From: Methanobacteriota archaeon
GTDB lineage: Archaea; Halobacteriota; Methanosarcinia; Methanosarcinales; Methanosarcinaceae
Reading direction: 5' to 3'
NCBI GenBank assembly: GCA_016841625.1
Contig: JAENYU010000023.1
Coordinates: 1-64,000 of the forward strand
DNA: 64,000 bases
Shown here: in pieces, positions 1 through 64,000 of the stretch
How positions within the stretch are numbered: position 1 is the stretch's first letter
How the letters are laid out: every line of letters begins with the position of its first letter
Notes under the pieces: model-generated
The model's database searches: none
Told to the model about the DNA's origin: nothing
Seen by the model: only the letters and a program-made list of their open reading frames with translations
Position numbers and translations under genes: made by a program

Positions 1-508
1 GGTCTGTGGAAAGGTTTGAAACCTGAGATATAAGAGCCTCTTTTTCCTGTGCCAGAAGAAGTTTTTCGTTAAGTAGCTTCTCGGAAATTTCTTTATGCTC
101 CGAAGCTACCTTTCTCATGGATTCGAGCTCAGATTCAAGCCCATTCAGGTTTTTGGAAAGATTTGAAACCTGAGATTCAAGGGCTTCTTTTTCCTGACCC
201 AGAAGAAGTTTTTCATTCAGCAACTTCTCAGAAATTTCCTTATTCTCAGAAGCTACCTTTTCCATAGGTTCGAACTCGTTTTCCAGCCTTTTCAGGTTAT
301 TGGAGAGATTTGAAACCTGAGATCCGAGAACCTCTTTTTCCTGCTCCAGAAGAAGTTTTTCGGAAAGCAGCCTCCCGGAACTTTCTTTATGCTCCAGAAA
401 TAACTTTTCCATGGCTTCGAGCTCATATTCCACCCTCCCCAGGTCTCCGGAAAGTTTTTCAACCTGGCCAGCAAGAGCTTCTTTCTCCTGCTCAAGGAGA
501 AGTTTTTC
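1..508 (-). repeat. 147-bp in-frame tandem repeat (3 full units plus a partial unit)
   Basis: The motif gaagtttttc recurs with its last base at 508, 361, 214 and 67, a spacing of exactly 147 bases each time. The units differ by scattered substitutions, so this is not a recent amplification. It encodes the 49-residue repeat of the coiled-coil protein and continues past the window edge. Confidence 0.9.
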
Positions 509-682
509 ATCAAGTAACTCCTCAAAACTTTCTTGATTATTGGAAGATGAACCCCCCTCAGATCCAAGCTTAGTCTCCAGCCCTTCCAGGTTATTCATGA
601 TGATAGCATAACTGCTACTGTCAATTGCCCCTATTCTATTGAAGTTTTCCAGATTACTCTTGAGTTCAACAATCTCCTCCAT
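1..682 (-). CDS. Repetitive coiled-coil protein (C-terminus outside window)
   Basis: The reading frame opens at ATG 682 behind a strong ribosome binding site (GGAGG about 8 bases upstream) and runs off the left edge, so only the first 227 codons are visible. After a non-repetitive N-terminus of about 58 residues the protein is a chain of 49-residue repeats, each starting EKLLL-QEKE and carrying a QVSNLS core. Composition is Glu, Lys, Leu and Ser, with no signal peptide or membrane segment in the visible part. 49 residues equal seven heptads, so the repeats keep coiled-coil phase. I expect a cytoplasmic elongated coiled coil with a structural or scaffold role; no catalytic function is visible. 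The ORF at 704-973 lies just upstream on the same strand and may share its transcript. Confidence 0.75.
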   Translation of the reverse strand, partial: MEEIVELKSNLENFNRIGAIDSSSYAIIMNNLEGLETKLGSEGGSSSNNQESFEELLDEKLLLEQEKEALAGQVEKLSGDLGRVEYELEAMEKLFLEHKESSGRLLSEKLLLEQEKEVLGSQVSNLSNNLKRLENEFEPMEKVASENKEISEKLLNEKLLLGQEKEALESQVSNLSKNLNGLESELESMRKVASEHKEISEKLLNEKLLLAQEKEALISQVSNLSTD

Positions 683-703
683 TTCATTCCTCCTGATAGA
701 CCA

Positions 704-973
704 TTAATCCTCCCGGATCTTTTTAGACGAAATATGGATGGATTTTCCGGCCTTAATGTAACTCAAACCACGCACACCGCAACTGTACAGGGAGCTATGA
801 AGAAGAATTGAGAAGCGCCGTTCAGGAAAAGCTTTAAGCGAAAGACCCCTTTTGGAGTTCCGCTCTTCCCCGAGCTTCATTGAAAGCGGCATCTTAAGCC
901 AGGACCAGCTTTCGGGATATGATACCAGAGTACCTGGATACCATAACCATACCAGTTCCTCACACGATTCCAT
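704..973 (-). CDS. Hypothetical 89-aa protein, possibly 5-prime truncated
   Basis: Not recognised. The ORF ends 21 bases before the coiled-coil gene on the same strand. It is basic and Trp-rich near the N-terminus (LVWLWYPG), with no membrane segment. The frame stays open for about 35 codons upstream of the ATG without another ATG (it reads GFSISGILQFSEQD in that stretch), which suggests an alternative start or a decayed 5-prime end. It could be a real small gene or a remnant. Confidence 0.35.
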   Translation of the reverse strand: MESCEELVWLWYPGTLVSYPESWSWLKMPLSMKLGEERNSKRGLSLKAFPERRFSILLHSSLYSCGVRGLSYIKAGKSIHISSKKIRED

Positions 974-1352
974 TTCGAGATGGAGCCCGATAGAGTCCTG
1001 CTCGGAAAACTGTAGAATCCCTGATATAGAAAACCCGGCTTCCCCCCGGAAACCTTGAGAGAGGAGTGGCTATCACTTCCTCAATCCCCCCATAATTAGC
1101 CACACTAACGGCACCTTAGAACGTTTATTGTGAAAGGCGAGTCAGTACAACCTATTCCCATTATAATTAAATTTTAAATGACAATAAAGGATAGAACTTT
1201 ATCGTTTAAATAAACTTTGTTCAAAAATTTAGTAGTTAGAATAAAAAATGAAAGGTTTTTGTTGAAAAAAGTTATGAGAGTTGAGTCAGAAAGAACTTTA
1301 TTGAACAACTCTATAAACGTGCGGAAATACCGCAACATTAACTCCGTAAAGA

Positions 1353-1432
1353 TTATATTGCCAGCGGAGCAGGAATTCCATCATTGTTCATCCTACACTG
1401 AGCTTCCGAAAGGCACTCGAGGGTACAGTAAA
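1353..1432 (-). pseudogene. Truncated copy of the small zinc-binding protein
   Basis: Translates to the C-terminal half of the 51-aa zinc protein encoded at 4162-4317 (YCTLECLSEAQ then IPAPLA and stop). The N-terminal CPVCG half is missing, and the sequence jumps directly into the region downstream of the PEF-CTERM gene at 1486-2064. The same gene order, PEF-CTERM gene then zinc protein, is intact in the second copy, so this is an internal deletion in one arm of a duplication. The rest of 974-1485 shows no convincing gene. Confidence 0.75.
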
Positions 1433-1485
1433 ACATCAATCAAGAAAAAAAGAAAATTTGAAAAAGAAAGGATTAGTGTAAGAAC

Positions 1486-2064
1486 TTATAATCCCTCTTT
1501 CTTACGTCCGAATATGAAGACAAGACCGAGGATGGCTGCCACCGGGAGAGCGACGGTCGGGAATTCGGGAATCAGGTTTAATCCTTCACCTTTAAGCTCA
1601 ACGACTATGTCCTGATAATCCCAGTCGGTTCCATCCTCAAATGCCAGGACGTAACCGCCACTTATAGTAAAGAGTTTTGCACGTTTCGTTCCACCATTCT
1701 GACTTGCCTCACTGTAATATGTTCCACTGGAGTTGATATACATACCAAACTCCTCACCCGGATTGAAACTTTGACTAGTACCTACTTCAATAGGGGGATT
1801 ACTAAACAGTTCATGCTTACCAAGTGAATCCGCTTCATACCAACCTGTAGGATTCGTGTAACTAGATTGTTTGTCTACAAGTAAAGCAGTAACAATATAT
1901 CCTCCATCTGCAAAAGTGTAGTTATCTGTAGATGTGACTTCCTGATAATTCCCTGCACCATATTTAGAATCAAGAATGAATCCTAAAGTATCTTCAGCTG
2001 CTGCCACACTTATGGATCCAAAAATGATTAATATACTTGCGAGTAACAACATTATTTTCTTCAT
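1486..2064 (-). CDS. PEF-CTERM surface protein with DUF4114-like region
   Basis: A 192-aa exported protein. Residues 1-23 form a signal peptide (MKKIMLLLASIL, then AAAE). The middle carries an FEDGTDWDYQD motif like the acidic, probably Ca-binding core of DUF4114 domains. The C-terminus is a textbook PEF-CTERM sorting signal: IPEFPTVALP, a hydrophobic stretch, then GRKKEGL. Such proteins are expected to be cleaved at PEF by an archaeosortase and attached to a membrane lipid; the gene at 10047-10883 is a good candidate enzyme. A paralogous PEF-CTERM gene lies at 4477-5025, with shared sequence upstream and downstream. The start is ATG 2064, preceded by GGGGTTGTT as in the paralogue. Confidence 0.85.
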   Translation of the reverse strand: MKKIMLLLASILIIFGSISVAAAEDTLGFILDSKYGAGNYQEVTSTDNYTFADGGYIVTALLVDKQSSYTNPTGWYEADSLGKHELFSNPPIEVGTSQSFNPGEEFGMYINSSGTYYSEASQNGGTKRAKLFTISGGYVLAFEDGTDWDYQDIVVELKGEGLNLIPEFPTVALPVAAILGLVFIFGRKKEGL

Positions 2065-2083
2065 TCATTAACAACCCCTATAC

Positions 2084-2105
2084 CACCCGGAGGAGTACCC
2101 AGGTG
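2084..2105 (-). promoter_or_regulatory. Hairpin in the leader of PEF-CTERM gene 1
   Basis: On the minus strand CACCTGG pairs with CCGGGTG around an 8-base loop, about 20 bases before the start codon. The paralogous leader at 5044-5066 forms a similar stem at the same place with different bases. The function is unknown; translational or mRNA-stability control is possible. Confidence 0.5.
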
Positions 2106-2682
2106 TGTTTAGCTATTTTTATTACTCCTTTTAAAGTTAATTAAATACAAATTAATTTATTCAATCGTTTTTGGGACAAATTGAGGGTATTTTAGGACAT
2201 AGATAATTTATTTAGACAAATTAAGGATGCCCATGAACATTTTAAAATTTTTTTAGACGGGTTTGCGTATTAAAACTGGAGTATATAGATAGAAAATCGA
2301 GTATTTGACACCTCCTATCTAATTTCCCCCACGGAAACTTGTCTTTAACTATTATAAATGCCATAGATTCAAAAGTATAAAAGGCTGTGCAAAAAAAATA
2401 TATAAATTGAGATTTACTAATAATAGTTCAGAAACGAACATAAGAGAAGTCATCTTAATAGAAATTTATTGTTTATTGAAATGAGGATATAGATCTTCTT
2501 TTATATTTCAATTATTTTAATAACCATAGATGAAAAATATTAAACATTTCATATAAGTTAGTAAATGAAAAGAGGACAACATAAATTATTTTATAAAAAA
2601 GAAGAAGAAATTCCGAGAAAGGATTTTAGTACTGTGAAACGGGAATGTTCAAAACGGAGGGATATAATTCTCAAGGATTTGG
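2106..2682. repeat. Long upstream region shared by the two PEF-CTERM genes (copy 1)
   Basis: No ORF. Many blocks match 5067-5625 upstream of the second PEF-CTERM gene, for example TTCAATCGTTTTTGGGACAA, a block containing AAAAGGCTGTGCAA beside an AATATATAAA TATA-like box, and TTTATATTTCAATTATTT. The homology continues on the far side of the IS1-like element (3902-3990 against 5627-5680). It may hold the promoter and upstream activating sites, or an unannotated RNA. Confidence 0.65.
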
Positions 2683-3901
2683 GGTGGTGTCCCCGAATCA
2701 TTGAACTGGCAATCTAAAACTCAACAGTTCTCTTAATGACCATATATGATCAGCTATTCCTTCAGCCATTGCTGGTGTTCTTTGTTCCCATTTCTTATTA
2801 CCACAGTTCATCTTTAATTTAAGAGAGCTGTGTATTTTGATGAAGTTATACCATGCCTGGAACAAATTTAAGGTACTTGTGTGCATCTCTTGACTCTTGC
2901 TAAAATTCATTCCTTTCCTTATAAACCTTGCAAGTGAATTTCGGATCGTTAAATTCATCCTCTCCACATATGAAGTTCCAATTCCTTTTTTTGAGTCAAT
3001 TCCAAGCGTTTCTAACACTTTTTTCTTTGTCCCAAAAATAACGCGTTTGACCTTCCCAACCGCTTTATTGCCGATCTTCTTCGTGAAAACCTTTACATAT
3101 TTTAAATCTTCTTAGGTACCCTTATTGGCAACGGTTTTCTGCCAATCCCTTATATACTGCGGGAACTCAAATTCTCCATGCACATTTAAAAGGGCTTTTT
3201 CAAAGGCATCCCAATCATCCGAAACATACACTGGAGTTATAGATAATTTAGAACGCATCCTCTCGATATCATTAAACAGCTCAATAGCATCTTTTGTGCT
3301 GCGTTTTCCTTCATGATGATGAAGAAGTAGTCTTGTATCACTTTTAATGGCTGTTAGTGAATAGATGTCACCATATTCCTGAGGATCTTCTTCCGTCACA
3401 TTTTTTTGTTTTTTTTATGTATGACCATATCTCGTCAACTTCTACTAATTTAAGGTTAAGATCTTTAAGAAGGTGGTCATTAACCTTTTCACAATGATCT
3501 CCGGCGCGTTTGATCCATCTGGAAACTGTGTCTTTATCATGTCCATTCGCTCTTGCTGTTCCACGAATGCCCCCTTTTTCTGGAATCATTGCCAGCGTTC
3601 TTACAACTTCCTCCGCTGGAGTATTTAGCCCAAAATACGGAGTGCCTCTTGTTTCACTAAAGCAATGCTTGCAGATTTTGCATTTAAAAAGAACTCTGTT
3701 GTTCTTGCCATATCTTTCCTTAAAGACTATATTTCCCTGATCTTTCTTTCCATAAGCTGAACAATCTTTTTGCGGACAAAAAAGTTCAGAATAATCTATT
3801 TCAGAAGTCATTTGAATATCAGAAATCATTTAACGCCCCCTGAATTAATAGTATATAATCCATCTAATATATTATTAATTCAATAACTCAGGGACACCAC
3901 C
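2683..3901 (-). mobile_element. IS1-family-like insertion sequence (inactive)
   Basis: The element is bounded by imperfect terminal inverted repeats of about 25 bases that begin GGTGGTGTCCC (2683-2693) and end GGGACACCACC (3891-3901); 21 of 25 positions match. It carries a broken IS1-type transposase. The homologous region near 5610-5640 upstream of the PEF-CTERM paralogue lacks it and serves as an empty-site reference. No clear target duplication was found. Confidence 0.85.
2698..3829 (-). pseudogene. IS1-like transposase, disrupted
   Basis: An InsA-like N-terminus with a Cys4 zinc-binding region (CPQKDC, CKICKHC) and HTH is followed by the catalytic region starting VEVDEIWSY. Reading is lost by a +1 type frameshift in an A-rich run near 3395 (WSYIKK to VTEEDPQEYGD), and then by an in-frame TAA at 3112-3114. 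After that stop the frame continues to a normal C-terminus (TSYVERMNLTIRN, RKGMNFSK). With both lesions this copy cannot make an active transposase. A further fragment of the same family lies at 11227-11334. Confidence 0.85.
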
Positions 3902-4161
3902 GAAAAAGGAATACGAAAAAAAGAAAAATTTGAGATAATAAAAATATTTAGTTTTATTATTTTCCAGAAAAATTATACCCCACATTTTGAATTATGGCAT
4001 TTCTGTACAAACTCATGGTACAAATATGCCACTTTGTTGAGATCTTATTAATCAAATGGCCAATATACAGTAATTATTTGCCCCTATTGGCAGGGGGTCG
4101 AAATGTCAGCTTGACAACTCTACAAACGTGCGGAAATGCCGCAACATTAACTCTGCAAAGA

Positions 4162-4317
4162 TTATACTGCCAGCGGAGCAGGAATTCCACCATCGTTCAT
4201 CCTGCCCTGTGCTTCCGAAAGGCATTCAAGAGTACAGTAAACCGCCTTATCTTCCGCACTTTTCAGGACGATAAATTCATTCCCGCAGACCGGACAAATC
4301 TTCTTTATGTATTCCAT
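4162..4317 (-). CDS. 51-aa zinc-binding small protein
   Basis: ATG 4317 follows a GGTGGT ribosome binding site at 6-bp spacing and the ORF ends at TAA 4162. The protein starts MEYIKKICPVCGNEF and has a second pair YCTLEC, giving CxxC plus CxxxC, a plausible four-Cys zinc site. The protein is too short for most gene callers. It lies downstream of the second PEF-CTERM gene on the same strand, and a truncated copy sits in the same place relative to the first. That reading-frame conservation across a duplication, with substitutions mostly at third positions in the shared part, supports a real gene. The function is unknown; a small nucleic-acid or protein-binding zinc protein is likely. Confidence 0.7.
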   Translation of the reverse strand: MEYIKKICPVCGNEFIVLKSAEDKAVYCTLECLSEAQGRMNDGGIPAPLAV

Positions 4318-4476
4318 TCAGATACCACCTTTTATTATTCAGTATGTAGCTGAGTTTTTAACAGGTATCAATGGCACTTTTTTACTTTTGAGCACACACT
4401 AACCCCCACGTTGACAAATAAAAAAACATCAATCACGAAAAAAGAAAATTTGAAAAAAGAAGGATTAGATAAGAGC

Positions 4477-5025
4477 TTATAATCTCTCCTTCTTACGTCC
4501 GAATATGAAGACCAGGCCAAGGATGGCTGCCACCGGCAGAGCGACGGTCGGGAATTCGGGGACTGAAGCTATAACGGAAGAAGCAGATACTATTTGAGAA
4601 ATTGAACTAGGTCCAACTATTACCGTTACTTTGTAGTTATCCCCTACAGGAGCGTTTCCCGTTAAATGAACTCTTACTACATTTAAGTCTGTAACTTCGT
4701 TATTATCATTTACCAGCGATGCAATGTCTACACTCGTTTTTAGGAGCACTGCAGTTATTTCGTTTGAATCAGCCGGAATGTCATATAAATTACTAGAAGA
4801 ATTAAAAGTGGTAACTGATACAACATATGGATATGTATGAAATTCAGTCGAATCTAAATTATAAATGAAAATCCCAAAGTCCGTAGTGCTTTCAGGTAGC
4901 AATTCAAGAGGATTATCACTCGGATTACCATTTTCATCTAACAAAATCGCATTTTGTGCCATTGCCGACCCGGCAAGGGATAGAATAAGCATCCCACTTA
5001 TCAACAATAATAGTATTTTCTTCAT
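4477..5025 (-). CDS. PEF-CTERM surface protein, paralogue 2
   Basis: About 182 aa. It starts MKKILLLLISGM, a signal peptide ending near AMAQ. The mature region is about 125 residues, probably beta-rich, with no motif I recognise. The C-terminus VPEFPTVALPVAAILG, then GRKKERL, is almost identical to that of the protein at 1486-2064 while the mature domains are unrelated, so the sorting module and the flanking DNA have been shared between different cargo. I chose ATG 5025 (GGGGTTGTT upstream) over the TTG three codons earlier because the paralogue starts at the equivalent MKKI. It is predicted to be an archaeosortase substrate anchored at the cell surface. Confidence 0.85.
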   Translation of the reverse strand: MKKILLLLISGMLILSLAGSAMAQNAILLDENGNPSDNPLELLPESTTDFGIFIYNLDSTEFHTYPYVVSVTTFNSSSNLYDIPADSNEITAVLLKTSVDIASLVNDNNEVTDLNVVRVHLTGNAPVGDNYKVTVIVGPSSISQIVSASSVIASVPEFPTVALPVAAILGLVFIFGRKKERL

Positions 5026-5043
5026 TCTTAACAACCCCTATAC

Positions 5044-5066
5044 CACTCGGAGGAATACCTCCGGTG
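5044..5066 (-). promoter_or_regulatory. Hairpin in the leader of PEF-CTERM gene 2
   Basis: On the minus strand CACCGGAGG pairs with CCTCCGAGTG around the loop TATT, with one bulged A. The position is equivalent to the 2084-2105 hairpin, but the inner stem bases differ while pairing is kept. Confidence 0.55.
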
Positions 5067-5680
5067 TGTTTTTAACTAAATACAATTTCATTTATTCAAT
5101 CGTTTTTGGGACAAATTAAGGGTTTATGACATATTTAATTAATTTTATACAAATGTAAGGAATTATAGGGCCGTCCCGATATATTTCAGGCAAGCTTTAA
5201 TATGTTTTAGACAAGATTGTGATAGGAAGACCATCTATGAAATTATTCAGATATCGTTCCCCCCGAATAAACTTGTCTTTCACTACTATTTAATGCTATA
5301 GATTCAAAAGTATAAAAGGCTGTGCAAGAAAAATATATAAACGGAGATATATAAATAACGGATCAGAAACAAACATTGGAAAGGCATCTTTTATAGAATT
5401 AATTGTTTATTGAAATGGTGATATAGGTCCTTCTTTTATATTTCAATTATTTAAATATCCACCGATAAAGATATTAAACATCTCATATAAATTGGGGAGT
5501 GAAAAGAGGATAACATAAATTATTTTATAAAAAAGAGGAAGAAATTCCGAGAAAAGACTTTGATACTGTGAAGCAGGGATATTAAAAAAGGAGCGTTACA
5601 ATCTTTAAGGGTTTGAAGGCTACAGGAAAAAGGATTAAAAAGATGAGAAAATAAAAATATTTAGTTCTCTTTTCCAGAGG
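5067..5680. repeat. Long upstream region shared by the PEF-CTERM genes (copy 2)
   Basis: No ORF. It is homologous in blocks to 2106-2682 and 3902-3990. The stretch near 5610-5640 corresponds to the site occupied by the IS1-like element in copy 1. A TATA-like AATATATAAA lies near 5330-5340. The motif AATAAAAATATTTAG also appears after the IS in copy 1. Confidence 0.6.
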
Positions 5681-5778
5681 TCCTTTCAATTTTTCTATTT
5701 TCTCCGGAATCATGCCAGACACATACCTCCAAAATCGGAGAAAAATAAAAGTATTTAGGAGCCAAATTTATCAATGGT

Positions 5779-8211
5779 TCAATCAGGATGTTCAACCACA
5801 AACGAGCTCGAACCTTCTATTTTTTCATTATCCAGAGTATATCCGGTTACTGAGACTTTGTGTGATCCTTCGTTTATATCGCTTTTTATTTTGGCTGTAT
5901 ATATATACTCCCCGTCTTCGGAATAAGTAAGGTAAATGATCTCGATATCCTCATTGGCGGAGATGGAAATATAAGGCTTTCTTTTTAAAGCTGTTGAGGG
6001 CATGACTCTAATCTCGATTTCACCTTTGTCAATACTCTCGGGGCTTATTTCTATCTCAAAGTCAGAAAGGGAGTTATCAACAAGCAATTCTTCAAACACA
6101 GATACGGAATTGTAAAAGACGTCCGTACATACTGCTTCCACATATAATTTATCGCCGTGTTCTACCACATATTTGCCTCTCCAGACCAGACCATCCGAAG
6201 AAGTCATCTCCACAAACTCAGGTTCCCAGTTTTCAAAGGTGACGAGACAGAACTGCTCCTTAAGGGGCACTGAGGATGTTACCGTAAACCAGGCACCTTC
6301 CTTACATGGGTTTGGAGTGATATCAAGAGTGATCTCAGGGAGACCAATATGAACTGTGGTCTTCGTGTCCGGTTCATCGTGTTCTTCTTCCCAGTTCCCG
6401 GCGTTATCAGCCGCCTTTGAACGGAAGTAATATGTATTGTTGTGTTCTCCCGAAAATACGGCTGATTTTGCAGTTGTTTTTGAAATCCATGGCTTCCAGT
6501 TGACCCCATCAACACTATACGATATGGAATAGTGGGCTACACCTGAACCTGCATCAGTTCCATTCCACTGGACTGTAAAGGTTTCATTGTTCGTGTAGGG
6601 CGGAAGTTCCAGTACTTTTGAACTAGGAGGAATGCTTTCAACAACATATCCTTCTTCCACGTAGGAGGAAAGTTCTTCAACGGATTTGAGAGAAACACTG
6701 TCCCAGAGCACTTCTACAGGGACCAGTTCGGAGTTTCCTCTTTGTCTTAAGCGCAGAGTAAGATTATTCGTACCTGCACTCAAGGAAACCGGAACCTCAA
6801 TGTGCTGCCAGCCTTCATCCCCTGAAATCCCGTCTTCCCAGAGGATTTCATTGCCCAAAAGAATCTGCTTGTACTGGGTATCACCCTGTGCCGGAGATCC
6901 TGAACTGCAGTTATCCATTACGAATGCAGAGATTACAGCCAGTGTGCTTTCCTGAAAGTCCAGACTTTGAGAGATCTCTCCGGACTGCTCCATAAATTCG
7001 GGATAAGTACCATTATATGAGTTTACTATCCGGTACGCCGAGGAGAAATCCACGCCTGAGCCATTTACATACGAACCATTGATGTATTCCGTGGTCGAAA
7101 CAAAATCCCATCCGATAAAGGATTCCATCTCCCCGTTTTCAATTATCGGAAGTTTGGCAACGTCCCCGTATGCTTCACCGAGGTGAGCGAAAGAGTTGTT
7201 GTTCTGCAGGTATAAGTGGACAGACCGGTAAGGGAAGTATCCTAGCTCTTCTTTAAAAAGTGCAAACTCAAGTTTGGACCTGTCATTTTTCAATTTTTGA
7301 CGGGTATAAGTAAGATTATCTTGCCAGGTACCCCCGTCTACTACGGGAACGCTTAATTCTTCAATAACCTGCCCATCCACTTTCATCTGGAGGATATAAT
7401 TTACATCCTGAAGCTCATAGTTGTCTATCCCAACGGTAACTGTGAGAGGAATGTTGATAAAGCTCTCAGAAGGGTAACCTTCGGCCTTTCCGTTCGGACC
7501 CAGGATGTAAAACGCTGTAAATGTTTCTTTTTCGCGGGTCATCTTGGCGTATACAAGCATCCCACTTGCAATGATTATTGAACCGATAAGAGCAATTACC
7601 AGAGCCTTTTCGATTTCAGGAGGGAGAGGCATTTGCCTGGCTTTATTATTGGTATTAGAATTATTATTAGTGGACTGATCTTTTAGACCCCTTGCTTTAA
7701 CTTTACTTTTTGACCTGTGAAAACGCCTGCTTTCAGCAGGAACATATCTTTCTTCCGAAGACTCATCATATTCCCCAATATCTTCAGACCGAATCTCTTC
7801 TATGAATTCTTTTATCGAAAAAGAAAACTGTTTATCTTCATCCCAAAGTTTCCTTGTAAAAATTGCAATTATACTGAAAAAAACCGTCATTCCAAGGATG
7901 GATATGACTATTGGAGCAGGACGATACCCCCATGGCAGCAAACTGATTAAAAAGCCACTAAAAACAGTGAGTACAAGGCTGAAGCCGACACTTAAAGTGA
8001 AACGTTCAATGCCGCTAATTTCGTCATTTCCGGGGAAAAGCGCGGCTATAAATGCATAACCTGGAACGAAAAAAAAGAGAGACAAAGCTATTGGGATCCT
8101 GAGGAAAGTTTCATTGAATGGAGGAATGAGGATGAAAAGGACTCCCAGACATGAGAAAAAAGTAACTGCAAGCAAATCTTCAACAAAAATACATTTTTTG
8201 AAGCTTGGCAT
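5779..8211 (-). CDS. DUF1616 membrane-anchored surface protein
   Basis: An 810-aa protein. The N-terminal DUF1616-type domain has four membrane segments (about residues 11-30, 38-59, 70-93, 100-120), then a charged, Asn-rich cytoplasmic linker, then a fifth segment (about 200-222). The remaining 580 residues should lie outside the cell. They contain several N-x-S/T sites, a jelly-roll-like region, and a fibronectin-type or sialidase-associated module near 540-600 (VQWNGTDAGSG, then YYFRSKAADNAGNW). DUF1616 proteins are common in Methanosarcinales but have no assigned function; the ectodomain suggests binding or structural roles. It is transcribed alone, and ATG 8211 is the only good start. 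Confidence 0.8.
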   Translation of the reverse strand: MPSFKKCIFVEDLLAVTFFSCLGVLFILIPPFNETFLRIPIALSLFFFVPGYAFIAALFPGNDEISGIERFTLSVGFSLVLTVFSGFLISLLPWGYRPAPIVISILGMTVFFSIIAIFTRKLWDEDKQFSFSIKEFIEEIRSEDIGEYDESSEERYVPAESRRFHRSKSKVKARGLKDQSTNNNSNTNNKARQMPLPPEIEKALVIALIGSIIIASGMLVYAKMTREKETFTAFYILGPNGKAEGYPSESFINIPLTVTVGIDNYELQDVNYILQMKVDGQVIEELSVPVVDGGTWQDNLTYTRQKLKNDRSKLEFALFKEELGYFPYRSVHLYLQNNNSFAHLGEAYGDVAKLPIIENGEMESFIGWDFVSTTEYINGSYVNGSGVDFSSAYRIVNSYNGTYPEFMEQSGEISQSLDFQESTLAVISAFVMDNCSSGSPAQGDTQYKQILLGNEILWEDGISGDEGWQHIEVPVSLSAGTNNLTLRLRQRGNSELVPVEVLWDSVSLKSVEELSSYVEEGYVVESIPPSSKVLELPPYTNNETFTVQWNGTDAGSGVAHYSISYSVDGVNWKPWISKTTAKSAVFSGEHNNTYYFRSKAADNAGNWEEEHDEPDTKTTVHIGLPEITLDITPNPCKEGAWFTVTSSVPLKEQFCLVTFENWEPEFVEMTSSDGLVWRGKYVVEHGDKLYVEAVCTDVFYNSVSVFEELLVDNSLSDFEIEISPESIDKGEIEIRVMPSTALKRKPYISISANEDIEIIYLTYSEDGEYIYTAKIKSDINEGSHKVSVTGYTLDNEKIEGSSSFVVEHPD

Positions 8212-8667
8212 TATGCTACGAAATAATTCATCAAGGGATATAACTTTTTCCTAATATTAATTATCAGATACAGACCAATATTTCGATCCAGAGTAATGAA
8301 CGAGATAAGACTCTTCTTTACCAAGAATTTTCGTTGAAGATCTAAGAGATAATATTAAAAGGATAGGATTTAGGAGAGAGGATAAAAAAGAAAGCCAATA
8401 ACCAGTTATAGAATCTTTTTTAGAAGCTTTGTTTCCAAAACCGCTTAATTTTTTGAGGATTACTGCTGACAGACATAATTACAGTTGAAATCGAAAGTTT
8501 CATAAAAGTGATCACTTTATCTATATAAGGGAATCAATTTTCAGAGGACGATAGTATAAACAGATATAAATATATTTATCAGGCATATTTCATCAGCTAA
8601 AGCCATTTCACAAAGTTATAAATTATCATAACTTCAATCGTGACTAAAAAACTATAAGGGGGTTATC
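8212..8667 (+). promoter_or_regulatory. Divergent intergenic region with TATA-like motif for the M48 gene
   Basis: A 456-bp gap between divergent genes with no ORF. AAACAGATATAAATAT at 8558-8573 contains a good archaeal TATA-like box about 95 bases before ATG 8668. The identical 16-mer occurs at 41932-41947 upstream of the first VanZ-like gene. Confidence 0.45.
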
Positions 8668-9855
8668 ATGAGCAACTGGATTAAAACATCTCTATTCTTT
8701 TTGTTCCCATCCATTCTTCTGGTCCTGCTCGCAGGACTTACAAAAAACGCAATTATCGTGGCAGCCGTAGCTTTCCTGATGCTTATCCTGAGCATTTATA
8801 TATATCTTTCAGCCGGCAGATTGATTCTCAAATTGTACAAAGCCCGAAAAGTCCGGAGAGATGAGAATTCTTTTTTGTACTCAATTCTGGAAGACCTTTC
8901 CACCAGGGCACAGATCAAGGCCCCCGAATTATACAGCTTCGAAGCAGAAACTCCCGGGATGTTTACGGTTGGAAACGGGAGCAAAGCCTTTATTGCCATT
9001 TCAACGTCGATGTTTGAAACCTTTGACGACCTGAACCTGGAAGTTTTACTGGCACATGAAATAGGACACATAAAAAATAGAGATGTAAGCCTGAATACAG
9101 TCACCGCACTTTTTGCAGGAGCGGTCATGACGATTCCGGAGCTTGCAACGTGGGGTTCACTTCTCTCAGGCTTCGGGCAACCCCAAGACCCGGCACCCAG
9201 GTTCTTCAGGTTTATAGCGACAGCCCTTGCAGCACCTCCCGCGGCAACCCTGGTGCAGCTTACAAACCCCCAAAGAAGGGAATTGGAAGCAGATGAAGTT
9301 GCAATCAAACTTACCAGGAATCCCCAGCTCCTTGCAAAAAACCTCGAGTTTCTTGAAAACTACATACCCTTCCAGCCGCTAACCAGCAAGTTTAACCCCG
9401 GACATTTCCACCTGTTCAGTACACACACCCAGAGGATCAGAGGAGACCATGCTATTTTCATTTCCATGTTTGACACACATCCCGATACAGGGGACAGGGT
9501 CATGCACATCCTCAACCATTCAAACTATAAAGAAAACGGCATTATAACTAACAGGTATTCCAGGGTTCCTGGATTTTTTGATTCGAAAAGCTGGAAACTT
9601 GCCATGGGAATGAGTTTTGTTGTTTATATGATGTTTTTGTTCGTGATTATAGTCGTGGTTACCTTTGCATTAAAGGACTTCAACTTCCTTATAAATGGGG
9701 GTATTGCCGGGGTATATATCGGGGCAGTTCTACTCTTTATGAGAATTACTGCAAAGGTTACTCGCAGAAGGCCTCGACAAAAGTGTCTTCTACCGGTTCA
9801 TAAAAGAATTATCTTGAATTCAAGGCAGGCTTTCAATTACTTTGTAAAAAGATAA
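8668..9855 (+). CDS. M48-family (HtpX-like) membrane metalloprotease
   Basis: A 395-aa protein with two N-terminal membrane segments (about 8-25 and 28-48) and two more near the C-terminus. The zinc site is HEIGH at residues 130-134 with the third ligand Glu205 in ELEAD, the standard M48 pattern. HtpX-type proteases clear misfolded membrane proteins with the active site facing the cytoplasm. The start is ATG 8668 after GGGGG (spacing about 7). The C-terminus is basic and slightly longer than usual. It stands alone, facing a convergent archaeosortase gene. Function is confident at family level; the substrate is unknown. Confidence 0.9.
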   Translation: MSNWIKTSLFFLFPSILLVLLAGLTKNAIIVAAVAFLMLILSIYIYLSAGRLILKLYKARKVRRDENSFLYSILEDLSTRAQIKAPELYSFEAETPGMFTVGNGSKAFIAISTSMFETFDDLNLEVLLAHEIGHIKNRDVSLNTVTALFAGAVMTIPELATWGSLLSGFGQPQDPAPRFFRFIATALAAPPAATLVQLTNPQRRELEADEVAIKLTRNPQLLAKNLEFLENYIPFQPLTSKFNPGHFHLFSTHTQRIRGDHAIFISMFDTHPDTGDRVMHILNHSNYKENGIITNRYSRVPGFFDSKSWKLAMGMSFVVYMMFLFVIIVVVTFALKDFNFLINGGIAGVYIGAVLLFMRITAKVTRRRPRQKCLLPVHKRIILNSRQAFNYFVKR

Positions 9856-10046
9856 TGAAAAAAATCAAAAATCATAATTCTCAGGATGACTGAAAAACAT
9901 TTGCCATCAAAAAGTAGAGTTAGAGAGCACAACCTGTTTCAATAAGGAACCAGGAATATCGAAAAAAAAAACAAAAAAGCAATCAAGATATATAGAGAGA
10001 AACTCAGGGGAACTCGAGAACCTCAGAAAAATAATCGAATTCAACA

Positions 10047-10883
10047 TTACTTTTTTAGCTCCATTAAATACATTATAAAAGCTGCAACTACTGCAAATAT
10101 AATCCATCCTAGATGCGTGTGCACAACCATCATTGTCTCCTGTCCGTACATGTAGGCAGTGAAATAAAGGACTACAACCCTGAACAGGTTTGAGATGTAG
10201 GCGACGAGCACACAAAACCCGAGCATCATTAGGGTCTTATTCATATTCAGGTTTTCAATCCTGCTGTATCCGAAAACAATCCCGATTAAAAGGAACATGG
10301 AATACAACCCTGAACAGGGCCCTCCGATAACCAGGGTCATTTCTTCAACTCCACTTATTCGAACAGTCTCCGTGGCAATTACTTCGAGAGGGATACCTGC
10401 AAGGTTTAAAACACCCACAGTAGGGAGAAGTATAAAGTAGTGGTCGAACTTGTGAAGGAAATCGATGTTAAAGAAAGCAAACATGGTGTAAAAAATAAGG
10501 TAAAAGACAACAAAAACGGATGAGATATACGCACCAAACCTGGATACCCTATTTATCTGCGGGTTCTTCAACTGGGTCCCGATCAAGGAAGCCCCAAAGA
10601 ATACTGTCATAACATCCAGAGTCCCAAGTTCCCCGCCATTTTTGAAATTGTAGACGAGGTCTGCAACTACTATGAAAGCCCCCACAAAGAAATAGGTTTT
10701 TGATTTTTTCAGGATATCTGAGTCGCCCAGATTTTTGAAGTCAATCCTTGTCAGCAGAAATACGGAAATAAGGAACAGAATGACTCCTACAATAGTTGAA
10801 CCTTCACTGATTTCAACAGCCATCCCGGTAAACAGTGCCAGCACCAGTAAAATAAGGATCAGATTTTTAGTTTCATCCCCCAT
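10047..10883 (-). CDS. Archaeosortase (exosortase-family transpeptidase), probably PEF-CTERM type
   Basis: A polytopic protein of about 278 aa with roughly seven to eight membrane segments. The exosortase/archaeosortase catalytic residues are visible: Cys in GGPCSGLYSM, Arg in SNLFRV, and His in VVHTHLGW, in the usual order in the C-terminal half. The enzyme is expected to cleave C-terminal tripartite sorting signals and transfer the protein to a lipid anchor. Two PEF-CTERM proteins are encoded within 9 kb, so the archaeosortase C (PEF-CTERM) subfamily is the likely assignment; an HMM would settle it. ATG 10883 is chosen, with a GTG three codons upstream as alternative. The upstream region holds a 42-bp tandem repeat with TATA-like boxes. 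The next gene, divergent at 11457, starts the glycan island. Confidence 0.85.
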   Translation of the reverse strand: MGDETKNLILILLVLALFTGMAVEISEGSTIVGVILFLISVFLLTRIDFKNLGDSDILKKSKTYFFVGAFIVVADLVYNFKNGGELGTLDVMTVFFGASLIGTQLKNPQINRVSRFGAYISSVFVVFYLIFYTMFAFFNIDFLHKFDHYFILLPTVGVLNLAGIPLEVIATETVRISGVEEMTLVIGGPCSGLYSMFLLIGIVFGYSRIENLNMNKTLMMLGFCVLVAYISNLFRVVVLYFTAYMYGQETMMVVHTHLGWIIFAVVAAFIMYLMELKK

Positions 10884-10896
10884 CAGAACCACTTAA

Positions 10897-10980
10897 TTCA
10901 TATATAATATAATGCGTTGCATGAATTATTTTAAACAATTCGTATATAATATAATGTGTTGCATGAACTATTTTAAACTT
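10897..10980 (-). repeat. 42-bp tandem duplication in the archaeosortase promoter region
   Basis: Two 42-bp copies (10897-10938 and 10939-10980) differ at only a few bases. Each holds a TATA-like TATATAATATAATG element and GTTGCATGAA. The array starts 14 bases upstream of the start codon, so it duplicates the promoter or leader and may give two start sites. Confidence 0.75.
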
Positions 10981-11045
10981 TTCCTCAAGATAGACACGGA
11001 TCATATTCTAAAGAACTAGCATCCCTATTGAAATGAAAAAAATGT

Positions 11046-11161
11046 GTAACTATTCGATCACGTGTAAGCATAATGTTGAAAAAAGAGGGTAATTTTATAT
11101 GCAATTTTTCCTCGGAACGAGGAAAAATTGCTTTCACTCAAGGGTATGGCTGAATAGTTAC
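11046..11161. repeat. Nested inverted-repeat element (MITE-like)
   Basis: The outer arms GTAACTATTC (11046-11055) and GAATAGTTAC (11152-11161) are perfect inverted repeats. They flank a perfect 14-bp stem with a 3-base loop (11101-11114 and 11118-11131). There is no coding potential. The structure could be a miniature transposable element or a structured RNA; it sits between the archaeosortase gene and an IS fragment. Confidence 0.6.
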
Positions 11162-11226
11162 GAAAAAAGTTCATTGAGTTAAAAGTGAGATCTTTCCATA
11201 AAAGATACAAAATTATTTATAACTCC

Positions 11227-11334
11227 TATGTTTCAAATGATTGGGATGCCTTTAAAAAAGCCCTTTTAAATGCGCATGGAGAATTTGAGTTGCCGCAGTA
11301 TAAAAAAGGGATTGCAGAAAAACGTCGCCAATAA
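11227..11334 (+). pseudogene. Fragment of IS1-like transposase
   Basis: The plus-strand translation YVSNDWDAFKKALLNAHGEF matches the YVSDDWDAFEKALLNVHGEF stretch of the IS1-like transposase at 2698-3829. Only about 36 codons remain before a stop. It is a relic on the opposite strand, just before the glycan island. Confidence 0.8.
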
Positions 11335-11456
11335 GAGTACCTAAAGAAGAATTATTTGGATTGAAGACATTTTCCAGCGGAGAGATCTTAATTTTTAGCA
11401 AGTTTTTTAAGATTTAAGATTCATTACGACATGAAAGTTAAAATGGGGGTTGCTAA

Positions 11457-12368
11457 ATGTATTTCCTTATGACAAATGATGTGGAGCATCACTCAATTCC
11501 ATTAAATCGGGAAGATCCAAATTTACCTGAGAAGATATACAATGTTGGACTTCCATTGCTTTTGGATGTGCTGTCTAAATATGACATTTCATCTACATTC
11601 TATTTTACTGGGATGTTCGCAGAGCAATCACCAGAATCGATGGAATTGGTAAAAGACCATGGTCATGAAATTGGTTGCCATGGGTATGATCACTCTCCTA
11701 ACCGTGCTTTCGACATTTTAAATCTCGAAGAACAAATTGAAGAGCTCAAAAAAGCCAAATCTGTGATCGAACCCATTGCAGGAAAGATAACCTCGTTCAG
11801 AGCACCTGCACTTAGGATCAATAACGATACTGTGCTCGCTTTAGAAGAAACTGGTTTTACTACTGATAGCTCCGTTGCATCCCAACGTTTTGATGGTCCT
11901 ATGACATTTGGTTCTAAAAAAAAGTTGAAATGGTTGACTGCTCCAAGAAAACCATACAACATCTCATATGATTCGCCTATGCGGAGAGGGAGTTCAGGAA
12001 TACTCGAAATACCGATATCTGCAGCAATATTTCCATTTATTGGAACAACCATGCGGATAAGCCCCACAGTTACAAAGGGTCTTCAGAAATATATGTTCTA
12101 TGAAGCAGAAAAGACTGAAAAACCAATCGTTTTTTTGTTCCATCCAAATGAATGTTTAGATATTAATGAGAAGGTAGCTATTACAAGGCGAGCTACAGGA
12201 ACATTCGAATACATTTTTGCTGATTTAATCAGACAAAGGTTAAAACTTAAAAATCTAGGTAATGCATCGCTAAGATTGCTGGATGAAATGCTTAGAAACG
12301 CGAAAAAATATGGATTTGAATTTGTAAGTGCAAAAGAATACAAAAGTCTATATTGGAATGGTGATTAG
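11457..12368 (+). CDS. Polysaccharide deacetylase (NodB-like), exosortase-locus type
   Basis: A 303-aa CE4-type deacetylase. The metal site is visible as NDVEHH near the N-terminus (Asp of the TFDD-type motif) and HGYDHSP (H-x3-H). The FRAPALRI and TDSS motifs resemble the deacetylases of bacterial PEP-CTERM/EPS loci. It should remove N-acetyl groups from sugars of a surface polymer. No signal peptide is seen, so the enzyme probably acts on lipid-linked precursors in the cytoplasm. ATG 11457 follows a GGGGGT ribosome site. It is the first gene of the island, and the next gene overlaps its end by 11 bases. Confidence 0.85.
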   Translation: MYFLMTNDVEHHSIPLNREDPNLPEKIYNVGLPLLLDVLSKYDISSTFYFTGMFAEQSPESMELVKDHGHEIGCHGYDHSPNRAFDILNLEEQIEELKKAKSVIEPIAGKITSFRAPALRINNDTVLALEETGFTTDSSVASQRFDGPMTFGSKKKLKWLTAPRKPYNISYDSPMRRGSSGILEIPISAAIFPFIGTTMRISPTVTKGLQKYMFYEAEKTEKPIVFLFHPNECLDINEKVAITRRATGTFEYIFADLIRQRLKLKNLGNASLRLLDEMLRNAKKYGFEFVSAKEYKSLYWNGD

Positions 12369-13404
12369 TTTGGAAGTTCGTAATATAAAAAAAAGCGATG
12401 AAAAAGCATGGGACCAGTACATATTAAATTCTAACACTTCAACTTTTTACCATCAAGTAGGCTGGAAAAATGTCATAGAGAGAACATATGGACATAGGTC
12501 TTATTATTTAATAGCTGAAGAAAATGATAACATAAGAGGAATTCTTCCATTGACTTTGGTAAAAAGTAGAATATTTGGAAATAAACTAGTCTCAGTTCCT
12601 TTTGCCCCTTATGGAGGAACTTGCGCGGACAATGAGATTATCAAAGGGGAACTTATAGAAGAATCAAAAAGGCTTGCCGTACAACTCGATACAGGATATT
12701 TAGAACTTAGAACTAATCTGAGTAAAGATACATTTTATGAAGGTTTGACAAATAAGGCTAATTACTTATCATCATATTTAGAATTAAATAGAGACCCAAA
12801 CGTCATTTTAATGGAGAAACTTAAGAGAAACAAAAGAAAAAATATATATAAGTCTCAACAGATGCAACTTTCCTATAAATGGACAAGTGAAACAGATGAT
12901 TTTTATGAATTATTTGTCAGTAATATGAAAAAACTTGGTAGTCCCGCACATAGTCAAGAATTTTTCAATAACATTATTTCTGAGTTCCCAGAATCTTCAA
13001 AGGTCTTATTGGTAACAAAAGATAATAAAGTAATATACTCTGCTTTTTACCTTTTTTTTAAAGATACGATGGTTAATTCATGGAGTTCTACTCTACAAGC
13101 TTATCGTCAATATTATCCTACCGATTTTGGCATATGGAATGCAATAGAATACGGTTGTAAAAATGGATATACACATTATGATTTTGGAAGAAGCCAAAAG
13201 GGGTCAACAAACTTTGAATTTAAGAGAAGATGGGGTTGTGAATCAAGAGAATTAAATTATCAGTACTACCTTAATAAGAAAAAAACTGCACCCAATATTA
13301 CATCTTCAGATCCAAAACGTAAAATGTTTGCAAAATATTGGAGTAAAACTCCATTTTTTGTTGTAAAAACATTAGGTCAATTAATTCGCAAGAAAATACC
13401 ATGA
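12358..13404 (+). CDS. FemAB-like / GNAT-fold transferase
   Basis: About 348 aa. The C-terminal region has the motif YDFGRSQKGSTNFEFKRRWG, very close to the FDFGRSK-GT--FKK-WGF signature of FemAB-like proteins associated with exosortase systems. Bacterial FemAB proteins transfer amino acids from aminoacyl-tRNA to peptidoglycan precursors. An archaeon lacks murein, so here an aminoacyl or acyl transfer to a surface glycan is inferred. ATG 12358 is preferred because the upstream alternative at 12328 would overlap the deacetylase by 41 bases. The short overlap suggests translational coupling to the deacetylase. Confidence 0.8.
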   Translation: MVISLEVRNIKKSDEKAWDQYILNSNTSTFYHQVGWKNVIERTYGHRSYYLIAEENDNIRGILPLTLVKSRIFGNKLVSVPFAPYGGTCADNEIIKGELIEESKRLAVQLDTGYLELRTNLSKDTFYEGLTNKANYLSSYLELNRDPNVILMEKLKRNKRKNIYKSQQMQLSYKWTSETDDFYELFVSNMKKLGSPAHSQEFFNNIISEFPESSKVLLVTKDNKVIYSAFYLFFKDTMVNSWSSTLQAYRQYYPTDFGIWNAIEYGCKNGYTHYDFGRSQKGSTNFEFKRRWGCESRELNYQYYLNKKKTAPNITSSDPKRKMFAKYWSKTPFFVVKTLGQLIRKKIP

Positions 13405-13414
13405 GGCAAAAAAC

Positions 13415-14104
13415 GTGGAATTAGATTTGCATATTCACTCAAGATACTCGTATGATTCATTCTCAGATCCAAAAAAAATTATAAAATATAGTATAAAAAA
13501 GGGTTTGAATGGTGTTGCAATCACTGATCATAATACCATAAAAGGTAGTATTGAAGCAAGTAAGCATATAGAAGAAGATTTTGTATTGATCCCTGGAATG
13601 GAAATAAGTACGGAAGTTGGTCATATTATTGGTTTGTTTTTAAACGAAGAGATCAGAAGTAGGTCAGGTACAGAAGTCATTGAAGAAATTAAAAATCAAG
13701 ATGGAATTTCAATACTTGCTCATCCATTTAAAAGAACTGATAAAATAGAAGACGAAATTATAAAAAAAATAGATGCTGTTGAAGTATTTAACTCAAGAGC
13801 AAATACATCCAGAAACTTAAATGCAAATTTAGAAGCTGAAAATGTTGCAAAAAAATATAATCTCCCTGTGACTGCAGGCAGCGATGCTCACTTTTATTTT
13901 GAAATAGGACGTGGTAGAGTCAAAATTGATTTAGCAGATGTAAGTGACCTAGAAGAAATAAAAAAAAGCATCATGAATAAAAATTTAGAGGTTAAAGGGT
14001 TTGAGTCATCTCCCCACATTGAATTGTGCAGTCAAATTATTAAGTATATTAAAAGAAAAAAAGTCCCAAAATGTGGTTCAATAGAAAGATACCTAAATAA
14101 GTGA
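13415..14104 (+). CDS. PHP-domain phosphoesterase
   Basis: 229 aa with the PHP metal-site motifs in order: DLHIHSRYS at residues 4-12, TDHN near 38, LAHPF near 107 and GSDAHF near 150. PHP enzymes are trinuclear-metal phosphoesterases, and stand-alone members hydrolyse small phosphate esters. The start is GTG 13415, 10 bases after the FemAB-like gene. Its position between FemAB-like and ATP-grasp genes suggests a role in making or recycling a glycan precursor; the substrate is unknown. Confidence 0.8.
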   Translation: MELDLHIHSRYSYDSFSDPKKIIKYSIKKGLNGVAITDHNTIKGSIEASKHIEEDFVLIPGMEISTEVGHIIGLFLNEEIRSRSGTEVIEEIKNQDGISILAHPFKRTDKIEDEIIKKIDAVEVFNSRANTSRNLNANLEAENVAKKYNLPVTAGSDAHFYFEIGRGRVKIDLADVSDLEEIKKSIMNKNLEVKGFESSPHIELCSQIIKYIKRKKVPKCGSIERYLNK

Positions 14105-14113
14105 GGGGAGTTT

Positions 14114-15259
14114 ATGAGTGTATTAATAACCGACGCAAACAAAAGAACCTCGTTATATGCTTTAAGATCGTTGGGATCAAAAGGAATTGAAGTAGTAGCT
14201 ACTGAAATAGAAGGTGTACGTAGACCAATTGGTTTCTTTTCAAAATACTGTAAACATTCTATAATAACCCCCAATCAAAATAGTAAAATGTACATCCCTA
14301 AAATGATAGATCTTGCAAAAAATCACGAAGTTTTGATTCCAATAAGTACAGATTCGATGGTACCTATTTCCAAAAATATAAATGAATTCGAAAAAGTAAC
14401 TGAAGTACCTATTCCTGGTTATAAGCAACTCCTTATTGCACAAGATAAAAATTTAACTCTTGAAGTTGCAGAGAATTTAGGCATACCATGTCCGAAGACC
14501 TTTATTCCACGAAATTTATCAGAACTCAAAGAAATAGCATTGAAATCTGAATATCCAATTGTAGTTAAGCACAGAAACGGTTCTGGTGCACAGGGAGTAG
14601 TGTATGCTAAATCACCAGAAGACCTTATCAAAAAATACACCTCGATGCATCAAATACAAGAAAAACCACTAATTCAAGAGTATGTAAAAGGAAGAGGTTA
14701 TGGAGCCTTTGCACTATTTAATAAAGATTCAAAACCTGTTGCTACTTTCGTACATAAGAGACTTCGAGAATATCCTATTACTGGAGGACAAAGTACTTTC
14801 TGCGAAAGTGTAAAAGAACCCGCAGTTTTAAAAAATGGATTAAAAATATTGAAAGAACTTAATTGGTATGGTTTAGCAATGGTTGAATTTAAAGTTGATG
14901 AGTCTGGTGAGCCAAAAATTATGGAAATAAATCCTAGATTTTGGGGTTCTATGCCACTTGCAATAGCTTCAGGGGTAGATTTCCCGTATTTGTTATATAA
15001 GCTTGCAATTGATGGAGATATTAGCAAAGTTAACTCTTATCAAGTTGGTGTTAAAACTCGGTTTCTTTTTTCAGACACATTAGCTTGTTATGAATTATTC
15101 TCACAAAGTTCAAACAAAATTTCTGCATTACAAAATTTCTTTCACCCATTTTTTGATAGAAATGTAGTTGAGGGATTATTTGTGCGGGATGATCCAAAAC
15201 CTACACTTCAATTCCTTGTTGATAGATACCTCCGATATTTGGGAGGCAATAAAAAGTGA
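14114..15259 (+). CDS. ATP-grasp ligase (carbamoyl-phosphate synthase-like fold)
   Basis: 381 aa. It has an N-terminal pre-ATP-grasp Rossmann-like domain (VLITDANKR), the ATP-binding region VVKHRNGSGAQGV near residue 150, LIQEYVKG, and the metal-binding MEINPRFWGS near residue 275. Such ligases join a carboxylate to an amine or amino acid through an acyl-phosphate. ATG 14114 follows GAGGGGAG. The final TGA overlaps the GTG of the next gene. With FemAB-like and aminotransferase neighbours, an amino-acid-decorated glycan is a reasonable inference. Confidence 0.85.
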   Translation: MSVLITDANKRTSLYALRSLGSKGIEVVATEIEGVRRPIGFFSKYCKHSIITPNQNSKMYIPKMIDLAKNHEVLIPISTDSMVPISKNINEFEKVTEVPIPGYKQLLIAQDKNLTLEVAENLGIPCPKTFIPRNLSELKEIALKSEYPIVVKHRNGSGAQGVVYAKSPEDLIKKYTSMHQIQEKPLIQEYVKGRGYGAFALFNKDSKPVATFVHKRLREYPITGGQSTFCESVKEPAVLKNGLKILKELNWYGLAMVEFKVDESGEPKIMEINPRFWGSMPLAIASGVDFPYLLYKLAIDGDISKVNSYQVGVKTRFLFSDTLACYELFSQSSNKISALQNFFHPFFDRNVVEGLFVRDDPKPTLQFLVDRYLRYLGGNKK

Positions 15260-16422
15260 TACCTCCAGTTATAGTTCCAGTGACATATGAAGAAATAATA
15301 TTAGCACTTAGTGAAAGCATTAAAGATGGTAACAGCGCAGTTAAAGATCTAGAACAGAAGATTACGGAATACATTAGTTCTAAACACTCTATTGCAACAT
15401 CTTCAGGACGAACAGCGCTTTACACACTATTAAAAGCATATGGAATTAAAAGTGGCGATGAAGTTGCGATGCCAGCATATATGTGTAGTTCCGTTTCAGA
15501 TCTGCTTTTTAACATGAAAATAAAGGTTAATTTCATAGATATTGATAAAGATACTTATAATTTAGATACATCCGATTTAAATGAAAAAATAAATGCAAAT
15601 ACAAAAGCTGTAATTGCAGTACACATGTTTGGAAACCCATGCGAGATGAGCATAATAAATGAGATTGCAAAAGAAAATGGGTCTATTGTTATCGAAGATG
15701 CGGCACAAGCAATGGGAGCTGAATATAAAAAAGAAAAAGTTGGAACAATAGGAGATTCAGGTTTTTTCAGTTTCAATCGAGGAAAGCCACTGACTTCGTT
15801 AGATGGAGGCGCGATAGTTACTAATGATAATAACGTCGCTCAAAAGTGTCGAGATATAAGCAACAATTTTTCAAAACAGAGTAAAGGGAATCAATCAAAG
15901 ACATTTTTTAAGCTAGTTGGTTATACTCTGATACAAAATAGAAATGTGTACAGATTTGTGCATAATTTAGCACGAAATGAGAAAACTAGATGTGACATAA
16001 ATATCAATAATATTGGGACAAAATATACTAATTTTCAAGCAGAGTTAGCTAGCACACAGCTATCAAAATTAGATATGTTCAATAATATAAGGAAAAATAA
16101 TGCAAATCTCATTTATTATAACCTTCAAAATAACAAGCATATTAAATTATTAAACATAAGTTCACACATGGATCCAATATTTTTAAGGTTTCCAATCAGA
16201 GTTGACACTTCAATTCGATATGACTTAATGAAACAATTACAAAATAATGGTATCGAAACCTCTATAGTTTACCCAGTTGCTCTATCTAAACGGTACAACA
16301 ATTTTTCTGCATGTGAGAACGCAGAAGAAGTTGTGAAAGAAACTATTGCATTACCTGTGCATCCACAAGTGACTAAAAAGGATGTGGCAAATATGACAAG
16401 AGTTCTATATGATATGCTATAA
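15256..16422 (+). CDS. DegT/DnrJ/EryC1-family sugar aminotransferase
   Basis: 388-aa PLP enzyme. The Schiff-base lysine is Lys177 in FSFNRGKPLTS; VIEDAAQAMGA near 145-154 provides the pyridine-nitrogen Asp, and SGRTALYTLL near residue 50 the phosphate-binding region. Family members aminate keto-sugar nucleotides to make amino sugars for surface glycans. GTG 15256 overlaps the previous stop by 4 bases (GTGA), so it is translationally coupled to the ATP-grasp gene. Confidence 0.88.
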   Translation: MIPPVIVPVTYEEIILALSESIKDGNSAVKDLEQKITEYISSKHSIATSSGRTALYTLLKAYGIKSGDEVAMPAYMCSSVSDLLFNMKIKVNFIDIDKDTYNLDTSDLNEKINANTKAVIAVHMFGNPCEMSIINEIAKENGSIVIEDAAQAMGAEYKKEKVGTIGDSGFFSFNRGKPLTSLDGGAIVTNDNNVAQKCRDISNNFSKQSKGNQSKTFFKLVGYTLIQNRNVYRFVHNLARNEKTRCDININNIGTKYTNFQAELASTQLSKLDMFNNIRKNNANLIYYNLQNNKHIKLLNISSHMDPIFLRFPIRVDTSIRYDLMKQLQNNGIETSIVYPVALSKRYNNFSACENAEEVVKETIALPVHPQVTKKDVANMTRVLYDML

Positions 16423-16451
16423 ATGACATATTTGATCAATTGGGGGCAAAC

Positions 16452-17480
16452 ATGAAAATATTATTTGGAATGGGACACCCAGCGCACATTCATTTTTTTA
16501 AAAATATTATACATAATTTGGAGAATAATGGTCACGAAGTTAAGATTGTAGTACGAGACCGTGAAATTGCAATAGATTTGCTTCAAGCATATGGATTTGA
16601 GTATAGCTTATTTGGAAAATATCGTAAAAATTTTGTAGCAAAAGTAGCTGAGATTCCATTTAATGACTACATATTTTATAAGATTGCAAAAGATTTTAAA
16701 CCTGATGTATTAACAGGAATATTAAATTACACATCATCTCACGTAGGTAAATTGATAGGGCGACCCTCAATAATATTTACTGACACTGAAAATGCGAAAT
16801 TGGCCAATAAACTAGTTTGCCCTGTTGCAGATGTAATTTGTACTCCGAGTTGCTACAAAGGTGACTTTGGATCGAAGCACATAATGTATAATGGATATCA
16901 TGAACTTTCATATTTGCATCCAAACAATTACAAACCAGACCCAACAATATTGGACACTTTAGGGTTAGATAAGAATGAAAAATACATAATTTTGCGACTG
17001 GTTTCTTGGAACGCTGCTCATGATATTGGGGATAAAGGTTTGAAGGATATTAAAGAGACAGTGAAATCTTTGGAAGAATATGGAAAAATTCTCATTACTT
17101 CAGAATTAAAACTTAAACCTGAATTTGAAAAATACAAAATAAATGCATCTCCTGATAAAATTCATGATTTACTAAATTATGCTACGTTATACATTGGTGA
17201 AAGTGCAACAATGGCCTCTGAAAGTGCCGTGCTTGGTACTCCATCAATATTCTGTTCTACATCTAGAAGAGGATACACTGACGAGCTAGAAGAAAAATAT
17301 AATTTAGTGTACAATTTTTCTGACGAGCTTTACGGAGAGAAATTTGCTATAGAAAAAGCACTTGAATTATTAGAAAATAATAATCTCAAAAAAGTATGGG
17401 AGAAAAAAAGGGAAAGAATGTTGAAAGACAAAATTGATGTCGCTAAGTTTGCAACTGATTTGATTGAAAGTTACTTATGA
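16452..17480 (+). CDS. DUF354 glycosyltransferase-like protein
   Basis: About 342 aa. It starts MKILFGMGHPAHIHFFKN, the typical DUF354 opening, and has a GT-B-like layout: two Rossmann-type halves with GESATMASESAVLGTPSI in the C-terminal half, a nucleotide-sugar-binding style loop as in UDP-GlcNAc epimerases and MurG-like enzymes. ATG 16452 behind GGGGGC is better than the TTG four codons upstream. It is likely a nucleotide-sugar transferase or epimerase for the glycan. Confidence 0.8.
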   Translation: MKILFGMGHPAHIHFFKNIIHNLENNGHEVKIVVRDREIAIDLLQAYGFEYSLFGKYRKNFVAKVAEIPFNDYIFYKIAKDFKPDVLTGILNYTSSHVGKLIGRPSIIFTDTENAKLANKLVCPVADVICTPSCYKGDFGSKHIMYNGYHELSYLHPNNYKPDPTILDTLGLDKNEKYIILRLVSWNAAHDIGDKGLKDIKETVKSLEEYGKILITSELKLKPEFEKYKINASPDKIHDLLNYATLYIGESATMASESAVLGTPSIFCSTSRRGYTDELEEKYNLVYNFSDELYGEKFAIEKALELLENNNLKKVWEKKRERMLKDKIDVAKFATDLIESYL

Positions 17481-17638
17481 CTTAAGGAAACCATCATTAA
17501 TTAAGAGAAAATATAGTATAAAAATTACTTTTAGAGTTTGAATTGAAAATCTACATTCTTTTGTGACATTGGAATTGTATAAACATGAGTGAATAAGTAA
17601 TAGAGAGTGTATAAGTACATACTAACGTGGTGTATAAA

Positions 17639-18304
17639 ATGATGATATCTGCACACCAACCAAATTACCTTCCTTATTTAGGCTTCTTTGATAAAATGCG
17701 CAAGTCTGATATCTTTATAATTCATGACGATGTTGAATTCAATCGTAGAGATTTCCAGCATCGTAATAAAATTAGAATATATGATGGATGGAAATGGCTT
17801 ACGGTACCAGTGTTCAAGAAGGAACATATAAAAATAAATGAGGTATTAATTAATAATAAAAATGAAAAAAACGAAGCAAAATGGTCAAATAAACATATGC
17901 TTGAAATCCATTCAAATTATAACAAAACTCCATATTACGAATCCTATGAACACGAAATAAAAAAAATTTATAGTAAAGAATATACTTATTTATGTGATTT
18001 GAATATGGAACTGATAAAATTTCTAATTAAAGCTTTTGATATTAACATTGAACTTGTATATGCAAGTAATTTTGATTTTAAAACAACATCAACTCAAAAA
18101 CTTGTAGATATGGTAGAAGAATTGGGCGGCACGACTTATTTATCAGGAGTTGGAGGTTACAATTATATCGACCTTTCACTCTTCAAAAATATCGAAGTAA
18201 AATTTCAAAAATACGAACATCCAGTATATCCTCAAAGATATGATAGTTTTGAACCAAATATGTCTGCAATAGATGTGCTTTTTAATGCAGGTTACCTTCC
18301 TTAA
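17639..18304 (+). CDS. WbqC-family protein
   Basis: About 221 aa, opening MISAHQPNYLPYLGFFDKM with DDVEFNRRDFQHRNKIR following, which is the WbqC signature. WbqC-like proteins occur in O-antigen and other polysaccharide loci, where an acyl or aminoacyl transferase role has been proposed. The start could be either of two adjacent ATGs (17639 or 17642). It is preceded by a gap of about 150 bp, so a separate promoter is possible. Confidence 0.8.
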   Translation: MMISAHQPNYLPYLGFFDKMRKSDIFIIHDDVEFNRRDFQHRNKIRIYDGWKWLTVPVFKKEHIKINEVLINNKNEKNEAKWSNKHMLEIHSNYNKTPYYESYEHEIKKIYSKEYTYLCDLNMELIKFLIKAFDINIELVYASNFDFKTTSTQKLVDMVEELGGTTYLSGVGGYNYIDLSLFKNIEVKFQKYEHPVYPQRYDSFEPNMSAIDVLFNAGYLP

Positions 18305-18322
18305 GTTAATAGGATCAAAAGT

Positions 18323-18934
18323 ATGAACAGGAAAATATTAGCCATAGGTGCTCATCCAGATGATATAGAACTTGGTTGTGGAGGAACTCTTAAAAAACAT
18401 ATATTGGAAAAAGATGAGGTTTTTATTTTAATAGCATCGCTTGGTGAAAAAAGCGGCAATAGTGTTGTTAGGAAAAAAGAAGCTTTATCCTCGACTGAAC
18501 TAATGGGTGCCAATAAAGTTTTCTTTTTAAACTTACCAGATACAATGATTAAGCATGATGGAGTGACTGTTGGTTTACTTGACAAATATGTTAGTGAAAT
18601 TGAACCTCATATAATATATGTTCATTCTATGAAGGATTATCATCAAGATCATGTAGCGATATCTGTATCTGCACTTTCGGCATCCAGGCACATGAAAAAT
18701 AGCGTATTTTACTATGAATCTCCCTCAACGACTATAGAATTCAAACCAACTGCATACAATGATATTACAAATGTTTTTAACTGTAAATTAGCCTGTATTA
18801 AACAATATACCTCACAGAGAAAAAAAGACTACATGGAAAAAGAATCAATCATCGGACTGGCAAAAAGCAGAGGTAGCGTAATTGGTGTCAAATACGCGGA
18901 AGCATTTGAAGTTGCTCGATTATTTAACTGGTAA
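18323..18934 (+). CDS. LmbE/PIG-L-family N-deacetylase
   Basis: 203 aa with the PIG-L zinc motif AIGAHPDDIELGCGGT at residues 6-21 and the third ligand in HQDH near residue 112. These enzymes de-N-acetylate GlcNAc-type sugars or their conjugates. It is the second deacetylase of the island, of a different fold from the NodB-like one. It starts 18 bases after the WbqC gene. Confidence 0.88.
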   Translation: MNRKILAIGAHPDDIELGCGGTLKKHILEKDEVFILIASLGEKSGNSVVRKKEALSSTELMGANKVFFLNLPDTMIKHDGVTVGLLDKYVSEIEPHIIYVHSMKDYHQDHVAISVSALSASRHMKNSVFYYESPSTTIEFKPTAYNDITNVFNCKLACIKQYTSQRKKDYMEKESIIGLAKSRGSVIGVKYAEAFEVARLFNW

Positions 18935-18970
18935 TAGGTTCGTAGGTTCAGAAGTTTCTGAGGGTAATAT

Positions 18971-19855
18971 ATGGATGAAAAAAATGTGAATAATTACTTA
19001 CTACTGAGTGTAGTAAAAAATGAAGAAACTAATCTACACAAAACTATAAAATCAGTTGTCCAACAAAGCATCCGACCAACTTTATGGGCCATATTCGATG
19101 ATTGTAGTACGGATAATACTCCAAAAATACTTGCAGAAGCAGAAAAAAAATATAATTGGATATTGTACATTAGACTAGATAACTCTCATCAGCGAGATCT
19201 AGGTCTCCATTTGGCTAAACTAATAAAAGAAGGATTCGAGCATCTTATTAAATACTGTAAAATAAAGCAAATAAGGTACAAATATCTTGCAAATCTAGAT
19301 GGTGACCTGATTTTAGAGAACGAATTTTTTGAAAAATTAATTAACGAATTAGAATTAGACCCTTCCCTTGGAATTGTTAGTGGTAGTACACAGTACCTAG
19401 TCAATAACAAATTAATTACAGCTGACGTTGATATAAATGAGCCATCTGGTGGGCATATGTTAGTCAAAAAAGAATGTTTTGAACACATTGATGGGATTAC
19501 AGTGGCTTATTCTTGGGACAGCGTACTAAAAGTAAAAGCAAGGCTTAGAGGTTGGAATACTAAACGTGTTAACGAAGCTAAAGTTTTTGAATATAGAGAT
19601 GTAAATAGTGCTGAAGGATATTGGGCAGGGTATATGTTCCGAGGAAAAGGTGCATACTATCTAAACTTAAATTTGATGCATGTTATCGGGAAAGGGGTCA
19701 CGTATTCATTTAAAAGCCCCTACTATATAGGAATTGCTTATTTATACGGTTATTTTTTAGATTACTTTACCCATAAAGAGAAAATAAATGATGAAGAACT
19801 TAGTGAATACTATCAAAATAAATACAAATCCATCATTAATAGTTGGGATAAGTAA
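18971..19855 (+). CDS. GT2-family glycosyltransferase
   Basis: 294 aa with an N-terminal GT-A domain: VVKNEETNLHKTI, FDDCSTDNT, and the DxD-type NLDGDLIL. The acceptor region holds GGHMLVKKECF. The C-terminal 60 residues may associate with the membrane. It transfers a sugar from a nucleotide donor in the cytoplasm. ATG 18971 has an AGGG ribosome site, and the stop overlaps the next ATG (TAATG). Confidence 0.85.
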   Translation: MDEKNVNNYLLLSVVKNEETNLHKTIKSVVQQSIRPTLWAIFDDCSTDNTPKILAEAEKKYNWILYIRLDNSHQRDLGLHLAKLIKEGFEHLIKYCKIKQIRYKYLANLDGDLILENEFFEKLINELELDPSLGIVSGSTQYLVNNKLITADVDINEPSGGHMLVKKECFEHIDGITVAYSWDSVLKVKARLRGWNTKRVNEAKVFEYRDVNSAEGYWAGYMFRGKGAYYLNLNLMHVIGKGVTYSFKSPYYIGIAYLYGYFLDYFTHKEKINDEELSEYYQNKYKSIINSWDK

Positions 19856-21426
19856 TGAATTTATCAAAAAGAGCAACGTATCTAATATTTCTATTAATAT
19901 TATTGCTCAATATTATCTTACGTTATCCGACCGTTCCTAACGAAATTGGATGGGACTCTTTTGTGGTCCACTGCGCTGCAAACTCGCTATCGGAATTTGG
20001 TTTTGCTAAATGGTGGCTTCACCCAACATCACTTATTGGTTCATATCCTTATTCAATTGCAAGTTCAGTTCCTTTTTTAATATCAGGCATATCATTACTT
20101 ACAAGTTTAAATATGAATATATCTATTTTATTGTACAGTACAATTATTGGACTACTATGCATTTTTGTTGTATATATTTTAGCAAGTTCAATTTATGGGA
20201 ATAATGATAACTTATTTAATTTTATAGTTGCTTTTGGATTCTCAACTTCACCAGCTATCCTAACATTTTCATCATGGACAGGACCAACCCGTACTCTGTT
20301 TGCTGTTGTATTGTTACCATTTATTTTATATTTATTATTAAAAACTCACCAATCATATAAATTTTACATTTTATTGTTTTGTATGTTAGCATTAGGGATA
20401 ACAACACATCACTATATATATTTCACATTTGTGATAATAATTGGTGAGCTATTATTAAAAGTCGGGGGTAAGTTCAGAAAATATATATGTATAAATGAAT
20501 TTCATAAAAATGTATGTTACATTGTTTTTTTTGCAATAGCAATCAGTTTACCTTTTTTCACAGGACTGTTCATGGAAAGCGAAAGAGGATATAGTGGTTC
20601 AAGATATGGGTTCGTATTAATGCTAGTCTCAAGTTATTTTAGATATTCCGGGCTTTTATTCCTTTTTGCATTAAGCGGATTCTTATATCTAACAGTAAAA
20701 TATGAAAAAAATTATCAAGAGTGGTTTTTTTTAATAAGTTTCGCATTACTATCACCGTTTTTTTATATAGAAACATATATGAAATGGTTTTTACAAACTT
20801 ACATATTCATTTTTACCGGTATTGGTTTGTCAAATGTGTTCAAAATAGATACATTTAAAAATAAAAAAGTATTACCAATTATATTAATACTTTTAAGTGT
20901 ATCTATATCTGGCTATTTCCAATTTATACATTTTTCAGATGACCAAGATCGTTATTTAGATGAAAAAAGTTATGCTAGTGGAGTGTGGATTTCAAATAGG
21001 GTAGATGGAAATATCACAGGAACTTCTCAATATACAGCACTAAGAATTTATTCTATATCAGAAGTACCAACATTAACACTTTCAGATATGTTAAATTATA
21101 TTAATGGATTTCTAGAATATGATGAGTCAAAAATTATTAAAAAATACTCCATGCTTTCTTTAGATTATTACTGGCATAATCCTTATGATATAGATAATGT
21201 AGATGGCGAATGGTATGTAAATCAATTACCTAATTGGAATATTGACGACATGCATTTTAAAAATTTCAGATCCACATTTAACATATCACATTTTATTTGT
21301 GATGAAACAGATAATTCAGATGAGTTCTCATCTTCGCTGGATTCTAGTGACAGTACTAATAAAATATATTCCAATGGTAGAATATCCATTTGGAATTATA
21401 GTCAAGAACCAAATCTATTTAATTAA
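19855..21426 (+). CDS. Polytopic membrane protein, probable GT-C-type glycosyltransferase or polymerase
   Basis: 523 aa with about ten membrane segments and a soluble C-terminal domain of about 130 residues. The first extracytoplasmic loop contains NEIGWDSFVVH, an acidic motif placed as in lipid-linked-sugar-dependent GT-C enzymes. It could be a glycosyltransferase using a polyprenyl-phosphate sugar, or a Wzy-like polymerase; sequence alone does not decide. It is coupled to the GT2 gene by a one-base overlap. It is very AT-rich and is the last gene before the mobile-element block. Confidence 0.7.
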   Translation: MNLSKRATYLIFLLILLLNIILRYPTVPNEIGWDSFVVHCAANSLSEFGFAKWWLHPTSLIGSYPYSIASSVPFLISGISLLTSLNMNISILLYSTIIGLLCIFVVYILASSIYGNNDNLFNFIVAFGFSTSPAILTFSSWTGPTRTLFAVVLLPFILYLLLKTHQSYKFYILLFCMLALGITTHHYIYFTFVIIIGELLLKVGGKFRKYICINEFHKNVCYIVFFAIAISLPFFTGLFMESERGYSGSRYGFVLMLVSSYFRYSGLLFLFALSGFLYLTVKYEKNYQEWFFLISFALLSPFFYIETYMKWFLQTYIFIFTGIGLSNVFKIDTFKNKKVLPIILILLSVSISGYFQFIHFSDDQDRYLDEKSYASGVWISNRVDGNITGTSQYTALRIYSISEVPTLTLSDMLNYINGFLEYDESKIIKKYSMLSLDYYWHNPYDIDNVDGEWYVNQLPNWNIDDMHFKNFRSTFNISHFICDETDNSDEFSSSLDSSDSTNKIYSNGRISIWNYSQEPNLFN

Positions 21427-21546
21427 TAGCTCTTCGCGTATCCTCTTCAAATTTGATGGGATTTCAATCGCAGGAAAAATATAATAGTTGTTCCATTTAG
21501 ACTCAGTTCCAAAATCAAGTGATTTACAAAGTATTTCTCTACAAAA
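21415..21546 (-). pseudogene. Possible C-terminal remnant of an unknown gene
   Basis: A 43-codon open stretch without a start reads SKWNNYYIFPAIEIPSNLKR before a stop that overlaps the end of the membrane-protein gene. It looks like the protein-like tail of a gene lost when the mobile elements arrived. I cannot name the family. Confidence 0.25.
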
Positions 21547-21612
21547 TTATGAAGTTCCTTAACAATAGTACTACTATTGTATTAAATTTATTTTTCAGTT
21601 ATCCGTTGAGTG

Positions 21613-21849
21613 TCAAATTCTTTTGAATTTCCAAAGACAACTTTCAAGATTTAAGATCTCGAGAATCTCTTCCTGATTAAACCATTTACCAGCTTCTTTG
21701 ATACTAAAATTCTCAGTCAGCTTGTAGCTTAACAATCCTATCAGTAAACTATTGAGTTCAAGACCCTTGCTTTTATGTTTGCTAAAAATGTCACAGAAAT
21801 TAAGCTTTTCATAAAACTCACTTTCCGCAGATGTACACAAATGTATCAT
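21613..21849 (-). pseudogene. IS transposase fragment, 3-prime exon side of the intron
   Basis: Matches the N-terminal part of the intact transposase at 49942-51378 (FYEKLNFCDIFSKHKSKGLE against YYEKLNFSEIFGKHKSKGLD) up to ILNLES, then diverges. The matching 5-prime piece is at 26257-26378. The catalytic C-terminal part is missing. Confidence 0.8.
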
Positions 21850-22068
21850 TAATTTTCTGATTTGCCCGATATTCTTAATGTTATTGCGAGTTGGCTTTTA
21901 AGTCATGGCCATATTGAGAAAATAGGTGGCATTTTTGTGGACTTGTCGAATAAGAAAGAGCGATTACTCGCTCTCCCTCTTCTAAGAACGGTACGTGAAA
22001 GTTTCCCTTCATACCGCTCAAGCATTCTATAACCCTTTCTGTATCAGGCAGCAGTCTTTTTTTTTTTT

Positions 22069-25729
<3,661 letters not shown>

Positions 25730-26256
25730 CGTATAAGCAAGTCTGCACCCTTTCGGGTTAGGGCAAAGTTTGAACCCTTATCCATCCCATTACAGAATGG
25801 CATTCGCTTTTTGCTTAAATCCTCTGCCCTCTATGCAATTAATTCCCTTCACAGGGTTTCTACCTCTCTCTTTTTTTTTAGAAAGGGACATATAGGGTTT
25901 ACCAAGTTCCATACCACAAATAATGTGAATACCTTAGAAGCCATCTATAAACCGAGAATCATTTGTCCATTTGCCATAATGTCCGCAGACCCATTATAGC
26001 CTGATTCTGTACCTTTTGGTTTAAGCGTATCAACCTGTTTTCGCTTATTCGACTTCACGATTCTTACGATGGTTCACTTTTACGTTCTTCATAGTATTCT
26101 TATCCTAACCAATTATCAAAGTCAGGCTCCTTGATTTCTTGATATTGTCCTGTGAGCTTCACACACAAACGTTACCATTTATGCATGTCATAGTAGGATT
26201 TCCTCAAATGGAAGAGGTAGCGTTTCCGCAATTCATAGTATAGCTTCTTGTCGCAC

Positions 26257-26378
26257 CTGCGGAAAGTGGGATAAAAGAGTTGGACGGCAAGGATAGATCC
26301 GATAGGAACACATATATTCTTGTTAGGAATTGTAGGGAATGCTCTCTGTTTTGTGATGTTCATTTGACCGAATAACAC
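26257..26378 (-). pseudogene. IS transposase N-terminus, 5-prime exon side of the intron
   Basis: Translates as QRAFPTIPNKNICVPIGSIL, matching RRAFPTIPNKNICLAMGPMV of the transposase at 49942. The IS terminal repeat ACTGTCAAAGTTAGG at 26406-26420 is close to ACTGTCAAATTGAGG of the intact element. The coding sequence ends at the intron 5-prime splice site. Confidence 0.8.
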
Positions 26379-26616
26379 AAAATAAAGAGCACTTATTTTT
26401 ATCTAACTGTCAAAGTTAGGTATTAAATTAAATAATGTTTTCCGAAAATTTGCAAGATGATAAATACAAAAGCAGTGGTCATGTAACAATAAATGGGAAA
26501 AAATTCCAACAGTAGTGTTTTTTCCAAATATAAAATTTGGTTAATTTCAAAATATTTCATATAATATGAAACTTAGTAGTTGACATAATAAAATTACTCA
26601 AAGGATTGGTGAAACA

Positions 26617-28095
26617 TTGAGCACCGCTCATAAAGTCGCTAAAAACACAGTCATAATGATGGTAGGCAATCTGGCTTTTAGATTACTCTCTCTAGCTGTT
26701 GTGATTTATCTTGCCAGGTATCTTAGTGTTGAAGATTTTGGGAGGTACAACTTTGTGTTTGCTTACCTAGGATTTTTTAACATCATTACTGATTTTGGCC
26801 TTGGGGATATAACAGTAAGGGAAATGTCCAGAAACTCCAATTCCATGCAGAATATAACCGGAAATGTACATATAATCAAAATTTTTCTTTCAATAATTGC
26901 TGCATTCCTTTCCGTGTCAATGATCTCCCTGATTGGTTATCCTCCAACTACAACTTTGTATGTGTATGCGGCATCAATCATACTTTTTTTCCAGTCATTC
27001 AGTGATACTTTCAAGGCAATATTCGTAACCAGTTTAAAGATGCAATATGAAATCTTATCAAAAATAATCTCAAAAATCGTTTTTGTCGGACTTGTATTAT
27101 ATATTATAGCTTTTAAAGGAACTCTGTATCATATAATACTTGCATTTATCTTTTTTGAATTTCTGAGAGCACTTCTGAACTACACCTTTTCGAGAAAAAT
27201 TGTCCGGGCAAAATTCGAAATCGATTTTTCAATGTGGAAAAACTTGTTTAAAGAATCTATCCCAATTGCCCTCTCCGGTGTTTTCCTCGTGATATATCAC
27301 AGAATTGACATCCTCATGCTCTCTATGATGATAAAAGGTCTTGAAGCCGATATCGCGGTAGGGCTATATTCTGCCGCTTACAAGTTATCCGAGCCTCTCG
27401 GACTTATTTCAACTTCACTTGTTGTTTCTCTATATCCTCTTATGTCAAAATCATTTAAAGGCTCAAAGAGCGATTTGTTCAAAACCTATGAGATCGGGTT
27501 GAAATACACGGTAATACTGATGTTGCCAATAGCAGTAGGGACTACGCTGATAGCTGACAAAATCATCTTATTAATTTATGATTCCTCTTATGAAGGTTCA
27601 ATAACTGCACTCCAGATTTTAATCTGGTCCCTTTTCTTGGCTTCCATTAACCTGCTCCTTATATCTTCATTAACTTCGATCAACAAGCAAAGGCTGAATA
27701 CCCTGAGTATGGGTGTTTGCGTTGTAGCAAATATTGTGCTTAATATGATCCTGATCCCGAGTTTCAGTTATAATGGGGCAAGTATTGCAACGGTAATTAC
27801 GGAATTAATCCTTTTGTTGATGAGTTTGTATTTTGTATCCGTAAATTTAGATGTGCCGCCAGTAAAAGCTGTATCCTTTAAGCCCCTGGTTTCCTGTTTG
27901 ATTATGGGAATACCTGTTTACTATATGAATAATTTCACCACAATCAACGTCTTTTTCACAGTTCTTTTCGGGGTGGCATTTTATCTTATGGCGTTGCTGG
28001 GAACTAATACCTTTTCCAAGGATGAAAAGGAAATTATTAAATATGTTTTATCATTTAACGTAATATATAAAAAAATGCGGTTTCTCAAAGAATAA
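26617..28095 (+). CDS. Wzx-type polysaccharide flippase
   Basis: 492 aa with about 12 to 14 membrane segments, of the MATE/MVF-like polysaccharide exporter superfamily (VEDFGRYNFVFAYLGFFNII near the N-terminus is typical). It would flip lipid-linked oligosaccharides from the inside to the outside of the membrane. The start is TTG 26617 with GGTG 7 bases upstream; the next Met is at residue 14. It is separated from the earlier glycan genes only by the mobile block and probably belonged to the same locus. Its GC content is higher than that of the genes at 11-21 kb. Confidence 0.88.
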   Translation: MSTAHKVAKNTVIMMVGNLAFRLLSLAVVIYLARYLSVEDFGRYNFVFAYLGFFNIITDFGLGDITVREMSRNSNSMQNITGNVHIIKIFLSIIAAFLSVSMISLIGYPPTTTLYVYAASIILFFQSFSDTFKAIFVTSLKMQYEILSKIISKIVFVGLVLYIIAFKGTLYHIILAFIFFEFLRALLNYTFSRKIVRAKFEIDFSMWKNLFKESIPIALSGVFLVIYHRIDILMLSMMIKGLEADIAVGLYSAAYKLSEPLGLISTSLVVSLYPLMSKSFKGSKSDLFKTYEIGLKYTVILMLPIAVGTTLIADKIILLIYDSSYEGSITALQILIWSLFLASINLLLISSLTSINKQRLNTLSMGVCVVANIVLNMILIPSFSYNGASIATVITELILLLMSLYFVSVNLDVPPVKAVSFKPLVSCLIMGIPVYYMNNFTTINVFFTVLFGVAFYLMALLGTNTFSKDEKEIIKYVLSFNVIYKKMRFLKE

Positions 28096-28100
28096 ACAGG

Positions 28101-28712
28101 ATGGGGAAGTTCATCCTCTTTTATAATGGGGAACGTGATTGGATGGAATGTCTTACTACATACAGAGAAAGGGATGTTGTTGAAAAAGGATTCAAAACTA
28201 TGAAGAATGACATCCAATCACTCCCGCTTAATACGAAAAGAGATTCGACCACGAAAGGATTCTTATTCGTTTGTTTCATCGGACTCATAATTAGAATGAG
28301 GCTATTGAACACAATGAGAGAGAAAGAAATTGTCAAGGACTATACCGTAGAAAGTTTACTCTTGGAACTTGAAAAAATCGCATCCTCTTCAAATTTAGGG
28401 GTAGCAACGTGAATTCCATGAATTAGAGTGAAGTTGAATTAATTGTATGAGTTGGGGAATCACATCCATGCGCCCCATTCAATATACCTACTTCATGAAT
28501 TTAACGTTTAAGTATTTGCCTGGCTGGAAAATTTACCGCTGATTTTGAAGAGGATACAAAAAATCAAAAAAATAGAATTGCAAAATGGAGATTCAATAGT
28601 TACGGAACTTTCAAGGAAGCAAAAAGATATTATGGAAATATTAGATTTATGCGCTAAAAATGCGGAAGTTAGGTTAATGTACCAGGGAGCTTCAATATTC
28701 AAAGCTTTCTAA
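28101..28712 (+). pseudogene. C-terminal remnant of an IS4/IS1634-type transposase
   Basis: 28101-28412 reads YRERDVVEKGFKTMKND, the third catalytic (Glu) motif region of these transposases. A shifted frame between about 28540 and 28712 resumes a plausible tail (SRKQKDIMEILDLCAKNAE). There are no N-terminal domains and no terminal repeats. It abuts the flippase gene end by 5 bases. Confidence 0.65.
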
Positions 28713-28927
28713 AAAAGTTCTTTGTAAATGGGGAATCAAACTCCTATAATTATATGAAGGGAATGGGGAATCTCTTAATTATATATACTGATTTATAATA
28801 ATTTGCCCATGGAAATGGCGAAGAGCCAAAAACAGAGCTGGATTATGAAATATTGCATTCAACATGGTTATGAAAAGTTACTGACTACAGATATATTCTG
28901 AGATCCTTATATAGTGAGAATAAAAAT

Positions 28928-29401
28928 ATGGTGAGCTTGAAAATGATAATAATTAAATCCTTTGTAAAAATACTATCTTGTTTAATAGGATGCTATGAAT
29001 ATTTAGTGAAAGCAATGAAAATTAAATACTATAAATCAAGAGGAGTAAAAATTGGAAAGAAGTTCAAATTTTCTAAAAAGTCTTATATAGATCTACATAA
29101 ACCTGATTTCCTTGAAATTGGGGATAACGTTCAATTAACGAGATGGGCTATGATACTTTGCTATGATAGTGCAAAAGACAAAGAACCATTCAAAAAAATA
29201 ATCCAAAAATCTCCATATGGAAAAGTTAAAATTGGTAACAACGTCTATATAGGTGCCCATAGCATAGTAATGCCGAACGTTTCGATTGGTGACAATGTAA
29301 TAGTTGCTGCAAATTCCGTGGTAACAAAAGATGTCAGACCAAATTGTATTGTTTCGGGAAGCCCCGCAAAAGTATTGCATGTGTTTGAAATCGATATGTG
29401 A
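28928..29401 (+). CDS. Hexapeptide-repeat O-acetyltransferase
   Basis: 157 aa with left-handed beta-helix repeats: [20 protein letters not shown], then [17 protein letters not shown] and the closing [12 protein letters not shown] typical of WbbJ/maltose-acetyltransferase relatives. It has a basic N-terminal segment with one possible membrane-associated helix. It would acetylate a sugar of the surface glycan. The start is ATG 28928. It is the last glycan-type gene of the island and stands isolated between IS remnants. Confidence 0.85.
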
Positions 29402-29704
29402 AAAGATTTCAAGATACGAACATGTACAAAATCACCTGTTGCAAGAACACTATTCTTTGTTATTCAATGTACATTGTACAACATTTTGAATATGTTGAAA
29501 TCCGTTTTGGAAATTACGGCATATGAACTAAAATCCTTGATTAACGAAGATATAATCAAAGTTGTAAGGCACGGATTAAAATCACTTTACACAATGCCTG
29601 TTAAATTATTCTTGAATTGTTTAGAAATATATAATCAAACAAGAAAAAGGGATTTGCACAACCAGTTAACAAGAACATAACAAGTGTTGTATATTTAAAT
29701 AACC
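29402..29704. other. Intergenic region, no supported gene
   Basis: About 300 bp of AT-rich DNA. A 68-codon ORF (29474-29680) has no recognisable features and no ribosome site. A small palindrome TGTACATTGTACA lies near 29467. It ends at the left terminus of the IS below. Confidence 0.5.
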
Positions 29705-31711
29705 TGCTTTCGGCAGCTAAAGTTTAATTTTTTCCTTTATATATAAGTTAGAGGGAATCTGAACTCTAGACCAATATTTGTCAAACCAGTCATTTTATTT
29801 CATACATCTCCCTTCCCGTTTGTCTAACCTTATTTAATCCTCCAACAACTTCTTTACTTTTTTCCCACCCCATTTCGATAGCTATCGCTATCCGATTTAA
29901 TAGTCAAATTGAGGTTATACCGCCTTCTTTGACCACCTCCTTCGATTAAAGGTACATATTTTCATATTCCTCCCCCAAGAGACCCAATATTTTCCAATGA
30001 TGCTCTTCCATATTTAATACCTCAGACTCTATTTCCCCTTCTTCTTGAGTAAAAAGTTCTGTTATTCCCTGGAATTTGAAAAAAATCCACCTCATAGTCG
30101 GCTTTTTTGTGGGCTTCCCTTTCTGGTCTGGAACTGATTCATTCTCTTTCTCAAGTTTTTCTCTCAATTTCCATTCTGCAATAGAATAAATCATTAGGCA
30201 TAGAACCATAACCATCATAAGAGCTTGAATTCTACCCTTATTTTTGAGATAGACTTTTGATACGCTAAAAGTGTCACTTTTCAGGAATCTAAACCCTTTT
30301 TCCACTCTGTCCTGCTCTTTATAGTTCGCTAACATCTCTTCAGGGGGGAGACTGAGGTCATTACTTCCAAGTACAAAAAGTCCAGCTTTCTCCATCTTTT
30401 GATCAAAATGATCTTCATTGAGCTTTATTTCAGCATCAACAGAGTAATATGTAATTAATTTCTCATCTTTTGAAGGTCTACTTCTCTTACCCGATTATCT
30501 CTTTTTAATAGTCTTTAAATCCAATTTTTCAAACGCTAAAAACGGAAAATCCTTAATCCAGTTCTCTGCATCCTCTAATGCATCAGCTTCACAAAAGAAG
30601 TGCTTACTTTTCAGTTTATTCAGATCTTTTTCTGCTTCCTTAACTTTTTTATCAAAACTCTTGCTGAGAGTCACCTCTTTTTTCCCTTTCAGATTGTGCG
30701 ACAGCAGCAAAACCCAATTTTGTGCAATTCCAGAATACTCGACAAAAGTTTGAGAAAAAGAGTATCTTTCGTCTCCTTTTAGTGGCTTCATCTCTCGATT
30801 TGAAGCAATTAGATTCTTTACCTCGTTAAGAGTATTAGGAACACGAGAGATCCAATAGGATTTATCCACCTTTTTAATATTATCGCCACTGTAGAAGGCA
30901 CTATCAGCAAGATAATATACTTTTTTTTCAGGTGTCAATGAGGATTTTAGGGATTCGATTGCTTCAACAATTATTTTTTTGTCGGAAGCATTTCCTGCGT
31001 GAGTGCTCATGAATAATGGGATACCATGCTGATTAACAATCATATTCAACACTAACTGTTTTAGATCCCATCTTCCGTTCTTTGGACGACCAAAAGTGAT
31101 TAACTTAGAGTCTTCATCTTCGTCTCCATCATAATCTCCATGAAAACTGATAGTTGTGGTATCAGCATGACAACACAAAATTGGAATCGGTAGACGCTTC
31201 AGGATGTGAAGTACTATCTCTGTAAAAAGTTCAGTAGGACCATATTCCGCGATCGTGTCGAGAGTTTCTCCAATAACGTATTGATTCAGGTCTTCTTTTT
31301 GTATACCATTTCCAAAAAGTCTTCCTACTGAAACATTTTTGAAATATTCAGGGCAGAGATACAGAGGCTGCCCTACAAAGCCAAGTCCGTTGAGAACCAT
31401 TGCAAGTATAGGCTATCCGCTCCACATGTGCGAGCTCCTTGACTACAAAGCCAAGTCCGTTGAGAACCATTGCAAGTATACAATTAGCGTGAGAAACTTT
31501 GTGATCTCGTGATTTGGGAAACTTCTCATCAATCAGTTTGTCAACTTCGAGTTCACGGAACAAACTGACTATAATTCCAAGGTGTCCTAAAAAGGTAGTA
31601 CGTTTTATTATGGCATTCGATCTTTTGTTATTGTTTTTTGAGATTTCGGATGTCACGAAAAAGAGATATTGTACTGAATATATTTAATTATTTGTTAACC
31701 TGCCGAAAGCA
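29705..31711 (-). mobile_element. IS1634-like insertion sequence (inactive)
   Basis: The terminal inverted repeats have a TGCTTTCGGCAG core (29705-29716, and its complement at 31700-31711). They enclose a disrupted IS1634-type transposase. The element is about 2.0 kb, normal for the family. Confidence 0.75.
29946..31656 (-). pseudogene. IS1634-like transposase with duplication and nonsense mutation
   Basis: The pieces are 31656-31348 (N-terminus), 31400-30495 and 30395-29946. DDE landmarks are visible: CHADTTTISFHG (first Asp), YLADSAFYSG (second), YKEQDRVEKGF (Glu). Two lesions are seen. A 38-bp segment near 31373-31410 is repeated at 31444-31481 with a 33-bp spacer, adding 71 bp and shifting the frame. 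An in-frame TAA at 30495-30497 interrupts an otherwise continuous frame (KKR-stop-SGKRSRPS). It is probably non-functional. Confidence 0.8.
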
Positions 31712-31883
31712 AGAAATAAATTGAAAATGTTGAATAGCGGATGCTTTGGATAAAAACTGGAATAGATATAATTATTTTAAAATGTATATGTCAACGGCGG
31801 TTTACTTTTCCCCAATTCAGGCGGTTTAAAATTCCCCACCTTTTGATATAAAGTTTGCTCAATTTTTCAAGAACATTGTAGAA

Positions 31884-32312
31884 TTAGGTGTATGGAATTA
31901 CTGTTTTTATTCCTTGATTCTTCCTTTCCTTTAGCCTATAGCTTTCTCCTTTGATGTTGATAGTGGTACAATGGTGGAGAATTCGATCTAACACAGCAGC
32001 CGCTATTATATGATCCTGGAATATTTCACCCCATTCTCCATATGATTTATTTGAAGTGAAGATGGTTGAGCTTTTCTCATACCGTTTTGATATAAGCTGG
32101 AATAAACCGTGAGCTCCTTCTTCATCAAATGGGAGATATCCCATTTCATCAATTATCAGTAGTTTGTATTTCGTAAAATCCCTTATTTTCTTTTCAAAAA
32201 CTCCTTCCATGCTTGCTTTTTTTAACCTCTCGATAAGGGTGCCTGCACTGATAAAGTAAGCAGAAAACCCTGCTTTTACAGCTTCAATTCCAAGAGCTAT
32301 TGCAAGATGAGA
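31884..32312 (-). pseudogene. istB: IstB-like ATPase, 5-prime part lost at an intron boundary
   Basis: Visible from SHLAIALGIEAVKAG (the end of Walker A, G-K-S/T-H) through Walker B LLIIDEMGYLPF to the C-terminus (GESYRLKERK). The intron 3-prime end at 32313 falls exactly between the Lys and Ser/Thr codons of Walker A. No 5-prime exon encoding the matching GxxGxGK is found at the other intron end, so the gene is truncated. Confidence 0.85.
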
Positions 32313-33157
32313 GTCGAATAACAGGGTGGGATTACTCCCTACCCCGTCTTCTAGGAACCGGACTTGAATTTTTCAATTCATCCGGCTCGAGCCACTACTA
32401 CCCTTTCGGGTGTCAGTTTGGAACGGAATTGGATATATTGATACGTTTCTTCCTGTGATATTCCATTATTTTCCATTGTTCGAAATAATTCTTATCGATA
32501 AATGGATTCTTTTGAAGACTTGCTAATCTTTGCCTAACAATTTTGGCGTTAGAGAATCTCTCTAACGTCTGTACTTCTGTGCAGAATATGTATTTTCTGC
32601 TATCAGATTTATGCCAGTATTTGGTCATTATCCAATTGAGACCTTTGTTCGGATGTCTCCTTTTTGCCCAGGAGATAAGCATGTGAAAGACTATGTTATC
32701 AAGTTTGCTGAATACCGCAGATGAAACTGCATGATTGTGATACTGTGCCCATCCTCTAATAATTGGATTGAGTGTTCGTATCAATCGGTCTTGATCCCAT
32801 GCTTTTGCTTCGTTGATTATTGCACTGATTTTCCTGATAACTTCAGTCTGCGATTCTTTAGATGGCTTCGGAAGGAGTTTGCCTTTGTATCTCCTGAAGT
32901 TCCATCCTAAGAAATTGAACCCTTCACTAATATTAGTCACAAGGGTTTTTTCTTCGCTGAGCTTAAGTCCACGAGGATCTAAAAATGCTTGGATGACATC
33001 GATGATATTATGAGCTGTTTCGGATGAATCAGCGGTTACCACAAAATCATCAGCAAAGCGTATGAAATTGACCTTGTGCTTGTTGAGATGAGATTTGTCA
33101 ATTGTTCCGTCTGGTTTGGAATAATAGATACTCGCTAGGACCTTTTCCATTCCATTT
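32313..33157 (-). mobile_element. 3-prime half of a group II intron
   Basis: It ends TTATTCGAC at 32313; domain V is at 32355-32388, also 34 bases. Its stem differs from the inner intron's domain V by paired changes (GACGG/CTGTC against GAATT/AATTC), supporting a real structure. It encodes the RT C-terminal half. Confidence 0.85.
32413..33157 (-). pseudogene. Group II intron RT, C-terminal part
   Basis: Begins within LNGMEKVLASIYYSKPDG, includes IRFADDFVV and the maturase domain (PIIRGWAQYHNH), and ends normally. It is very close to the inner-intron RT at 22898-24397. About the first 250 residues are missing and replaced by the ISAzo13-like element. Confidence 0.85.
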
Positions 33158-33178
33158 AGGAATGACTGAAAAATAACT

Positions 33179-34392
33179 TCAAGTTTCCACTTCTGGAATT
33201 GCTCTATAATTCCATTTTCCCAAATAATCATCAAATACAATTTTCATTTTTTCCTTGAAGTTTTCACTTACTTTTCTTCCCGTGGCATAAACTTTATCCT
33301 TGATAGTTGAAAACACCTTCAGTCCTGTGGATGTACAAGTCTTATCAACGAGACTTTTAACCACCTCAACACTGCTGAAAACAACACCTTTACAGGCACT
33401 CGTAACATGACAGAATAACCTGTGTTCTATCGGATTGTATTTCGAAGTATATGGTGGATAGTGAGCCATTCTGATTTCAATCCCAATTTCATTGGCTAGC
33501 TTTTGTAGGTCTTCTTTGAAAATATAATGCCTACTTGAGTTGCTTCCACCGCCATCTGCCAGGACTAAAATGCTACTTGCCTGGTGGTAATCTTCCTTAC
33601 CGTAGTTTTCCCACCAGTATTTAATGCAGTCACAACAAAACTCGCTCGTATCCTTAGTGGTTCCCAGAGTTATGTATCCCTCGTTGCGTTTTAGGTCGTA
33701 TATGCCATGTGGAATTACAATACCATCTGAAAATGTATTGAAGTCGTGGTCATAAACCTTTACCGTTTCAGTACAGTAAACTTTTCCATCTCGGTAGAAA
33801 TTGCCTAAGAATTCTTTTTTTTCACATCTATACTGATAATCGGATTCTCGCTTTCAGAGTACTCTTCTTTCAACTCCTTAATCCTCTCAAATTGCTCATT
33901 TCTGTCTTCACAGTCTTTCATTGCAACGGTTTTTTGCATTTTTCTCTTTACAAAACCATGTTTCTTCAAAAGCTGCTTTACTACATGAGGTGTTACATTC
34001 ATACCCCTCGATTTAAAAGCATTTGAAATTTCTTTATGATTCAGATTTGTCCATTTTATGTCTTCGTCCATAGGGCTTCCAGCCGTATGGTTTTTTAAGA
34101 TCTCAAAGAAAACTTCATCGATATTTTCTACCGTGTCGATGATTTTCTTTTTACCCCCTCCAGGCTTTCGAATCCTGTCCTCTGGTGTTTCTGTACCATT
34201 GGTGAGTTCAGCAATTCCAGCCATGACAGTCTGAAAATGGCAACCCAGCACATCACTTATGTATTTTTGTCCCCCATGACCTAATTTCATTGCTTCTATG
34301 GATGCATATCTTCTTCTGTTTTTCTCGTTCAAAGAATCATAAAATGCTTTCATTTGCTTTTCAATGTCTTCCAAATATTTCTTGCACGCCAT
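33179..34392 (-). CDS. ISAzo13-family transposase, probably made by -1 frameshifting
   Basis: Frame 0 runs from ATG 34392 to a TAG at 33805-33807. The -1 frame continues without a stop to 33179. The joined product is about 404 aa. DDE residues are the Asp in IISIDVKKK, Asp in LVLADGGGSN, and Glu in YNPIEHRLF, all intact across the shift. The N-terminal region carries an HTH (SIEAMKLGHGGQKYISDVLG). The shift occurs at A-AAA-AAG (33820-33814), a classic -1 slippery heptamer, directly after the first catalytic Asp codon. The alternative is a one-base deletion that inactivated the gene. Confidence 0.75.
33814..33822 (-). promoter_or_regulatory. Candidate programmed -1 ribosomal frameshift site
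   Basis: Minus-strand A8G. In frame 0 the codons are AAA AAA AAG; slippage by -1 makes the next codon GAA and opens a frame of about 210 codons with the rest of the catalytic domain. The zero-frame stop follows two codons later. Confidence 0.55.
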
Positions 34393-34492
34393 TAAATTCA
34401 GTTCCGTTTTTATTTGTAAGCGAGTTTAACCAGTATTATATATTGGAAACAAAAATACTCGGTATTATATATTTATTATTCCTGAGTATCCT

Positions 34493-35046
34493 GCATTCAT
34501 AAGTTTGCTTCCTTTCATGTAATAGAACACCTACGGCAAGTCTGCTCCCTTTCGGGATAAGGCAAATTCTGAACCTCTATGCATTCCATTACAGAATGTC
34601 ATTCGCTTTTTACCTTTTCCTTTATCCCCTGTGCCATTGTTGTTTCTCGCGAAATTCCTACCCTTTTTTTTTTGTGGGAGCACATGGGACTTACCAAGTT
34701 CTGAATTTATGGATAATATGACCATTTTAGGAGTTATCTGTAGACCGGGAACATTTTGTTTGCTCATTATACCGTTTGGAGAGCCAGTATAATCCGGTTC
34801 CTTACCTGTTGGTTCAAGTGTATCAACCCATTTCACTTGTCGCTGATTACGATCCTTACGATAATTCAACTTTCGTTTCTCCATGATAGTCTTTCCCTTG
34901 CAGATTGATCAAATTAGGTTTTTGATCTTTTCCACGTTGTCTTGCAGGCTTCACACAATTTTGTTACCAAAATGCATGCTGCAATAGGGATATCCTGAGC
35001 AAATAGGATAGCTTATAGCAATCCATAATTCAGCTTCTTGTCGCAC
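34493..35046 (-). mobile_element. 5-prime half of a group II intron
   Basis: It begins GTGCGACAAGAAGC at 35046 and resembles the 5-prime part of the outer intron (26256 downward), including the block around the RT start (AACACC, CCCTTTCGGG, CCATTACAGAATG). It stops at the ISAzo13-like element a few codons into the RT gene. The exon upstream (GCTGAAAATGGAG) is IS21 terminal sequence, not istB, so it was a separate insertion from the 3-prime half. Confidence 0.7.
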
Positions 35047-35148
35047 CTCCATTTTCAGCATTGTTCACAATCCTCGAACTTTTCTCAAGGATTGTGAGTT
35101 GGGGAATTTTAAACCGCCGAAAATGGGGAATTCTTAACCGCCGTTGAC

Positions 35149-35756
35149 ACAAAACAAAATACGCTTGAAAACAATAACAAATACAATAATTTACAGGTTT
35201 TTTAAAGATTTATTAGTCAGTGATGACTGTGAAAAGTCGTTCCCATTCGGAACTATGGCTATTCGGAACTACTGTATACTTCACCAGTATAATCAGCATT
35301 CACTCATATAAGTATAGAACAGTGTAAAAAGATTATATTCAAGCACATATAAGACATGTAAAATAATTTAATACTATAATTTGAATTGGCAACAAAAACA
35401 AGGAAACATACAATATACCGTAAAAAGCTAAGCAAAAATTCAAGAAAATGCAGAAATAAATGATACAAGTCAGTAATGACACGAAAATGGGGGAAATTAT
35501 AGTTATTTACTTAAAGTATTAGATTATAGCAGAGGCAAACGTAAAAGGAAACAATAAACCTAACCAATTTAGTTCCAACAAAAGTTAACAAACAAAAAAA
35601 ATTGAATTGATAAATCATATCGTCCTCAAGGTTCTTGAAAGGAATGACCACTCCTCACAGCAATATGAGGGGTCTACTGAAACAAAAATTAACATGATTA
35701 AGAGAAACAAAAGCTTGGAAACCGAAACATCTTTAATAGCATATGGGGAAATTTGA
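35149..35756. other. AT-rich intergenic region
   Basis: About 600 bp without an ORF. There is a short direct repeat ATTCGGAACTA (near 35238 and 35256) and a weak hairpin TATACTTCACCAGTATA. The last part is similar to the region before the cohesin gene at 39428 (GGGGAAATT then ATG-initiated leader). Confidence 0.5.
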
Positions 35757-35891
35757 ATGCAAAAGAAAAGCGTGCTGAACAACACATTATGCCCGAGTCG
35801 GATTTTACTGTTATTTACCTCTTTAAACATAGTTATCACAGTTACAGAATTATCAAAAATTATAACCATAGCACCAGAAATCCTGCCCCAT
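35757..35891 (+). pseudogene. Relic of a cohesin-protein leader fused upstream
   Basis: These 45 codons, in frame with the next gene, match the signal-peptide region of the cohesin protein at 39428 at DNA level (GAACAACACATTA, GATTTTACTGTTATTT) but have lost the Ala-x-Ala cleavage region. The next gene has its own signal peptide from Met 35892. It may act as a 5-prime leader or promoter copy. Confidence 0.6.
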
Positions 35892-38831
35892 ATGAATATT
35901 AAAAAAACACTTTTCAAAAAGTGTACTAAAATAATTACCTACTCATTTTTAGTAGTTCTTTTACTTTCATTTGTAGGGTTTGCATCGGCAGCTGATTACT
36001 ACGTATCAACTGAAGGAAGTAATGAAAATAATGGATTAACTTTAGATACAGCATGGACCACACCATCTTATGCTGCAACTAAAGTAGTCTCAGGAGATAC
36101 AATTTATCTTGTAAATTGCACATGGTATGAAGAAAAGATACATTTTAGCAATAATGGCACTGAGGAAAAACCAATCACAATTAAAGCGTACAATGGAACG
36201 CCAACACTTGATGGGATAGTAGGAGCAGTGTCATCTTCCGATAGAGGGTTAGACATAACTAACAGTGAACACATTGTAATCAGAGGTTTAAAAGTATTAA
36301 ACTACACTCATCCTTTGTATATAAGATCCTCAAACAATATCTCTGTATATGATTCAGAATTTAGTAATTCGATTGGCGGTTTCACAGTAGGTATTGCTAA
36401 CACAGATACTTACCATACTTTGATTGATAATTGTTCTATTCATAATTCTGGCTGGAATGCAATACAGATTCAAGGGAATAGAGAATTACCAAATGGAAAC
36501 GGAATTGCAAGTGAATACATCACAGTTACTAATAATACAATATATAACAACAGCAAACATGGCCATATTGATTTATATGGGAATATAAAACATGTACTAA
36601 TAAAAGACAATGTAATGTACAATAGTAAATATACTGGGATATATTCACATTCAGTCACAGACAGCCAATGGAATATAACTATTATAAATAATACCATTTA
36701 TAACTGTTCATATGGGATGAAATTTGAAAATTTACATAATTCCAATATAGTTAGTAATGAGATTTACGATATAGATGCTTATGGGATATATACAGGAATT
36801 GGTTCAGATAATATTACCTTTTGCGAAAATAATATTTCAGCACAAGATTATGCTTTTCAAGTAGGAGATTCTAATTTAACTTTAGCAAGAAATAAATTGA
36901 ATGATAATATAGTATATAGGCTTAATGAGGATGGCTTATTTACTCTCGAAGATGCCATTGATAATTATTACAATATATATTTGACAAAAGGTGCCAATAC
37001 GACAGTGAAGTACACTACAAACCAAGTTTTTACAATACAATCAATACGTTCTGATTCTACTTATGAAATATCCGACATATGGTATAAATGCGATAAAAGT
37101 GAGTTAGTGATAAAATCGAATCCCAATGGATCTTTGTTAGCTTGCATTCAAAAATATCCCTTTTACATCCGTCCTATTAATCAACCTCTAAAAGTTACAT
37201 CAGCAAATAATACCACTCTACAATTACATTCAGATTTAATAGACAATCCAGTATGGATAAGTGTCGATCTTTCTGAATACTCCGATAGTTCTGTGATAAT
37301 GTTAGTAGATGGCAAACCCTATGAATATGAAACTGCAAACAAAGTTGGTCTCGTAACTTTTTATTACAATGAAACATGGAATACAGATCACATATTTACA
37401 TTTGAAAAAAATCCATTAAATTCATCAGAAGATTTATTCAACACTACAATATCAGGATACGTAGAATCTTCCAGTGGCTTTCCCATACCTGATGCTTTTG
37501 TGTTCAATAATGTCACAAATGAGATTGTTACCACAGATCCCAATGGGCATTACAATTTAAATATACCTACTAATAACAACGTAAAAATTACTGCTGCGAA
37601 AGAAGGATATTACTCCAGTTCATTTTCTGTTAAAGTTGGAGAAAAAGACATTTCAAATGCAAACCTTGTCTTAAATAAAGAAGAGACTGAAGATTCAACA
37701 CACGTTAAGATATCTCAGTCAAACAGATTCATAACTCCAAACCAGCCTTTCACAATCGAGGTTTCAATCAATCCGGATACAGCCATAACCGGAGCCCAGT
37801 TTAACCTGCTATTCGACAGTTCAATGGTAAGCGCAGACAGTGTAACTGAAGGAAACCTTCTCAACCAGGACGGAGCTGAAACCCTGTTCAACTGCGGGAC
37901 CATCAACAACAGCTCAGGAACAGTTACAGATGTCTACGGCTCAATCCTTGGCAAATCAAATGTTTCTTCAGAGGGAGTGATGGCAACCATCACCATGACC
38001 GCAGGAAGCGTCACAGGCATAACAGAACTAAAACTCTCCAATGTAATTGTTAGTGACAGCGATTCAAAAGCTGCGCCAATTACCATTAGCAATGCAACCG
38101 TGCTTATCGATACCGCACCTGTCCTGAATTCGATCGGTCCTAAATCGGTTAGTGAAACGAACACACTGAACTTTGCAGTGGATGCTAGCGATGCGGACGG
38201 AGATGAACTGACATATTCAGCCACAGGCCTTCCGGATGGAGCAAACATTGACCCGGCAACAGGAGTGTTTACCTGGGTACCAGCCCCCGGGCAGACCGGC
38301 GTTTATACGGCCACCTTTGAAGTAAGCGATGGGTACCTCAGCGATTCCGAAGATGTCTCAATAACCGTGAATCCAGCAAACAATGTCCCGGTAATTGATT
38401 CTTTTGAACCGGAGAGCGGAGCAAGCTTCAAAGAAAAAGACAAAATCAACATTTTAGTAAGCGCATTCGATCTGGACGGGCAGTTCCTGAACTACATCAT
38501 CAAGATCAATGGAGTAACGTGCAGCACTGAGCCGACTTATATCTGGAAGACCGACTTCTCGAGCAGTGGGGAGTATACTGTAGAAGTAACGGTAAGCGAT
38601 GGAGTCGATCAGGTAACAGAGCAGCACACCATCTACGTCAATGACTACCATCCTGAATGGGACGTTAACAAAGACTGGAAGGTGGATATCCTGGATATAG
38701 CCACAGTCGCTCAGGAAATCGGAACTACTACAACCGAACCTTATCCGAGGTGGGACGTAAACCAGGATGGGGAAGTCAATATCCAGGACCTTAGCATTGT
38801 TGGATACCACTTTGGGGAAAAAATAGAGTAA
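35892..38831 (+). CDS. Secreted beta-helix protein with cohesin, Ig-like and dockerin domains
   Basis: About 979 aa from ATG 35892, where a proper signal peptide starts (MNIKKTLFKKCTKI, then FASAADYYVS). The order is: right-handed parallel beta-helix of the NosD type (many N-N-T-I-Y-N repeats, about residues 30-380); a carboxypeptidase-regulatory-like domain (ISGYVESSSGFPIPDAFVFN); a type I-like cohesin (VSINPDTAITGAQFNLLFD to IVSDSDSKAAP); a putative-Ig/cadherin-like repeat (DADGDELTYSATGLP); a PKD-like domain; and a C-terminal dockerin with two Ca-binding repeats (WDVNKDWKVDILDIATVA and WDVNQDGEVNIQDLSIVG). In the first repeat a Trp replaces the usual Gly of DxNxDG. The beta-helix part suggests carbohydrate binding or cleavage. 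Having cohesin and dockerin on one chain would allow self-assembly. Confidence 0.85.
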   Translation: MNIKKTLFKKCTKIITYSFLVVLLLSFVGFASAADYYVSTEGSNENNGLTLDTAWTTPSYAATKVVSGDTIYLVNCTWYEEKIHFSNNGTEEKPITIKAYNGTPTLDGIVGAVSSSDRGLDITNSEHIVIRGLKVLNYTHPLYIRSSNNISVYDSEFSNSIGGFTVGIANTDTYHTLIDNCSIHNSGWNAIQIQGNRELPNGNGIASEYITVTNNTIYNNSKHGHIDLYGNIKHVLIKDNVMYNSKYTGIYSHSVTDSQWNITIINNTIYNCSYGMKFENLHNSNIVSNEIYDIDAYGIYTGIGSDNITFCENNISAQDYAFQVGDSNLTLARNKLNDNIVYRLNEDGLFTLEDAIDNYYNIYLTKGANTTVKYTTNQVFTIQSIRSDSTYEISDIWYKCDKSELVIKSNPNGSLLACIQKYPFYIRPINQPLKVTSANNTTLQLHSDLIDNPVWISVDLSEYSDSSVIMLVDGKPYEYETANKVGLVTFYYNETWNTDHIFTFEKNPLNSSEDLFNTTISGYVESSSGFPIPDAFVFNNVTNEIVTTDPNGHYNLNIPTNNNVKITAAKEGYYSSSFSVKVGEKDISNANLVLNKEETEDSTHVKISQSNRFITPNQPFTIEVSINPDTAITGAQFNLLFDSSMVSADSVTEGNLLNQDGAETLFNCGTINNSSGTVTDVYGSILGKSNVSSEGVMATITMTAGSVTGITELKLSNVIVSDSDSKAAPITISNATVLIDTAPVLNSIGPKSVSETNTLNFAVDASDADGDELTYSATGLPDGANIDPATGVFTWVPAPGQTGVYTATFEVSDGYLSDSEDVSITVNPANNVPVIDSFEPESGASFKEKDKINILVSAFDLDGQFLNYIIKINGVTCSTEPTYIWKTDFSSSGEYTVEVTVSDGVDQVTEQHTIYVNDYHPEWDVNKDWKVDILDIATVAQEIGTTTTEPYPRWDVNQDGEVNIQDLSIVGYHFGEKIE

Positions 38832-38841
38832 AGAGACCTGG

Positions 38842-38879
38842 CGCAGGTACGGGGAACCTGCGTCAAAATTACTTTTTTT
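38842..38879 (+). terminator. Hairpin plus T-tract terminator
   Basis: CGCAGGT (38842-38848) pairs with ACCTGCG (38856-38862) and is followed by T7 at 38873-38879, just after the dockerin-protein stop. Confidence 0.7.
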
Positions 38880-38985
38880 AACACCTCTCACTATTTTGGA
38901 ATACTATTACTTTTTTGACATCTCTCACTATTTTGGCATATTAGTACTTTATTGACATTGTCACTATTTTGACATATTTCTACAT
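38870..38985 (+). repeat. Degenerate tandem repeat of about 37 bp
   Basis: At least three units of the type TTACTTTTTTGACATCTC + TCACTATTTTGGCATA. No coding potential. It lies between the two cohesin genes. The rest of 38986-39427 shows only AT-rich sequence leading to the next gene. Confidence 0.65.
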
Positions 38986-39427
38986 TTTTAAGACATTATT
39001 ATTTTATTTACAAATATATGGAAATACTGTATAAAAAAAGTTACTTATACCTTGCCCAGCTAATAAAAAAGCGGGAATGGTAATAGCAGAAAAGGGGTTA
39101 CCGGATTGATTAGAGCAATGTTAGCTCTATACATGACTAATTCTGTTTATGAATAAATTCTGTCCATGGGCACTGGAAGTTTTCGGGAAAAAGCTCAAAA
39201 TACATCTCACTGCCCTGAAACTTTCAAATAATCACTATCTCCGATTAGCAGATCCGGGTATTTTCATGAATACAGCCTTATTCGACCCTTTTCCTTCAGC
39301 ATAAAAATGCCGGCATCATACAAAATAAATTTATAATTAAAAAGTGTAAAATGAAGATCGATAGATATTGAGAGATTTATAAAAATTGCAAAACTAACTG
39401 GCTTGAATAACGAGTGGGGAAATTCAA

Positions 39428-40696
39428 ATGCACAGGAATAGCCTGCAGAACAACACATTACACCTGAGTCTGATTTTACTGTTATTTGTCTCTTTGAGCA
39501 CTGTATTTACAGGCATCGCTTCAGCAGAGACAATTGTAAGCATATCACCGGAAACGCAATCCATAGAAGAGAATCAGGATTTCATCCTGAGGATATATGT
39601 CGAACCCGATGCACCGATATCCGGAGCTCAGTTTGATCTCATATTCGATAACTCCCTGGTCAATGTCAGGGAAATCAGGGAAGGAGATCTATTAAAGCAG
39701 AAAGGAACTACCGTGTTTAGCCCGGGTACCGTTGACAACTCACAGGGTACTGTTACCGATGTTTACGATGTTATCCTGAACAAAATGGTGACAACACCCG
39801 GGACACTTGCAACGGTCTACCTCAGTTCAACCGACGGCTCCGGAGCATGCAAATTAGAGCTAACAAATGTGTTGGTAAGCGATTCAAGCGGCGGCTCAAT
39901 TCCGGTAACAGTGATAGACGGTACTGTCAGTATAGGAGATACTTCGACATCCCCTGCTGAAACAATATCAGGCGGGGGAAGTGGCGAAGGGGGAGGAGGA
40001 GCAGGTTCTCCCGAACCCTCCGAGAATGTCAAGCTAAAAGAGCTTTCCCAGTGCTTCATAAGCAACGGGGTTCGGGCCAGATATATGTTTAAAGGGGACA
40101 TCAATGACATAAGGTATGTGGAATTTGACCCCAAAAGAAGCTTTGGGAAGACCACAGCAATCATCGAGATTCTCAAAGGAAAATCCACACTGACCCCGAT
40201 CGAACCGGAAGGGCGGGTATATCAGCACATGAATATCTGGATCGGGACGGACGGGATTTCAAACTCTGATAACCTTGAAAATGGAGCTGTGGGCTTTAGA
40301 GTCGAAAAAGCCTGGATCAATGAAAATGAAATTGATCGGACCTCTATCACCCTGAACCATTTCAGCAACGATAGGTGGGACGTGCTTGAAACCTTGCAAA
40401 CCGGCGAGGATGACCTCTACCTGTATTTTGAAGCCGAAACTCCGGGTTTTTCCCCGTTTGCGATAACCGGGCAGAGTACCAGGACCGTGCAGACCGCAGA
40501 AAGTTCAACCCAGGGTTCAAATGAGGTTAGGGATTCAAACGATGCCCCGAGATCAGAAGCTACTTCAAAAGCGACTCAGGCTCCAGAAGGGGAAAATGAG
40601 GCGCAGGTAGAGAAGAAGGACTACTCCGCAATTATCTACGTTGCAATGGGAATAATCCTATTCTTGCCCGTACTCCTGATGTTTAAAAGAAGTTAA
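39428..40696 (+). CDS. Membrane-anchored cohesin protein with PGF-pre-PGF domain
   Basis: 422 aa. Signal peptide to about residue 33 (GIASAET). A cohesin domain follows at about 34-175 (VEPDAPISGAQFDLIFD, LTNVLVSDSSGGS), then a Gly-rich linker (SGGGSGEGGGGAGSP). A PGF-pre-PGF domain spans about 200-350 (DINDIRYVEFDPKRSFGKTT, ending near TPGFSPFAI). An acidic Ser/Thr linker leads to a C-terminal membrane segment with a basic end (GIILFLPVLLMFKRS). PGF-pre-PGF domains are typical of archaeal surface proteins, often with a PGF-CTERM tail; here only a plain anchor is visible. The protein presents a cohesin at the cell surface and could dock the dockerin protein encoded upstream. Its leader is homologous to 35757-35891. 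Confidence 0.85.
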   Translation: MHRNSLQNNTLHLSLILLLFVSLSTVFTGIASAETIVSISPETQSIEENQDFILRIYVEPDAPISGAQFDLIFDNSLVNVREIREGDLLKQKGTTVFSPGTVDNSQGTVTDVYDVILNKMVTTPGTLATVYLSSTDGSGACKLELTNVLVSDSSGGSIPVTVIDGTVSIGDTSTSPAETISGGGSGEGGGGAGSPEPSENVKLKELSQCFISNGVRARYMFKGDINDIRYVEFDPKRSFGKTTAIIEILKGKSTLTPIEPEGRVYQHMNIWIGTDGISNSDNLENGAVGFRVEKAWINENEIDRTSITLNHFSNDRWDVLETLQTGEDDLYLYFEAETPGFSPFAITGQSTRTVQTAESSTQGSNEVRDSNDAPRSEATSKATQAPEGENEAQVEKKDYSAIIYVAMGIILFLPVLLMFKRS

Positions 40697-40697
40697 T

Positions 40698-40741
40698 GGT
40701 GATTGCGCTTTTTGCATTGCATCACCTTTCATTTATTTTTT
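40698..40741. terminator. Bidirectional terminator between convergent genes
   Basis: GGTGAT (40698-40703) pairs with ATCACC (40721-40726), with an inner GC pairing, followed by a T-rich run. It serves the cohesin gene and perhaps the convergent phosphoglycosyltransferase gene. Confidence 0.6.
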
Positions 40742-40761
40742 AAACCGATGTACAACTTCCT

Positions 40762-41805
40762 TCACAGCCTTCCCGGAATGAGAATGCCTATAGCGCAAAA
40801 AACCGAGGTTAGCAAAAACATTGCGTAAGTTGCCTGTTTTTCAGTCACATTATAGTAGTAAGGCAGAACCCATTTCAAAGTAAGAGAGTTGGGGACTTCC
40901 AGAATACCATCCCCACGGTCCCTCCCAAATTTTGCAACGGGGTATTTCTTAACCTTCCAGTACACATACATCAAAAAATTTACTGTGTGCGGAATAAGCA
41001 TAATGAAGCCGCTTATTAAAAAGCCCTGTATAACTATGATAGCCCCTATGGCAGCCCCAATCACCAGGGAACCCACATTTCCCCAGAAAATTTTTGATGG
41101 GTAGTGGTCATAGATGTAATAGCCAAGTAAAGCTCCGGTTAAAGCGACTACTGTTACTATATTCTCAACGTCACTTATCAGTATAGATTTAATAATGAGA
41201 GAACACAATAAAATTACTGATAAGCCGGATGCAAGACCGTTATATCCGGAGTGCATGTTCACGAGATTTGACGCAACAAGTACGTATGTAGGAATTATAA
41301 ACTGAAGAGAGAGAAAACCAAGAGAAATAGCCCAATCCCCAGAGTATAAAACCAGAGGATTGGGTACGTACTGGAGAAGGGGATAGGTACAGTAATACAT
41401 AATTATGAGTTTGGACAACCGTCCTATGTTTATCATATCATCCAGTATCCCGAACAGCCCGAAAAGTACGATAATTACCAGAATAACATAGTTTTGGGTT
41501 GTGAACTTAAAAAATAGGGAATTTAAGGATATTGAAAGTAACGCTATGAGCAGGATAAGAAGCCCGCCTGACGTCGGCACCATTGTTGGCACCTTCTTGT
41601 AATAATCTTTAACTACTAACTTATTTTCCTTCAGCTCATTTATGAAATAAGGCATAGTCACTGCTGTAACTAAGAAGGGAAATAAAAAATTGCTTAAGAG
41701 TTCAAGTACTTCAATCCGATTATTAAGAAGTAAATCCATTAAAATAACCACTTCCAGTTCCCATTTTTCATTTGATCCATATTGTTTTTGATCCTGGATT
41801 GCCAT
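40762..41805 (-). CDS. MraY/WecA-family polyprenyl-phosphate sugar-phosphate transferase
   Basis: 347 aa with about ten membrane segments. Family motifs: FGLFGILDDMINIGR (Asp-Asp Mg-binding pair), ASNLVNMHSGYNGLASG (Asn and nearby residues of the D-N-x-D-G-like site), and FWGNVGSLVIGA. It transfers a sugar-1-phosphate, in archaea often GlcNAc-1-P, to a dolichyl or polyprenyl phosphate on the cytoplasmic side, the first step of N-glycan or surface-polymer synthesis; compare AglH. The start may be ATG 41739 (MDLLLNNRIE) rather than 41805. The archaeal variant lacks the strict NxxNxxDGLDG of bacteria. Confidence 0.82.
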   Translation of the reverse strand: MAIQDQKQYGSNEKWELEVVILMDLLLNNRIEVLELLSNFLFPFLVTAVTMPYFINELKENKLVVKDYYKKVPTMVPTSGGLLILLIALLSISLNSLFFKFTTQNYVILVIIVLFGLFGILDDMINIGRLSKLIIMYYCTYPLLQYVPNPLVLYSGDWAISLGFLSLQFIIPTYVLVASNLVNMHSGYNGLASGLSVILLCSLIIKSILISDVENIVTVVALTGALLGYYIYDHYPSKIFWGNVGSLVIGAAIGAIIVIQGFLISGFIMLIPHTVNFLMYVYWKVKKYPVAKFGRDRGDGILEVPNSLTLKWVLPYYYNVTEKQATYAMFLLTSVFCAIGILIPGRL

Positions 41806-41931
41806 AAATTTCCAGAATATAATCTTTTACGATTTTTTTCATGCACAATCCGCAGAGTTCTACGCCTTATTCTTCAAAATTAATACATTTTGAGGCTGCA
41901 CTTCAGAATAATATCCAGTAAGCTATCGTTT

Positions 41932-41947
41932 AAACAGATATAAATAT
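41932..41947 (+). promoter_or_regulatory. TATA-like motif shared with the M48 gene promoter
   Basis: AAACAGATATAAATAT is identical to 8558-8573. It lies 168 bases before the first VanZ-like ATG in a 309-bp gap between divergent genes. Confidence 0.4.
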
Positions 41948-42114
41948 CTTATTAAATAGAAAGCTCATTATTATAATAGCCAGAATAATATAATAACTGT
42001 TATACACCAGATGTCTCATAATTGAAATGCTTGTTCAAAGCAGGGGGATATTAAAAATCACGCATATAACAATTAGTTTTAAATCAAGTATCCTTCATAA
42101 GTGTATCAGGTAAA

Positions 42115-42618
42115 ATGTCAAAAATAAAAAAATACGATATTTTCGCTTTAAGCACCATTTCATATGCAATCTTGATTCTCTACTTATCAGTTACTTCAAA
42201 CCTGGGAGACCTGAAGAACTTCCTGATAATGACCCTGGGTCACAAAACAAGAGACTCACTCGTTGAAAACAACCTTTATTTTATCAAAGATTTTTTGCTT
42301 GATTCCTTAAAGTTTATCAATGGTCTATCCATAGATCCAGCTCATCTCACAATTTACTTCGTATTCGGGGTTTTACTGTATCTTGCATTCTCTAATTCCA
42401 AAAACCCGTTCTTAGTAAAATATCCGGCAGTTTACGCCATATGCACGGGCACAGCTTATGGCATTCTCAATGAGATCTTTCAGATGTATCTCCCTTTCCG
42501 TGTAGCAAGCATGGCAGACGTAATGTCGAACTTAATTGGAATTGTACTTGCCCAAATTGTTGTAATAATTTTTGCCCATGGACTAAAAGAAATTTTCAAA
42601 ATGAGAGATACTCAATGA
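42115..42618 (+). CDS. VanZ-like membrane protein 1
   Basis: 167 aa with four predicted membrane segments and the VanZ-like pattern: an N-terminal helix, DPAHLTIYFVFGVLLYLAF, and a Glu-rich GILNEIFQMYLPFR, then DVMSNLIGIVLA. VanZ-like proteins are membrane proteins of uncertain function. It lies 42 bp upstream of a paralogue, giving a two-gene operon by recent tandem duplication. The gene opposite encodes a lipid-linked sugar transferase, suggesting an envelope role. Confidence 0.75.
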   Translation: MSKIKKYDIFALSTISYAILILYLSVTSNLGDLKNFLIMTLGHKTRDSLVENNLYFIKDFLLDSLKFINGLSIDPAHLTIYFVFGVLLYLAFSNSKNPFLVKYPAVYAICTGTAYGILNEIFQMYLPFRVASMADVMSNLIGIVLAQIVVIIFAHGLKEIFKMRDTQ

Positions 42619-42660
42619 TAAAAATTTAGATCCAGGGTTAAACAACCACCTGAGGATTAA

Positions 42661-43188
42661 ATGTCAAAACTCACCAAACCTGGCAACTTAATCATAATCA
42701 CAATTTTGTATACTATCCTGATATTCTATCTCTCAGTCACACCCACCGTATCCCCCATAAAAAACTTCCTTAAAACCAATGTCCTCTATAAAACAAGAGA
42801 TTTCCTGGTCCAGAACAACCTTTCTTCTGCCGCAGATATTTTTACAGGACTTTACCACCATGTTGCAGACATGTCCCTGGATATGGGCCACATATCAATC
42901 TACGCAGCCTTCGGATTTCTACTCTACTTCGTGTTTCTGAGATCCAAAAACAAAACACTTAGCAGCCAACCAGCCCTTGCAGCCGTATATGTAGGTTCCG
43001 TGTACGGACTACTCATGGAGATAATTCAATATTTCACTTTAAATCGAAAAACCGACATTACAGACGTGTTTTCAAACCTGCTGGGACTTGCCCTTGCACA
43101 GCTCGCTCTAATCACACTTATTTTCGGATTAAAAGGCCTCATCCTCCTGCTGGAATCAATTCAAAAAAAGAAAGAAGAGATGCTGTGA
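42661..43188 (+). CDS. VanZ-like membrane protein 2
   Basis: 175 aa, paralogue of the preceding gene: same N-terminal pattern (IFYLSVTPT), DMGHISIYAAFGFLLYFVF, LLMEIIQYFTLNRKTDITD, then DVFSNLLGLALAQ. Four membrane segments. The acidic residue in the third segment and the DITDVFSN motif are conserved between both copies. Confidence 0.75.
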   Translation: MSKLTKPGNLIIITILYTILIFYLSVTPTVSPIKNFLKTNVLYKTRDFLVQNNLSSAADIFTGLYHHVADMSLDMGHISIYAAFGFLLYFVFLRSKNKTLSSQPALAAVYVGSVYGLLMEIIQYFTLNRKTDITDVFSNLLGLALAQLALITLIFGLKGLILLLESIQKKKEEML

Positions 43189-43282
43189 ATTCTAAAAATT
43201 CAACAGCGTGTTTATAGTTAGAGGCTTAAAGAAAGTAAGTTTCGGAAAAATCACTCAGTTTTAACGTCTTTAAAACTCAGTA

Positions 43283-43924
43283 TTAACTTTCCTGAACCTT
43301 TTCCCTTCCCAGTTCAAACGCCTTCACGTTCACCTCAACCGTCTTAGGAGGCACAAGCGCTTTCACACTCTCCAGCAGGACCTCTTTTGAAATAGGCAGG
43401 TAGCTTGAAACCGCTCCCACCATCACCACATTCATGGCAAGCCTGCTTCCGGCTTCTGCGGCAAGTTCGTCTGCGTTGAAGGCTTTCACGATATATTTCT
43501 CGGAGAGGGCTTCGAGGATCTTCGAAACTTCCGGGTATGCAGCCAGGCCCGATGTAACGGTTACCGGAACCACAGCTTCAGTGTTTACGATCACAACCCC
43601 GCCGTCCTTCAAAAAGTCCACATATCTCAGCGCCTCCATGGGTTCCAGGGCAAGCATCAGGTCCGCGCCTTTCTCAGGGATCATGGACCCGAGCTCGGCT
43701 CCTATCCGGATGTGATTTACGACCGAGCCCCCGCGCTGGGCCATGCCGTGAGTCTCGGCTGCGCGGATGGGAAGGCCTGCTGCAACCGCGGCTTTCCCGA
43801 TAACATCCGAGGCAAGGATGGCGCCCTGCCCTCCTACTCCGGTAATCAGGAGGTCAAAACTCTGTTTCGGGCTTTCAGCCTCACCAGCATTTGCTTCACT
43901 TCCACTAATTCCACTTCCACTCAT
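43283..43924 (-). CDS. iorB: Indolepyruvate:ferredoxin oxidoreductase, beta subunit
   Basis: 213 aa. It has the gamma-type 2-oxoacid oxidoreductase domain with LLITGVGGQGAILASDVIGK near residue 28 and ETHGMAQRGGSVVNHIRIG. With IorA it oxidatively decarboxylates aryl pyruvates to aryl-acyl-CoA, reducing ferredoxin; in methanogens it may also work in reverse for aromatic amino acid synthesis. The ATG overlaps the iorA stop by 4 bases (ATGA), so it is translationally coupled. Confidence 0.93.
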   Translation of the reverse strand: MSGSGISGSEANAGEAESPKQSFDLLITGVGGQGAILASDVIGKAAVAAGLPIRAAETHGMAQRGGSVVNHIRIGAELGSMIPEKGADLMLALEPMEALRYVDFLKDGGVVIVNTEAVVPVTVTSGLAAYPEVSKILEALSEKYIVKAFNADELAAEAGSRLAMNVVMVGAVSSYLPISKEVLLESVKALVPPKTVEVNVKAFELGREKVQES

Positions 43925-45729
43925 TTCTTCACCTCCTCGATTGCGTCAAACTTGCATATCTGGGCACATACCCCGCACCCACTGCAAAGAGCAGTGATAA
44001 CTGCGACCTTCTTTTCCTCGTCAAACTCGATTGCAGGGCAACCGAACTTAACGCACTGCTTGCAACCTTCACACTTCTCAGGGTCAACCAGATAGGGGAC
44101 GCGCCTGATTCCAGCCCGCTTTGCTGTAATCACGCAGGGCTGCTTTGCTATTACCACAGCCGTGCCTTCGAATTCCTTTGCGGTTTTGAAGGCTTCCTGG
44201 GTCTCTTCAAGGTCGTAGGGGTCGACAACGGTCACAAGCCCGGCTCCCATGGCTTTGCAGAGTTCGGCAAGCGAGACTTCCACGGTTGGCTCCCCTGTTG
44301 CGGTAAAGCCCATGCCGGGGTTTGGCTGGTGCCCGGTCATGCCGGTGATGCGGTTGTCCAGGATGGTAACCGTGATGTCAGCTTTGTTGTAGATGGCGTT
44401 CAGGAGCGAGTTCATGCCTGTGTGGAAGAAGGTCGAGTCCCCTATAGAGCAGCAGATAGGCCGCTTCTCGCCCGCGTGGTAGAGCCCTGATGCTATGCTG
44501 ATGCTTGAGCCCATGCAGAGCGTGGTCTCGACCGTACCGCTCTGGATCCCCAGAGTGTAGCAGCCAATGTCGCTCGGGTAGACAGCGTCTTTTCCAAAGA
44601 CTTTCTTCATGGAATGGAAAGTTGCCCTGTGGGAACAGCCGGCACAGAGAGAAGGCGGACGGGGGGCAAGCTCGAGAGCTGCAGCCGCAGCTTCAGACCC
44701 GGGTTCTTCAGGCAGGTCGAAGACCTTTCCGAGAGCTTTCAGGAAGATGCTTACGTTCAGTTCCCCTTCCCGCGGGACAAAACCGTTCATCTTCCCGAGG
44801 ATGGAAACGGGAAGCCCGGCGTCCTGTGCGATCATCTTTACCTGCTCTTCCACAATAGGCTCCAGTTCCTCAAACACGAGCACGGCGTCCACAGTTTCCA
44901 GCAGTTCCCGGATAAGCTTCTTCGGGACCGGGTAAGCTCCGATCTTCAGGAAGGAAGCTTCAACCCCAAGTACTTCAAGGGCTTCTTTTGCATAGACCGA
45001 AGCAATGCCTGCCCCGATTACCCCGAACTTTGCATCCGGGTTCAGCTCAAGGGAATTCCAGGGTGATTCCGCCAGGGCATCTTCCATGTCCTGCTGGATC
45101 GAGAGGATGTGGGTGTGCCTTGGCCGGGCGTTCTTCGGGAGCATGACCCAGCGGTCAAGCAGCTTTTCGAAATTAGCGGGCGGTTTGTCGGTGGGAATAT
45201 CCCCGAGTTCGATGTCTGACTTCCCGTGAGAGATCCTGGTCGTTGGCCGGAAGATCACGGGCATCTCGAACTTTTCCGAAAACTCAAAAGCATAGGGGAG
45301 CATGTCCTTTGCTTCCTGGGGAGTTGACGGGTCAAAACAGGGCACCAGGGCAAACTGGGCGTAGCGCCGCGTATCCTGCTCATTCTGGGAGGAATGGCAG
45401 GAGGGGTCATCACCCACAATAACAATCAGTCCGCCCTTTGTCCCGGCGTAGGCAAGGGTCATGAAGGGGTCGGCTGCCACGTTCAACCCCACGTGCTTCA
45501 TGGTAACCACCGAGCGCACTCCGGCCCAGGCGGCCCCGACTACCACTTCCATTGCCACCTTTTCATTCACGGACCATTCGACATAGTAGTCCCGCTCCTT
45601 CCGGGCCGCAAGGGTATCGATGATCTCCGAAGAAGGAGTCCCCGGATAACCAGCAGCCACCTGCACGCCGCCTTCTAAAAGGCCCCGGGCAATTGCCACA
45701 TTTCCAAGCATGTACTCGCGTGTCGTCAT
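43921..45729 (-). CDS. iorA: Indolepyruvate:ferredoxin oxidoreductase, alpha subunit
   Basis: 602 aa. The N-terminal domain has GYPGTPSSEIIDT; the TPP-binding domain has GDSTFFHTGMNSLLNA and LDNRITGMTGHQPNPG. The C-terminus has two 4Fe-4S ferredoxin motifs (CEGCKQCVKFGCP and CSGCGVCAQICK). In the first, the usual spacing CxxCxxCxxxCP has an extra residue, as in other IorA proteins. Cytoplasmic, oxygen-sensitive. First gene of the iorAB operon. Confidence 0.95.
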   Translation of the reverse strand: MTTREYMLGNVAIARGLLEGGVQVAAGYPGTPSSEIIDTLAARKERDYYVEWSVNEKVAMEVVVGAAWAGVRSVVTMKHVGLNVAADPFMTLAYAGTKGGLIVIVGDDPSCHSSQNEQDTRRYAQFALVPCFDPSTPQEAKDMLPYAFEFSEKFEMPVIFRPTTRISHGKSDIELGDIPTDKPPANFEKLLDRWVMLPKNARPRHTHILSIQQDMEDALAESPWNSLELNPDAKFGVIGAGIASVYAKEALEVLGVEASFLKIGAYPVPKKLIRELLETVDAVLVFEELEPIVEEQVKMIAQDAGLPVSILGKMNGFVPREGELNVSIFLKALGKVFDLPEEPGSEAAAAALELAPRPPSLCAGCSHRATFHSMKKVFGKDAVYPSDIGCYTLGIQSGTVETTLCMGSSISIASGLYHAGEKRPICCSIGDSTFFHTGMNSLLNAIYNKADITVTILDNRITGMTGHQPNPGMGFTATGEPTVEVSLAELCKAMGAGLVTVVDPYDLEETQEAFKTAKEFEGTAVVIAKQPCVITAKRAGIRRVPYLVDPEKCEGCKQCVKFGCPAIEFDEEKKVAVITALCSGCGVCAQICKFDAIEEVKK

Positions 45730-46486
45730 AATTCTGATCTCCAGCGTTTAAACAATAAAAATTCAATTCCAATAACAGTTTAAATACAGTTCATTATCAA
45801 TCAGTCGATAAATTGTAAGTCCCTGAGAGGACAGTCCAGGCAAACAAAACCTGCTGTCCCGAAACTAAGTAAAACTTTTGTATTATCAAAATAACACGAT
45901 CGATAATATACTTTCGGATAATTGTTCAGGGATTTTTCTTGTGCAGAGGTTAGCTAACAAGCCGGAAAAAGTTACATGTTTTGTATAGACGGAATTAGAA
46001 CCGGAGCCTTTTTCGAATGAAATCATCTCAAAAAGCCAGAGCAGCGTGAATACCGCATCCCCGTGGAATTTTCCCGCTCGAATAGCGGCCTGCCCATAAA
46101 GACTTAGTAAAAAAAGATTCAATACGAGCAGCCAGAACACTCAACAGACTGAATTTCGCTGAAACTCAAAACCGGCAGGGGATGAAAACCCAAAAACTTT
46201 GAAATTTGAGTCCCCTTACCGCCCTTGTTAACACGATTGGAACTGCTTTGCGACCGCTAGCCCTGTATTCCATTCACCTGGGTCTCGATAAAAGCATTAC
46301 AGTCCAATTAAATATAATTATATTTGAAATGTTGGTTGGCTCAGCATCTCTGGCCCGCCGGCTTACGCACGCTTCGCGCCTTTGGGCTTCGCCGGGGTCA
46401 TTAGGTGCCATTTAAAGTCTATATGCTCAAACCATATAGTTATATATTGAGATGGCTCATAAAACAAATATGGCAACAGCATATAG
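45730..46486. other. Intergenic region with a GC-rich patch
   Basis: About 750 bp between divergent genes. A minus ORF at 45886-46140 (84 codons) is not convincing. At about 46340-46410 a GC-rich patch (CCCGCCGGCTTACGC, CTTCGCCGGGG) stands out from AT-rich surroundings and looks like a decayed repeat. TTATATATTGA near 46438 is a good TATA box for the toxin gene. Confidence 0.5.
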
Positions 46487-46834
46487 GTGTTTGAAACTTT
46501 GGACTCCAAAACACTGGTGAAAGAAACCAGAGTACTGGCGGAAGATGAAATCATTGATATCTCCATCACAAAAGTTAAAGAATCACCGCAAATACCCTTC
46601 GGCGTAAAGTATAGTTTCAACTATAGAGTGAAATCTGCATCCTCCGAATGGAAAACAGCCATCAGAGTTGATAATGCCCATGTGATAAAAGGGCATAAAA
46701 GAAGGGACCACAAACACATATTTGACAACCAGCCAGTAGAATTCGAATTCATATCCTTGAAACAAATATATGAAGAAATTCTCAATCAGATAGACCAAAA
46801 CAGGGGGTTCATAGATGAAATTAAAAGACATTGA
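46487..46834 (+). CDS. TumE-like (DUF6516) putative toxin
   Basis: 115 aa, starting GTG 46487 about 40 bases after a TATA-like box. The features fit the TumE/DUF6516 family: an N-terminal beta-strand region, an NYRVKSASSEWKTAIRVDNAH core, and HKRRDHKHIFDNQP. It is partnered with a downstream HTH protein whose ATG overlaps its end by 20 bases, the usual layout for this archaeal toxin-antitoxin pair. The mode of action in archaea is not established. Confidence 0.75.
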   Translation: MFETLDSKTLVKETRVLAEDEIIDISITKVKESPQIPFGVKYSFNYRVKSASSEWKTAIRVDNAHVIKGHKRRDHKHIFDNQPVEFEFISLKQIYEEILNQIDQNRGFIDEIKRH

Positions 46835-47198
46835 AATCAAGGTCATGTCCGATGAGGCTTACGGAGACCACCTGAACCAGCTCTTTGAGGACCTCAGAGC
46901 CGGCAAACCAACCGGAAAACGAAAACCCAAAATAATAGCCCGCACCCCCGAAGACGTATCAAAGATCCTCACAAATGAACGTATCCGCCTGCTTCAGGTG
47001 ATTCGGGAAAAGAAGCCTGAATCCATCAGTGAGCTTGCCCGCCTCCTGAACCGCAGCCAGTCCAATGTCTCAAACGATGTAAAATATCTAGAAGGAATCG
47101 GGCTGCTGGAACTTGAAGAGAAAAATGACCCTGTAATGCATAAGAAACCGGTAGTTAATTATGATGCGGTGCGGATAACGGTGAACCTGAGCTGCTAA
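46815..47198 (+). CDS. HTH DNA-binding protein, putative antitoxin
   Basis: 127 aa with a winged HTH of MarR/ArsR-like type: RLLQVIREKKPESISELARL, then NRSQSNVSNDVKYLEGIGLL. Such small HTH proteins accompany DUF6516 proteins in archaea. The start is ATG 46815 behind GGGG. It probably represses its own operon and neutralises the toxin. Confidence 0.8.
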   Translation: MKLKDIEIKVMSDEAYGDHLNQLFEDLRAGKPTGKRKPKIIARTPEDVSKILTNERIRLLQVIREKKPESISELARLLNRSQSNVSNDVKYLEGIGLLELEEKNDPVMHKKPVVNYDAVRITVNLSC

Positions 47199-47298
47199 TT
47201 CACCGGGAATGCCAGCTCCGACTAAGTGAAAGCGTCACAAAAAGAGTGGGCTATCCGGTAAAATTAAAATGCGTTGATTCGAAGGGCTGGCCCATGAA

Positions 47299-48108
47299 TC
47301 AATTATTCTCCAGAAACTTCTCAAGTTTTACAATCTCTTCAAGCTCAATGTCGAATTCTTCTCCTTTCAGGGACGCCTTGAAAAGCTCTCTGTCTGCAGG
47401 AATCACTGCGGCAACTTTTGAAGGATCAACGGCTTCCAGCAGCTCGGCTTTAATGTCTTCCTCGACCTTGTTCAGCACGAAGAAAACCCTGTTTCCGGCC
47501 TGAGCCCCGAGGGCCTCGAACTTTCTGGACAACTTCAGGGATTCGTAGGAGGGGTCAATCACGACCAGGATCGTGTCAAAGTCTTTGGCAACACCCCGCC
47601 CGAAGTGCTCGACCCCGGCTTCCGTGTCCACGACCACGATGTCATCCTCTGCCAGGTCGAGGTTTTCGAGAAATTCCCGGGTAAGGACTCCCATTGGACA
47701 GGCACAGCCTTCCCCGAAATCGTGGATCTTGCCGATTGCCATGAGCCTGATCCTCCCCATTTCTTCCACGAACTCCGGAGGGATGTCGGAAAGTTTCCAC
47801 CTTTTCTCAAAAAAGCGGGACTGCTGTTGCTGAGGAGCACTTCCCGAGCCGCCCGGGCCGCCAAGTCCGCCCAGCCCACCGATTGCAGAGGTCTTCGGAG
47901 CCTTTTGCTTCTGCTTGAAACCCTGTTTCCCCCCGAAGTACTTCATCAGGTCTTTTGGGGCTGCCAACCCGAGCTGGGTGTGCAGGCCGTAGTTGGACTC
48001 GTCAGTGTCGAGCACCAGGACGTTTTTCTTTTTTGCCATCTGCTTTGCGAGGAGGGCAGAAACCGTGCTTTTTCCGCATCCACCTTTTCCGCATACTGCT
48101 ATTTTCAT
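47299..48108 (-). CDS. cooC: CooC-like Ni-insertion ATPase
   Basis: 269 aa with a deviant Walker A of the MinD/CooC type (CGKGGCGKSTV at residues 6-16), LDTDESNYGLH, and the CACPMG Cys pair near residue 135 typical of CooC, where it binds Ni or Zn at the dimer interface. A Gly/Pro/Gln-rich insert (GGLGGLGGPGGSGS) at about 77-92 is unusual. CooC proteins help load nickel into the C-cluster of CO dehydrogenase. No CODH gene is next to it here. ATG 48108 follows GGTGA. Confidence 0.88.
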   Translation of the reverse strand: MKIAVCGKGGCGKSTVSALLAKQMAKKKNVLVLDTDESNYGLHTQLGLAAPKDLMKYFGGKQGFKQKQKAPKTSAIGGLGGLGGPGGSGSAPQQQQSRFFEKRWKLSDIPPEFVEEMGRIRLMAIGKIHDFGEGCACPMGVLTREFLENLDLAEDDIVVVDTEAGVEHFGRGVAKDFDTILVVIDPSYESLKLSRKFEALGAQAGNRVFFVLNKVEEDIKAELLEAVDPSKVAAVIPADRELFKASLKGEEFDIELEEIVKLEKFLENN

Positions 48109-48239
48109 TCAGGATCACCAATTAATAATTGTTTTCAGTACTTTACTTCGTGATAAGTTAAAAACCTGTTTTCCAGAGCCGAAAAAGAATAGAAAAAATG
48201 TACTCCAGATAATAGCTATATCAATAAGAAGGGATAAAA

Positions 48240-48315
48240 TTCACTAAAAGCTAAAGTTCACTAAAAGCTAAAGTTCACTAAAAACTAAAGTTCACTAAAA
48301 GCTAAAGTTCACAAA
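48240..48315 (+). repeat. 17-bp tandem repeat (4 copies plus partial)
   Basis: TTCACTAAAAGCTAAAG occurs at 48240, 48257, 48274 (one change, G to A) and 48291, then a partial copy. It sits just upstream of the MscS-like gene and may vary in copy number. Confidence 0.85.
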
Positions 48316-48335
48316 CGAATTGAAAAATCGGGCAT

Positions 48336-49547
48336 TTGCCCGGAAGCCTGGGGAGAGGAGAGGGGATACTGATACTGGAAGATTACCTGGCAAGCCTTAT
48401 TGCACTGGGAGTTACACTTGTCCTTGTTTTTGGCATTGATTACCTGTTTCGCCGGGCAAAAATGATAAAAGGGGATGTTAAACTTGTCCGGCAGCTTATT
48501 CAGCTAGCAGTCCTGAGCATTGGCCTGATTTTCATAATCTTCAGCCTCCCGATCCCTTACACTAACAAAGAGTCAATACTCCAGCTCCTGGGAATTATTG
48601 CCGGGGCTGCAATCGCCCTTTCCTCCACAACTTTTATTGCAAACGCCATGTCCGGGATTATGCTCCGCATTATAAAGCCTTTCAGGGTAGGGGACTATAT
48701 TGAAAGTGAAACCGTCTTCGGGAGAGTCACGGATATCCACATCCTGCACACGGAAGTCCAGTCCATTGACCGGGACCTTGTGACCCTTCCCAACCTCAAG
48801 CTGGTCTCCAGTCCCCTTAAGACAATCCGTAACTCGGGCACGATCATAAGTACCAGCATCTCACTTGGCTATGATGTTTCCTGGAAAAAAATTGAAAAAG
48901 ACCTGCTCCTTGCCGCAGAAAAAACCGGTCTGGAAACCCCTTTTGTCCAGATCCTGGAACTGGGAGACTTTTCGGTCACTTACAAGGTAGGGGGGCTCTT
49001 GAAAGACGTTGGAAGCCTTATTTCGGCCCGCTCGGATTTTAAAAAGGCGGTGCTCGACGCCCTCCATGGAGATAATATAGAGATCGTCTCCCCCAATTTC
49101 ATGAACCAGAGGGTGTTAAAGGAAGGGCTTGTCTTCATCCCTCCTAATGAACTGGCAAAACCCGAAAGAGTTGAAAAGCCAGCTGAGAAAAAACCCGAAC
49201 AGATAATCTTCGACAAGGCCATAGAGGCTGAAATTCTGGACCGGATTGAAAAAGTCCTCGAAAGCCTCGAAAATAATGAAAAAGAACTCGGGCAGCAGGT
49301 CCACAGCGTCCCTGATGAAAGCCAGCGAGAAAGCCTGGAAAATAAACTGGAACTCCTGATAAACCAGAAGGAAGGGGTAAAAGCCGATTTTGAAACGATG
49401 AAGAAACAAAAGGAAGAAGAGGAAGAAAAAACCGATCCCGAACTATTTTCAAGACAGGTCCAGAGCCTCAACCTGAAAGCCGACCACCTGGATATCATGA
49501 GGAGAAAACTCGAAAAAGAGGTGAAAAAGATATTGGAGGAAAAATAG
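48336..49547 (+). CDS. MscS-family mechanosensitive channel with coiled-coil tail
   Basis: About 400 aa. Three membrane segments lie in the first 110 residues, then the MscS core (GIIAGAAIALSSTTFIANAM, IIKPFRVGDYIE, DRDLVTLPNLKLV). The C-terminal 130 residues are a charged helical coiled coil, an extension not seen in simple MscS. It opens under membrane tension to release solutes. There is no ATG near the beginning: TTG 48336 is the longest option, while a strong GGAGAGGAGAGGGG lies between it and a later CTG/ATA, so the true start is uncertain. Confidence 0.85.
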   Translation: MPGSLGRGEGILILEDYLASLIALGVTLVLVFGIDYLFRRAKMIKGDVKLVRQLIQLAVLSIGLIFIIFSLPIPYTNKESILQLLGIIAGAAIALSSTTFIANAMSGIMLRIIKPFRVGDYIESETVFGRVTDIHILHTEVQSIDRDLVTLPNLKLVSSPLKTIRNSGTIISTSISLGYDVSWKKIEKDLLLAAEKTGLETPFVQILELGDFSVTYKVGGLLKDVGSLISARSDFKKAVLDALHGDNIEIVSPNFMNQRVLKEGLVFIPPNELAKPERVEKPAEKKPEQIIFDKAIEAEILDRIEKVLESLENNEKELGQQVHSVPDESQRESLENKLELLINQKEGVKADFETMKKQKEEEEEKTDPELFSRQVQSLNLKADHLDIMRRKLEKEVKKILEEK

Positions 49548-49883
49548 CTGCTTGAAAGATGATAATCCAGTATAACGAATAAAAGAAACATATCAGAATA
49601 CATGAGATGCCATAACAAAAAATAAATGAAAACTTATACAAATTAAAATGAATACGCCAATAATAGAAACAACTTGAATGGTGAACGGTATAATCTGGAA
49701 CATGGACACTCTCACTTTGATAAACGTGATTATAAAAGATCACTATCTATTTGGTAGACGAAGCCTTCACAGAGCCAGCTTTGCCATATAATTTAAAGAG
49801 GATACGATATTCAGTACGAATTGATTACCCATATCCGAATAATTGAAATTTATCTATTATTTTTCTTTTCTCCTGCTATGTAT

Positions 49884-51483
49884 CCTCAATTTGACAGTTT
49901 AATTAAAATAAGTGCTCTTCGTTTTTCATCATTTGGTAATTATGGTTAAAAAACGAAGAGCATTTCCTACCATTCCGAACAAGAATATATGCCTTGCGAT
50001 GGGACCGATGGTTGTTGTTGACCACTATTATGAAAAGCTTAATTTTTCAGAGATATTTGGTAAGCATAAAAGTAAGGGCCTTGACATCAATAGTTTATCG
50101 ATTGGATTGTTGAGCTACAAGCTCACCGAGAATTTCAGCATCAAAGAAGCAAGTAAGTGGATGAATCAAGAAGAAATTATCGACATCTTAGACCTTGAAA
50201 GCTTCAATGAAAGAACCCTTTACAGAACCCTTGAAACCATTGGACAAAACAAAGATGAAATCCTCTGTGACATCCTAAACCATCTCTTTTCAGAATATGA
50301 TTTTGAACACACTGACGTGAACCTTGACTGGACAAGTTTAGTTCTTCACGGCAAAAAATGTAAACTTGGTAAACACGGATATAGCAGAGATCATAGACCT
50401 GATAAGCCCCAGATAACCGTTGGAGTTAGTGAACTTGCCTATCCCATAAACATCCCTATTGGGATCACAGTGAACAAAGGAAATGTTCTTGACTTACAAC
50501 ATTTCCCTGATACGTATAACCAGGTAAAAAGTAAACTTAATAAGCAGTCTCTTATTGTCTTCGATAAAGGGGCTAACACTACAAAGAACATTGAGCTCAT
50601 TACAGGAGATCAGATGAAGTATCTGACTTCAATGAAACTGAATACAAGTCATGACAAAATTATTGAGAATTTTGATAAGAATGATGAAGACAATGTTGAA
50701 GAGCTTGATCCTGAGAAAGGAATATATGGAATTAAAATCGTCAAGCCAAGTAGCATTAAGTACTTTTATTATTCTGAATTTTTAAAGGAAAACCAGTTAG
50801 AGTCAAAAGCAAGAGCTGTTAAGAGAAAGTTGCAGGAAGCAAAAGAGATTCAGAAAGCAATTGAAAACAAAAAAGAGCTTCCCAAAAAATTCAGAGTCAA
50901 CAATGAATTGATTGAGGTCAATTACTCATTTACGACCAAGCTTGAAAATATGAGTGAGGAAGAAGCAATAGAATTCCTAAAAAGTAAACTGATTACTGGG
51001 AGAGAAGGATTTTTCTGCCTAAAATCAAACAAGGATTTGACACTTCAGAAAGCATTGGAAATATACCGAAAAAAGGATTCTATTGAGAAAATCTTCCACT
51101 CGTTAAAGAACGAAATTCAAATTAAGCCATTGAGAGTGTGGTCAGACGATAGCATTTATGGGGCTATCATTTTGGGCTTTATCACTCAATTATTCATATC
51201 ATTGATGAAATATGAGTTTAAGGATCTCAAACATAGGTCCACAAAATTCATCAAAAAAAGTCTGTCGAATTTGACACTTACAGTCAAGTTCATGAAAAAT
51301 GGGGTCAAACAGTATATTTTTGCTAATTTTGACAAGATCAATAGCTTATTTGTAACAAGAAAAAGTGAGATTTCATAGAATTTATAATAATTCTTTATAT
51401 ATTGATACTATTTGTCAAACTCATTTTGGCCACAAAATTGGTGTGAATTTCAGTAGCAATTAGTGGATACTGTCAAATTGAGG
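49884..51483 (+). mobile_element. Intact IS (IS4/IS1634 group) with 6-bp target duplication
   Basis: The terminal inverted repeats CCTCAATTTGACAGT and ACTGTCAAATTGAGG lie at the ends; ATGTAT is duplicated at 49878-49883 and 51484-51489. The element is 1600 bp with one full-length transposase. A related but broken copy hosts the group II introns at 21613-26420. Confidence 0.92.
49942..51378 (+). CDS. DDE transposase, full length
   Basis: 478 aa from ATG 49942 (MVKKRRAFPTIPNKN); a GTG ten codons upstream is the alternative. DDE residues are Asp in NLDWTSLVLHG, Asp in IVFDKGANT and Glu in YRKKDSIEKIFHSLK, as in the IS4/IS1634 group. No stops or shifts, so the element is likely active or recently so. 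Confidence 0.88.
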   Translation: MVKKRRAFPTIPNKNICLAMGPMVVVDHYYEKLNFSEIFGKHKSKGLDINSLSIGLLSYKLTENFSIKEASKWMNQEEIIDILDLESFNERTLYRTLETIGQNKDEILCDILNHLFSEYDFEHTDVNLDWTSLVLHGKKCKLGKHGYSRDHRPDKPQITVGVSELAYPINIPIGITVNKGNVLDLQHFPDTYNQVKSKLNKQSLIVFDKGANTTKNIELITGDQMKYLTSMKLNTSHDKIIENFDKNDEDNVEELDPEKGIYGIKIVKPSSIKYFYYSEFLKENQLESKARAVKRKLQEAKEIQKAIENKKELPKKFRVNNELIEVNYSFTTKLENMSEEEAIEFLKSKLITGREGFFCLKSNKDLTLQKALEIYRKKDSIEKIFHSLKNEIQIKPLRVWSDDSIYGAIILGFITQLFISLMKYEFKDLKHRSTKFIKKSLSNLTLTVKFMKNGVKQYIFANFDKINSLFVTRKSEIS

Positions 51484-51675
51484 ATGTATACCAAGTATCA
51501 CATCCAGACCTCCTATACACGCCCACATCATAGCTATAGCTATATAGGGGGAGTATCCACCGACAAAATATGCAATAATAAAACCAATTGCTGCAATATA
51601 ACTCAACGAGGCAATCACGAACCATATGTTTTTGAGTTCGATAAATCGCTTCTCGATGTCTGCTGTTGATTCCAT
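51460..51675 (-). CDS. Small membrane protein, C-terminus altered by IS insertion
   Basis: 71 aa with two membrane segments (IWFVIASLSYIAAIGFIIAY and SPYIAIAMMWACIGGLDVIL). The start is ATG 51675 (MESTADIEKRF). The last residues (HPQFDSIH) come from the IS end. Removing the IS and one target copy gives the ending GIHSRRKEK and a stop at 49857-49859, a natural basic tail. No family recognised. Confidence 0.75.
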   Translation of the reverse strand: MESTADIEKRFIELKNIWFVIASLSYIAAIGFIIAYFVGGYSPYIAIAMMWACIGGLDVILGIHPQFDSIH

Positions 51676-52205
51676 AAATATCAATTAGTCTTAATGCTGT
51701 ATATCCTTATCTTGAAGATGGGAATATATTTTGCAAAGTTAGGGTTTGATCCTGTTTTTATTTTATAAAGCACTTTTACCCATCAGTTTCGAACAGGTTT
51801 AATATTACCTATGTATCGTAGATTAGAATTAGCAGAACCTTCGAGACACTATCCTCATTTTTTAACCGGAAGCTTAAATTTTCCTCCGATTTACTAAGGT
51901 ATATTTCAAATGAAGTTTTCAGCTCGACATGAGTAAATTCATCTTACAACTTCCCTCCACGCCCGCATGCTCACGAAGTGGGCAGATATCGGGCGGCCAC
52001 TGGCAATACAGAGGGAATAATATTATTCGGATAGACTCTATTTGAGATAGGGCACAAAAGATAAGGGATTACAACCAGAATAGGAAATGAGAAATAATTT
52101 TGGGATAAATAAGTTTTTATAAGTATCTTAAGTTCTCATACAATAGGGCAATTGATAGCTATTATATACTGAACATCTCTTTTTTCTTTCAATTGGGTGA
52201 ATGCT
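51676..52205. other. Intergenic region with a GC-rich structured patch
   Basis: About 530 bp. At 51950-52020 a GC-rich stretch has nested complementary parts (CCCTC with GAGGG; GCCCG with CGGGC) in otherwise AT-rich DNA. It could be a small structured RNA or a relic; no gene is supported. Confidence 0.45.
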
Positions 52206-52760
52206 ATGGATAGAAGACAACGTTTAAAAAAATATGACTGGTTAATCTCAAAAACTCAAAGCATACTTAAACATTATAGCTGTCCTGAATCATGTAATGC
52301 GAGTTGCTGCAAACATCATATTATTGATTTTCATAGAAAAGAATATGAGAAGATATTAAAAAATGTAGATAAAGAAAGTGCGAATATTTTAAAATCGAAT
52401 GCGAAAAAGTCAGAGTTGGAAGGATGTTATAAAGCAATAAATGCCGTCGAACAGTGCCCATTATTGATAAACTCAAAATGCAGAATATACGATAATAGGC
52501 CGGAAGCATGTAGAACTTTTCCTTTTGTGATTTTTCCGGATGCGGAAGCAGGATTTGGTTTAACATTGTTACTGTGTCCGATGTCTGTTAACATAATTCA
52601 AGACTATGCACAGTGGTATAAATCGGTAAACTCAAGAATGTATAGTCAATTAAATTCCGTGTACGAACAGTACAAAAACATAGTCAAAAATAATGATTTT
52701 TGTATTGAAATGAAAGAGCATAATTTAGATTCGTTCATAGAATTTCTTGAAAGGAAATAA
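52206..52760 (+). CDS. YkgJ-family cysteine cluster protein
   Basis: 184 aa. The Cys cluster SCPESCNASCCKHH near residue 27, then CPLLINSKCRIYDNRPEACR and a later Cys in LLLCPMS, match the YkgJ/zinc-or-iron chelating family. The biochemical role is unknown; metal binding is expected. ATG 52206 follows GGTGA; the GTG three codons upstream is less likely. Monocistronic. Confidence 0.8.
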   Translation: MDRRQRLKKYDWLISKTQSILKHYSCPESCNASCCKHHIIDFHRKEYEKILKNVDKESANILKSNAKKSELEGCYKAINAVEQCPLLINSKCRIYDNRPEACRTFPFVIFPDAEAGFGLTLLLCPMSVNIIQDYAQWYKSVNSRMYSQLNSVYEQYKNIVKNNDFCIEMKEHNLDSFIEFLERK

Positions 52761-52955
52761 TCATTAATTTGAAACGATAGACAAAGAAAGTATCAAACTT
52801 ATTTGAAAAAAAAAAATTTTCGTGCCTCAGAACTCATAGGGATCATCATAAATCAGATAAATTTTTCATCACAGGCACTCGCTCTTGATAATATATACGC
52901 GGGAAGGTAATTAAACTATCAGTTTTCAAACCGGAACTTCCCTGCCCAAAAACTA

Positions 52956-53621
52956 TCAGTTTCCACCCTGGAGTTCGGCTTCAATTTCGGCGGCGATCTG
53001 CTTTGCGGCTTCGCCGGGGTTTTCGGCTTTATAGATGCTCCTGCCCACGATCACCCAGTCCGCACCTGCAGCGATGACGTCCGAGGCTTTTCCGCCCTGG
53101 GCTCCTACTCCGGGGGAGATGATTGTGAGTTCGTGCCCGATGATTTTCCGGATTTCCCTTACCCTTTCAGGGCGGGTGGCAGGGGCAACGAGCCCGAAAG
53201 CTCCGGCTTCGAGTGCCATCTTTGCGATAGGTTCCGCCGCAGTATGGAGGAACTGGGTCCCACCGGGGTGGCTCATTTCACTTACCACGAAAACATCTTT
53301 TTTGTATTCGGAAGCGGTTTCAATGCAGGCTTCAAGGCTGTCTTTTCCGGTGAAGCCCTGGACAATCACAGCCTCGGCTCCGGCTTCAAAGACCTGGTCA
53401 CAGATCAGGCGGTTGGTGTTGGGGATGTCCGCAACCTTGAAATCGGCAATCACGGGAGCGAATTCGGCAAGTTCCCGGATAATTCCAAGCCCTGTAGCGA
53501 GTACGAGGGGGTATCCGACTTTAATCGCGTCCACGAATTCCCAGACATCTTCGACAATTCGGAGGGCATCTTCCCTGTTAGTCACATCAAGGGCAAGGAT
53601 CAGGCGGGTCTTTTTTTCCAT
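52956..53621 (-). CDS. pyrF: Orotidine 5-phosphate decarboxylase
   Basis: 221 aa, the usual archaeal size. It starts [12 protein letters not shown]; the catalytic Asp-Lys-Asp set is in [13 protein letters not shown]; the phosphate site is in [10 protein letters not shown] and WVIVGRSIY. It makes UMP from OMP in pyrimidine synthesis. ATG 53621 follows GGTGA, 21 bases after the deoxyhypusine synthase stop, so the two form an operon. Confidence 0.95.
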
Positions 53622-53642
53622 AGAATCACCTCAAGAATCATT

Positions 53643-54602
53643 TCATGTGCTTTTTTCAAAAAGCCGCGTCCGGACTGCCGCGACCATAAGAGGGAGAGTA
53701 ATAGTTGCATCCGCATAGACGGTCATCGAACGGGCCTCTTCTCCGACCTTTCCCCAGGACTGGGCTTCATCAAGGGTGGCCCCACTAAGGCCGCCGGTTT
53801 CAGGCCGGTCCATTGTAAGCTGGATGGCGTAGTCAAAAGATTTCGGGGTCACGAGCATGGACTGGAGGATGTAGTTCTTGGGCACGCCTCCCCCGATCAG
53901 GAGAGCTCCGGCGCTTTCCGCCTCATAGCAAATGTCCATGAACTCGTGCATGTCCGCAAAAGCGTCCACATTGAAGGGGTTTCCTTCCTTGTACAACCAG
54001 GCCTGCAGCCCTATAACCGAGTCCTGGAGCGCAGGACAGTAGACGGGCACGCCCATCTCGGCGGCGGTTTTCAGGATTGAGGAATCGTCGTCCAGGTTTT
54101 TCCCGATTTCCGTAAGGACCTGCCGGATCGAGAGCTTTTCCTGCGGGAGTCCCCCATAGACGCCCTGCAAAAACTCCTCAAGCTCCGTGAAGTGCCCGTC
54201 AGGGAGGTAGACGTCGTAGATCCGGTCGATGCACTCTTTCCGGAGCTGGATGTCATTTACATCATCTGAGCCCTTGTAGTGGTGCAGGCCCAGGGCTTCG
54301 ACAGTGTCATGCACCATGTTGGCACCGGTGGTGACCAGGACGTCAATATGCCCGTCCCTGATAAGGTCTGCAACAATATTCCTCATGCCCGCAGGGGTCA
54401 TGGCTCCTGCAAGCCCGAAAAACTTTGTCGTGTTTTTTGACGCCAGCATTTCAGAATAGATGTCAACAGCCTCGGCAAGCCGACCTGCCCCAAAAGCACA
54501 GCCAGAGTATTCCCTTACAAGTTCATCAACGCTCATGTTCGGGACTATTTTTGCGCCTTTGATAGGATTTGAAAGTTTATTACAGGAAGTTTCAGAGTCC
54601 AT
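53643..54602 (-). CDS. dys: Deoxyhypusine synthase
   Basis: 319 aa. NAD-binding and substrate regions include FFGLAGAMTPAGMRNI and TTGANMVHD, and the active-site Lys lies in EAQSWGKV near residue 287. It transfers the aminobutyl group of spermidine to a lysine of archaeal aIF5A, the first step of hypusine formation. ATG 54602 follows GAGGGA. First gene of the dys-pyrF operon. Confidence 0.95.
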   Translation of the reverse strand: MDSETSCNKLSNPIKGAKIVPNMSVDELVREYSGCAFGAGRLAEAVDIYSEMLASKNTTKFFGLAGAMTPAGMRNIVADLIRDGHIDVLVTTGANMVHDTVEALGLHHYKGSDDVNDIQLRKECIDRIYDVYLPDGHFTELEEFLQGVYGGLPQEKLSIRQVLTEIGKNLDDDSSILKTAAEMGVPVYCPALQDSVIGLQAWLYKEGNPFNVDAFADMHEFMDICYEAESAGALLIGGGVPKNYILQSMLVTPKSFDYAIQLTMDRPETGGLSGATLDEAQSWGKVGEEARSMTVYADATITLPLMVAAVRTRLFEKST

Positions 54603-54674
54603 TTCTTTCCCTCGGGAAATTGTAAAATTCTTCTAGTTAGGCCCATTCTCAGGATATATCCCGGGTTTCAGGTA

Positions 54675-54817
<143 letters not shown>

Positions 54818-54869
54818 GATGAGCTTGAATCCTGTGCTGGTTTATGTTGAATACGCACGTAATTGGTGA

Positions 54870-54973
54870 ACTACCCCTCCCTGTCTCCTTCGGAGCCGAG
54901 GAAGGGGCTTCCTGCTTCATTTCCCCTAGTATCCTAGACGAATCCACAGGCTTAACCCCACGTTCCATAGGGA
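54870..54973 (-). ncRNA. TnpB element right end, candidate omega-RNA 3-prime part
   Basis: Directly downstream of tnpB on the same strand. CCCCTTCCT (54907-54899) pairs with AGGGAGGGG (54882-54874) around a second small stem CTCC-GAA-GGAG. IS605/IS1341-type elements make a guide RNA from this position, ending at the element border near 54870. The guide would be the DNA just beyond the border. Confidence 0.6.
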
Positions 54974-56086
54974 TTATATGACTATCAAATTTTGATCTTG
55001 CAGAGCAAACTTTTTAATATTTATAGCGGCGTTTATGTCCCTATCATGAAATGTTTTACATTCAGGGCAAACCCACTCCCTTATTTTCAGGGTAATGTCC
55101 TTATTATGATAGCCGCAAACATTACACAACTTTGTTGATGGCTCAAACTGTCCTATTCTCAGAATGGTTTTCCCGTACCATTCGGCTTTATACTCCATTT
55201 TTTCAATGAAGCTAGACCATGAAGCATCACTTATGGCCTGTGCAAGGCAGTGATTTTTAACCATATTTTTAACTTTCAGAGTTTCAAAAGCTATTGCTTG
55301 GTTCTCGCTGATTAATTTTAGTGAAACTTTATGCTGAAAGTCTTTTCTTTGATTAGTCACCTTTTCGTGAATTTTGGCAAGCCTTTTCTTAGCCTTTTCC
55401 CGGTTCTTAGACCCTTTTTTCTTTCGGCTTAATTGCTTGCTAACAACTTTAAGACGTTTTAAGGATTTTTTAAGGTATTTGGGATTATCGATTTTTTCCC
55501 CATTTGACAAAACGGCAAAATCCTTAATTCCAACATCAACACCTATTGTATTTTGTTCTGTGAATTTTTGCTTTTCAGGAACTTCTTTTCCATCATCCAC
55601 AAGAATACTAATGAAATATTTTCCTGTTGAAGTTTTGGAAACTGTTGCTGTCTTTGTTTTCCCTTCAAAAGTCCGATGGAGTACAGCTTTAATTTCTCCC
55701 ATTTTTGGAAGTTTAATTATATTTTTTTCAAAATCTACTATATAATGTTGTGGTATTTGGAAGGATTGAACAGGATTTTTTTTAGATTTAAAATTTGGAA
55801 ATCCGGTTTTTTCTCTAAAGAACTTAGTAAAAGCAGTCTCTAAATTTTTAGTTACTGCTTGCAATGATTGTGAATTTGCTTCCTTCAACCATTCATGCTC
55901 TTTTTTCAGGTCTGGAATCATTTTGTTAAGATCGTACCTAGAGATCGATTTTCCTTCCTGTTCATAAGATTTAATTTTCTGTTCTAAAGCCCAATTATAG
56001 ACAAATCTACAGCAACCAATTTGATTATTTATGCTTGTTTTTTGTTCTGCCGTAGGATTTAACCTAAACTTATAGGCTTTTAACAT
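54974..56086 (-). CDS. tnpB: TnpB RNA-guided nuclease (IS200/IS605-type)
   Basis: 370 aa, full length. The RuvC residues are intact: Asp in IGVDVGIKDF, Glu in IAFETLKVKNM, and Asp in HDRDINAAINI. The zinc finger is CNVCG...CPEC. It has an N-terminal helical/wedge region (YKFRLNPTAEQK). No tnpA is nearby, so it is an IS1341-like element depending on a TnpA in trans. ATG 56086 is preferred over the preceding TTG. Confidence 0.92.
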   Translation of the reverse strand: MLKAYKFRLNPTAEQKTSINNQIGCCRFVYNWALEQKIKSYEQEGKSISRYDLNKMIPDLKKEHEWLKEANSQSLQAVTKNLETAFTKFFREKTGFPNFKSKKNPVQSFQIPQHYIVDFEKNIIKLPKMGEIKAVLHRTFEGKTKTATVSKTSTGKYFISILVDDGKEVPEKQKFTEQNTIGVDVGIKDFAVLSNGEKIDNPKYLKKSLKRLKVVSKQLSRKKKGSKNREKAKKRLAKIHEKVTNQRKDFQHKVSLKLISENQAIAFETLKVKNMVKNHCLAQAISDASWSSFIEKMEYKAEWYGKTILRIGQFEPSTKLCNVCGYHNKDITLKIREWVCPECKTFHDRDINAAINIKKFALQDQNLIVI

Positions 56087-56159
56087 CAAGTTAGTATATG
56101 CTTTACCAATTTATATACATTTCAGTAAAAGCACACTCATTATGAAAGTTTACGCATTC

Positions 56160-56210
56160 ATCTCCCACCTGCCAGCCTTCGGCTGTCGAGGAAGGAGTCT
56201 TCTGCTTTTA
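56160..56210 (-). repeat. Second TnpB right-end-like sequence, upstream of tnpB
   Basis: Matches the right end at about 54870-54920 in the same orientation (CCTTCGG, CGAGGAAGG, TTCTGCTT), with its own hairpin CTCCCACCT/AGGAAGGAG. It lies 5-prime of tnpB and may be the end of an earlier element. Confidence 0.6.
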
Positions 56211-56239
56211 AAGATAAAAATTTGTTCATTTAGAAATTT

Positions 56240-56392
56240 TGAAGGCAGGACGACAACAAAACGAGAAAGGAAAAAGAAAAAGGGGAAAAAGAGAAAGGGA
56301 AAAAAGAAAAAGAAAAAGAAAATGAGAAAGGGAAAGAAAATGAGAAAGGGGAAACAGAGAAAGGAAAAAAGAAGGGGAAAGAAAGGTTCTAA
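56240..56392 (+). repeat. Polypurine low-complexity tract
   Basis: About 150 bases almost entirely A and G, in GAAAGGGAAAA-type units. It lies downstream of the hydantoinase-like gene. The spurious ORF across it is Lys/Gly-rich and not a gene. Confidence 0.85.
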
Positions 56393-56408
56393 GATTTTAT
56401 ATCCTTGC

Positions 56409-58370
56409 TCATTTCAATTTCAGAGGACTTCCAGCTCCAAGGGCAAAGAGACGGGTTTCTTTTGGGGCTCCGTATCCCGGGTTGAAATCTTTCCTTTCCA
56501 GATCGAAACGCACCTGCTCTTTTTGAAGCCCGTGCCCGTCCATATGCTCGAAAATGAGCTGCTCCATTAGTTCAAGCCCGTAATCCACGGCTTCTCCATA
56601 GCTGTCCACGACTTTCCTTTCCTTTTCCGAAAACACATGGTACTGGTCGGTTCCGGCCCCCACCGGACGGATAAGGATTTCACTTCTTTTGATTATGTTT
56701 CCGACAAGGGCTCCAACAGCATTGCCCACCTCATGGAACTCGGGGACCCGGATATCCGCATCGAGAAACTCCCGGAGCTCGGACACGTAAGCCTTCACCG
56801 GAGCTCCGATCATCACCACAGGCGTCGTGATTTTGTACTTCATGAACCGGGAACCATCTATCAGTTTTTCGAGGTTCTCCCGCTTGAAGTCCTTTGCGAG
56901 GAAGGTCAGCAGGTCAAGAGCGACATTCTTTGCAAAGTTCTTCTTAATCTCCCTGGAAAAGCCTTCCTCATCCAGGCCCAGGTAGCGGCAGAGAAGTTCC
57001 GCCCCGAGCAAAGAAGCCGTCCTGTCCCAGGCTACGTAGTCCCCCAGCACATGAAGGGCGTCCGTAGGAGTGAACCCGATATGGCAGATGCAATGCTTCT
57101 GGATCAGGGAACGCAGGGCTTTTGCAAAGTAAAGGGGATGCTTCCCGAGCTTTTCCGAGATTTCATAAACCGAAATCGGTTCATACTCGATCAGGCCCAG
57201 GACCTGGCGTTCATAACCATTCAGTTCGAACTCAATAGAGTAATTCAGCGATTGCAGATCCTCCTCGGAATCCGGGTGCCCACTCCTGACAAAGAAGCTG
57301 GTTGGCTGGAGAACATCATCCATTATCCTTTCAGAGGGTTTTTCGACATCCAGGAGCTTGTCCAGAAGGGACGGATAACATGAAGCTGCAAGGCAGAGAG
57401 GGACAACCCTGTGAGGCCCTATGCAGATTTTTTTCTGTACCCAGACGTGGCTGTCCCCACCCATGGCCGAAGTCTGGATCCTGACCGCCCGGACCATTGT
57501 CCTCCAGTTCCCTACAACGGCACCGTTTTCACTGATTTCCGGGACCCCGTTCTCGATAAGGGCTATGTCGGTACTGGTGCCTCCTATGTCCACTGCAACA
57601 CAGTTTTTCAATCCGCTGATCTGCGCAGCCCCTACAAGGCTTGCCGCAGGCCCTGAAAAGATTGACTCGACAGGCTTTTCAACGGCGTCCTCTATCCTGG
57701 CAAGGGAGCCATCGCATTTCATGACCATCAGGGGAGCGCTGATGTCTCTCGCTTCCATTGCGGAGAGGACTGCCCGAATGAAATGGGAATTTATAGGGAT
57801 CAGACGGGCGTTCAGAGTAGCCGTTACCGCCCTTTCGTAAGCGCCCAGGTCCAGGGAGAGTTCATGCCCGCAGACCACAGGTTTGCTGGTCAGGCGTTCT
57901 ACCGTTTCCTTTATTGCAAGCTCATGCTCCGGGTTCCTGATGGCAAAATAAGAAGATACGGCATAGGAAGATAACCTGTTCCTTGTGCTGTTGACGAACT
58001 CCTCCACGGCTTCCAGGTCTAATCTGCCGATCTCGTTCCCTTTTGAATCGTGCCCCCCATTTACTGTCACCATGTCCCTGGCAGGGACTTCCCCGCTCAC
58101 CGAATAGCCGGACAGGATCAAACCCGCAGGGTGGCCTTTTCCTTCAAGGGTAGAGTTGGTGGCAAGAGTCGTAGAAACGGAAACAAGTCTGACGTGCTCC
58201 AGATACTCCTGGTCCAGACCTGCAATTACTTTTTCAATTCCTTCAATCAGGTTCGAATGAGTCGTTAATGCTTTATTGGAAGCAAGGACTTTCCCTTCCG
58301 AAAGTTCCATGATAACGGCATCAGTATATGTGCCTCCGGTATCGATTCCCAGCCCGAGTTTCATAGACAT
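56409..58370 (-). CDS. Hydantoinase/oxoprolinase-family protein
   Basis: About 653 aa from ATG 58370 (MSMKLGLGIDTGGTYTDAV). It has an ASKHA-type ATPase fold: phosphate-1 motif GIDTGGTYTD, and VAVDIGGTSTDIALI near residue 280. It corresponds to the HyuA half of hydantoinases and oxoprolinases; no HyuB partner is next to it. The C-terminal part has a region that looks HTH-like (ISVYEISEKLGKHPLYF) and a DUF-type tail. The substrate is unknown. The 35-codon upstream extension to 58475 is judged untranslated. Confidence 0.8.
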   Translation of the reverse strand: MSMKLGLGIDTGGTYTDAVIMELSEGKVLASNKALTTHSNLIEGIEKVIAGLDQEYLEHVRLVSVSTTLATNSTLEGKGHPAGLILSGYSVSGEVPARDMVTVNGGHDSKGNEIGRLDLEAVEEFVNSTRNRLSSYAVSSYFAIRNPEHELAIKETVERLTSKPVVCGHELSLDLGAYERAVTATLNARLIPINSHFIRAVLSAMEARDISAPLMVMKCDGSLARIEDAVEKPVESIFSGPAASLVGAAQISGLKNCVAVDIGGTSTDIALIENGVPEISENGAVVGNWRTMVRAVRIQTSAMGGDSHVWVQKKICIGPHRVVPLCLAASCYPSLLDKLLDVEKPSERIMDDVLQPTSFFVRSGHPDSEEDLQSLNYSIEFELNGYERQVLGLIEYEPISVYEISEKLGKHPLYFAKALRSLIQKHCICHIGFTPTDALHVLGDYVAWDRTASLLGAELLCRYLGLDEEGFSREIKKNFAKNVALDLLTFLAKDFKRENLEKLIDGSRFMKYKITTPVVMIGAPVKAYVSELREFLDADIRVPEFHEVGNAVGALVGNIIKRSEILIRPVGAGTDQYHVFSEKERKVVDSYGEAVDYGLELMEQLIFEHMDGHGLQKEQVRFDLERKDFNPGYGAPKETRLFALGAGSPLKLK

Positions 58371-58475
58371 GGATTTCTTTTCAAAAAGATATAACATAGG
58401 CGATGCTATTTTTTCCGGGGAGAGGAATTCTGAAGGAGAGTGCAATATTGAAAGGTATGAAATATTGGAAGGCAT

Positions 58476-59004
58476 GAAATATCAAAGGGATAAAGTATAT
58501 ATAGAAAAGAAAAAGGAAAATTCCGGATGACCTCCGGAGAAGAGCAAATTTAAGAATTCCAGCACATTCGGTATTTCCACAACTTACTTATATTATCGTA
58601 TCTGCAACCAGTTCTTTTTCTCCTCCTGCAAACACCCACCGGATACGGACCTGCCTGCGGACCCACGGGGGCAGGAGCTTCAAAAATGGAAAAACCTGCA
58701 GTACAGTTTTTTGGAAATACGCGAAAGAAAAGAAGAATGTATAGCCCTCATGAGTTATCTTCCGGCTCCTGCGTCTTTTGGAAAAACCAAAATCAAAATC
58801 AAAGAAAACGCACACGAAATTTTCCAAATAACAGGTACAACAAATGAAAGTACTTTCCCTCAAAAAGAATTGAAAAACAAATTAAAAACTCAAAAAAGGA
58901 AATGAATTGAAAAACAAAATTGAAAACTCAAATTAAAAACTCAGAAAAACTGATTGAAAAACGAAAAAGGAATGAATGTGTTTGAAAACACACCCATTTT
59001 GCCT
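58476..59004. other. Intergenic region downstream of mrp
   Basis: About 530 bp, A-rich, no convincing gene. A short hairpin GTGTTTGAAAACAC at 58979-58992 followed, on the minus strand, by T-rich sequence could end the mrp transcript. Confidence 0.5.
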
Positions 59005-59355
59005 TCAATCTTTTCTCTGACCTGCGTACTCATCCAGGCATGTGCCAGCGCAGAGTTTTACTCCCATCCTGTATGCCGCCCGGGCGATCATGTGCCCGGA
59101 AATCGGGGAAGTCAGGAGGATGAAAAGCCCTACTGTAAAGGCTTTGATGCCCATGGGAGTGGCACCTTCCTGAAACAGGATGCTCAGGAGAACCCCGAAA
59201 GCCCCGAGGGTACCGACCTTGGTAGTTGCGTGCAGCCTGTTGTATACATCAGGCAGACGCAGGAGACCGATCATACCCACAGAGAGGAAGAAGATACCTA
59301 CGAACAGGCTGATAATGCTCAGGATATCTGCCACGAGTGCCAGTTCACCTGCCAT
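59005..59355 (-). CDS. mrpG: Na+/H+ antiporter subunit MrpG
   Basis: 116 aa with three membrane segments and the family motif GLLRLPDVYNRLHATTK. Last gene of the mrp operon; its start overlaps the mrpF stop by one base. Confidence 0.93.
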   Translation of the reverse strand: MAGELALVADILSIISLFVGIFFLSVGMIGLLRLPDVYNRLHATTKVGTLGAFGVLLSILFQEGATPMGIKAFTVGLFILLTSPISGHMIARAAYRMGVKLCAGTCLDEYAGQRKD

Positions 59356-59627
59356 TAAATCACCTCCCCTTTATCGAGATACTTTGCAACCACAATTGTC
59401 CCCACGAAGGAGATAATTGCAAGGAGCATGGCAACGTCCATAAGGAAGATCGAGCTCGCCTGATAAGCGTAGAGCGCGAATATCACCACAAGGGCATTAC
59501 CCATGGCATCCTCAGCCGCAATCCTGTCAGCGAGGGTCGGGCCGTACAGCACTCTGTAGATACACGGCGCTGTGGCGGCTACAAGCACGATCAGTGCTAT
59601 GAAGTCTGCTTGTTCCAGAGAAATCAT
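59355..59627 (-). CDS. mrpF: Na+/H+ antiporter subunit MrpF
   Basis: 90 aa with three membrane segments and the motif GPTLADRIAAEDAMG. Overlaps mrpE by 4 bases (ATGA). Confidence 0.93.
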   Translation of the reverse strand: MISLEQADFIALIVLVAATAPCIYRVLYGPTLADRIAAEDAMGNALVVIFALYAYQASSIFLMDVAMLLAIISFVGTIVVAKYLDKGEVI

Positions 59628-60121
59628 TCGAATGCCTCCAGTACATACTTTTCAAGGTCATCCCGGATGGATTCCCGGAGCCCCTGGGGATCGGTTGAAT
59701 CGATAGAGTGCACATAGAGCACTTTCTGGTCATCCGAAATATCCACTGTCAGGGTCCCTGGAGTTAGTGTGATCGTGTTTGCAATCCCGGTGATTCCAAT
59801 GTTGGTCTTTGTCCGAATAGGAACGGCTACAATCCCGGGTTTGATGTCGATCTTGGGGCTGAGAACGATCTTTGCGACCACGATGTTCGCTTTTATGATC
59901 TCCTTGATCAGCACGTAGAAGTACACGAGCTTCTTGGGGATCTTTGCAAGCCAATCTCCTGTAGGTGTTACAACCTCATCCATCCTGTAGAGTTTGCTGA
60001 AAGGCTGGACGACCACCATTCCGAAAATGAAGCCCAGGAAAATGCTGCCGATAGTTACTTGCCCACTGACCAGACACCATATGACCGGGAGTCCCATGTA
60101 AATAATCAGACGGCGTTTCAT
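59624..60121 (-). CDS. mrpE: Na+/H+ antiporter subunit MrpE
   Basis: 165 aa. Two N-terminal membrane segments are followed by a soluble domain with TITLTPGTLTVDIS, the MrpE signature. Overlaps mrpD by 4 bases. Confidence 0.93.
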   Translation of the reverse strand: MKRRLIIYMGLPVIWCLVSGQVTIGSIFLGFIFGMVVVQPFSKLYRMDEVVTPTGDWLAKIPKKLVYFYVLIKEIIKANIVVAKIVLSPKIDIKPGIVAVPIRTKTNIGITGIANTITLTPGTLTVDISDDQKVLYVHSIDSTDPQGLRESIRDDLEKYVLEAFE

Positions 60122-61692
60122 CGAATCACCCTCACTAATACTGCATCAATATACGGCTGCGGGTCTATGACCTGAGCTGCAATGGTCTGTGAAATCTCCA
60201 GTAGTGGCTCTGCAAATATTCCGAAAATCAGCACAAGTGCTGCCAGGAGAAAGATCGGACCCACCATCAGGAGGGATGACTTGTGATGAGAGTATTCCCC
60301 GTACTGTGGATCTCTTTCTCCCCAGAACATAAGCATCCAGCCTCTGAACATGTAGAACAGAGTGAAGACTGCAAACAACAGGGCTATCGCAATCGGGATG
60401 TAGAACGCATACCTGAGACCTGCATCAAAGAGGGAGAACTTGGCAATGAATCCACCCATAGGGGGCACACCGCCAATGGACATGGCTCCCACCAGGAAGG
60501 CAACGCACATGGCAGGATCGCTGTTAATCATGCCTCCCATCTTGCGCATATCCCTGGTTCCCGCGTGGTGGATGATTCCACCGGAGGTAAGGAACAACAT
60601 ACTCTTTGCAAGGGCGTGGTTTACCAGGTAGACAAAGGACGCTGCAATGATTAAAACAGCACCTGTAACCTCACCAGATGAATACGCAATTGCTCCCATT
60701 CCAAAGCCCATGAAGACGTATCCGATCTGGGATACACTGGAATAAGCAAGCAGACGCTTGACATCATTTTGCCCTATAGCAGAGGTTGCTCCAAGTCCTA
60801 TTGTGATCAGAGCAAGCATGAGGATAATTGGTCCGAACACTGCCTGAAGGGGCGCAAAGATCACAAAGAGAACCCTCAGTATACCATAAGCTCCGATCTT
60901 GATGATCACACCACTAAGCATTGCACTGATCGGGGACGGAGCTGTCGGGTGCACATCCGGAAGCCAGTAGTGCAGCGGGAAGACTGCTGCCTTTCCTCCG
61001 AATACGATAATGAAGAGCAGCCCGATTGCGTACATGTGCCAGGGCATTGTCCCTGCATCGGCAAGAATCTGAACCTTAATGGCGATGTCAGCCATGTTCA
61101 GGGAACCGATGGAAGCGTAGAGAGAAGCCACGGCAATCAGCATCACATTTGACCCGAGCATGTTCAGGACAATGTACTTCATGGTGGCTTCCATCTTATC
61201 CGAGATCTTCGTAACCGATGAGGTTTCGTTTGCAACGATCAAAGCTCCCGAGGAGAGCAGCATGATCTCGAAGAAGACAAACAGGTTGAAAATATCCCCT
61301 GTCAGGAAGATCCCGTTGATCCCGGCTAGCATCAGGTTGTACAGGGAGTGGTAAGTCAGGTTCAGGGATTTACTTTCGATATAATCGTAGGAGTAAATCA
61401 GACCCATACAACCGATTAAGCAGTTGAGACCTACCATCGAAGCACTGAGGAGGTCGGCCACAAGCACGATCCCGTACTTCCCGAATTCTCCCACTTCATA
61501 AACCGTAATCCCGCCATTCCAGACCGAAGAGAGCAAAAGCCCGCTTAAAGCCAGCAAACCAACGCTTGCTACGAGATTCAGTACCTTTTGCAGCCCCGGA
61601 TAAGATCTGGTCAGGATCATAATAGGAGCCATTAAAAGGGGAATGGCAACCAGGAGAATTGGAAGATGTTCCATTAAAAAGCTCATCCCCAC
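60118..61692 (-). CDS. mrpD: Na+/H+ antiporter subunit MrpD
   Basis: 524 aa with about 14 membrane segments, homologous to complex I NuoM/N-type proton-channel subunits. Landmarks: FFEIMLLSSGALIV, FPLHYWLPDVHPTAPSPISA, and the HALAKSMLFL helix, with the key Glu and Lys residues present. It forms one of the ion channels of the complex. It overlaps mrpC by 10 bases. Confidence 0.95.
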   Translation of the reverse strand: MGMSFLMEHLPILLVAIPLLMAPIMILTRSYPGLQKVLNLVASVGLLALSGLLLSSVWNGGITVYEVGEFGKYGIVLVADLLSASMVGLNCLIGCMGLIYSYDYIESKSLNLTYHSLYNLMLAGINGIFLTGDIFNLFVFFEIMLLSSGALIVANETSSVTKISDKMEATMKYIVLNMLGSNVMLIAVASLYASIGSLNMADIAIKVQILADAGTMPWHMYAIGLLFIIVFGGKAAVFPLHYWLPDVHPTAPSPISAMLSGVIIKIGAYGILRVLFVIFAPLQAVFGPIILMLALITIGLGATSAIGQNDVKRLLAYSSVSQIGYVFMGFGMGAIAYSSGEVTGAVLIIAASFVYLVNHALAKSMLFLTSGGIIHHAGTRDMRKMGGMINSDPAMCVAFLVGAMSIGGVPPMGGFIAKFSLFDAGLRYAFYIPIAIALLFAVFTLFYMFRGWMLMFWGERDPQYGEYSHHKSSLLMVGPIFLLAALVLIFGIFAEPLLEISQTIAAQVIDPQPYIDAVLVRVIR

Positions 61693-62108
61693 AACCTCCT
61701 GAGTTCCTGAACATCAGTTGTACCGTATTCTTCATAGATGCGGTATGCGAGAGTCAGGATAAAGGCAGTTGTCGCAAGCCCGATCACAATGGCTGTGAGC
61801 ACAAGGGCCTGAACCAGGGGGTCCGCAAACTCCAGATACGGCTCGGATGTTATCGGCCCGATTACCCCGGCTGCCACGTCATCAGCGACGATCAGGCCCT
61901 GGCCAAGACCCACCACCGCTTGATGGTGTTCCAGGATCGGTACAAGGGTACCGTTGCTGAAAGCCCCGCTTGCAACAATATAGAGGTTTATGGCATGGGA
62001 AACGATCCCGAAACCGATAATAACTTTCATCATTTCTCTTCTGAGGATCAGGAAAGTCCCGATTCCAAAGAGCAGAGAGATGGTAAGCGAAAGCATAACA
62101 TTATTCAT
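61683..62108 (-). CDS. mrpC: Na+/H+ antiporter subunit MrpC
   Basis: 141 aa with three membrane segments, NuoK-like (GIVSHAINLYIVASG, DPLVQALVLTAIVIGLATTA). Overlaps mrpB by 4 bases. Confidence 0.94.
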   Translation of the reverse strand: MNNVMLSLTISLLFGIGTFLILRREMMKVIIGFGIVSHAINLYIVASGAFSNGTLVPILEHHQAVVGLGQGLIVADDVAAGVIGPITSEPYLEFADPLVQALVLTAIVIGLATTAFILTLAYRIYEEYGTTDVQELRRLWG

Positions 62109-62557
62109 TTTCCACCCTCCGGGTCTTTTCCTTTGTCCATACCTACTTGCGTTACGATAAACAGTAGTCCGCCAATCACAACAAAGTATACACCGAGGTC
62201 AAAGAACATTGATGAGACCAGTTCGAGCTCACCCAGGTGGAAACCTCCCACTATCAGCGGGGATAACTCAAACGCACTTCTGAAATAGTTGTGACCTGCA
62301 AGTAAGGGAGAAATGGCCGTTATGCTTGCAAAAAGCAAGCCGTAACCGAACCAGGAATGCCAGTCCGGGTTCCAGATTTTTTTGACATCTTCATACCCGT
62401 ATGCCACATAGATGAGTCCGATTCCGCATGCACAGAGCACACCGCCTATGAAACCACCGCCCGGCCGGTTTCCTCCAATCAGCAGAAGGTCGAGTGAGTA
62501 GAGCATGTCCACCATCAAACAGATCTTTGCGATTGTTTTGGTTATTATCGTGGTCAT
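62105..62557 (-). CDS. mrpB: Na+/H+ antiporter subunit MrpB
   Basis: 150 aa with four membrane segments; GGNRPGGGFIGGVLCACG is the MnhB motif. Overlaps mrpA by 4 bases. Confidence 0.94.
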   Translation of the reverse strand: MTTIITKTIAKICLMVDMLYSLDLLLIGGNRPGGGFIGGVLCACGIGLIYVAYGYEDVKKIWNPDWHSWFGYGLLFASITAISPLLAGHNYFRSAFELSPLIVGGFHLGELELVSSMFFDLGVYFVVIGGLLFIVTQVGMDKGKDPEGGK

Positions 62558-64000
62558 TCTTCCTCACCTCCTTCAGCCGCTGATCCGGAATCAGCTCTGC
62601 TGAGTATCAGGTTATAGACACCCAGGGCTGCGAGGGACAGCACCGAAATTTCTCCAATGGTATCATAACCTCTGAAGTCGACGACTATCACATTTACCAC
62701 ATTGAGTCCACCTGTCAGTTGCAGGCTGTACTCCATGAAGTAGTGGGATAAGGACTCGAAAGGTGCAATGATTCCAATGCCTGCGTTTACCATAATTGCG
62801 AAGACTGAAAACGCAACTGCACCTGAAATTAACAGGTTCACCATAACTTTACCCGCTGGCATCGGCTCCTTGAATTTCTGTGGAATCTTGATGATTACCA
62901 GGATGAAGATTATAGTGGAAAGCGTTTCCACACAGACCTGGGTCATTGCAAGGTCCGGAGCCTTGAGGTACATGTAGAGCAAAGATACCAGGAAACCAAC
63001 AGCCGAGAGGGATAGGACGGCAGGAAGGTATCTCGGGATTATCGCAGCACCCAAAGCTGACACAATTATAAGGGCATAGAGCACGATTTCATAGGGCTCC
63101 GAAGCGAAGTTCATACCTGCTGGCAGGATGCTGGCAGCGCCTACCCCAAGATAATAGAGGGGCCATGCGACAAGGAAGATCATGAAAAGCTGCACGATCT
63201 TGATGTATCCTCCGAGGGGACCAGGCTGGGTAACATTTGCAAACTTCTTGCATATTCCCTTTGCGTTGTTTACGATTGCATCGTACCAGTAGTTCACGCT
63301 GATCCAGGGGAGCTTTGCGTTGAAGCTGTTCTGCATGGCAGCGAGTGTGTCATAGAACTTGTAGAGCAAAATACCTGTGACAAAGGTAACCACCGTCATT
63401 ATGAACGGCAGGGTAAAGCCATGCCAGTGCTTTATGTGCAGAGTCTCGGCGTGCGGGACAAGCCCACTGTATGCAGGCTGGATAAGGTAATCGATCGGGA
63501 ATTTCGGATAGAGCCCGAAGAAGATTATCAAACCTACCAGGAAGACTGCAGGAGCCAGCATAACCCAGGGTGCTTCATGTACATGGTGGGGGACATCCGG
63601 GTCATGGGTCCTCTCTCCGAGGAAGATCCCGTCTATCAGCCTGATGGAGTACATAAGGGTAAACACACCACCGGCCACTGCAACCACCGGGAAGATATAT
63701 ACCCAGGGTCCTCCGACCAGGTGTCCGATTTCAACGGATGTCTCATAGAACATTTCCTTACTAAGGAACCCGTTGAGTGGGGGAACACCAGCCATCGAAG
63801 CCGCTGCAATCACCGCTACTATGAAGGTCTTTGGCATCTCCTTACGCAAACCACCCAGTTTTCGTATATCTCGGGTTGTCGCCTCGTGAGCCACTATGCC
63901 CGCCACCAGGAAGAGCGTAGCTTTAAAGGTGGAGTGGTTTAGCAGGTGGAAAGTCGCTGCAGCAAATCCCAGGCCCGGATGTTCGGCTGTACTGTAGCCG
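62554..64000 (-). CDS. mrpA: Na+/H+ antiporter subunit MrpA (N-terminus outside window)
   Basis: The frame is open to the right edge, so the 5-prime part is missing; 481 codons are visible. It begins inside the NuoL-like channel domain (HLLNHSTFKATLFLVAGIVAHE, with the Lys of the conserved helix). It continues through a second helical region to the MbhD-like DUF4040 domain (MYLKAPDLAMTQVCVETL) and an MbhE-like end. In Methanosarcina acetivorans MrpA is needed for efficient acetate-dependent growth. It is the first gene of the minus-strand operon mrpABCDEFG, in which all genes overlap their neighbours. Confidence 0.95.
   Translation of the reverse strand, partial: GYSTAEHPGLGFAAATFHLLNHSTFKATLFLVAGIVAHEATTRDIRKLGGLRKEMPKTFIVAVIAAASMAGVPPLNGFLSKEMFYETSVEIGHLVGGPWVYIFPVVAVAGGVFTLMYSIRLIDGIFLGERTHDPDVPHHVHEAPWVMLAPAVFLVGLIIFFGLYPKFPIDYLIQPAYSGLVPHAETLHIKHWHGFTLPFIMTVVTFVTGILLYKFYDTLAAMQNSFNAKLPWISVNYWYDAIVNNAKGICKKFANVTQPGPLGGYIKIVQLFMIFLVAWPLYYLGVGAASILPAGMNFASEPYEIVLYALIIVSALGAAIIPRYLPAVLSLSAVGFLVSLLYMYLKAPDLAMTQVCVETLSTIIFILVIIKIPQKFKEPMPAGKVMVNLLISGAVAFSVFAIMVNAGIGIIAPFESLSHYFMEYSLQLTGGLNVVNVIVVDFRGYDTIGEISVLSLAALGVYNLILSRADSGSAAEGGEEE

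Follow-up and report, generated by a model that had tools for sequence, protein, structure and literature searches.

To what molecule does archaeosortase C (ArtC) join its substrates, and do the genes beside artC make that molecule? Acceptors are partly known in the exosortase/archaeosortase superfamily, a lipid having been proposed for archaeosortase A (ArtA) (PMC7157517), and the literature searched yielded none for either ArtC or the bacterial exosortase XrtA. The question is raised by a locus in a 64,000-nucleotide stretch of DNA, hereafter termed the window, from a methanogen related to Methanosarcina. The reading we favor, with a probability of roughly 0.45, is that this island couples archaeosortase C to a surface-glycan cassette through the mechanism proposed below. 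If the neighbours of artC do make its acceptor, that acceptor becomes a defined, testable molecule, and a single genome would hold two sortases, each with a different acceptor module of its own.

The artC gene (10047..10892, minus strand) encodes a protein scoring 413 bits against the archaeosortase C model TIGR03762 (cut-off 100). Inspection of its sequence located the predicted catalytic residues C193 (in GPCSG), R238 (in NLFR) and H258/H260 (in HTHLGW), in agreement with the Cys-Arg-His archaeosortase that an earlier note on this DNA had recognized. The two PEF-CTERM proteins placed near artC by the same note were likewise recovered as probable ArtC substrates (1486..2064 and 4477..5034, both on the minus strand), with 40.6 and 41.4 bits, respectively, against TIGR03024 (cut-off 23). 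Across the whole genome, nine sites above this cut-off, 1486..2064 among them, were detected on five contigs. The model score, the catalytic residues and the accompanying substrates identify ArtC as a full member of the archaeosortase C/PEF-CTERM system. The genome contains artC in single copy, and a search for the exosortase/archaeosortase signature returned only ArtA and ArtC, with no XrtA exosortase.

A deacetylase-FemAB operon diverges from artC across a gap of about 565 bases (10893..11456), within which blastn homology to a same-genus genome (G006) ends at about 10900. Because transcription is divergent, artC and this operon are neighbours and do not form one operon. The deacetylase (11457..12368, plus strand) matches PF01522 (Polysacc_deac_1) with 66 bits (cut-off 23.1) and presents a complete set of CE4 motifs (D8-V-E10, H75..H79, R115-A-P and H229-P), the catalytic ones being conserved with XrtA deacetylases. 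Judged by its sequence, it is a true member of the CE4 enzyme family, and the NodB-like deacetylase reported beside the archaeosortase gene is hence borne out. Its best NCBIfam model is that of the XrtA deacetylases (TIGR03006), of which it is not a member, the score of 74.7 bits falling far under the cut-off of 276.2.

The adjoining gene (12358..13404, plus strand) encodes a predicted FemAB-type aminoacyltransferase. The open reading frame listing places its start at a GTG at 12328, an ATG at 12358 being more likely; with the latter, the gene overlaps that of the deacetylase by 11 bases. The protein carries the motif YDFGRSQKGSTNFEFKRRWG, scores 292.3 bits against TIGR03019 (cut-off 260.35) and forms one clade with bacterial XrtA FemABs (support 99/99), to which it is 31% identical, confirming the likeness to exosortase-associated FemABs noted earlier. 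Its AlphaFold2 model (pLDDT 92) has FemX, Sbb17 and FemA as best fold matches (6snr, E 1e-15; 9wqx, target TM 0.81), and on the basis of this model the protein shares the fold of the tRNA-dependent aminoacyltransferases (FemABX). Sbb17 works on an amino-sugar compound, streptothrisamine.

Further genes on the plus strand extend this putative cassette. They encode a PHP-domain protein (13415..14104; PF02811, PF13263) and an ATP-grasp ligase (14114..15259; PF02655), both of the glycan operon, a DegT-family sugar aminotransferase (15256..16422; PF01041, 263 bits; best NCBIfam model PseC, below cut-off), a glycosyltransferase-like DUF354 protein (16440..17480; PF04007, 84 bits), a WbqC-like protein (17627..18304; PF08889, 221 bits), a PIG-L/BshB-like de-N-acetylase (18323..18934; PF02585, 90 bits), a family 2 glycosyltransferase (18971..19855; PF00535, 51 bits) and a polytopic membrane protein lacking a Pfam match and recurrent at artC loci (19855..21426). 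A polysaccharide flippase (26617..28095, plus strand; PF01943, 117 bits), beyond intervening group II introns, and a sugar-1-phosphate transferase of the MraY/WecA type (40762..41805, minus strand; PF00953, 88 bits) are tentative parts. Open reading frames similar to the latter adjoin artC at three other loci (L027, L066 and L078) and were left out of the counts. On the other side of artC lie genes for a DUF1616 membrane protein (5779..8211, minus strand; PF07760, 189 bits) and an M48/HtpX-like membrane protease (8668..9855, plus strand; NCBIfam HtpX models, at most 148 bits, below cut-off). The former is a recurrent neighbour, found at most 9 kb from artC in 42 of 52 loci; the protease gene is near artC in the same number (42/52), and the DUF354 gene in 33 of 45. 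No outer-membrane export genes were seen in the 64-kb window.

The recurrence of this arrangement, whose absence the earlier note had named among the grounds for refutation, was borne out by a survey of 45 artC loci with enough flanking sequence, using a 9-kb radius. A deacetylase or deacetylase-like gene was present in 39 of them, and both this gene and a FemAB gene in 32, the co-location spanning at least five archaeal families. As a control, the surroundings of artA in 20 genomes contained neither FemAB (within 10 kb) nor the deacetylase-like family described below (0/20). Among nine complete genomes of the host's family, seven encode a FemAB-family protein at most 5 kb from artC, for a chance expectation of 0.3-1%. 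Phylogenetic analysis further revealed that the FemAB slot at artC loci is occupied by proteins from three deeply separate lineages. Several artC loci (L072-L078), in the Methanoperedens and other families, have no FemAB nearby. Taken together, we consider it highly probable that the deacetylase-FemAB pair is functionally tied to ArtC.

The usual archaeal partner of artC is not the deacetylase type seen in the window, but an unnamed CE4-like family here designated HDVDR, which is absent from the artC locus of the window's genome, an exception. The genome scan relied on the HDVDR alignment, the FemAB alignment having no sufficiently conserved stretch. In the class-wide scan, HDVDR was present in 48 of 62 artC-positive genomes versus 2 of 176 others, and within the host's family in 35 of 39 versus 1 of 73; the two artC-negative genomes with HDVDR harbor sub-cut-off artC homologs in the same region. 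In-frame TGA codons in many HDVDR matches were explained as alignments overrunning the terminal stop. The family is annotated as 'hypothetical protein' wherever annotation was seen, and its top Pfam score is 15.7, against a cut-off of 23.1 for CE4 (PF01522). Fold searches ranked CE4 folds first (E ~1e-3, TM 0.34-0.43), a distant resemblance, and of the histidines in the CE4 metal motif the second is replaced. Were the neighbours of artC to make its acceptor, this family, which closely tracks artC, would gain a function. The link between sortase and glycan that the earlier note had extended to an archaeon is backed by co-location in at least five families, although the lipid transfer which that note ascribed to the sortase is putative for ArtC, and the defining partner is HDVDR and not the deacetylase of the window.

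The analysis establishes to which families the proteins belong, that the association with artC is both recurrent and specific, that gene order is conserved with bacterial XrtA loci, and that an exchange of cassettes again brought in a deacetylase and a FemAB. The mechanism we propose on these grounds starts with the glycan cassette, of which the deacetylase and FemAB genes are the first two, building a membrane-bound glycan. The CE4 deacetylase would free an amino group on one sugar of this glycan, and the FemAB protein, to judge by its fold and family, would move an amino acid from a charged tRNA onto the freed amine. Using its cysteine, ArtC would then cleave the PEF-CTERM signal and hand the resulting C-terminus over to the amine offered by this amino acid, presumably leaving the PEF-CTERM protein attached to the glycan. 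That the pair makes the ArtC acceptor is a tentative proposal. The literature search returned no biochemistry on ArtC, or on the deacetylase or FemAB of the window.

The best-surviving alternative, which we regard as possible though at somewhat under even odds, is that the products of the two genes modify an exopolysaccharide or other surface glycan unrelated to the sortase acceptor, giving it free amines and aminoacyl groups, and that ArtC joins PEF-CTERM proteins to a phospholipid; the proximity to artC would then reflect a shared site of action at the cell surface. By analogy with ArtA, whose acceptor genes lie in the same genome and could be shared, ArtC might use archaetidylethanolamine. 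A deacetylase-FemAB-glycan module without a sortase is known from another contig of the window's genome (C24) and from bacteria, and hence the pair also has a role independent of any sortase; a further sortase at the C24 locus was ruled out within the 20 kb examined. Bacterial XrtA genes, moreover, sit in EPS loci whose role in making an acceptor is putative. The sortase-free modules, the artC loci lacking FemAB and the replaced metal-binding His of HDVDR all count against the acceptor proposal. Nevertheless, glycan decoration leaves unexplained the tight phylogenetic profile of HDVDR and artC, the re-filling of the same slots by unrelated deacetylases and FemABs, and the absence of the pair at artA loci.

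It could also be argued that the island is passed on vertically, or moves, as one block, in which case linkage alone would produce co-occurrence, with no functional tie. The block is patchy within genera, and transposase-like open reading frames and group II introns surround it. This explanation appears unlikely, however, given that partner genes are kept when unlinked: in genome G032 the module is intact though away from artC, and in G157, G159, G154, G139 and G165 the partner genes and artC lie on different contigs or 47 kb apart. Such genomes disfavor pure linkage as the source of the HDVDR-artC profile, and co-occurrence despite separation, as in G032, counts for coupling between ArtC and the glycan. 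In addition, blastn comparison of the window with loci L009 and L010 revealed that homology to the same-genus genome (G006) ends at the artC start codon, beyond which lies a different cassette that again carries a deacetylase and a FemAB; the exchange occurred exactly at artC, with functional classes retained. Finally, that the FemAB protein is an acyl-CoA-type GNAT re-acylating the deacetylated sugar, yielding an acyl-modified exopolysaccharide, is suggested by a 40-bit match to Pfam Acetyltransf_6 and is improbable, since aminoacyl-tRNA-dependent enzymes account for every solved relative recovered by sequence and for each of the best-matching folds.

The favored reading, in which the pair would provide the ArtC acceptor, can be set against several known systems. 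Like the window, bacterial XrtA/PEP-CTERM loci present a deacetylase followed by an overlapping FemAB gene, as observed in Desulfovibrio, Vibrio and Sphingomonas, with DegT and glycosyltransferase genes nearby and an exosortase-family sortase in the cluster. The window differs in being archaeal, with ArtC in place of XrtA and PEF-CTERM in place of PEP-CTERM, in a deacetylase far under the XrtA cut-off, in a FemAB with just 31% identity, and in that no outer-membrane export genes were seen in it. The claim that the locus is an archaeal counterpart of the exosortase/EPS locus stands in its recurrence, in the FemAB model and clade, and in gene order and overlap, and fails in the XrtA deacetylase membership. 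No paper combining 'exosortase' and 'FemAB' was found in the literature search, nor any description of the recurrent deacetylase/HDVDR-FemAB-glycan cassette, in a search not extending to the defining 2012 paper.

In Staphylococcus aureus, FemX and FemA-FemB make the amine that sortase A uses. These enzymes share their fold with the window FemAB, and differ from the system described here in their murein substrate and in an unrelated sortase. The absence of murein, previously emphasized, has little bearing here: what makes the comparison instructive is that a deacetylase and an aminoacyltransferase produce the acceptor of a sortase, and not that a peptidoglycan enzyme has been displaced.

A second parallel lies in the same genome, where artA is followed by genes for archaetidylserine decarboxylase and synthase (PssD and PssA), which in the published model supply the ArtA acceptor, a phospholipid (PMC7157517). 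As at the artC locus, the sortase gene adjoins genes proposed to make its acceptor.

A precedent for the proposed chemistry is the linking-sugar pathway (Wbp/Vim) found in Porphyromonas and Tannerella, with VimE, VimA and the sortase PorU. In Porphyromonas, the deacetylase VimE acts with VimA to make a seryl- or glycyl-sugar that is joined to cargo (PMC7468200). VimA is itself a TIGR03019 match. Wbp-like genes also occur in the window's genome (contig C7, 40.2-44.8 kb), and their specificity to artC genomes was rejected, as they are near-universal in the family: of 112 genomes, 108 have the acetyltransferase and 88 have the oxidoreductase. The pathway shares with the window a CE4 deacetylase, a TIGR03019-type transferase and sortase-dependent anchoring; it differs in having an unrelated sortase and export route, and the product on the ArtC side is putative. 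By analogy, the VimE/VimA precedent and the acceptor genes adjacent to artA are in line with, and suggestive of, the acceptor proposal. It is a still more tentative extension that ArtC joins proteins to an aminoacylated amino sugar and that the same acceptor chemistry serves unrelated sortases, namely ArtC, XrtA and PorU, in both domains; in archaea as well, surface proteins may be held by a sugar that carries an amino acid.

The archaeosortase with Cys-Arg-His residues proposed in the earlier note is archaeosortase C (ArtC; 10047-10892, minus strand), scoring 413 bits against TIGR03762 (cut-off 100) and holding C193, R238 and H258/H260 in its exosortase-type motifs. A divergent operon starts approximately 565 bases upstream of artC with genes encoding a CE4/NodB deacetylase (11457-12368) and a FemAB-like protein (ATG at 12358, end at 13404), which overlap by 11 bases, and continues to 21426 with genes for PHP, ATP-grasp, DegT, DUF354, WbqC and PIG-L proteins, a family 2 glycosyltransferase and a polytopic membrane protein, in this order. 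The other flank of artC encodes an M48 protease resembling HtpX, a DUF1616 protein and two PEF-CTERM proteins. The window genome encodes one artC and one artA (archaeosortase A), with nine PEF-CTERM sites over cut-off spread on five contigs. Elsewhere in the window, two cohesin-domain proteins (35757-38831 and 39428-40696), the first also presenting dockerin, beta-helix and Ig domains, constitute cellulosome-like modules in a methanogen.

The FemAB-like protein scores above the curated cut-off set for TIGR03019, the XrtA/PEP-CTERM FemAB model (292.3 bits versus 260.35), as its suspected resemblance to exosortase-associated FemABs had led one to expect. The parallel claim for the deacetylase held only in part: the XrtA deacetylase model TIGR03006 is its best named match, and catalytic motifs D8-V-E10, H75..H79, R115-A-P and H229-P are common to it and three bacterial XrtA deacetylases, but its score (74.7 bits) lies far under the cut-off of 276.2 and places it outside this family.

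Searches for artC returned 39 of 112 genomes over cut-off in the family and 62 of 238 in the class, and the survey drew on 40 artC regions from the family plus 20 additional regions, around artC or HDVDR, from elsewhere in the order. The typical locus encompasses, in order, PEF-CTERM, DUF1616, M48 and artC genes, followed by a divergent gene for a protein of ~265 aa with an HDVDR motif, a FemAB gene and glycan genes. Where the divergent side was covered for 4 kb or more (45 artC loci), a deacetylase or deacetylase-like gene was found within 9 kb of artC in 39 and FemAB in 32, in all 32 together with the deacetylase or deacetylase-like gene. For DUF1616 and for M48 alike, 42/52 loci have the gene close to artC. 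In complete genomes, FemAB lies within 5 kb of artC in 7/9 and HDVDR within 10 kb in 9/9, and neither gene turned up within 10 kb of artA at the 20 artA loci checked. The anticipated recurrent co-location was hence recovered, the contig names indicating Methanosarcina, Methanolobus, Methanococcoides, Methanoperedens, ANME-2, Argoarchaeum, Methanoxibalbensis and a contig titled Thermoplasmatales JdFR-43. The window also encodes two VanZ-like small membrane proteins in tandem (42115-42618 and 42661-43188), and in other families (L064, L066, L067 and L078) similar ORFs adjoin the DUF1616 gene of the artC locus. Beside another artC (L065 3262-4092, genome G179), a window-type deacetylase is split into two ORFs, probably by a frameshift.

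HDVDR was called present at 300 bits or more to profile A1, a line chosen after the scores were seen (next lower score, 288). It was present in 35/39 artC-positive versus 1/73 other genomes of the family (Fisher p 2e-23) and in 48/62 versus 2/176 in the class (p 5e-35), with shared ancestry uncorrected in both; the two exceptions have, within that same region, artC homologues that score below cut-off. Mere linkage is an unlikely source of this co-occurrence, because in G032 an intact DUF1616-M48-HDVDR-FemAB-glycan module is on a different contig from artC, and in G139, G154, G157, G159 and G165 HDVDR lies either 47 kb from artC or on another contig. In a tree, most artC-linked HDVDR copies share one clade; G060, G177 and G178 make up a second, one further case (G156) lies elsewhere, and sortase-free second-locus copies form a separate, fully supported clade. 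CE4 enzymes top the HDVDR fold search with E about 1e-3 and the second metal histidine of the CE4 site is replaced, so HDVDR is only CE4-like and may lack deacetylase activity. The data support a recurrent and specific association of the putatively lipid-transferring archaeosortase with a modified surface glycan; the deacetylase component of the original proposal is softened, and the key partner family is corrected to HDVDR. On haloarchaeal plasmids and in Spirosoma, relatives of HDVDR carry no annotation beyond hypothetical protein.

Deacetylase-FemAB modules also occur without a sortase. In the window genome, a 566-aa HDVDR-NodB fusion adjoins an over-cut-off TIGR03019 FemAB at a second glycan locus (L042, contig C24; sites 9249-10949(-), 8228-9259(-) and 5924-6715(-)) that also holds DegT, another HDVDR, DUF354, an epimerase and a flippase, and in which no sortase was found within the 20 kb covered. 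The fusion recurs in artC-negative genomes, and Bacteroidota present HDVDR-deacetylase-DUF354 sets without a sortase.

No artC-type HDVDR was found in the window genome, where a truncated HDVDR remnant adjoins a DUF354 gene (L057 9895-10326; G000:C1:90958-91344). DNA homology with G006, a genome of the same genus, extends at 76-88% across DUF1616, M48 and artC and ends at 10900, the artC start codon. Beyond it, the nearest relative of the deacetylase-FemAB pair is at the artC locus of G178, from another family of the order, in the same gene order (64.5% DNA identity over 1850 bases; FemAB 53% identical). The break and this relative therefore indicate that the glycan cassette is a replacement that again brings deacetylase and FemAB. 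Phylogenetically, the window FemAB groups with bacterial XrtA FemABs (99/99); two other deep lineages of the tree contain the FemABs usual at artC loci and those of G082, G038, G044 and G167. That three separate lineages occupy one slot speaks for a functional requirement, and the window, as an exception without an artC-type HDVDR, sharpens the case for the tie of deacetylase and FemAB to artC. Downstream of the glycan operon the DNA is broken up by several group II intron reverse transcriptases/maturases (22069-25729 and 32413-33240). Transposase-like ORFs or remnants around the island (2698-3829, 28101-28412, 29946-31400, 33805-34392, 49912-51378 and 54974-56089) are consistent with its mobility.

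The structure model of the window FemAB (pLDDT 92) best matches the tRNA-dependent aminoacyltransferases FemX, FemA and Sbb17 (the solved Sbb17 structure includes the amino-sugar compound streptothrisamine), and sequence searches returned only tRNA-dependent aminoacyltransferases as solved relatives. In the published ArtA model, genes beside artA make the amine acceptor archaetidylethanolamine (PMC7157517), and the artA-decarboxylase-synthase operon is present in the window genome. By the same logic, the genes neighbouring artC would supply the acceptor for ArtC, a tentative reading by analogy to which we assign a probability of roughly 0.4.

In Porphyromonas and Tannerella, cargo is attached to a 2-N-seryl or 2-N-glycyl sugar, with the amino acid set by VimA, which matches TIGR03019, and VimE as the presumed deacetylase; VimA/VimE-like genes beside bacterial exosortases have been noted, their use there being left open (Veith et al., PMC7468200). 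Wbp-type precursor genes are present in the window genome (C7:40.2-44.8 kb) but, being near-universal in the family, say little. The window FemAB is 31% identical over its full length to the best bacterial FemAB, and in bacterial XrtA loci (D. vulgaris, Vibrio alfacsensis and Sphingomonas plasmids) an overlapping FemAB gene likewise follows that of the deacetylase, and the exosortase gene comes some 1 to 13 kb further downstream.

Follow-up and report, generated by a model that had tools for sequence, protein, structure and literature searches.

A paired dockerin and anchored-cohesin locus in Methanosarcinaceae with a fixed C-terminal cassette, exchanged N-terminal cargo and a predicted role in surface display

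In a 64,000-nucleotide stretch of DNA from a methane-producing Methanosarcinaceae archaeon (the window), we have identified two neighbouring genes that encode a secreted modular protein carrying a cohesin and a C-terminal dockerin (ORF1) and a membrane-anchored cohesin protein (ORF2). The pairing is not a chance adjacency, since the same neighbours recur in related genomes, and across the Methanosarcinaceae the cassette that ends ORF1 stays fixed while the N-terminal cargo is exchanged. We consider it probable that the two form a surface-display system, in which ORF2 would serve as anchor and the ORF1 dockerin would dock on the ORF2 cohesin.

Results

Architecture of the locus

The first-pass annotation of this DNA had described a secreted beta-helix protein with both a cohesin and a C-terminal dockerin. 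Pfam matches above the respective cut-offs confirm all three modules in ORF1 (Table 1), and the dockerin match lies where it had been placed. The ORF1 signal peptide reads ...FVGFASA/ADYY. The dockerin is of type I in sequence and fold, with complete calcium ligands in both repeats. The open frame of ORF1 extends back to 35757, but this extension is a truncated copy of the 5' end of ORF2; position 35892, which has its own signal peptide, is therefore the likelier start.

Table 1. Positions of the genes, domains and intergenic elements of the locus in the window
Feature	Coordinates	Strand	Evidence or remark
Truncated, 73% identical copy of ORF2 5' end	35731..35880	+	blastn E 3e-21 vs 39402-39554
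ORF1, 979-aa secreted modular protein	35892..38831	+	signal peptide read from sequence
Right-handed beta-helix cargo	35979..37019	+	Pfam Beta_helix E 3e-16, AlphaFold2 model, structure matches
Carboxypeptidase-regulatory-like domain	37446..37673	+	PF13620 E 3e-9
Cohesin 1 (ORF1-type)	37704..38108	+	PF00963 Cohesin E 5e-10
Ig-like domain 1 (He_PIG)	38115..38372	+	PF05345 E 4.5e-14
Ig-like domain 2 (PKD/Big_7-like)	38388..38642	+	domain scan and AlphaFold2 model
Dockerin, two intact calcium-loop repeats, DVNKDWKVDILD and DVNQDGEVNIQD	38649..38828	+	PF00404 Dockerin_1 E 1.5e-9
Conserved 10-bp stem-loop followed by T run	38839..38879	+	probable end of ORF1 transcript
ORF2, 422-aa anchored cohesin protein with signal peptide	39428..40696	+	
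Cohesin 2 (anchor type)	39536..39934	+	Pfam genome scan, identity to cohesin 1
PGF-pre-PGF domain	40013..40471	+	TIGR04213 E 6e-57
C-terminal transmembrane helix	40619..40684	+	hydropathy

The next gene had been read as a membrane-anchored cohesin with a PGF-pre-PGF domain, a reading borne out by the TIGR04213 match, the C-terminal helix and the likeness of its cohesin to that of ORF1 (44% identity over 135 aa, E 2e-36). In the Pfam scans the ORF2 cohesin is a weak match, scoring 22.6 bits against a cut-off of 24.1 in the protein scan and 24.9 in the genome scan. ORF2 is a PGF-pre-PGF protein by TIGR04213, and its C terminus, ...YSAIIYVAMGIILFLPVLLMFKRS, lacks the PGF triplet of a PGF-CTERM sorting substrate. 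PDB matches that pair ORF2 with MHC or antibody chains were discarded, as they begin in Gly-rich engineered linkers or are due to chance. The conserved terminator-like stem-loop after ORF1 suggests that the two genes lie on separate transcripts; no Rfam match was found between them.

Structure models of the cassette

The cassette comprises the last ~370 aa of ORF1, in the order cohesin, Ig, Ig, dockerin. An AlphaFold2 model of the C-terminal 383 aa had a mean pLDDT of 92 and a pTM of 0.60, the latter leaving the relative placement of the domains uncertain. The modelled cohesin superposes on solved cohesins with Z scores of about 16-17 (the cohesin 2xdh from A. fulgidus gives Z 16.1 and an rmsd of 2.3 with 129 residues aligned), and the dockerin part shows the two expected helices, so both assignments hold at the level of modelled fold. 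When the whole cassette was searched with Foldseek, cohesin-X-dockerin chains of CipA ranked first (4fl4) and third (3kcp).

One dockerin and three cohesins in the genome

The assembly (3.76 Mb, 99.7% complete) contains one dockerin above the Pfam cut-off and three cohesins, located in three different proteins. Family profiles based on related sequences (34 dockerins and 40 cohesins) recovered the same one and three, with no further dockerin or cohesin in the genome up to E 10, which answers the question of whether other dockerin genes exist here. A weak Pfam dockerin match on contig C33 was rejected, as the protein concerned resembles c-type cytochromes and has CxxCH motifs. The third cohesin belongs to a PKD-type protein of 562 aa that is secreted and encoded on contig C47. 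With these numbers, the in-genome partners of the dockerin can only be ORF2, the C47 protein, another ORF1 molecule or the cohesin of its own chain.

The absence from this genome of a multi-cohesin scaffoldin, and of more than a single dockerin, rules out a cellulosome, as the first-pass annotation had maintained. What was found is the A. fulgidus arrangement: a dockerin protein and a cohesin protein side by side, in a genome poor in modules of these types. Since the genome holds no second dockerin for the ORF1 cohesin, this cohesin might instead capture dockerin proteins of other community members and so mediate cell-cell or cross-species attachment. Dockerins are abundant in ANME archaea, according to PMC9012536 and PMC5244752. 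We nevertheless regard such capture as highly improbable, as no candidate partner has emerged and cohesin-dockerin pairs are usually species-specific.

Recurrence in relatives and two cohesin classes

Among 111 Methanosarcinaceae genomes, a dockerin is present in 61 and a cohesin in 68. ORF1 adjoins an ORF2 that has both the cohesin and the PGF-pre-PGF domain in G001, G002, G084 and G095, a short cohesin gene takes the place of ORF2 in G015, G016, G082 and G083, and variants of the pair are present in other genera; within the genus, ORF2 is 80-86% identical. Most of the Methanolobus loci looked at have an ORF1-type gene without an adjoining cohesin gene. A complete cassette was seen as well in G277, a relative at the level of the order, and in a single genome from another group of the phylum (G379); in the rest of the phylum it is rare. 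In L096 and L105 a three-gene form encodes a beta-helix-CBM9-dockerin protein, a cohesin-dockerin protein of about 230-246 aa and a cohesin-PGF-pre-PGF protein; here cargo, adaptor and anchor are separate proteins.

In a tree of 40 cohesin sequences, one branch (97/90) sets apart the 24 ORF1 cohesins and a second (91/95) sets apart the eight PGF-pre-PGF cohesins, the two groups joining at 99/99. The ORF1-type and ORF2-type cohesins appear to be older than the genera, and that both old classes have been kept argues for two distinct jobs.

This retention across genera also bears on the reading that we are dealing with Ig-like and EF-hand-like stalk elements of an ordinary kind, which no longer pair and whose adjacency is inherited. 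The weak Pfam score of the ORF2 cohesin and the loss of a calcium ligand from the first dockerin repeat of some genus relatives (L078, L079, L080 and L097) would fit such a reading. The calcium ligands of the window dockerin, however, are intact, and the key aspartates are invariant in an alignment of 34 homologues, and on this evidence we regard the loss of pairing as improbable.

A fixed cassette with exchanged cargo

In 24 proteins the span from cohesin to dockerin is 365-373 aa, whereas the host ORFs vary in length between 408 and 1569 aa. Compared with the window, the cassette is 80% identical in the sister species G002, 68% in G001 and 67% in G095. In contrast, the cargo is about 21% identical to that at the same locus of G002 and about 23-25% identical to that of G001, both over local matches, and the window beta-helix has its nearer counterparts among the cargos of Methanolobus (about 28-33%), not within its own genus. 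In a scan of 32 cassette or dockerin proteins we also found other cargos or additional domains, among them CBM96, CBM9, Disaggregatase-related, PA14 and papain-like protease domains.

The copy of the ORF2 5' end, which directly precedes ORF1 in the same reading frame and covers the start region, signal peptide and first cohesin residues, was not found in G001, G002 or the other related loci compared. It is consistent with a recombination scar, of the sort that might remain if cargo was acquired by recombination involving a duplicated cohesin gene.

The beta-helix cargo

The AlphaFold2 model of the beta-helix had a mean pLDDT of 79 and a pTM of 0.77, with nearly all blocks up to about residue 310 at pLDDT 80-98. 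Its structural matches, at Z 28-33 and 10-18% identity, comprise AlgE alginate C5-epimerases, PL6 lyases, pectate lyase Pel9A, RbmB, tailspikes and others; for the epimerases, lyases and related enzymes the values are Z 29-33 and 12-17% identity. A shared fold does not by itself give function. Assignment as a GH28 polygalacturonase, raised by a phmmer match to 3jur (E 2e-5), was rejected, as the catalytic DGID and GDD of 3jur face VGIAN and GWNA. Three residues, His194, Asp198 and His224 (alignment numbering; window codons at 36558, 36570 and 36648), show little or no variation across 13 beta-helix homologues and constitute a candidate active site, although they were not matched to a known one. 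The earlier statement that no catalytic glycosidase is evident is qualified by the resemblance to lyases and epimerases and by the invariant His and Asp; the beta-helix may or may not be catalytic.

The beta-helix probably binds or modifies an acidic polysaccharide, either of the cell-envelope matrix or of the environment. Methanochondroitin, described in PMC12369344 as a uronate-containing matrix of some Methanosarcina that is cut by disaggregatase, is one plausible target.

Discussion

We propose that ORF2 is exported and that its C-terminal helix would keep it in the membrane, with its cohesin exposed on the PGF-pre-PGF stalk. Secreted ORF1 would then bind this cohesin through its C-terminal dockerin, presumably in a calcium-dependent manner, and so hold the beta-helix at the cell surface; in different lineages, different cargos would have been recombined onto the same docking cassette. 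The surface docking named in the first-pass annotation, here on an anchored cohesin, is supported as a prediction. The docking model rests on the observed domains, cassette fold, single dockerin, synteny, cargo exchange and two cohesin classes. The cohesin identity, the invariant dockerin aspartates, the three-gene form and the CipA fold matches point the same way at the level of sequence and model, as does, by analogy, the binding of an A. fulgidus pair discussed below. Against it, the anchor would need to come from elsewhere in most Methanolobus loci, the stem-loop suggests separate transcription, some genus relatives have lost a calcium ligand, and the C47 cohesin could be the real partner.

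Because the only dockerin of the genome sits on a cohesin-bearing protein, ORF1 could also dock onto ORF1, which would give short chains extending from the anchor; the gene content allows such self-polymerisation and indirectly favours it, so that it may occur. A stronger form, in which the dockerin binds mainly ORF1 cohesins to build a repeating head-to-tail filament with ORF2 as its base only, seems rather unlikely to us, even though the ORF1 cohesin is kept as its own orthologous class despite there being no other dockerin in the genome, and the lone Pfam dockerin lies on a cohesin-bearing protein in 13 of 17 nearly complete single-dockerin genomes. The almost cargo-free 455-aa cassette proteins of G001 and G003 would serve as pure linkers in such a fibre. 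However, a cohesin and a dockerin on the same chain could pair intramolecularly or block each other, and the cassette model leaves their placement uncertain. Returning to docking on ORF2, we tentatively suggest a broader scheme, possible though doubtful as a whole: the cassette would act as a recombination platform at whose N-terminal edge cargos are swapped, the matched anchored cohesin would remain unchanged, and having just one dockerin in each genome would allow self-chained arrays on the anchor.

The A. fulgidus genome contains a single dockerin and two cohesins, and ORF2375 also holds a cohesin. Strong and specific binding of the ORF2376 cohesin to the ORF2375 dockerin is reported in PMC9705933, citing Voronov-Goldman 2011. 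The window resembles this pair in that a dockerin ORF neighbours a cohesin ORF (the two being consecutively numbered in A. fulgidus); going by the dockerin and cohesin modules of A. fulgidus, it differs in its PGF-pre-PGF anchored partner, its beta-helix cargo and the presence of the cassette, with exchanged cargos, in many Methanosarcinaceae. The C-terminus of CipA from Clostridium thermocellum (3kcp, 4fl4) has the same order of cohesin, Ig-like module and dockerin and likewise docks onto a separate cell-surface cohesin protein, as predicted here, but ORF1 has one cohesin instead of many, no cellulase partners and an archaeal anchor, and identity over aligned residues is about 22%. The dockerin and cohesin surface proteins of the related ANME archaea, as presented in PMC9012536 and PMC5244752, share the non-cellulosomal use, whereas ANME genomes hold many such proteins, together with multi-cohesin scaffoldin-like ones. 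That these modules are known in archaea is hence well founded, and we agree that the role of the pair is unclear, with the qualification that the A. fulgidus pair, for which binding was measured (PMC9705933 and its reference 16), has to be named as a precedent. Full-text literature searches, to which most subscription papers were closed, returned no description of the Methanosarcinaceae locus. The general kind is known from A. fulgidus and ANME archaea; what is new is the conserved locus, the exchange of cargo and the economy of a single dockerin.

In summary, the locus turns the old puzzle of non-cellulosomal archaeal cohesins and dockerins into a small testable system made up of a single dockerin, three cohesins, an anchor and the cargo exchanges that occurred naturally between related species. 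If the pairs bind, this would constitute modular, possibly polymerising, surface display in methanogens and would provide orthogonal docking parts; it would also be relevant to the ways in which polysaccharide matrices are remodelled by archaea or serve for their attachment.

Genomic context of the ORF1/ORF2 pair

The stretch separating ORF1 (beta-helix, cohesin and dockerin) from ORF2 (cohesin and PGF-pre-PGF) is conserved far above the region upstream of ORF1, with a mean column identity across four genomes of 76% compared with 49%. No Rfam match was found within this intergenic stretch.

Transposase genes or fragments flank the pair on either side, and a group II intron ribozyme part with reverse transcriptase/maturase genes or fragments lies upstream. 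Convergent to the pair is a GT4/MraY-like glycosyltransferase gene, followed by two VanZ-like genes. Similar-sized multi-helix membrane-protein genes adjoin the ORF1-type gene at the equivalent position in most relatives examined, including Methanolobus.

Features around the pair
Feature	Window position (strand)	Remark
ORF1-ORF2 intergenic stretch	38832-39427	~600 bp
Group II intron ribozyme part; reverse transcriptase/maturase genes or fragments	34867-35010 (-), 32413-33240 (-), 22069-25729 (-)	
Transposase genes or fragments	33805-34392 (-), 49912-51378 (+)	ISAZ013-type, DDE_Tnp_1
GT4/MraY-like glycosyltransferase and VanZ-like gene region	40762-41805 (-), 42115-43188 (+)	PF00953, E 1e-24 (glycosyltransferase)

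Cohesin/dockerin loci in other genomes

Locus L098 of genome G007 encodes a 1266-aa dockerin protein, after which comes a 490-aa protein bearing two cohesins. One Methanosarcinaceae genome, G105, whose overall count is 13 matches to dockerin and 14 to cohesin, carries clustered cohesin and/or dockerin genes on contig C171 (loci L102/L103), a cluster far more elaborate than the window's pair.
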